Source: a virus. From it: a DNA stretch of 29,170 nt. The translations under genes were made by a program, and so were the position numbers. Where the stretch lies: positions 1 to 29,170 of the IMG/VR virus record IMGVR_UViG_3300027833_000175. One strand, 5' to 3'. Positions 1 to 29,170 of this stretch are shown here, one piece after another. The stretch's first letter is position 1; the number at the start of each line of letters is the position of its first letter. A model generated the notes under the pieces. The model searched no databases and had not been told where the DNA came from. It worked only from the letters and a program-made list of their open reading frames with translations.

Positions 1-1674
1 TACAGTTGAATCAACTTCGGTATCTTCACTTTCAATAAATTGTTCATACAACCAATTAAAATTGTTTATTAGTTTAAGATCAGCGCCATCAGATAAGCCG
101 TAGTCCCTGCCAGCAATAGCACCTTTAATAGAAAATTCGCCAAATTGTCTGTCGCTTCCCACAGTTGTCCAGATTCGTAATCTTTCATTTGTTTCTTCAT
201 TTTTTTGCCTGTCAATAATTTTTGAACTTAGTTTAGCACACTCTCTAAATGCACTACGCCATGTACTAAATTCACTTGAATTAAATCCTGTGACGCAGGA
301 TATCTTTTCCATCTTTTTAAATCTGTCGCTAATACTAGTTGTCATGTCTGGTCGACTTGTATCCATATCACGTGTCATTTGTGTTGGAAATAATTTTACA
401 CCGCCATATCCATATATAAGATCATTGACAGGATTTTGACTGCGCCATACATGCACGGCTCTGTTATCTTCTACCACATAATCAAAGTTAAAGTCATCTG
501 CAATAACAGCATCACCGTCTACAATCCAAAACATTTCAGTCGAACAAATATTTGCTCCGGCAATGTGTGCTTGGTGTATTCCTCTAACTCCGTGTATACG
601 TTGTGCCCTCGGAAATCTACTTTTAAGTAATTCAAAATTTTCGTCTGCATTTATTTCATCGTATGATATCATTACAATGTCATATTCTTTAGTAACTGAT
701 ACTTGTGCAGGCTCAGGCGTATAAGTTTTAAACTGAGATGAAAAACTATTAAATTGTGTTGTAGACGTTCTTACATACGGATGTTCTGGTCTAGGTGGAT
801 TGCGGTATGTACTTTTAAAGAACTTGCTCTGTTGAGCATCTAAGGGCGTTACAGCAATAGGAATATCTAGTTCTACTAATAGTCGCTCACCGTAATCTTC
901 AATTGCTTCTAATAGGTCGCTTTCATCTTGTACTTTATCATTCCATAACTTATTTAAATATTCAAAGTCACGTACTTGTATATAATCCCAATCTGTACAC
1001 ATTGTTTTATACAGACCTTCTCTTGCTCCGTAAATTGCCCATAAGCCGTTTTGTGAATCTGCGCCAGCCATGCACCATACATACAAACGTTCTAAGTTTT
1101 TCCAATGTGCGCCTATTAGTTCATCTTTTGGAGGACGTACACCGTCAATCAGTGCCATCTTCACACCTTCACGAAAACCAGCACGCCATGCTTGTTGAGC
1201 AGTACTATTATTATGCACTGTACTCATTAAACTATTAATTTGAATATATTCTAAGTCCCAGCAAAAGTCTACTTGTGCTTTTGGGTTATCTGGATCAGCA
1301 TTTTCATGTGTACGCATTGTGAGTACAGTTTGTTTATTCCAGCACTTAATGCCGCCGTTGCCGTACCGTAATCCGTTAATACTGTTATCAGCAGTCCAAC
1401 TAATTACGTGCTTTGATAAGTCTACGCCGTCTTGAAAATTTATTGTTTGATTTAAAAATTGTTCGTCAATTTGATTATCACCGTCGATAGTAATAAAGCG
1501 ATCTGTTTCACTTAAATTAGCACATGCCTTGTGTGCGGCGTCACTACCTTCAACTCCGTGTACACGTTTTGCCCAAGGCACCTTAGTTAATAAGTCTGCA
1601 TAGTTTTCTTCAGCGTTTGGTTCGTCATACGACAAATATATAATATCGTAGTCTAAAACTTTAAATTGTTTCAT
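1..1674 (-). CDS. Partial large GT-A-like (putative glycosyltransferase) protein with two repeat units
   Basis: The frame is open from an ATG at 1674 to base 1 (558 codons, no stop), so the C-terminus lies outside the window. I translated it by hand. The protein holds two related units of roughly 220-300 residues. Unit 1 has YDIIYLSYDE (residue ~8), RVHGV, and TIDGDN (~62). Unit 2 has YDIVMISYDE (~330), RIHGV and IVDGDA (~384). Both units continue with a YGxGG stretch, a WRxxFRE helix (~161 and ~470) and a G-A-D/G-S-D segment. The hydrophobic strand followed by D-G-D resembles the nucleotide-sugar/metal site of GT-A enzymes, and proteins of this look recur in marine myophages; catalytic activity is inferred. 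The start overlaps the end of the 172-residue gene by 14 bases and has only a weak ribosome site, suggesting translational coupling. It is the last visible gene of the cassette. Confidence 0.8.
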   Translation of the reverse strand, partial: MKQFKVLDYDIIYLSYDEPNAEENYADLLTKVPWAKRVHGVEGSDAAHKACANLSETDRFITIDGDNQIDEQFLNQTINFQDGVDLSKHVISWTADNSINGLRYGNGGIKCWNKQTVLTMRTHENADPDNPKAQVDFCWDLEYIQINSLMSTVHNNSTAQQAWRAGFREGVKMALIDGVRPPKDELIGAHWKNLERLYVWCMAGADSQNGLWAIYGAREGLYKTMCTDWDYIQVRDFEYLNKLWNDKVQDESDLLEAIEDYGERLLVELDIPIAVTPLDAQQSKFFKSTYRNPPRPEHPYVRTSTTQFNSFSSQFKTYTPEPAQVSVTKEYDIVMISYDEINADENFELLKSRFPRAQRIHGVRGIHQAHIAGANICSTEMFWIVDGDAVIADDFNFDYVVEDNRAVHVWRSQNPVNDLIYGYGGVKLFPTQMTRDMDTSRPDMTTSISDRFKKMEKISCVTGFNSSEFSTWRSAFRECAKLSSKIIDRQKNEETNERLRIWTTVGSDRQFGEFSIKGAIAGRDYGLSDGADLKLINNFNWLYEQFIESEDTEVDSTV

Positions 1675-2179
1675 CAATAAATCCGTATGAGTTAAAAATC
1701 TTGGGTGTGTATATACTTACATTATCGTGTTCTTCTGGGTATTCGAATTGGACAGTATAACCATGTGTAATCTGTTGTACGGTTGCTGTAAAAGTTCTAA
1801 TCAACAAATGCGGATCATTTGCCTTTGTTATACTAAATTTGCATAGTTGCCTTGGGTCTAATAACATTTGTTCGTTAACATTAACAATTATATTCCATTC
1901 AGTAGTACGTGTTATAATACAGTCACCTGTGCTTTGTTTAGGAACATGATATATTACATCTTTAATATCGTATGTAAGTTTAGGTTGTTCGTATGCTAAT
2001 AATACATATTCTTTTTTTGAAAGATCATATTTCACAACAAAGTTATTTTTTTTATCTGGATTAGTCATAAAGTCAACATATGCATCTTCACTAACTTCTA
2101 AATTATATTCCGATTCAGGTGTATAATTTTGTAAGCCTGTTATCCTACTTGTATCTTTATCAAAAATTAACCAATACAT
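1661..2179 (-). CDS. Hypothetical phage protein, 172 aa
   Basis: A compact 172-residue protein beginning MYWLIFDKDTSRITG. I do not recognise a family with confidence. It looks like a soluble protein rich in beta strand: alternating hydrophobic segments, no signal peptide, no membrane span, no cysteine cluster. Its start overlaps the end of the upstream GT-A-like gene by 13 bases, with an AAGG ribosome site about ten bases before the ATG. Its own end overlaps the next start by 14 bases. This continuous overlap on both sides says it is co-translated with the GT-A-like proteins and may work with them, for example as a partner or accessory domain. That role is inference from position only. Confidence 0.8.
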   Translation of the reverse strand: MYWLIFDKDTSRITGLQNYTPESEYNLEVSEDAYVDFMTNPDKKNNFVVKYDLSKKEYVLLAYEQPKLTYDIKDVIYHVPKQSTGDCIITRTTEWNIIVNVNEQMLLDPRQLCKFSITKANDPHLLIRTFTATVQQITHGYTVQFEYPEEHDNVSIYTPKIFNSYGFIDETI

Positions 2180-2973
2180 TCTTCATACCTTGATAAAATT
2201 TTATCACAAAAATCTTTTTCTGTGTAATGGAAAACTCCGTGTTGTTTATGGTTGCCTATTTTAAGGCCATCATTAAAATACCAGTCTACTTTTTCTTGCC
2301 ATTTTTCACTAGTGTCTACCCAATTTTGTGCATGTAATTTCATATGAACAAAGTCTATTAGATCATTCTCTTGAAAGTTATCGTATTCCATTAATTCAAG
2401 AGCAATAGCAGTACATACATCAATACTGCAATGCTTTGGTTTAAAGTCTTTGCAAAATACTTCGTAAAAATCTTCCCAATCAGTAACTACAGTTTCTAAT
2501 AATGCAAAAAATTGTGCTACACGTTTTGTTTTCTTAAAGTAGTATAATCCAGTATAGATATTAAACAATGCATTGTGATGAAATACTTTTCTATAGTATG
2601 TGTCATTAATAGGTTCTTGTCTATATGTGATTGGATTTTGTGTAAAGTATAGTTGTTGGTCTTTAAATTGTTCCCAGTCTATTTTATCTAAAAATAATAC
2701 ATCACTATCTACAACAATAGTTTCATTGTAGGGACTAAGATCAAATGCTTTCCATCGGTTTTCAATCTTCCATTCACTATCAACTGCTTGATCGTTTTCT
2801 AGTACAATTACTTTGTCAAATATTAATTGTGTTTTTGCATCAACTTCGTGATCCGTAACTAATGTAAAATGTCTGTTGCCACTATGTATACCACTCATTG
2901 CACACAAGTAGGCTTGCTTTACATAATTATCGGTTGTATTATTTTGTGCAAAAATTAAAATGCCTTGCTTCAT
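2167..2973 (-). CDS. GT-A-like putative glycosyltransferase, 268 aa (paralogue B)
   Basis: A soluble 268-residue protein starting MKQGILIFAQNN. After an N-terminal strand and a YVKQA helix comes LSPYNETIVVDSDVLFLD at about residues 77-94. The D-S-D after a hydrophobic strand is the pattern of the metal/nucleotide-sugar site in GT-A enzymes, for example family GT8. Near the C-terminus GVFHYTEKDFC (~246) could supply the third metal ligand His that GT8 enzymes use. It is a paralogue of the preceding gene: the same N-terminal pattern (GIL, NN, YVKQA), the same LSPY-T-DSD core and a Y-R segment after it. It starts inside the upstream gene's end with a four-base ATGA overlap and a GGAAG ribosome site. 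Donor and acceptor cannot be read from sequence. Virion, host-surface or DNA-base glycosylation are all possible. Confidence 0.75.
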   Translation of the reverse strand: MKQGILIFAQNNTTDNYVKQAYLCAMSGIHSGNRHFTLVTDHEVDAKTQLIFDKVIVLENDQAVDSEWKIENRWKAFDLSPYNETIVVDSDVLFLDKIDWEQFKDQQLYFTQNPITYRQEPINDTYYRKVFHHNALFNIYTGLYYFKKTKRVAQFFALLETVVTDWEDFYEVFCKDFKPKHCSIDVCTAIALELMEYDNFQENDLIDFVHMKLHAQNWVDTSEKWQEKVDWYFNDGLKIGNHKQHGVFHYTEKDFCDKILSRYEECIG

Positions 2974-3770
2974 AATAGTTCTTCCAAACAGTATTTGTTC
3001 ATAGCATGTACTGTTAGGCCTTTCGTTTTAATTGGATTATTGTCTATAATAAATGTAAGTGTTTCATTGTCAATATCATGTAGTATATCTTTATCAATAG
3101 TATAATAGAGTTTGCCAGGCATAGGATTAACTAACGTTCCTTTAGCATGTCCGTTCATTATATGTGCGGCAATACTAAATGCAAAATCATTACGAAATGT
3201 TTGTTGTGTAATTTGATACAACATTCTATAGTGTGTCCATTGTTCTTCAATATGCTGTAGCAAGTCAAAGAAGATTTTATTCTGTTTACATTTTGTAAAG
3301 TACACACAAGTTGCCCAATAAAAGTCTACACTTGCATCGCTTATTTTATCAAATTCTCGATAATCAATATGACTCGATTCAGGCGCTAAATGATATGCCT
3401 GTCTATACATTAATAACGGATTATGTTGTGTAAAACAATGTGTATAAGTATCATCACAAATAATAATATCACTATCAATCATTAGAGTTTGTTCGTACGG
3501 TGACAAATTATAACTTAGCACCCTTGCATTATTTTTAAATGTTAGGTGTGTTCCATTATGTCCATTGTTATACATTTTTTTAGTATATTTTTGTGGAGTA
3601 TCTAAAGATATAATATGTTCAAATATTCCATCATCAGGTACATCACAGTCAGTAATAATGCTTGTAGAGAGATTAAGATATTTTTTAGCACGTTCAGCAA
3701 CCATAACGGCTTGCTTTACGTAGTCAATTTCTTCATTATTAAATGCATGTACAAGTATGCCTTTAGACAT
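2970..3770 (-). CDS. GT-A-like putative glycosyltransferase, 266 aa (paralogue A)
   Basis: A soluble protein related to the next gene downstream. It begins MSKGILVHAFNNEE, has a YVKQA helix, and carries LSPYEQTLMIDSDIIICD at about residues 91-108, where D-S-D matches the GT-A metal site. The tail LTVHAMNKYCLEELL contains a His placed like the one in the paralogue. I chose the ATG at 3770 over a GTG at 3797. An AAGGA ribosome site lies seven bases before it, the paralogue aligns from exactly this Met, and the longer form would add nine residues overlapping the upstream gene by 35 bases. With this start the overlap with the 111-residue gene is eight bases. It is the first of four overlapping genes after that gene. 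Transferase activity is inferred from fold-like motifs, not shown. Confidence 0.75.
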   Translation of the reverse strand: MSKGILVHAFNNEEIDYVKQAVMVAERAKKYLNLSTSIITDCDVPDDGIFEHIISLDTPQKYTKKMYNNGHNGTHLTFKNNARVLSYNLSPYEQTLMIDSDIIICDDTYTHCFTQHNPLLMYRQAYHLAPESSHIDYREFDKISDASVDFYWATCVYFTKCKQNKIFFDLLQHIEEQWTHYRMLYQITQQTFRNDFAFSIAAHIMNGHAKGTLVNPMPGKLYYTIDKDILHDIDNETLTFIIDNNPIKTKGLTVHAMNKYCLEELL

Positions 3771-4098
3771 CAAGAATTCCTTGTACAGATCTTTCACTGT
3801 TTACTATTTTTTGATATTCGCTATAGTACGATTCTAATGCAGATTCATATGCTTCAATCAAAGCATTATAAAATTCGCCTCTAGTTTGTATACGAATAGG
3901 AGTATTGTTATTATCTACAAAAATAGGACTGTCAATACTCATTAAAGTTGCAATGAACTCTCTTGATGCAGTAAATTGCCCACCTTCATAATAAATTGTA
4001 GAGTTTTTCTTAAATTTTTCTAATAGAACACGCTTTTGATTTTTAAATGTTGTTACATAGTCAGCATATTCTAGTGCTTTTGTTAGACGTTGATCCAT
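3763..4098 (-). CDS. Hypothetical protein, 111 aa, first gene of the GT cassette
   Basis: A 111-residue soluble protein, MDQRLTKALEYADY at the start, that I cannot assign to a family. The N-terminal ~35 residues and the last third (EFYNALIEAYESALESYYSE) look helical, with a short beta section between (IFVDNNNTPIRIQT). It has no membrane span or signal peptide. It is well supported as a real gene: a GGAGAG ribosome site sits just before the ATG, and a perfect-consensus sigma70-type promoter lies in the 54-base gap upstream. It is the promoter-proximal gene of a cassette that continues with eight-base overlap into the GT-A-like proteins. Its role, structural or accessory to glycosylation, is unknown. 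Confidence 0.8.
   Translation of the reverse strand: MDQRLTKALEYADYVTTFKNQKRVLLEKFKKNSTIYYEGGQFTASREFIATLMSIDSPIFVDNNNTPIRIQTRGEFYNALIEAYESALESYYSEYQKIVNSERSVQGILDV
3778..3782 (-). promoter_or_regulatory. Shine-Dalgarno site AAGGA deciding the start of GT-A-like paralogue A
   Basis: Read on the minus strand, AAGGA ends seven bases before the ATG at 3770. It lies within the coding end of the 111-residue gene. The alternative upstream GTG at 3797 has no comparable site close by, so this element decides the start. Confidence 0.6.
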
Positions 4099-4120
4099 AA
4101 TCTCTCCATAATATTACTAT

Positions 4121-4149
4121 ATTATATAATAGATTTGTTAGATTGTCAA
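4121..4149 (-). promoter_or_regulatory. Perfect sigma70-consensus promoter before the 111-aa gene
   Basis: On the minus strand the -35 box TTGACA (4149-4144) and the -10 box TATAAT (4126-4121) both match the bacterial housekeeping consensus exactly and are separated by the optimal 17 bases. The predicted start is near 4114, leaving a leader of about 16 bases that contains the GGAGAG ribosome site of the gene starting at 4098. It sits in a 54-base gap directly after the stop of the 313-residue gene. It is the strongest promoter-like sequence I found in the window and would drive the GT cassette, probably with unmodified host RNA polymerase. Confidence 0.85.
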
Positions 4150-4152
4150 GTG

Positions 4153-5094
4153 TTAACTTCCAGTGAAATTGGCTTGTCTATTAAGTGCCGGGATTGGAGT
4201 GTCTACATACGAACCGCTTGCTCGAACAACTCCGATAGTAGTTGTAAGAGTACCTACAACAAATTCATCAACAGGTAACGCACCTTTTCCTGTGCCTTGT
4301 CCGGTATCTGCTTCATTCATCCATATACGAAATTCGATTGTGGTTGTATTAACTTCTTTTGCTCTGATGTAATAGTTATTATCAGCATATACACCACTTC
4401 CGGTTTTTCTAAATACTTGCTGTTCACTTGATGTTAATTGGAAATTACCAATTGCTGTGCCTGTACCACTATTACTTGTTGAAGTATAGTTGTATCCAAA
4501 ACTAACTGTGCCTGCATTAGATAACATTGTTGACCAGTCGTTTGTTTTTGCAACATTGCCCCCTGTAGCAGAACTTGCTAAACTAGTTACAAATGTAATT
4601 GTTCCGCCTGCGTTAAAGAAATGTCTACGTGCATCAGCACTTGTAAATACAACCCTAAAATAACCATTTAGTTGTGAATTCCACTGTGTAGGACCAAATG
4701 TTAATGTATCAGGATCACTAGTTGCTGTAGACTGTAACGGTGCTAGTCTATATCTATTAGGTGATGTTTCTAATGTATTCATTGACTGTTCATAGTCAAC
4801 AAATCCTTTTAAGGTACTGCTTGGATCATCACTTGTTTCGTCGGCAATTATATCACCAATAACAATACTAGCAATAGTACCTGCGGCTTGATTAGTTTGA
4901 TGTCGGTTTATTCTGTCAATGTCTGTTTTTAATTGATTAACATGAGATGCAGTGACAGTGTTGGTTACTACAACTTGATTACTAGCCGTAGTTTGGCCGT
5001 AACCTTCCGTACCAGATCCACTACCAAGAATACTTTCGACTCTTGTTTGTAATGCATTGTATCGTGTTGCGGTAATTAAATCACCAACAGCCAT
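4153..5094 (-). CDS. Tandem-duplicated virion-type protein, 313 aa (copy 2)
   Basis: A 313-residue protein starting MAVGDLITATRYNALQTRV, a paralogue of the gene just upstream. The two share most of the first 35 residues (26 of 35 identical by eye, including EGYGQT), a central FTSADARRH-FNAGG segment (~153-166) and the near C-terminal VRASGSYVDTP. The N-terminal ~75 residues look helical with an H-x-N and R-x-x-H pattern; the rest is beta-rich and Ser/Thr-rich, like a virion surface protein. I know related proteins only as uncharacterised genes in marine T4-like phages. It follows three fibre-like genes, so a role in the tail fibre or baseplate is likely but inferred. It has its own AGGAGA ribosome site and sigma70-like promoter, unlike its sister copy. 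Confidence 0.8.
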   Translation of the reverse strand: MAVGDLITATRYNALQTRVESILGSGSGTEGYGQTTASNQVVVTNTVTASHVNQLKTDIDRINRHQTNQAAGTIASIVIGDIIADETSDDPSSTLKGFVDYEQSMNTLETSPNRYRLAPLQSTATSDPDTLTFGPTQWNSQLNGYFRVVFTSADARRHFFNAGGTITFVTSLASSATGGNVAKTNDWSTMLSNAGTVSFGYNYTSTSNSGTGTAIGNFQLTSSEQQVFRKTGSGVYADNNYYIRAKEVNTTTIEFRIWMNEADTGQGTGKGALPVDEFVVGTLTTTIGVVRASGSYVDTPIPALNRQANFTGS

Positions 5095-5121
5095 ATATTA
5101 TTCTCCTAAACGTACAGTATT

Positions 5122-5150
5122 AGTATACTATACTTTCTTAATTATGTCAA
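5122..5150 (-). promoter_or_regulatory. Sigma70-type promoter TTGACA-17-TATACT before the 313-aa gene
   Basis: On the minus strand TTGACA (5150-5145) is followed after 17 bases by TATACT (5127-5122), one mismatch from the -10 consensus. The -35 box contains the TGA stop codon of the upstream 302-residue gene, so stop and promoter share bases. The predicted start is near 5115, about 20 bases before the ATG at 5094, with AGGAGA between. Confidence 0.75.
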
Positions 5151-6055
5151 AGGTTATTTGTAGCCGCAAATGCTGGAGCCGGAGTATCAACATATGATCC
5201 GCTTGCTCTAACAAAACCTATTTTGGCTTCTAATAATCCTTGTACTGGCTCATCAATTTTGTATCCTGATACTGCGGCATCAAAGAATTCATATTTTACT
5301 TGTATTGTAGAACTGTTAGGTGCTTTGGCATAAAGAATATAATTGTTATTGCCATATACTCCGGTTGCCGCTTTTCGATAAATTTCTTGGTAAGATGTAG
5401 TTAAATCATAGTTGCCTATAGACTGTACAACACCTGTACCAGTTGTTGTCGTTGTATCATAATTTAAATTAATAGTGCCTGCATTACCAAGTATTGCCGC
5501 CCAGTCTTGACTTTTAGCAACACTATCGCCTGATACTGGTGTTCCGCTCAACGAACTTATAAATGTAAGACTTCCTCCAGCATTAAAATAATGCCTACGA
5601 GCATCTGCACTTGTAAAAGATACAAGGAATTCACAATCGATTGGAGCCGTCCATTGATTTCGTCTTTGGTTAACTGCAACATTATTAGTTGTACTACTTT
5701 GCGCGGCAGTTAATCTAAATCTATTTCCGGTTGTTTCAATAATACTAATAAAGTCTTCATAATCTTTGAAGCCTTCTTTTGTGTCTGCGCCACTAGTATC
5801 TTCAGCAACAGTGTCGCCTACTTCTACTTCTGCAATAGAATTTGGTAATGCACCTGTTTGATGAATGTAAATCTTATTTAAGTCAGTAAATAATGCATTA
5901 ACATGTGTAGAGTTAATTACAACATTACTTGAAACTTGCGAACTAGTAACAGTTTGGCCGTAGCCTTCATTTGATGATCCATTACCTAAGATGGCACTCA
6001 CTCGGCCTTGTGCGTTATTATATCTTGCGGCTGTAATTAAATCGCCAACTGCCAT
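5147..6055 (-). CDS. Tandem-duplicated virion-type protein, 302 aa (copy 1)
   Basis: The sister of the 313-residue protein. It starts MAVGDLITAARYNNAQGRV and shares EGYGQT, FTSADARRH-YFNAGG, a Q/N-D-W near residue 180, NAGT and the VRASGSYVDTP tail signature. The central and C-terminal beta-rich parts differ most. The DNA also shows the duplication: the sequences around 4196-4229 and 5180-5213 are still closely alike. The ATG at 6055 has a GAGGAAG ribosome site upstream and, further up, an exact T4-type late-promoter octamer, so this copy is expected late with the fibres. The function is unknown. Being next to fibre genes suggests an exposed virion part or a fibre-associated factor. Confidence 0.8.
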   Translation of the reverse strand: MAVGDLITAARYNNAQGRVSAILGNGSSNEGYGQTVTSSQVSSNVVINSTHVNALFTDLNKIYIHQTGALPNSIAEVEVGDTVAEDTSGADTKEGFKDYEDFISIIETTGNRFRLTAAQSSTTNNVAVNQRRNQWTAPIDCEFLVSFTSADARRHYFNAGGSLTFISSLSGTPVSGDSVAKSQDWAAILGNAGTINLNYDTTTTTGTGVVQSIGNYDLTTSYQEIYRKAATGVYGNNNYILYAKAPNSSTIQVKYEFFDAAVSGYKIDEPVQGLLEAKIGFVRASGSYVDTPAPAFAATNNL

Positions 6056-6086
6056 GCCTTACTTCCTCTTTATATACGTGTTTTAA

Positions 6087-6094
6087 TATTTATA
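6087..6094 (-). promoter_or_regulatory. T4-type late promoter TATAAATA before the 302-aa gene
   Basis: The minus strand reads TATAAATA exactly, the late-promoter octamer recognised in T4 by the gp55 sigma factor with the gp45 clamp. It overlaps the TAA stop of the 492-residue gene and lies 31 bases before the ATG at 6055. Initiation would fall near 6080. No -35 box is needed for this promoter class and none is visible. Confidence 0.65.
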
Positions 6095-7568
6095 CTTTTA
6101 AAACACACTCTATTAACTTTTCTTCATCGGAAGTGCTTGTTTCTAAGGCAATTCCAACTAATCCAGTACTTGCAATAGTTGAAGCAACGCCATCTTGCCA
6201 AGCATACACTGGTTGGCCTTTTGATACAGGACCACTAACTCTTACAGGAACACGACCTTTAAGACCAACTGCTTGACCTTCTGCTGTGCTGTTCATTAAA
6301 TATGCTGGTTCTGCTGATATAACACCAACTGCATGATGACTTACACTTGCTGGTTTAACTTCTGCTTCTCCACCTACTGCCATTACTGTACCAACTGGCC
6401 ATTCTTCTGTAGTTGCATACACTTCTGCTAAGTCAGCATATTGTGCTTGTGTTGCTGTTCCTCTAAAGAAGTTAGCATGTAAGTCTCCTGTACTATCACG
6501 CAACGCTGTTGTATTTGCAATAGCACTTGTATCACCTGCATAGTCTGCACTGTTAAATTTAATTGCACTTGTACTTGATGAATTACCTTGGAAATTGTCT
6601 GCCCAAACATTTGACCATTTAGCAGTACTTGATCCTAATGTATATGTACTTGTTGAACCCGGATTAATACCAGTTGATTGAATAATAACACTGTTAGTTT
6701 GTACACTATTTGCATTACTTGTTTTAAATCTAATAATATTATTTGTACCAACCTCGTTAGCAATAACACCTTGGTTACCATTTTCGACATAAACATGTAA
6801 ATCATTCTGATCGCCAATTGTAATTCCTGCATCGGGGAATCTTACAACCTCAGCAAATGTAGTTGGTATGCCTGGTGTTGATTGAACAAAACTGCTTGGT
6901 AATAATCCACCTAATCTTAGTGAGTTTGATGATGTTCCCCAATAACGATGATTAGTTGATGTAACACCATTAGTTGCATCTACTGTGTTTACCATTGTAG
7001 TGCCTTTTCTGATAACATCAAACCCTGTAATAGCGTTTGCTGGATCAGTTGAATCAATAGTAAATTCTTGTCCACTAACAGCAAAGATAACCTCATCATC
7101 AATTGTTGCAACAATTATACTATGGTTTACATTTGTTGTATCACGCACTGTTTGACTTTTCATTTGTGTAAGTCCACTACCTGCGCCTTGCGGTCCAACT
7201 AATACAAATGATGATCCATTATATGTATACAACTGACTGTTGCCTGAATCCCACCAAAAATCACCCGATGTTAATCCTACTGGCTGTGTGGTTGAAACTT
7301 CTGCACCGCCTGTAGTTTTAAATTTTGTACCATCGTAAAACTTAATTTTTCCATTTGTTGAATCATGCCATATTTGTCCGCTAGTTGGTTTTGGCGGTTG
7401 TGATGTTCCGCTAAAGTTTTCTAACAAAAACAAAAAGTTTTCATTTTGTATTTCGCCGTATCCAGCGTAGTTTTTACCAACAAACGTTAAGTCTGTTGTT
7501 GTGTCAACGGTACCATCCTGTACTACTACAAGTGTTGCTCCGCTGTATTTGTTAATCGTATAAGCCAT
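6090..7568 (-). CDS. Tail-fibre-like protein with YADLAE / peptidase-G2-like C-terminal domain, 492 aa
   Basis: The first ~130 residues (MAYTINKYSGATL; NYAGYGEIQNENF; LLENF; SGQIWHDS; FYDGTKF; DFWWDS; LVGP) form the module shared with the two upstream fibre-like proteins. A beta-rich shaft follows, including the YTLGSSTAKWSNVWA segment (~310) common in phage fibres. From about residue 376 the tip reads ADLAEVY, then a Gly/Val-rich domain with AVGVISAEPAYLMN, LKGRVPVRVSGPVSKG and GIALE. This pattern is known in marine phage fibres and resembles the peptidase-G2 (IMC) autocleavage/trimerisation domain. Cleavage here is not demonstrated, and I did not identify a catalytic pair. The ATG at 7568 has an AAAGGG ribosome site. 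It probably trimerises as part of the adsorption apparatus at the baseplate. Confidence 0.85.
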   Translation of the reverse strand: MAYTINKYSGATLVVVQDGTVDTTTDLTFVGKNYAGYGEIQNENFLFLLENFSGTSQPPKPTSGQIWHDSTNGKIKFYDGTKFKTTGGAEVSTTQPVGLTSGDFWWDSGNSQLYTYNGSSFVLVGPQGAGSGLTQMKSQTVRDTTNVNHSIIVATIDDEVIFAVSGQEFTIDSTDPANAITGFDVIRKGTTMVNTVDATNGVTSTNHRYWGTSSNSLRLGGLLPSSFVQSTPGIPTTFAEVVRFPDAGITIGDQNDLHVYVENGNQGVIANEVGTNNIIRFKTSNANSVQTNSVIIQSTGINPGSTSTYTLGSSTAKWSNVWADNFQGNSSSTSAIKFNSADYAGDTSAIANTTALRDSTGDLHANFFRGTATQAQYADLAEVYATTEEWPVGTVMAVGGEAEVKPASVSHHAVGVISAEPAYLMNSTAEGQAVGLKGRVPVRVSGPVSKGQPVYAWQDGVASTIASTGLVGIALETSTSDEEKLIECVLKV

Positions 7569-7592
7569 GTTTCAACCCTTTAATTATAACTA

Positions 7593-7600
7593 TATTTATC
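7593..7600 (-). promoter_or_regulatory. Candidate late promoter GATAAATA before the 492-aa fibre gene
   Basis: The minus strand reads GATAAATA, one mismatch from the T4-type late octamer, immediately after the stop codon of the 605-residue gene and 24 bases before the ATG at 7568. The position matches the exact octamer before the 302-residue gene, which raises its credibility. Confidence 0.45.
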
Positions 7601-9418
7601 TTACACACTAGATGTTAAGTTTTGACTAAATGCCCAACTTCCGCCTGATGTGATATACTCTTTTAATGTTCTTGATACACTAACTGTAACTGTACCTGTT
7701 GCCGCTGAAAAACCAATATCTTGTAATACTGATTCGTTTTGTACGCCTGCGGCATCTACTGCTATGAATGATTTTGTAGCAACTGCCGCAACATCAATAC
7801 CTGTGACACTTGCACCACCTAGTGTAGTACAGTGAATACGTGCTGTTGTTCCGTTAGCAACACTACCGCCCGGAACTAGATCATTTAGTACTAGACCAAT
7901 TTGTGTATCGTTTAAACCTGTAATATCCATACTAAATGAAATTGCCGAGCCAGATATTGATTCGTCAACATAAACTTTTGATGCCGCATCTGTATCTTGT
8001 GTCGGTTGTGCTATTCCTGAAATTTTACTATTTGAGAAATTAACATCGCCGCCTGCCGCTATTGTTAGCCCGCTTGCTCCGCTAATGGTACTACCGTTTA
8101 AATTAATGTTATCAACATCTAGTGCTGTTAATGTACCTACGTTTGTAAGACTTGAATTAACAATACCACTTCCAAGTGTTGTAGCAGTAAGAACTGATGT
8201 TCCTGCAACTTTATATTCATTGCCTGTTGTTACATTAATATTCTCAGTAGTTGTCCAACTGTTTGTTGCTTGTATCCAAGTCCATTTTTTATCTGCACCT
8301 GTTACTCTTACAACCATACCTGCATCGTCAACACCTGAGTCAGTTAATAGTGTACTATCACTTGTAATAGCAAGTTCAATTTGTTTATCTTCAACTCTTA
8401 ATGTACTAACATCAATACTTGCTGTTGCGCCTTCAACTAATAAGTTACCCGTAACACGAATATCACCTGCAACATCGAGTGTGTATTCTGGAGTGTTATC
8501 AAAAATACCAACACGTTTGTTTGCCGCATCAATGAATACTGCATCAACTTGCTGTGAACCAGCCGCTGTACTTGTAACTTTAATTGTATAATTTTCATCC
8601 AACTGTTGATTAGCAGTTACAAAAGAGTTTCCTAAAATACTTAACACTTGGTTAGCATTTGGTCCAATAGTAATACCAGCACTGTTACTTACTGTAAGTG
8701 ATCCTGTAACAACGTTATCAGTAGTTGTACTTACAAAGTTATCTGCACCAACTTTTGTTCCGTCTGCTTTAATTAATGCTTTTGCCGCATCTACAGTACC
8801 TTCATAAATGAAGTTTGTTTTATCAATAATGTTAATACCTTTTTTGATATTACCTGTAATGCCTGTAATTGTATAACCAACTGCTGGAGTAAATTCTACA
8901 TTACTAATTACTGCAACTCTTGCTGTGGTTCCGTCTGTACCGTTTCCTAAGTATAAACTTGCAAGTGTTCTACTTCTGTCTTGAGTATCTAAAACTGATT
9001 CAATTCTAAATCCTGTTTCACCTTGTCCTGCTTTATAAATTGGTCCTGCTAAACTTAAATCTGTTCCATCATAAAAGTAAAGTTGATTGTTAACATTGTC
9101 CATCCACAGATCACCAGCGACCATTGCTGGTTGTGTTTTTTGTACAAATGGTCCACCAACTGCTTTAAATTGAGTGCCTTCATAAACCTTCAAACGTGCT
9201 TCACTAGTATCCCACCAAGTTTGCCCTGCTATTGGGTTCAATGGAGAATTACTGTTACTAAAATTTTCTAATATCTTAATAAAATTTTCATTAAACGCTT
9301 CGCCGTATCCAGTATAATTTCTTCCTACTAATGTAAGTGAAGTACTGTTAACGTCGATTGTGCCGTCAATTAAATCTACTAGTAATGAGCCATCTGTTTT
9401 GTTTAGTTTATATGCCAT
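7601..9418 (-). CDS. Tail-fibre-like protein with unrecognised tip, 605 aa
   Basis: Residues 1-130 are the shared fibre base module (MAYKLNKTDGSLLV; NYTGYGEAFNENF; KILENF; AGQTWWDT; GDLWMDN; LAGP). The shaft contains TLDVAGDIRVTGNL (~310), an EDKQIEL segment and ISGIAQPTQDTDAASKVYVDE (~470), the DAA-K-YVD signature frequent in phage tail fibres just before a terminal domain. The last ~115 residues (from SFSMDITGLNDTQIG) form a beta-rich tip I do not recognise; it ends SGGSWAFSQNLTSSV. I chose the ATG at 9418, which overlaps the upstream stop by one base (TGATG) and has AGGGA seven bases before it. A TTG at 9421 would add one Met-equivalent and fits worse. A receptor-binding or fibre role is inferred. 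Confidence 0.85.
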   Translation of the reverse strand: MAYKLNKTDGSLLVDLIDGTIDVNSTSLTLVGRNYTGYGEAFNENFIKILENFSNSNSPLNPIAGQTWWDTSEARLKVYEGTQFKAVGGPFVQKTQPAMVAGDLWMDNVNNQLYFYDGTDLSLAGPIYKAGQGETGFRIESVLDTQDRSRTLASLYLGNGTDGTTARVAVISNVEFTPAVGYTITGITGNIKKGINIIDKTNFIYEGTVDAAKALIKADGTKVGADNFVSTTTDNVVTGSLTVSNSAGITIGPNANQVLSILGNSFVTANQQLDENYTIKVTSTAAGSQQVDAVFIDAANKRVGIFDNTPEYTLDVAGDIRVTGNLLVEGATASIDVSTLRVEDKQIELAITSDSTLLTDSGVDDAGMVVRVTGADKKWTWIQATNSWTTTENINVTTGNEYKVAGTSVLTATTLGSGIVNSSLTNVGTLTALDVDNINLNGSTISGASGLTIAAGGDVNFSNSKISGIAQPTQDTDAASKVYVDESISGSAISFSMDITGLNDTQIGLVLNDLVPGGSVANGTTARIHCTTLGGASVTGIDVAAVATKSFIAVDAAGVQNESVLQDIGFSAATGTVTVSVSRTLKEYITSGGSWAFSQNLTSSV

Positions 9419-11442
9419 CAAACTTTCCCTGTGTAAATTATATAGTTTAAGGACATAAACGGATTTAGTGTATCCATTGCTTGTCCAGTTGTTCCTGCAA
9501 CTCCGCCACTTGTTGTTACAGCCTGCCCTGCATTTTGTCCTGTAGGTGCATCAAATGTAATTGATGATGTAGGACTGCTTGGTCCTTTTGCCGCATCTAA
9601 AATTGCATAAAACTGTGTACCTTCGACAACCATATCGTGTTCGTGATTTGGTAGGTTAGTACTTTGGATTGTAACGCTTTCTGTACCACCGCTGTTACCA
9701 AGTTCACTACCTTGTAAGCCTGAAACTCTACTTGCGGCTGTACCGCCCATGTCGTCTAGACCCATTACAGTTCTACCACGCATATCTGGTAGTGCAAATC
9801 TTGCTACACCGTTATCACTTAATAGTCCTGACTGCTTGTATGTAAATCCAATTACTTCATACAGTTCTGGATAGTCTGCTTGTAATACTTCTTGACCATA
9901 ACATAGCAACCAAAAACTTGGTGCCGCAATACCTGCATAAGGCATCATTACACCCGGAGGATTAACTGGAACTGTTGATAGTAAATCTCGTCTACTAATT
10001 CTATATAATCCAACTTGTCCTTGTACTCTGTTAAGTAGAAATTCATCACTTGCATCTGCACTATTAGCGTATGTCTTATTACTAATAAAACTGTTTGCAA
10101 TTGTTGTTTGGAATGTTTTAGTTGTTCCGCCTGTTTGTCCATCAAATACTAATGTAGGCGCACTAACTTCTCCTGCTAATGTAAAGTTTGTTGAACTTGA
10201 AAGTTTATCTGAACTACCTGCCCTACCACTAACTTGTCCTGTAACATTACCTGTTAAGTTACCTACAAATGTTGTTGCATATATACCTGTGTATTTGTTT
10301 GCTTGTGAACCAATACTTCTAGTATTAGTTACGTCAGGAATAATATTTCTAGTTTCAGTATCGCCTATAATATTAATAGTGCCGCCAATATTTAAATCGC
10401 CTGCAACTCCAGCGCCGCCTTTTACAATTAAACTACCTGTACCAAAGTTTGTACTTGCGGTTGTTCCATCAATTGTAATGTTACTGCTTACTTTAATATT
10501 ACCTGTAACATCTAATGCTTCACTTGGTGCTGTATTATTAATACCAATATTTGTTGTTGAGTCAACACGCATTACTGTTTTTGTAGTACCTTGATCGTTT
10601 ACACGAATATCTAAACTAGACCCACTTGAGTTATGACTGATAACACCAATTTGTCCTTCAACACCTAGTGTAACTTGGTTACCGCTACCTAATATAATAC
10701 CATCATCTGTGTTTACTTTTAATTGGTTTGTTGTTGTACTTACAACATCTCCTCTTAGGAAATTTGCTGCCGCAACTTTTGCGCCGCCAACAACTAAGTT
10801 TTCTGCTTGCTCTGCTGGACCGTAGAATCTTGCGGCTCCGTCACCTGTAATATCTGCTGTACTTAAATTAATACCTGGATTAATTTGACTAAAGCCGTTA
10901 ATTTGTGCTCTTGGTGTAAAAGTATCTGCACTAATAATTGCAACTGGTTTAGCATTAATATCAACTTGTATTGCAGTATAGTCAATATTATCTTGTCCTA
11001 GTATTGATACAGGGCTTGCTCCAGTGTTTAGTCCACCTGCATAATTAGGACCAATAAGCGTCCAGCCTGATCCTGTATACAAATATAACTGTTGATTATC
11101 TGTATCGACCCAAAGGTCGCCTGTTAAACTACTCGACGCTCCTGGCTGTGTTGTTGCTTTTTTAAGACCGCCACTTGCTACCCAAGTTGTACCATCATAT
11201 ACTTTAAGTTGTTCGTTACCTGAAGTACTATCATACCAAAGTTGTCCTTCAACTGGATTTGCTGGTGCAGTTGTATTAGCAAAGTTTTCTAATATCTTTA
11301 AGAAGTTTTGATTAAATTCAACGCCATAACTTGTAGTATTACGTCCAACTAAACTTAAACTAGTTTGTGTGTTAATATCGTTATCTTCAACTGTAACGCT
11401 ACCTTTGTTTGTTACGTCAGTGAAATTAATTGTATATGGCAT
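9418..11442 (-). CDS. Tail-fibre-like protein with phage tail-collar domain, 674 aa (gp12-like)
   Basis: The N-terminal ~140 residues are the shared base module (MPYTINFTDVTNKG; NTTSYGVEFNQNF; KILENF; EGQLWYDS; GDLWVDT; LIGP). The middle is a repetitive beta shaft with DVTGNIKVSSNITI, TRSIGSQANKYTGIYA and a GN-TGNVTG run, like trimeric fibre stalks. From about residue 490 it carries a phage tail-collar domain: PPGVMMPYAG, FWLLCYGQEV, YPELYEVIG, FALPDMRGR, then NLPNHEHD (~598) and a LNPFMSLNYIIYTG end. The H-E-H resembles the His-x-His metal site of T4 gp12 short tail fibre. The role is probably receptor binding at the baseplate. A TCAGGAG ribosome site sits inside the end of the 201-residue gene, three bases upstream. 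Confidence 0.88.
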   Translation of the reverse strand: MPYTINFTDVTNKGSVTVEDNDINTQTSLSLVGRNTTSYGVEFNQNFLKILENFANTTAPANPVEGQLWYDSTSGNEQLKVYDGTTWVASGGLKKATTQPGASSSLTGDLWVDTDNQQLYLYTGSGWTLIGPNYAGGLNTGASPVSILGQDNIDYTAIQVDINAKPVAIISADTFTPRAQINGFSQINPGINLSTADITGDGAARFYGPAEQAENLVVGGAKVAAANFLRGDVVSTTTNQLKVNTDDGIILGSGNQVTLGVEGQIGVISHNSSGSSLDIRVNDQGTTKTVMRVDSTTNIGINNTAPSEALDVTGNIKVSSNITIDGTTASTNFGTGSLIVKGGAGVAGDLNIGGTINIIGDTETRNIIPDVTNTRSIGSQANKYTGIYATTFVGNLTGNVTGQVSGRAGSSDKLSSSTNFTLAGEVSAPTLVFDGQTGGTTKTFQTTIANSFISNKTYANSADASDEFLLNRVQGQVGLYRISRRDLLSTVPVNPPGVMMPYAGIAAPSFWLLCYGQEVLQADYPELYEVIGFTYKQSGLLSDNGVARFALPDMRGRTVMGLDDMGGTAASRVSGLQGSELGNSGGTESVTIQSTNLPNHEHDMVVEGTQFYAILDAAKGPSSPTSSITFDAPTGQNAGQAVTTSGGVAGTTGQAMDTLNPFMSLNYIIYTGKV
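9426..9430 (-). promoter_or_regulatory. Shine-Dalgarno site AGGGA deciding the start of the 605-aa fibre gene
   Basis: On the minus strand AGGGA ends seven bases before the ATG at 9418 but only four bases before the in-frame TTG at 9421. Both spacing and codon preference favour the ATG, giving 605 residues. Confidence 0.5.
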
Positions 11443-11445
11443 CTA

Positions 11446-12051
11446 TTATACTCCTGACAAACTTTGTACACGCACTGTATAATCAATTTGAACTAATCTG
11501 TTTAAACTTTTTTGTACAGGGTGGAAAATAACATGTGTGATTAATCTACCGTCGCCAGTTGGACTATAACTTTTAAGACCTAATTCATCAAAAACATAAA
11601 GGTTAGTAGTATCTGTAGCAGTATCAAATGCATCTTGACCTTCAGGTTCTCCGTAATCTAATAAACAAGTTACAACAATGTCTGTGTAGTTTGTTCCGCT
11701 AACATGACGTGTTTCAATTTTATTTCTTACAGGATCTGTATTACTTGTACTCCTGTCATCTACTACTTTAGTAAATGTTTGGTTGTACAAACTAGCATTT
11801 GTTCCTGTGCTATTTGGTGTTAAGTATGTAATAATACCTGTTGGGTCAACACTTGTGCCGCCATTACCAAAACTCATTTCGTATATCATGCCTTGTCCTT
11901 GATTAGCAAGGCTTTCAGCAAGTGCAATACTCATATTCTCATAGTGGATAGCATTACGTTTATCAACATACACTTCGCCCGATCTGGGATCGTGTATTTT
12001 AATGTGACCGTTAACTACTACTCCACTTTTATCATTTAATTTATCTGTCAT
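11446..12051 (-). CDS. Putative virion structural protein of marine T4-like phages, 201 aa
   Basis: A 201-residue protein with recognisable segments VVVNGHIKIHDPRSGEVYVD (~11-30), NAIHYENMSIALAESLAN (~33-50) and IYEMSFGNGGTSVDPTGIIT (~56-75). The His-rich helical stretch and the GNGGTSVD loop look conserved; I recall similar uncharacterised proteins beside the fibre genes of other marine myophages. The C-terminal half is beta-rich, ending VQIDYTVRVQSLSGV. It sits between the giant virion protein and the collar fibre, the interval where T4 encodes gp9-gp11 connectors, so a baseplate-to-fibre connector role is plausible but is inference from position. Expression is probably late, from a candidate octamer overlapping the upstream stop. 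The ribosome site GAGAG is moderate. Confidence 0.8.
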   Translation of the reverse strand: MTDKLNDKSGVVVNGHIKIHDPRSGEVYVDKRNAIHYENMSIALAESLANQGQGMIYEMSFGNGGTSVDPTGIITYLTPNSTGTNASLYNQTFTKVVDDRSTSNTDPVRNKIETRHVSGTNYTDIVVTCLLDYGEPEGQDAFDTATDTTNLYVFDELGLKSYSPTGDGRLITHVIFHPVQKSLNRLVQIDYTVRVQSLSGV

Positions 12052-12073
12052 GTTTTTCTCTCACTGCTACTTG

Positions 12074-12081
12074 TATTTATT
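12074..12081 (-). promoter_or_regulatory. Candidate late promoter AATAAATA before the 201-aa gene
   Basis: The minus strand reads AATAAATA, one mismatch from the late octamer TATAAATA. It overlaps the TAA stop of the giant gene and lies 22 bases before the ATG at 12051. Its placement matches the other two late-type elements. Confidence 0.45.
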
Positions 12082-15000
12082 TAGGTAATTCCGTTGTTCT
12101 TGCTTTAAGAAACTTCGCAACGTCATTTTCTGCATCTGCAAGGCTTTCTCCTGTTTTAGTCCATGCTTGTCCTACACGTCTTATCACTGTTACCTTTTGA
12201 TCCTGTTCTGGTGTTACTGCTAATTCCAGTGTACTGCCACTTAAAGTAAACTCTACTGGTAATGTAACATCACCTTCATCACTATCTTGGGCAATAAACC
12301 TAGTTACAAAGTTTCCACTAGTATTTTTAGTGTCTACTTGATAACTACTTATCGTATTTTTACGAAGTCTTTGACCAGCAACAAACACTTCAAATTCATT
12401 CACGCCTTGTGTAGGAGTAAAGTCTAATTCATATGACGCTGTTGTACCATCTGCTGTAAACACCTGTGTAAGTGTTTGATCAGCATACGGAACGTTTTCG
12501 CCTGGACTTTGATCTCTTACTTCAGTTCCACTAGCAATTAATGCATTTACACCAGTACCTAAAGTACCTCTACGTATTTGACGTAAACTATTTCCTTGCT
12601 TCACGTAGTACTCAATTCTTTCACCGTTAATAAACACAACACCTGGTATTTGTTTCTTTTTACCAGGCTCTGGTAAGTTAGATGCATCAACTAGTTCAAT
12701 TCTAGTATCCCACCAATTAAGTACCTGTGCTAACTTATACTTATTCGCATTGTCCAATCGCTTGTAGTGAACGCGGTTCAGTATGTCTTTAAACTGTCTA
12801 AATCCAAATCTGTGTATTAATTGTTCTTCACCAAATTGTATAAATTCAACTTTATCATTTGCACTTAGTTGCTGTATAATTTTTACATACATTTGATCTT
12901 CAGTTACATAGTAATCAACATTTGGTGCTAACTTTGTGCCGTTTAGTACTACCCAAACATATTCTGAATCTTGTGCTTTGTGTCGTAGTTTGACCTTTCC
13001 GTTACTAAAGTTAATATACTCTTTGTAATTTGCTGTTCCCGGTACTAATACTGTACGATTTACTAAGTTGTATTTGATACGTTCAATGCCTTGTACATCA
13101 TGATTACTAAACGAAGTAATCTTAATTGTTTCACCTAATGCTGGTGCTGTATCAAAGTAAATTTTGCTTCTGTCTTGTAAGAATTTTGTAGTACTATCTG
13201 CACCAACTCCTATATACCCAAATGCATACTCGCCGTCTGCACTAAAGAACACATCTAGTTTATCATTAACTGACGCAATACCTGCTGATAACTTAACACT
13301 GTTGTTTGAACTATCCCACCTGTATTGAATATTCTTTACAAGTAATTCGCTGTTTAGATAAACTTCAACATCTTCGCCTCTAACGCTGTTAGCAAAGAAC
13401 TGCCATTCTTGGATTTGATACTCTCTAGTTGCCGCATTTGTAATTACAAAGTCAACATTATATCCTGCATCTAAAATATTGTTGTTTACTTCAACTATAG
13501 CATTTTGTGCAGTCGGTAATCCACCAACTAAAGCAGGAGCAACATCAAATATTGTTGTTGAACCGTCACCTACTAAAGTCTGTACATTAGTTGCACTAAA
13601 GTTAGTTGCTGTTGTATAGAACAATCCATAGTCTACAACTTGTCCTGTTTGCGGAGCAGTATCAAACGTAATAACAAACCATTCGTCTGTTCCTTTAGAT
13701 AATGCTGAAACAATTGGTTGTCCATCAATAGTAACATAATGACTTACGCCTGTTTGATATTTTAAATTAGTTACATATGTATTTGTACTTCCATCTGCAA
13801 CAAATTTATTAATATCTAAAATCTTTTGTCCACTAACTCCTACGCCGACTATACTTAATGCTTTACCTGCTGTTGGGGCTGTAGTAAAAGTAATTGTATC
13901 ATTAACGTAATTTATTGTGTAACTTGTATTAGCAACTGGTATATTATTAAGTGTTACAAATACTGCTTCATTATTATGTGGATGAATACCAATATTATAT
14001 GTTTGAGTTGTTCCGTCTGTTGCAAAGAACTGTGTCTGTACATTACTTGTGCCGTCATCTGGTCTGTGGAATACTTTAATGTCTACAGTGTCAGCAATTT
14101 TACCTGGAACTAATTCTTCCGGGCCTGTTGTTGTCATCGGAGTAATAAATCCATCACCGTCTACAATAATTTCACTTGCGTCAATACCTTTAGCATTACT
14201 ATATGATAATGCACCGCCAGTTAATTCAGTATCATAACTAAATGGATCTGGACGGAAACTACCGTCACTAGTTGTTTTTCTAATAATAAAGATATCGTCG
14301 TCTTTACTAGTTATTCCAAAGTTTTGAATATTAAATTCAATTAACGCACCGTCACCTGTAATACTAGCCATAACTGCATTAGGGTTAGTAGGATTACTAG
14401 GATAGTTAGCATCATCAAGTCTTACATTATTCTTGTATACGTTATACACAACTCCATCTTCTAACGGAGTGTCCCATTGTAATACTGCTGTTGATCCATC
14501 TAAGTAGAATATTAAATCTTCATATGTTGAATCGTAAAGATCATATGCATCAACACCAAAGCCTTTAGTTTCAAATCCACCAATACCTGTAAAATCAAAA
14601 CTCTTAACTTCAACTCCACCAAAGTCTACACCTTGCATTAGTTGCGAAATGTCTTTACCAATCATTCCGTCAATAGGTTTATAATACGATTGCACTCTAT
14701 CTTGTGCTGTTAATAGATCAGGTGCTAATTCATAATCAATTTTAACTGTTTTAGTTAGTAATGGAGGTGTAGCAAACGTAACTTTACCAATTTTTCTAGT
14801 ATATCCTTTAGTAACATCAGTATAATTATTAAACGTATATTGACTTTTTAATAATTCTATATTATCAATATAAATTTTTATTTTTGCACCATTTAAATTC
14901 ATTGGCCATTTTAAATTATAAATCGAAGTTACATTATCACCTGTAAATGTTTCTGTTCTTGCAACTTCTAAGTAATAAGGAATACCACTTACTCTATCAA

Positions 15001-18000
15001 ATCGTGATATAATATGTGTTCCTCTAACTTTGCCATTACCAAGCACTGCTCTAGCACTTGCTATTGTTCCGCCATCCTCAACACTACCGTTTAATATAAC
15101 CTCAGGTGCTTTCAAATATCCAGTGCCTGAATTAGTTACTTCAATCTTTGAAATTTTACCTGAATTTAAAAATGCTTTTGCTGTAGCACCGCTACCGCCA
15201 CCACCTTCAATACTAACTATTGGAGGTAATGTATATTTTGATCCTGCATCACCAACTGAAACTTCTTTTATTTCATACCCACTATTCTGTAACCAATGCT
15301 TGTCTGGATAAGAACTTGTACTATTTGGAATATTTGTAAGCAGATTGTTTTTAACTCTAGCAGACGAACTAGTAATCTTCTTCATACCAAAGTTATATTT
15401 TGGTGGTAAATCAAAGTCTGTTACTACACTATTAGTTGGATCTGTTTTTTCATAACTAGATACATATTCTCTAATTTTTGTTTTGAATGGTTTAACTTCG
15501 TTAATATAATCTTGGAAGTTTTCAATGTTATCATTTTTAAATGTAACTTTTTGTGCTAGGTCACCAATATTGTGTTGTGCTTTAATAAACGAAGTTTTAA
15601 ATGCCCAATCAATATTAGGTTGCTCACTAAACGCATAACGCAAAGTAGCAATAAACAATTCGTTATAATGTACTTCTAAGTTATCTATTAGGATATGATC
15701 TCTAAGAGTTTCTAAAACTACTCGTGATTCTGTTACAGGTTGATTATCATAAAACGCTGTATCAAATGTATCAGTATCAAATCCTGTTCTATTGGCTGTT
15801 GTATTATATAATTTTTCACTAAATTGGATTGTTGCATTTTGTTTACCAACAACTTTATAATTTTGTGTGTAATCTTCAGTTTGTAGATCTGCAAATTTTT
15901 CTAATAGTAACCAACCACCTGATCCTACATTGGAAATTTTAACAGTATCACCTATATCATTCTCAATTGCAGTTAATTGATAACTAAAATCAATTAACGA
16001 GTTGATTTCAGTAAATTCGCTATATCCGGTTTCATACCAGTTTGCATAATTCCAATATAAGTTTGTATCAAAACGTTGACTTACTGTTCTATTCCATTTT
16101 GTACCATTGTAATTATACATTGACCATTTATTTGCAACATTTATATCACTTGATACTAATACACTAAAGTTTCTTGTTACAAGTACAGTAGTGTCGTCAT
16201 ACCCGGTACCAGGATCAATAATATTAACTGTTATAATTTGTCCTAATTCATTAATAGTTGTTTCGATAACAGCATCTTTACCAATGCCTGACACAGTTAT
16301 TTGCGGTCCTAAGCGTACTCCGCCAACTGTCGAAACGTATGTTGGATCAACATATCCTCTTCCTGAATTTGTAATAGCAACACTTGTAATTTTACCATCA
16401 ATTATTGTTGGAGTTAATATCGCAGTAATTCTTTTAGCAATACCAACAAAACTAAGATCTTCATATGTATCAATTTTTACATCATATGTACGTGAACTTG
16501 CAAGTGGTGCTGGATCGCTCTTAGTTAAATCAGCAATATTAAACTCGTCTACGATAATATGATTTATTAAAACATCATTTACTCGTTCAATTACTTCTTT
16601 GTATGCTTCAGACTTATTAATAAACATAGATTGTCGTGGATTATTATTAATTCCATACTTGGCTTTAGCACTAAGTTTTGGATCTGGTACTATTCTAAAT
16701 TGTGAATCATAACCAATTAAACTATCAAACCATTTACGTTCAATATCTCTATTTGGTTTACTAGAACCAATGCCTTGTGTTAGCATTTGGTATTCGTTGT
16801 GAATATTTTGATCTACATTATCGAGTGTAAAGTAACGTAAATTAAATGCAACATTATTACTACTTAATAATGCCTCGCAATTAAACAACACAAATCTATC
16901 TTTAGCCATTAAGCCTGCAAATCTATGACCTTGTCCAACTGGATCTTCAATTAAACGCTTTACATCATATGCTGTAATACGTCTACCTTCTACATTAGGC
17001 ACAACACGTTTGTTTGCTACCCAATAAAAATATTTTGGCTTGTTAGTTTTTGAAATACTATCCCACACTAACCTTTGTGAATATATACTATCACCGTATC
17101 TACTTGTTCCACTAACACCTGCGGCAATACCTGCTTCGCTGTCTGCTAAAATGTCCCATTCGCTTGGTAGGATATCACTTTCAACCCATTCGTAAACTTC
17201 TACACTTGTACCAGGAAATACTTCGCCCCAGTAATTTGTTTGATATGTGATATCATTTTGCTGATAATTATAAAATTTAACTGCACTTAAATCCCACCAT
17301 AATTTTCCAACATATTCTCTGCCCCATGCATTAGTTTCATCAATAACTACAGTGTCATTGCCTATACTAAATGCCGCTGGATCATAATGTGTTTTATAAG
17401 AAATTTCTTGTTCTGCTGGTCCTGCAATTTTTCCTTGGACAGGATCAATGTAATCTAAATCTTCAATAAGTGTGTTTGTTTGTATATTATATAAAAATGC
17501 ACTTTTAATTTTATCAATATTTACTTGATCAATTGGACTTCTATGAGTCTTCCATGCCTTAGCACCGATTGTTTTTCTAAAGTCTACAATCATACCTTGG
17601 TATGTTGTTAAATCTGTTACTTCAGGAATTGATGTATAAACATGATTATTATTCATGATTATGTTTTTACCAAAGTTAACGGCTAATGGTTCATCGATAA
17701 CAAATTCTTGTGCAAACAATAATGATTGATTAATTCTTTCATACATGAAAATAACACCACTATCCATATTCATTGATTTAAAGTTTGTAAACTCGTCATC
17801 AAATACAGTAGTAAGGTTATCAAATGTAGTTGGTATTTCAATATCACCATTTAACGATGTTACTGCTAATTGATTGCCATCAAAGTTTAAGTAAGCACCA
17901 AATTGCTCTGCTTGTTCACCATTTGGACTAAACACTTCTTGAGTTAGTGTGAATGTTCCGTTTACAAGTGTGTATACATACACCTTACCTTGGTCTTTTT

Positions 18001-21000
18001 TCTTATCATCATTAAATGGTTCACCGATTGCAATCATTTCACCATCATTACTAACACTTACACTATCGCCAAATCCTGTAAATGATCCAGTTGATAGGTC
18101 TTCGTATGGTGGTTTAATAACTTGTGCTACTGTCATTTGTCCTTGCGGCAATCTTCTATATACAACAACTACACGCTCACCTGTACTGTCATTTCCTTGT
18201 ATACGCGAACTTACTAGTAATACTTCACCGTCTTTTGATTGATCAATTTGCCTTGCAAAATCTCTAATTCCAAATTCAGGATCAAATACAGTTTCGCCAA
18301 GAATAGCATTTGTGCCGCTAGTTGGTACAAACCCAACGTGTGCTGTGCCATTTGTTACAAGTTCCCAATCTACTGCAATAAATGCAGAACCACTAGCAAT
18401 ATTTCGTGTTGCTTTATAAAGACTATCTCTATAATCTACAATTTCATCCTGTTTATAAAATACTCCTGAATCAAATTGTCCTCTATAGTTTGGATCAATA
18501 TCTAATTGCCAATCATATGAACTAGTAACAGTATCTACAACTACACTACCGTGTTTAACAAAATGTATACTGCCTGAATTTGATTGTGTGCCTGCACCTT
18601 TAGATGAAACAAGTAATCTATATAAATTATCTACTTTAGTAAATTGTACAGTATCGCCAAGATTAGCAAATGCTTTTCTTTCAGGTACTGTAAAATGAGA
18701 TTTAACTTTAAACTGTATTTTATCATTTAGATCATAGACACTAAACATACCTTCTTGTTCTAATCCACTTGCTAAGGTACCAGGTCCTGATGCAATAGGA
18801 AGATTATTAACTAATTGCCAGTCGTTATTATTTGATGCTGGAATATTTGCTTCACGAGATATACCCTGTAATGTTGTTTCATTATAGAACCAATATTCAA
18901 AATCTGAAAGTTCACTTATGCTTGCATCTGCAAAATTACTAGATTCTTGTATAACAATAATTTTACCTAAGCGTGTTCCCGAAAGTGAAACTCCACTTAT
19001 TCTACCCATGTTACGCTTAATAGCACCACGTACACGTAAAATATCTGATGTTTCATTATAGTCGTTACCTTTACTCCAAGTGCCTGTTACAGTTTTTACA
19101 TAAATCCTAACTGTGTTAAACTGTCTTTTGTAGAAAGTAATTATTGCAGTTGCGCCAGTTACGTTATCTTCAACAAGGTCGCCTACAATAGGTTCAAATG
19201 GTAATTGCTGTGCTTGATCAAATTGATCAAACGTAAAATCAATGTAACCGTCCCATAGATCATAAACTGTATGTTGCTTATTAAACAACTCTTTGCTCAT
19301 TGCAGTATCAGTAAAATCAGTATTTCCGCTAATTGTATCAACTATCATTCTAAACGTATCACCGTTTGATAGTGTATCAGTAAATGTCTTATTACCTCTC
19401 AAAGTCCACAGTGGGCTTGATTGTAGTGCAAATACTTCTAGCGGGTCACCTTCATATGTTAGTGTTTGTGCAAATGACGCTTGATCTAGCAAAGATAATG
19501 TAGCACCAGAATTAGTAGCATCGTCTAATGCTAGTTGTCTAGTGGCTGTAATATTATGATAAATGTTTGCTTGACTTCTGCCGCTAACAGTTGTAAGTAA
19601 ATCTTGATATACTAACCCGTGTCCAGGATCAACAAAAATATTTGTACTTTCATCACTAGTTTGATATTGTGGTGTAGTAATATACCAATAGCCGCCTAAG
19701 TTACTTGTTAAACTTACATAATCTTCAATGTAATCACCAATACGTATTGTACCAACAAATACTGATCCTGCTTGCTCAAAAGTTCCATTTACGTCGGATA
19801 GATAAACCGTACACGTTGTTAAATTGTTTGCTACATAAACTATTTCTCCACTAGCAACACTACTTGAAAGAGTATCGCCAACTTGTGGTAAGTTAACAAA
19901 ATTTTCAAGTACTAATACATTGTCAACTTTATATTCAATGTTGTGTGTACCTGTAATAAATGCATTGTCAATGACTGGGTACTGTCCGTCAAATGGTTGT
20001 ACATCAGTAGTACTTCCCTGGATGCTAAGTTTACTATGGTTGTTCCATGCTAATACAATATCATCACCAACTGCACTTCCTTCGTATGCATTAATCGGTG
20101 CTCTTATTAACATGTGACTAACTAACCTATCGTTAATTTTATAATCACCTGTTTGTAATAAGTTTATTAATGTACTATCACTATCCGGTACAAGTTCTAA
20201 ATATGAATCAAAACTTCCAAATTGTATTGAGCCAGTTGCAGGATCAATATTTTGAATTGCTTTATATAAGTTTGGACCGTACTTTATAATTTGACTTTTT
20301 GTATATGCAACACCTTGTTGGAATTCACCTTTGTAAAAACTATAAGTGTTTGACGCTGTTGGAGATCCTACTGCTAAGTATGTTCCGTCTGGGCTAAGTG
20401 CAACACTCTCACCAAAATTCATTGACGTTGACGGAGTACTACCATCGTATGCATCTGCAACATTCGTTGGTGCTTCAATAATTTGATCTAATATAAAGTT
20501 TGTACTATCATTCGGACGAACATAAATGTGTACTTCGCCGTTGCCTTTAAACGGTATGCCAACTGCCATTTTGTTGTTAGCATCATTAACGCTTATTGAA
20601 TGTCCAAAGCCATGCTGAGTACTATCAAGTTGTAATGAACTTAGAATTTGTTGATGCTCTGCATACACTGGCGTGTTTTTAAGTACTGTCCACTTTTTGT
20701 TATCATCATCATCGATCCATAACAATTCGTCTGTACTTAAATTAGCAGTAATATTTGCATTTGCATCATTTACTGTTGCTGTACGCTGAGTTGTAAATAT
20801 AGTAATAGTCCCGTTGATTACTATAGTTTCGTCAATTTCCATCCAATCATTATTAGTAGTTGTAAATGATACTTTATTTCCTTCTACTTTAGTTGCTTTA
20901 TAAAATCCATCTAGTGTAGTAAGTGCTTCTGTGTTAGCATTGGTTATACCAAACACGTCACCTACTGCAATTTGTCTTGCAGTAAAGTTTAATGTTAGTG

Positions 21001-24000
21001 TAACTGTGTCACCAACCGGAACAACTGTTTCAATACGCAATGCTGTTTCAGTGTGTTGTACAACATCCCATGTTTGATTATCAGTTGCTACCCAAATGTA
21101 ATCATTTTTATTAACATCGTTAATTGAAAATCCAGTAATACTATCTTTTGTAAGTACTGCACGACTAACATCTTCGCCTGTTACATAACCTACAGTTTTA
21201 ACATATTCATCGTTAGTATATTTTGTAGGTATTTTGTTTGTATCATAATTATCTGGTTTTAAGAATACATCATAGTTTGGGATTCTGTAAATTAAATCTG
21301 TTGGGGCACTAGGTAATGTTTCGACTAATGCAATCGGTTGTGGAGATAAATTAAATTTAGATTCATCTATTTGCCATTCAATTTCTTCAAAATTATCTGT
21401 TGCACCGTATTGGCTATTCTTAACTGCCCATTCTTCATAAAAATCTACTGACTCTTTATCAGCACTAGCCAAAGCATCAAATAGTTTATCAATACTATTA
21501 CGTGTTCCTTTGTCTGCTATAAATCCTTGATAAAATTTATACTGTGACACATCATCGTTAATAATATTTTCTAAGTATTGACGCTTTTGATAACCTATCA
21601 AATGCTGTGCCATTTTTTGCTGTTCAGTATCAAAGTTGTCTGAGTCAAGATCGTAAAAGTCTGTAAACTGATTAACTCTATAATCAAAGTTTGTATATAA
21701 TCCTGCTTCGGGCTTGTTAGTTAATCTGTTCCATTCAGCCGGTGAAAACTTTTCACTGCCAACAACCTTGCCAATAGCAGAATAATAAAATTCCTTGTAA
21801 CGCACTGTATCGCCTATAGCATAATCTTTGTATGTTTGCCATTCAGTAACTTCTGCTTGATCATAAACAAATCCTGGAATATTTAAACTACCGTCCCATC
21901 CTGCAGTTCTATAACCCAATACCTTAATACGATCCTGTCTATACCCCGATGCTGGAGAATAAATTACATCTTTAAAATCAGATAAATTATCAAGTATAGC
22001 AACGTGTTCAACTTGAACTAATGGAAGTTGAACAAAGTAAATTCCTTCAGCAGTGTTTGCTAAATTAATTGAAAAATCATTTGTTCTTCGTGTTAACCTT
22101 GTATACTCTGGGTCTAAAGGTTTTCCTGCACTATCTTGAAGTGAATAATCGTAAAAGTTATCTGTTAAATTGTCAACTACTGCATATGGTCTGCTAAATC
22201 TCAGTTGATTAGCACTAGGACTTATTGCAATAATAGTTCCTGCCGCCCAATTTTGTGTAGTCCAATATAAAAACTCTTTTGCACTATATCGCCAATCTTC
22301 AACAATTTGTGATTCCTTGTTATAATAATCAAACTTAAATCCTGCTGTATCTAACTGTTTTGCATATCCTAATACAAAGTCAATAACTTCTTGTATGTCA
22401 CTATAAATTGTTCCGTATGGAACTTCAGTTATAGTATCTTCAAAGTTTTTACGGAATAATGCTGTTGCTCCGCCGCGTACTGGTAAGACTGGAATCTTAG
22501 AAAAGTTTTCAGGTGCAAAAGTCGAAGTCGAAGTATGATCTACAATAACCTTGTAAAACCCTTGAGTATGTCTTACATACTTGTTAACCGTGTATTGTTT
22601 ATTTGTATCCCACTCTACAAATGATTCACTAACACCGCCTACATTAAAGGCCGGGTCACTACTCCGTGCTTGTGCTTTTTGTATTTTGAATATAGGCCTA
22701 TTACGGTCATATCCTCTTACTACATAACCATAACTTTGTTTTTCTACAATTACACCACTATAAGAAATTGTGTCAATAGGTGAACTTCTGTTTAAGAAAA
22801 TTTGGAAGTTTTCTTTAGGTAAAAATACATTACCCTTGTTAAATGGAGTTCTGCTATCTAACAAAAACTTTAATTTATTGTTATCAGTAAACGCACCTAA
22901 TTTTGTACCTAGTTGATACTTTAAGTTGCTTACTTGTTCTTTATAATCATCTGTTGATATCTGACTATTTGATAGTGTGTAATTTATAATATAATCAACT
23001 AGTCCACTAGTATAAACTCTAGTAGTATCACTATAAACATTACTAAAAATTAAATCTTTTAATGATATTGAACGTTTAGATTCATTATAGATAATTTGTC
23101 CGGATAAGTTTTTACTAATTCTTGAAGTGTCCCACGCAAGTGACATAAATTTAGCAGGGCGATTTAACAACCATGATTTAATAATACTAAATGCATAATC
23201 ACTACTGTTTCTCCAAGCAGTTTCAGTCGGAGCATGATCACCGAATTTAAATCCTAACTTTGTATAAGATGAAATATATTCATTTGCATAGTTTGATTGT
23301 AACGGACTTAATAAATTACCAGTTTCGTCAACAGGTATGTGATTTGTTAATCCCGGTCTAACATAGTTTTGTAAATATTGCTCAGGCTTTCCGGGCTCTG
23401 CAACCTTACCTACTTCAAGGTCTCCCCAAAGTATTAAGTTATTACTAGTATACGGTGCTGGACCATAAACAGTGTTCCACCATGTTGGTTTTTCTCCAAA
23501 GCCTAACATCTTCCACGGAGTTGTATGTGGAGTATCTGTATCATATGCAGTTTTATATACTGAACGCCAAAATCCTGTTAATTTTTCGCCGTTTGGTCCT
23601 GACATATATGAATAATTGTAAGTAAAACTATCAGTGGTTTCCCAAAAAGAATTTGAAGTGTAATCTAATCCACCTAATGATTCGTTCCATTTAACAAAAT
23701 CACTAATTAAAACATTATTAATATTTTCAATAGAAACTTTTGTAGATCGATTGGCTCCTGGAATAAAACTATCTATATCAAGCATACCGTTGTCGTACGT
23801 AGATTTAATATTGTTGTAAATTCTTCTTTCTAAATCTAAAATTAAGTTATCTCTATAATCATTAAATGCAATAGTTCTACTGCCGTCATGACCAATAATA
23901 ATTTTAGTTGGAGTTCTATAAGTATCATCAATAATAATTTCAGGAACAAATGCCGGATACAACCCTAATTTTGTTGGAGTGCTTGGAATAAAACATCCAT

Positions 24001-26899
24001 CTGTACTTTCGTATTCAAATATTTCAATTAAGTCGCCGTCTACTTTAGTTGCTGTAATTACAGCAAAACCGTCGTTATTAAAAGTGTAATCTCTGCCGTG
24101 TGCTAATTGTACTCCATTTTGATAAATGGTTACTGCTTTATTACTTAACGTAGTTTTGTTAAATGTTTCTGATAAACTAAAGAAAGTATTTTCAGTATCA
24201 TATACTGTAAATTCTAATCGTTTGTTTCCTGAGAACGCAACCATATCACTAAAGTAAAACGGATCATTTATAGTTTTATTACTAACTGCTTGTTGTAAGA
24301 TTTTATCAACATGTGTTTTAATACTGCCATCATAACCTAAGTTTCCAGCAACTTGAATAAACGATCTTTTAAATGTTCTAAACTCGTTTTTAGCATAATC
24401 AAGTGCTTTTATTACGTTTGCTTCTTTTGTAGTAATATGATATAACGGGTTATTAATTGGGCCTGCATGTTGCACAAATTTCTTACCAACAGTATTAGTA
24501 TTGCCTAAACTTCCTAAATTACTATTGCCTGGAAATATTCCTGCAAAGTCTGGCAAGTCTTCAATCATACTAAACACATGGTCATTAACTTCACCAAGCG
24601 TAAACGTAGTTAAGTTTACATTATTTGGATTATGTTCTAAGTTAATTGGAAACTCATAAAACCCATTTGCATTTTTCTTTGTATCGGAAGACGTTCTTAG
24701 AATAACTGTATCGCCTATATTTAATGCTGTATTAAATACTACATATGCTAATCCGTCTTGTCGTGAAATAGTATAATCAAAATTGTGTGTATTATTAACA
24801 AGTACACTACAAGTTAAGTCATTTAAATTGCCTGCATTTTTGTATACATCAATTTCAAGTTGACTAACTGGAGTTACAATATCGTACTGTCTAATTACTT
24901 TTTGTGTTGATTCTGTCTTTGCTTTTTCCCAGCCGTTTTTATAATCAAACGCATTTAACGAAGTGTACTTTCTTAAAAATCCAGTATCACTCTTTACTGT
25001 TAACACTGACGTAGATTCTTGATGTGTAAATGTTTCTGTTAATAAATCAAAGTTAAATGTAATGTCACCTACATTAGTTAATGCACGATACGTTATTGGA
25101 AATCCTAGTTCTGTATCTACTGTTCCTGTACCTTGTTTATAACTAAAAATGTTGTTACCATTAAAAGTTGTTGTAGTATACGTTGTTGTATCTGAATAAC
25201 TTACGCCACTTGCATCAAACAAATCAAATAATGGTTGTTGATTTACTTTAGTTTTTAATTGTCCTAAATTCCATTTTGTACCATCATAATAATAATGCTT
25301 ACCTGCATTACCAGTACCTCTTTTAATTAACACTACTTCATTTTCTAATGGTGTTGCATCAGTATCTTCTATTAATGCAATTTGAGATGTTTCAGAGTTA
25401 TGTTTGATAAATTGAACTTTATAAATTTTACCAGTTGCTCTAACATCTTCTTCAGCAGTAAACAGAATACGCATACCAGTAGTAACATCAACACCGTCAA
25501 TATTAAAACCTGTTGAACCTTCTACGTCCGAAAAAATATCTTTTGTAACTGTATCGATTAAATCAATATCATTTTTCTTTTCAGTACCAAAATTAAATAA
25601 TTTTAATCCACTGTTAAATTCAATAATTGGACGCTTTGCTCGCTGTGCTTGATTTACTGTCGCACTTTGTCCGTTAATTTCTTCACTTTTTTCAATAACT
25701 GATTTATGATACCATTTGTTATTTCTGCTCCATGCATTTTTATCTGGAGAGTTTCTATTACTAACAATATAGTCTTTTGTAGCACTATAAGATGCCGCAT
25801 TGCCAAAAGGTAAACTATCAAAATTTTCAGCATCAAACTCAATAGGTACATCAGTAGCGTATGATAATGATATAACAAGATCGTCTGTGTTAACTAAATT
25901 AATAGAATCGCCTACGCCTTCTACAATCCAATTACCAGTTGCATACTGTATAGGCTCAACTGTTCCTATAAAGTTTAATTTCATACCATTTAAAAGTTCT
26001 ACACCTTTTGATGTTGTGTATTTTGCTTTACCAATAATTTCTGTGCTGACATCAATTTCTGTTGCTTCGTCGACTTCCGCAATTCTAATAATACCGCCGG
26101 AATTAATATTGTTACTATTTTGATAATACAATCTAGTCGGAGCATTAAATGGCACAGTGAATGTTAATACGCCTTCTTCAATGTTATCATTACTAATACC
26201 TGTTTCGTATATAGTATCCGTATCTAAACTGCGTTCTGTACGGATAGTAAACGGCATGTCTGTTGCACTAATATCAAACTTATAAGTTTGACCTTTATAT
26301 AATTCTATTGTAGGATTTTGTGTTAGGTTACTGTTAATGACATAAGAAAGATTATTGCCATTTTGAATACTTGTAACATTAAATGTACTTGTTACTTGAG
26401 TACTTTGCCCAGCAACATTAATTGCTGTAGGTCCATTTGGTAACCAATAATATTCACGGAAGTTAGTTAACATATCCCAATTTAGATTTGGGTTCCAAGA
26501 ATAAAATTCAGCACTGTTTAATAAACTATGATTTTCTGTATTGCCAGAAAATGCTTTAATTTGATTAATATAATCATTATAGTCTTTATAAAAGGTTACA
26601 TTATCATACAAATCTTTAGAAAGCACTGCAGGCTCTAGTTGATAGTTAGTTCTATCAGTACTTACATCGCCAACATAATTGTCATTATTTCTATAAGACT
26701 TAGCAGTTTTTCTGCCATAGTACCCGTTTAATTTTTGTGCAGTACCTGGTTGTAAAATTTGATCAAGTGTTGCATCTAAAAACTTATTATTTTTTAATGT
26801 ACGAAAGTACTTAGGTAACAAGTTATTTGAATTAAAAGTCTTTTTAGTATCGCCGTTTGTTGGCAACGGATTTTCATTTTGATTATCATCGTAAGACAT
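12077..26899 (-). CDS. Giant modular virion structural protein, 4940 aa
   Basis: One unbroken frame of 14,823 bases. The N-terminus (LLPKYFRTLKNNKFLDATLD, ~27-46; NGYYGRKTAKSY; FYKDYNDYINQIKAF) and the end (ENDVAKFLKARTTELPK) look like the termini of a virion protein family I know from marine T4-like phages. Along it are four modules of carbohydrate-binding type (Y-x5-VxY-x3-YxA) near residues 1433, 1691, 2199 and 2815. FG-GAP-like beta-propeller blades are near 2096, 2162, 2885, 2943, 2998 and 3075. Gly-rich NSGxGY repeats lie at ~3486-3570 and ~3880-3960, and about seven beta modules (DGSTT-F, V-x-NN, ITF-TAP) at ~4270-4880. No membrane span or signal peptide is evident. The start overlaps the upstream stop by one base (TAATG). 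Its position after a gp6-like gene corresponds to T4 gp7/gp8, suggesting a baseplate-peripheral adhesin or scaffold. Exact function is unknown. Confidence 0.85.
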   Translation of the reverse strand: MSYDDNQNENPLPTNGDTKKTFNSNNLLPKYFRTLKNNKFLDATLDQILQPGTAQKLNGYYGRKTAKSYRNNDNYVGDVSTDRTNYQLEPAVLSKDLYDNVTFYKDYNDYINQIKAFSGNTENHSLLNSAEFYSWNPNLNWDMLTNFREYYWLPNGPTAINVAGQSTQVTSTFNVTSIQNGNNLSYVINSNLTQNPTIELYKGQTYKFDISATDMPFTIRTERSLDTDTIYETGISNDNIEEGVLTFTVPFNAPTRLYYQNSNNINSGGIIRIAEVDEATEIDVSTEIIGKAKYTTSKGVELLNGMKLNFIGTVEPIQYATGNWIVEGVGDSINLVNTDDLVISLSYATDVPIEFDAENFDSLPFGNAASYSATKDYIVSNRNSPDKNAWSRNNKWYHKSVIEKSEEINGQSATVNQAQRAKRPIIEFNSGLKLFNFGTEKKNDIDLIDTVTKDIFSDVEGSTGFNIDGVDVTTGMRILFTAEEDVRATGKIYKVQFIKHNSETSQIALIEDTDATPLENEVVLIKRGTGNAGKHYYYDGTKWNLGQLKTKVNQQPLFDLFDASGVSYSDTTTYTTTTFNGNNIFSYKQGTGTVDTELGFPITYRALTNVGDITFNFDLLTETFTHQESTSVLTVKSDTGFLRKYTSLNAFDYKNGWEKAKTESTQKVIRQYDIVTPVSQLEIDVYKNAGNLNDLTCSVLVNNTHNFDYTISRQDGLAYVVFNTALNIGDTVILRTSSDTKKNANGFYEFPINLEHNPNNVNLTTFTLGEVNDHVFSMIEDLPDFAGIFPGNSNLGSLGNTNTVGKKFVQHAGPINNPLYHITTKEANVIKALDYAKNEFRTFKRSFIQVAGNLGYDGSIKTHVDKILQQAVSNKTINDPFYFSDMVAFSGNKRLEFTVYDTENTFFSLSETFNKTTLSNKAVTIYQNGVQLAHGRDYTFNNDGFAVITATKVDGDLIEIFEYESTDGCFIPSTPTKLGLYPAFVPEIIIDDTYRTPTKIIIGHDGSRTIAFNDYRDNLILDLERRIYNNIKSTYDNGMLDIDSFIPGANRSTKVSIENINNVLISDFVKWNESLGGLDYTSNSFWETTDSFTYNYSYMSGPNGEKLTGFWRSVYKTAYDTDTPHTTPWKMLGFGEKPTWWNTVYGPAPYTSNNLILWGDLEVGKVAEPGKPEQYLQNYVRPGLTNHIPVDETGNLLSPLQSNYANEYISSYTKLGFKFGDHAPTETAWRNSSDYAFSIIKSWLLNRPAKFMSLAWDTSRISKNLSGQIIYNESKRSISLKDLIFSNVYSDTTRVYTSGLVDYIINYTLSNSQISTDDYKEQVSNLKYQLGTKLGAFTDNNKLKFLLDSRTPFNKGNVFLPKENFQIFLNRSSPIDTISYSGVIVEKQSYGYVVRGYDRNRPIFKIQKAQARSSDPAFNVGGVSESFVEWDTNKQYTVNKYVRHTQGFYKVIVDHTSTSTFAPENFSKIPVLPVRGGATALFRKNFEDTITEVPYGTIYSDIQEVIDFVLGYAKQLDTAGFKFDYYNKESQIVEDWRYSAKEFLYWTTQNWAAGTIIAISPSANQLRFSRPYAVVDNLTDNFYDYSLQDSAGKPLDPEYTRLTRRTNDFSINLANTAEGIYFVQLPLVQVEHVAILDNLSDFKDVIYSPASGYRQDRIKVLGYRTAGWDGSLNIPGFVYDQAEVTEWQTYKDYAIGDTVRYKEFYYSAIGKVVGSEKFSPAEWNRLTNKPEAGLYTNFDYRVNQFTDFYDLDSDNFDTEQQKMAQHLIGYQKRQYLENIINDDVSQYKFYQGFIADKGTRNSIDKLFDALASADKESVDFYEEWAVKNSQYGATDNFEEIEWQIDESKFNLSPQPIALVETLPSAPTDLIYRIPNYDVFLKPDNYDTNKIPTKYTNDEYVKTVGYVTGEDVSRAVLTKDSITGFSINDVNKNDYIWVATDNQTWDVVQHTETALRIETVVPVGDTVTLTLNFTARQIAVGDVFGITNANTEALTTLDGFYKATKVEGNKVSFTTTNNDWMEIDETIVINGTITIFTTQRTATVNDANANITANLSTDELLWIDDDDNKKWTVLKNTPVYAEHQQILSSLQLDSTQHGFGHSISVNDANNKMAVGIPFKGNGEVHIYVRPNDSTNFILDQIIEAPTNVADAYDGSTPSTSMNFGESVALSPDGTYLAVGSPTASNTYSFYKGEFQQGVAYTKSQIIKYGPNLYKAIQNIDPATGSIQFGSFDSYLELVPDSDSTLINLLQTGDYKINDRLVSHMLIRAPINAYEGSAVGDDIVLAWNNHSKLSIQGSTTDVQPFDGQYPVIDNAFITGTHNIEYKVDNVLVLENFVNLPQVGDTLSSSVASGEIVYVANNLTTCTVYLSDVNGTFEQAGSVFVGTIRIGDYIEDYVSLTSNLGGYWYITTPQYQTSDESTNIFVDPGHGLVYQDLLTTVSGRSQANIYHNITATRQLALDDATNSGATLSLLDQASFAQTLTYEGDPLEVFALQSSPLWTLRGNKTFTDTLSNGDTFRMIVDTISGNTDFTDTAMSKELFNKQHTVYDLWDGYIDFTFDQFDQAQQLPFEPIVGDLVEDNVTGATAIITFYKRQFNTVRIYVKTVTGTWSKGNDYNETSDILRVRGAIKRNMGRISGVSLSGTRLGKIIVIQESSNFADASISELSDFEYWFYNETTLQGISREANIPASNNNDWQLVNNLPIASGPGTLASGLEQEGMFSVYDLNDKIQFKVKSHFTVPERKAFANLGDTVQFTKVDNLYRLLVSSKGAGTQSNSGSIHFVKHGSVVVDTVTSSYDWQLDIDPNYRGQFDSGVFYKQDEIVDYRDSLYKATRNIASGSAFIAVDWELVTNGTAHVGFVPTSGTNAILGETVFDPEFGIRDFARQIDQSKDGEVLLVSSRIQGNDSTGERVVVVYRRLPQGQMTVAQVIKPPYEDLSTGSFTGFGDSVSVSNDGEMIAIGEPFNDDKKKDQGKVYVYTLVNGTFTLTQEVFSPNGEQAEQFGAYLNFDGNQLAVTSLNGDIEIPTTFDNLTTVFDDEFTNFKSMNMDSGVIFMYERINQSLLFAQEFVIDEPLAVNFGKNIIMNNNHVYTSIPEVTDLTTYQGMIVDFRKTIGAKAWKTHRSPIDQVNIDKIKSAFLYNIQTNTLIEDLDYIDPVQGKIAGPAEQEISYKTHYDPAAFSIGNDTVVIDETNAWGREYVGKLWWDLSAVKFYNYQQNDITYQTNYWGEVFPGTSVEVYEWVESDILPSEWDILADSEAGIAAGVSGTSRYGDSIYSQRLVWDSISKTNKPKYFYWVANKRVVPNVEGRRITAYDVKRLIEDPVGQGHRFAGLMAKDRFVLFNCEALLSSNNVAFNLRYFTLDNVDQNIHNEYQMLTQGIGSSKPNRDIERKWFDSLIGYDSQFRIVPDPKLSAKAKYGINNNPRQSMFINKSEAYKEVIERVNDVLINHIIVDEFNIADLTKSDPAPLASSRTYDVKIDTYEDLSFVGIAKRITAILTPTIIDGKITSVAITNSGRGYVDPTYVSTVGGVRLGPQITVSGIGKDAVIETTINELGQIITVNIIDPGTGYDDTTVLVTRNFSVLVSSDINVANKWSMYNYNGTKWNRTVSQRFDTNLYWNYANWYETGYSEFTEINSLIDFSYQLTAIENDIGDTVKISNVGSGGWLLLEKFADLQTEDYTQNYKVVGKQNATIQFSEKLYNTTANRTGFDTDTFDTAFYDNQPVTESRVVLETLRDHILIDNLEVHYNELFIATLRYAFSEQPNIDWAFKTSFIKAQHNIGDLAQKVTFKNDNIENFQDYINEVKPFKTKIREYVSSYEKTDPTNSVVTDFDLPPKYNFGMKKITSSSARVKNNLLTNIPNSTSSYPDKHWLQNSGYEIKEVSVGDAGSKYTLPPIVSIEGGGGSGATAKAFLNSGKISKIEVTNSGTGYLKAPEVILNGSVEDGGTIASARAVLGNGKVRGTHIISRFDRVSGIPYYLEVARTETFTGDNVTSIYNLKWPMNLNGAKIKIYIDNIELLKSQYTFNNYTDVTKGYTRKIGKVTFATPPLLTKTVKIDYELAPDLLTAQDRVQSYYKPIDGMIGKDISQLMQGVDFGGVEVKSFDFTGIGGFETKGFGVDAYDLYDSTYEDLIFYLDGSTAVLQWDTPLEDGVVYNVYKNNVRLDDANYPSNPTNPNAVMASITGDGALIEFNIQNFGITSKDDDIFIIRKTTSDGSFRPDPFSYDTELTGGALSYSNAKGIDASEIIVDGDGFITPMTTTGPEELVPGKIADTVDIKVFHRPDDGTSNVQTQFFATDGTTQTYNIGIHPHNNEAVFVTLNNIPVANTSYTINYVNDTITFTTAPTAGKALSIVGVGVSGQKILDINKFVADGSTNTYVTNLKYQTGVSHYVTIDGQPIVSALSKGTDEWFVITFDTAPQTGQVVDYGLFYTTATNFSATNVQTLVGDGSTTIFDVAPALVGGLPTAQNAIVEVNNNILDAGYNVDFVITNAATREYQIQEWQFFANSVRGEDVEVYLNSELLVKNIQYRWDSSNNSVKLSAGIASVNDKLDVFFSADGEYAFGYIGVGADSTTKFLQDRSKIYFDTAPALGETIKITSFSNHDVQGIERIKYNLVNRTVLVPGTANYKEYINFSNGKVKLRHKAQDSEYVWVVLNGTKLAPNVDYYVTEDQMYVKIIQQLSANDKVEFIQFGEEQLIHRFGFRQFKDILNRVHYKRLDNANKYKLAQVLNWWDTRIELVDASNLPEPGKKKQIPGVVFINGERIEYYVKQGNSLRQIRRGTLGTGVNALIASGTEVRDQSPGENVPYADQTLTQVFTADGTTASYELDFTPTQGVNEFEVFVAGQRLRKNTISSYQVDTKNTSGNFVTRFIAQDSDEGDVTLPVEFTLSGSTLELAVTPEQDQKVTVIRRVGQAWTKTGESLADAENDVAKFLKARTTELPK

Positions 26900-29170
26900 T
26901 AGTAATTATATCCTCCACCACTTGATCCACTCGATCCACTTGATCCACTACTTGAACTACTGCTTGAGGACATAATAGCACCTGATGAACTAATTGTACC
27001 TGCTTGCGATGCTGAACTTGTAACCCCTGTATTGGTTGTTTCTTGACTTGCTGTAATAACATTGCCAGTTGCCTTTAATTTACTTGCTGTAATACCATCT
27101 ATAATTTCAACATTTTCAACTGTTGCTGAACTTATAAACACTTCGTTTGATTCTGATTTAATTTCATATAAACTACCAAAGGATTGACTTTGTTCATTTG
27201 GTACAATAACAATACTAACAATATCCGGAGTCATTTGATTCATAATATATGTTGAAAGTTCTGAGAAGTAAAAAGACTCTCCAAACTCCCAATTATCTAA
27301 ATTAAAGTAAACATTGATTGCTTCAATAACTCTCGACTTAACATCGTTATTATTAGTAACTACGTCAGGGTTGACTACTACTTTAAATGTTGCTTGCAAA
27401 CTTGTCTCCGCTGATGTGCCAAACAAAGGCTTATATTTTACAGGATGATAAATTATTTCATCACTAATTGATTTAATTTTACCTAACTCAACTCCGTATG
27501 TGCGATACATTTCGTCACTGCTCGGTGGCAATGGTTCTGTTGTTAGGTTACCTTGTAAGTATTGTCTGTATGCAATATCATATGTTCGTGTAAGCAAATA
27601 CGAATCCATAATATTACTTGCTGACGGGTCAATACGTTGATTGTAATCAGCACTGTGTAAATATCTAAATTTAAGTCCTGCTCGACCAATATATCCTCTA
27701 TAGTCTTTAACAACGGTTAAGTTTTTCTTTGCGGCGTCTAGTTTATAAAATAATTGAGTATCCATTGTAAAGAATATTTGTCCTGCAGTATATGCAGAGT
27801 ACGCACCAATTCCACCTACAGTTGCTTTTACTTGAATTCCTTCAATTGTGTTATCAACATATCTATAATCTTCTACACCGTCACTAGTTGAATATTTCTT
27901 TTGAAAGATAAACTTTGTACTAGCATTTGTAGTTTCGTCAACAATGTCATCAAAGCCTTGTGGATTATCAATGACTCCGTCGTCGTCTGCATCAAAGAAA
28001 CTAACTTCGATGCGTTTACTATCAACATAGCCTTCTGCATCTCTATATTCTTTTACAATTTCCCAATTATAGTTTGAAGTAAACGGATTAGACACATCTG
28101 GTTTGTTATTAATATTTAAAACTTCAATTTTATCTTTAATAACTTTACCTGTTTTATTATCATAAATTTTATCAGAACTATCATAATAAAATTTAATCTC
28201 TTTATCACTTTCAAAAACATATCTCATTGTTCTGTAAGTGATGTCATAACGCTCGCCATCTGTTTTAAAATATAGCAACCAACTAGCATCTAAATTTTGA
28301 TTACTCGAGTCACCTGTTTTACCTGTACTAAAATTTGATACACTATCAATGTTAGTTTCAGTAATAATTCTCCATTGACGTGTTTCAACATCATATCGTA
28401 ATCCAAACGTATTTGTTGCAAATGCTTGATCAACAATTTGTGTTTTAACTGCATCTGTGATTACGTTTGTAAGTTTTGGTTTTACTTGCTCTATAATTGC
28501 ATTACTTGGAATCAAGTCGTTTAATACAATTGGTCCTAGTCCTGTTGATCCAACTGTTGTACCATCACCTGATACACTAATAACTTTTGTCCAAAGGTAT
28601 GTAGTTGCACCTGGGTGGTCTGCATCTCCTGACATTAATTCATTTTTATTAGTTGTCATAAAGTGATAACCTTCAGGAGCAACAAATTTAATTAAAGTGC
28701 CTGACTCAACAAATCTTAAATTATTTGCTGTAAATGATCCAACTTTAAATTTAGTATTATTACTATCAGTAATATAACCTGTAGTTCGGTTTGTGTCTTG
28801 AGTAGAACTATTCCAATTAACACCTAAATCAGAAATAAGAATTTTTGTAAAGTTTTCTAAATAATAATTGTATAGTTTTCTATCACGTATAATTGGTTCA
28901 ATAGTATTAGTGATTGCTTGTTCAATATCAGTTGTTGTAACAAAATTAAAATTAGTTTTTAAATTTTTTGTTTCTTTGTAAAGTACGCCGTCATTGCCAA
29001 ACAAATTAGTACTAGAATATTTTCCAGTAGAATCAACTAAGTCAAAATATCTACTAATCCCGCTTGCATTTCTATTAACTGTTTTTACTTTTACAATTTC
29101 TTGGCTAATTCCTAATGGAGCAACATTATAGTCTTCTGCAGTGATCATTCTATTTTGTGTATAGTATGTT
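26899..29170 (-). CDS. Baseplate wedge (gp6/J-like) protein, C-terminal part; 5' end outside the window
   Basis: The frame contains an ATG at 29148 (749 residues from there) but has no stop up to the window edge: the preceding codons read TYYTQNR before MITAEDYN, and no ribosome site precedes that ATG. I therefore treat it as the C-terminal part of a longer protein. The R-M-I-T-A-E-D-Y pattern is typical of the internal hinge in gp6/baseplate-J family proteins. So is the end: FNLDNWEFGESFYFSEL (~608), PDIVSIVIVP and FGSLYEIKSESNEVFI (~654), which matches the C-terminal wedge domain. It is probably part of the baseplate ring. An unusual Ser/Gly tail (last ~30 residues, ending GGGYNY) follows. 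Its stop overlaps the start of the giant gene by one base. Other wedge proteins (gp7, gp8) are less likely. Confidence 0.7.
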   Translation of the reverse strand, partial: TYYTQNRMITAEDYNVAPLGISQEIVKVKTVNRNASGISRYFDLVDSTGKYSSTNLFGNDGVLYKETKNLKTNFNFVTTTDIEQAITNTIEPIIRDRKLYNYYLENFTKILISDLGVNWNSSTQDTNRTTGYITDSNNTKFKVGSFTANNLRFVESGTLIKFVAPEGYHFMTTNKNELMSGDADHPGATTYLWTKVISVSGDGTTVGSTGLGPIVLNDLIPSNAIIEQVKPKLTNVITDAVKTQIVDQAFATNTFGLRYDVETRQWRIITETNIDSVSNFSTGKTGDSSNQNLDASWLLYFKTDGERYDITYRTMRYVFESDKEIKFYYDSSDKIYDNKTGKVIKDKIEVLNINNKPDVSNPFTSNYNWEIVKEYRDAEGYVDSKRIEVSFFDADDDGVIDNPQGFDDIVDETTNASTKFIFQKKYSTSDGVEDYRYVDNTIEGIQVKATVGGIGAYSAYTAGQIFFTMDTQLFYKLDAAKKNLTVVKDYRGYIGRAGLKFRYLHSADYNQRIDPSASNIMDSYLLTRTYDIAYRQYLQGNLTTEPLPPSSDEMYRTYGVELGKIKSISDEIIYHPVKYKPLFGTSAETSLQATFKVVVNPDVVTNNNDVKSRVIEAINVYFNLDNWEFGESFYFSELSTYIMNQMTPDIVSIVIVPNEQSQSFGSLYEIKSESNEVFISSATVENVEIIDGITASKLKATGNVITASQETTNTGVTSSASQAGTISSSGAIMSSSSSSSSGSSGSSGSSGGGYNY
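26922..26948 (-). repeat. Three tandem 9-base repeats coding for a Gly-Ser-Ser tail
   Basis: On the plus strand TTGATCCAC, TCGATCCAC and TTGATCCAC follow one another without spacing, differing at one base. They encode Gly-Ser-Ser units in the C-terminal tail of the baseplate-like protein, inside a longer Ser-rich run (to about 26990). Such repeats can expand or contract by slippage without shifting the frame. Confidence 0.8.

Follow-up and report, generated by a model that had tools for sequence, protein, structure and literature searches.

A 4940-residue member of a virion structural protein family, encoded directly after a gp6-like baseplate wedge gene in T4-like aquatic and jumbo phages

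The window, by which we mean the whole 29,170-nt stretch of viral DNA analysed here (IMG/VR record IMGVR_UViG_3300027833_000175), is filled for half its length by a single open reading frame on the minus strand (12077..26899) that runs from ATG to stop and encodes a protein of 4940 aa, 552.9 kDa and pI 4.8, with four cysteines. Directly upstream, on the same strand, is a gp6-like baseplate wedge gene (26899..29169; PHROG 10646, labelled baseplate wedge subunit, E = 4.2e-135), whose stop codon is overlapped by one base by the ATG of the giant; the same stop/start overlap is present in five related contigs (L002, L004, L006, L007 and L008). Because the gp6-like gene runs off the end of the window, its 749-aa frame is a 5'-truncated piece, and complete gp6-like genes in the relatives that we fetched encode 1138-1319 aa. 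The Ser/Gly-rich end of the gp6-like protein is coded by a 9-bp tandem repeat of 3.6 copies (26918-26949), the one tandem repeat reported by Tandem Repeats Finder in the window.

Downstream of the giant, again on the minus strand, lie a 201-aa gene (11446..12051) and a gene for a fibre-like protein with a Phage Tail Collar domain (9418..11442; PF07484, E = 1.2e-13). The interval 6090-11442 as a whole holds three consecutive fibre-like proteins whose N-termini appear related by eye, and at 6090-7568 a match to the autoproteolytic Peptidase_G2 domain falls just below threshold (24.4 against 25 bits). Two adjacent proteins at 4153-6055 have the same N-terminus by eye and are probably paralogues, and three genes next to the fibre genes, at 1-3797, resemble sugar transferases on inspection by eye; the one at 1-1677 has a sub-threshold Pfam match to DUF6492, and the other two have no Pfam match. 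ARAGORN found no tRNA in the window, megablast of its nucleotides gave no match among named phages, and a PDB sequence search with the giant and the gp6 piece returned nothing at E <= 1.

A stop-free run of this length is far beyond chance: among 200 shuffles of the bases of the window the longest run averaged 126 codons and reached at most 206. Complete frames of 4935-4940 aa, 79-82% identical to the window protein, are present in six other IMG/VR contigs (L002, L004, L006, L007, L008 and L012), which represent four lineages because L006 and L012 (4930 of 4936 residues) and L004 and L007 (4917 of 4935 residues) are near-identical pairs. A further, partial contig (L016) is 94% identical to the window protein over residues 1740-4940. 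Against L008, dN/dS is low throughout (0.09-0.16; 0.088-0.158 in all 17 blocks of 300 codons, the last of 140), ratios that are rough because synonymous distances reach 0.7-1.4; against L016 it ranges from 0.075 to 0.346 across 11 blocks, with its peak at residues 2640-2939. The giant is one intact gene of 4940 codons under purifying selection; the earlier note on this DNA had likewise read it as a single protein. The assembly join feared in that note is excluded by intact, equal-length frames in independent contigs of four lineages and by the uniformly low dN/dS, and even with one of the 185 loci that have a giant-matching ORF, fragments included, carrying the giant as two overlapping ORFs with a junction near residue 3200 (L183:1811-15756), an artefact of any kind is extremely unlikely.

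By profile match the giant is a member of a known but unexplained family, PHROG 10938 (E = 1.6e-293, in four stretches), which is described as 'virion structural protein' and assigned by PHROGs to the category 'head and packaging'. The family includes more than ten named jumbo phages. Searched by tblastn, residues 1-1891 matched 72 named phage records, the long matches belonging to jumbo myophages of Pseudomonas, Klebsiella, Escherichia, Salmonella, Erwinia, Agrobacterium, Sinorhizobium, Salicola, Vibrio and others, and those matches to cyanophages that we saw being short (about 70-80 residues). As annotated, named homologues include PA5oct gp355 (3857 aa), Atu_ph07 gp180 (4449 aa), a Phosso protein (4555 aa), SCTP-2 gp140 (L020:3771-15194, 3807 aa), Vibrio 2.275 NVP2275O_424 (3771 aa), RaK2 ORF070w (3326 aa), 121Q gp582 (3323 aa), GAP32_230 (3341 aa) and CBB_236 (3340 aa). 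Both conserved cores of the window giant (delimited below) are present in these jumbo giants, yet identity is just 22-29% (eight aligned, CBB left out), and at 3.3-4.6 thousand aa all are shorter than the window protein.

The family is larger still among uncultured viruses, with at least 595 confirmed stretches in IMG/VR matching the first core and at least 580 the second, in hundreds of contigs. We examined the loci of the best 80 matches to each core. As the best-matching loci were taken first, the figures given here for length and gene neighbours apply to closer relatives, together with the nine named phages. The 87 complete IMG/VR ORFs represent 71 distinct sequences of 4229-5583 aa (median 4949), 30 of them shorter than 4940 aa, 40 longer and one equal. 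The earlier note had proposed a profile search of marine myophage proteins for equally long homologues; the IMG/VR relatives include homologues as long as the window protein, and the same numbers undo its ranking of this protein among the longer ones: within its own family the giant is mid-range and the claim to exceptional length fails. Nor is it supported that the giant would change the picture of marine T4-like phages in the way then anticipated, given a family already in PHROGs, with more than ten named jumbo phages and hundreds of IMG/VR contigs, and given that the annotations of the cyanophages S-ShM2 and P-HM1 already contain giants directly after gp6. A T4-type gp23 capsid protein gives a long match in four of the six larger IMG/VR contigs that carry relatives, a short match at the contig end in a fifth and none in the L013 contig, and it matches in all five named records searched; in this gp23 sense the group is T4-like.

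In T4 the gene order is gp6, then gp7, then gp8, and the placement of the giant where T4 has gp7 and gp8 holds in so far as a gp6-like wedge gene is its immediate upstream neighbour. The baseplate context is conserved well beyond the window: a gp6-like gene is directly upstream in 90 of the 91 complete homologues whose records extend far enough to tell (74 of 75 distinct), including eight of the nine jumbo giants. The linkage is not absolute, since in the sole exception, SCTP-2, about 93 kb separate the giant from the gp6-like match. Directly upstream of the SCTP-2 giant we observe, in place of a gp6-like gene, an ORF of at least 2242 aa. Compared with T4 gp6 itself, the gp6-like neighbour in the window shows a weak likeness (hhalign probability 13.4%, E = 0.0021, 304 columns), although both PHROG and the annotations of phage genomes assign it to the baseplate wedge. 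Downstream, a homologue of the 201-aa gene directly follows the giant in 77 of 83 complete homologues (64 of 70 distinct), and was not found directly downstream in L015, Atu_ph07, RaK2, 121Q, GAP32 and CBB.

That the giant is a virion protein, as the earlier note called it, agrees with mass spectrometry of two homologues. The record of PA5oct gp355 carries the note 'ESI-MS/MS', meaning that the protein was found in the virion, and CBB_236, which adjoins the baseplate wedge gene CBB_237, is listed as a structural protein with 21 unique peptides and 7.72% coverage in the accessible part of the CBB paper (PMC5259590). In the accessible portion of its text the RaK2 paper (PMC3622015) does not discuss ORF070, and the Atu_ph07 paper (PMC6102473), within the sections available, names gp181 and gp182 as baseplate proteins and does not so name gp180. 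Our search returned no paper devoted to the family, which is weak evidence of absence as subscription journals and preprints fell mostly outside it.

Comparison with the relatives divides the giant into long conserved cores and variable stretches (coordinates of all its parts are on the minus strand). By blastp, an N-terminal stretch common to jumbo phages (residues 26-152, 26444..26824) is conserved, as is the main core, which is also supported by alignment (residues 360-1860, 21320..25822). The second core has two parts, also delimited by blastp (residues 3104-3450, 16550..17590, and 3604-3840, 15380..16090). Within the main core are a CBM_5_12 domain, chitin-binding type 3 (residues 1429-1463, 22511..22615; Pfam 39.5 bits against a cut-off of 26.2), a second CBM5/12-like module (residues 1684-1727, 21719..21850; family HMM E = 1.8e-7), and a segment with a DKGT motif (residues 1781-1816, 21452..21559) that lies in the best-conserved stretch of the whole giant. 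Between the cores, three FG-GAP repeats are detected by family HMM at residues 2097-2117 (20549..20611; E = 1.8e-5), 2161-2186 (20342..20419; E = 1.9e-10) and 2941-2980 (17960..18079), the last of these also matching Pfam FG-GAP_2 at 33.9 bits against a cut-off of 23 (40.7 bits when the piece is scanned alone). The repeats lie on either side of a variable insert of about 670 aa (residues 2190-2860, 18320..20332), where occupancy among 89 non-redundant relatives drops to 0.68, the lowest in the giant. CBM5/12-like stretches stand at both edges of the insert (residues 2192-2216, weak at E = 0.0094, and 2808-2842); of the four stretches of this kind in the protein, that at 1429-1463 passes the Pfam cut-off and the other three are likenesses at the level of the HMM. 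After the second core come a glycine-rich repeat module that is common to cyanophage structural proteins (residues 3873-3940, 15080..15283), a beta module in two copies (residues 4290-4345, with a family HMM E of 3e-5, and 4360-4420; 13640..14032) and a C-terminal module (residues 4691-4799, 12503..12829) that in PA5oct is 43.7% identical at 4698-4784. A DUF2460 match at residues 4299-4349 was discarded (17.6 bits against a cut-off of 30.4).

Variation is concentrated in residues 1860-3100 and after residue 3840, and the long cores, rather than the binding modules, are the best-conserved parts of the giant. Across 12 aligned homologues the block between the cores (residues 1860-3100), which holds the FG-GAP repeats and the insert with its CBM-like edges, ranges from 199 to 1516 aa: it measures 1241 aa in the window, as against 199-201 aa in RaK2, 121Q and GAP32, 262 in Vibrio 2.275, 317 in PA5oct, 505 in SCTP-2 and about 1510 in Atu_ph07 and Phosso. 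Two ideas of the earlier note, that the protein combines several kinds of domain and that it was built by module accretion, are supported by these data, the first through the CBM_5_12 and FG-GAP_2 matches above their Pfam cut-offs, the second through the changing length of this block.

AlphaFold2 predicted residues 670-1865 (74 sequences) with a mean pLDDT of 82.7, in a model whose block means are mostly 60 or less from about residue 1730 and about 44-60 in the DKGT region; residues 3095-4290 (72 sequences) were predicted with a mean pLDDT of 75.0 and a pTM of 0.41. Neither model has a PDB match with E <= 0.001 by Foldseek. In the BFVD, the same family was returned with high confidence (e.g. 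a structural protein of Atu_ph07, with a TM-score of 0.64 when normalised by query length). In VIA-align comparisons of the two models it was mainly small modules that matched. Positions 1-70 of the first model resemble an adaptor-type beta-sandwich (58 residues at 1.5 A, best Z 7.8); positions 880-980 of the second resemble a similar one (best Z 8.6, 70 residues, 1.8 A), with a chain from the T4 baseplate structure 5iv5 among the matches (Z 6.1). Positions 758-802 of the first model, corresponding to the CBM at residues 1429-1463, match chitin-binding domains (Z 6.5-6.7, 44-45 residues, rmsd 1.2-1.3 A), so that the Pfam score and the predicted fold agree in placing this segment in CBM5/12. 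The modelled module at 1684-1727 matches a chain of a receptor-binding baseplate entry of phage Milano (Z 6.4, 45 residues). Z values of this size are common and show no function, and the VIA-align lists barely probe the large cores; the 50 rows listed for each structure comparison contain no recognised gp7 chain.

Precedent for a giant in the gp7 position is provided by cyanophages. In S-ShM2 (L025) the gene after gp6 encodes a 6198-aa protein (5319-23915) that is matched by a T4-gp7 profile at E = 2.6e-5 (18.5 bits, gp7 positions 707-751), and the S-ShM2 gene that is annotated as gp7 (573 aa) matches neither this profile nor the giant family. A 400-aa piece around the match found 478 phage records, among them 'baseplate wedge initiator' genes of P-HM1 (4446 aa), S-CAM9 (3884 aa) and ACG-2014f (4225 aa) and short genes after gp6 in Melnitz-2 (896 aa) and ACP17 (482 aa). 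Comparison of the cyanophage and T4 gp7 profiles by hhalign gave a probability of 90.8% (E = 1.2e-6), rising to 95.2% (E = 2.6e-8) for the trimmed domain with six more cyanophage-type rows. Pelagimyophages and cyanomyophages have been said to lack T4 gp7, with VrlC appearing to substitute for it (PMC7029224, from the part accessible to us); contrary to that statement, a T4-gp7-type domain is detectable in the gene after gp6 in S-ShM2, P-HM1, Melnitz-2 and ACP17. The presence of this domain within the S-ShM2 and P-HM1 giants shows that a gp7 can grow to giant size. These cyanomyovirus proteins resemble the window giant in size, in sharing the glycine-rich repeat and, as observed in S-ShM2 and P-HM1, in following gp6, but differ in having a domain detectably homologous to T4 gp7, which itself has no significant match to the window family; beyond the glycine-rich repeat, no other part of the S-ShM2 giant matches the window giant by blastp or hhalign.

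Two published descriptions also concern wedge proteins, each as given in the accessible part of its source. In S-CREM2 a 5814-bp gene annotated 'baseplate wedge protein, intermediate', directly after an inner baseplate wedge gene, yielded 91 unique peptides (PMC10665884). 'Baseplate wedge 3' of Bacillus phage Vp4 is 831 aa long, against 341 in Deep-Blue, through the addition of carbohydrate-binding domains (PMC11406892), which makes it, by description, an earlier case of a wedge protein that grew by gaining sugar-binding modules, as we propose for the giant, although it is a different and far smaller protein.

For the window family itself, similarity to gp7 is not significant. T4 gp7 (1032 aa) shares with the giant its place after gp6 and a KG motif in the best-conserved stretch, but the giant is five times longer and the two have no significant sequence match: hhalign probabilities spanned 0.1-0.4% when the whole family was compared with T4 gp7 and when two cores and the DKGT region were each compared with a profile of seven gp7 sequences. 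The T4-gp7 profile found nothing at E <= 10 in eight jumbo records and six IMG/VR contigs (fragments), so that no other gp7 is apparent in those records either, and Pfam gp8 (PF09215) is likewise without a match in the eight records, the six contigs and the window protein. S-ShM2 served as an independent positive control for both searches; T4 and Vibrio K491, which both belong to the gp7 profile, were positive as well.

A stronger form of the gp7 interpretation, namely that the giant is a true and very divergent homologue of T4 gp7 whose KG-motif domain (about residues 1740-1865) has been retained while the protein grew by insertions, turns on this one stretch. The gene position is the same, and KG is invariant or nearly so both in gp7 (about residues 711-760 in T4) and, as part of DKGT, in the giant family. 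When cyanophage gp7 is compared with the family profile, the one match reported in 4940 residues falls at the DKGT motif, with a probability of 1.5%; compared with the DKGT region of the window alone, it aligns in the same register with a probability of 14.5% (E = 0.0019). None of these matches is significant. In a sliding-window null of 160 windows (80 of 140 residues along the giant and the same 80 reversed), the DKGT windows rank first and second against a merged gp7 profile (scores of 21.4 and 21.2, the next being 19.7), but third and fourth, behind two reversed windows, against cyanophage gp7, and only 19th and 20th against T4 gp7 alone. Scanned against Pfam and PHROG, the DKGT region matched PHROG 10938 in 37 of 37 members and CBM_5_12 in 4 of 37 (best E = 0.0002), the rest of the matches being at chance level; this includes a Pfam match to the T7 capsid assembly protein (12 of 37 members, best E = 0.011; 15.7 bits in the window against a cut-off of 27.1), which we rejected. 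From sequence, the DKGT stretch at 1781-1816 is a candidate counterpart of the invariant KG of gp7. Common descent with gp7 strikes us as a serious possibility that falls somewhat short of an even chance, and, since the giant has the gp7 position and the sequence tests are not significant, we file it in PHROG 10938 and do not call it a gp7 homologue. This proposal overlaps with the broader reading set out next, and our estimates for the two need not sum to one.

Taken together, these observations are explained best, and with moderate probability, by a baseplate wedge protein that occupies the gp7 position after gp6 in T4-like aquatic and jumbo myophages and has grown through the accretion of surface-binding modules. 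The giant probably works as a gp7-position wedge protein, whatever its descent. Counting against such a role are the gp7 homology tests, none of them significant; the PHROGs category; the Foldseek searches without a PDB match at E <= 0.001; the weak likeness of the gp6-like neighbour to T4 gp6; the unlinked giant of SCTP-2; and a 201-aa neighbour that is missing directly downstream in five RaK2-type and Atu_ph07 records and in L015.

The earlier note had envisaged a long peripheral baseplate arm or adhesin, a role to which the carbohydrate-binding-type modules of the giant may point. As a rival to the wedge reading, this would place the giant on the baseplate, outside the wedge core, with another, unrecognised protein doing the job of gp7. 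Such an arrangement would be natural for a protein with up to four CBM5/12-like modules (one of them above the cut-off), FG-GAP repeats and adaptor-type beta modules; it would also accommodate the eight jumbo records, in which gp8 is undetectable as well, and the SCTP-2 giant, which lies away from gp6. Against it, conservation is strongest in the long cores instead of in the binding modules, and linkage to gp6 holds in 90 of 91 homologues. We judge a purely peripheral adhesin unlikely. Very improbable in our estimation is a structural protein from another part of the virion, for instance from a tail whisker or the neck, whose position beside gp6 would be a coincidence. The 'head and packaging' category of the PHROG would suit such a protein, as would the unexplained tail hairs of CBB, of about 119 nm (PMC5259590). 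However, according to the accessible part of that same paper, such hairs are not described in other RaK2-like phages and are argued to come from genes that are absent in GAP32, and GAP32 has the giant gene.

Returning to the wedge protein in the gp7 position, what we infer of its location in the baseplate, copy number, ligand and functional equivalence to gp7 may be put as follows. Residues 26-1860, which include an insert, and 3104-3840, the conserved cores, would be integrated with gp6 into the baseplate, and the block at 1860-3100, with its FG-GAP repeats and CBM5/12-like modules, would together with the C-terminal region (3840-4940) form surface-exposed modules. These exposed modules, added by accretion, may bind polysaccharide of the cell surface or the environment, or other parts of the tail. 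T4 gp7 is present once per wedge, and thus six times per virion, in a gp6-gp7 wedge complex. If the giant is used in the same manner, about 3.3 MDa of one kind of polypeptide would be arranged round the baseplate, and contact with a surface would be coupled directly to the wedge.

A bolder version of this proposal, which we offer tentatively and regard as rather doubtful, is that wedge and host-recognition layer have become one 553-kDa chain, a gp7-position scaffold carrying an FG-GAP propeller that is split by a CBM-edged insert of about 670 aa. Six copies would then form a 3.3-MDa adhesive rim, covalently wired to the trigger of the sheath and replacing gp7 plus gp8, in a large and mostly uncultured group of phages and in a manner similar to the growth of gp7 in cyanophages (up to 6198 aa). 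A giant gene after gp6 is in any case common across jumbo and aquatic T4-like phages and no oddity of one contig, and the family still goes under the label 'virion structural protein', with no mechanism attached. Our map of core and variable regions marks candidate scaffold parts of the giant and, as distinct from these, candidate receptor- or matrix-binding parts. If the proposal is true, accretion of modules into the gp7 position would be a recurrent route to host range in marine T4-like phages.
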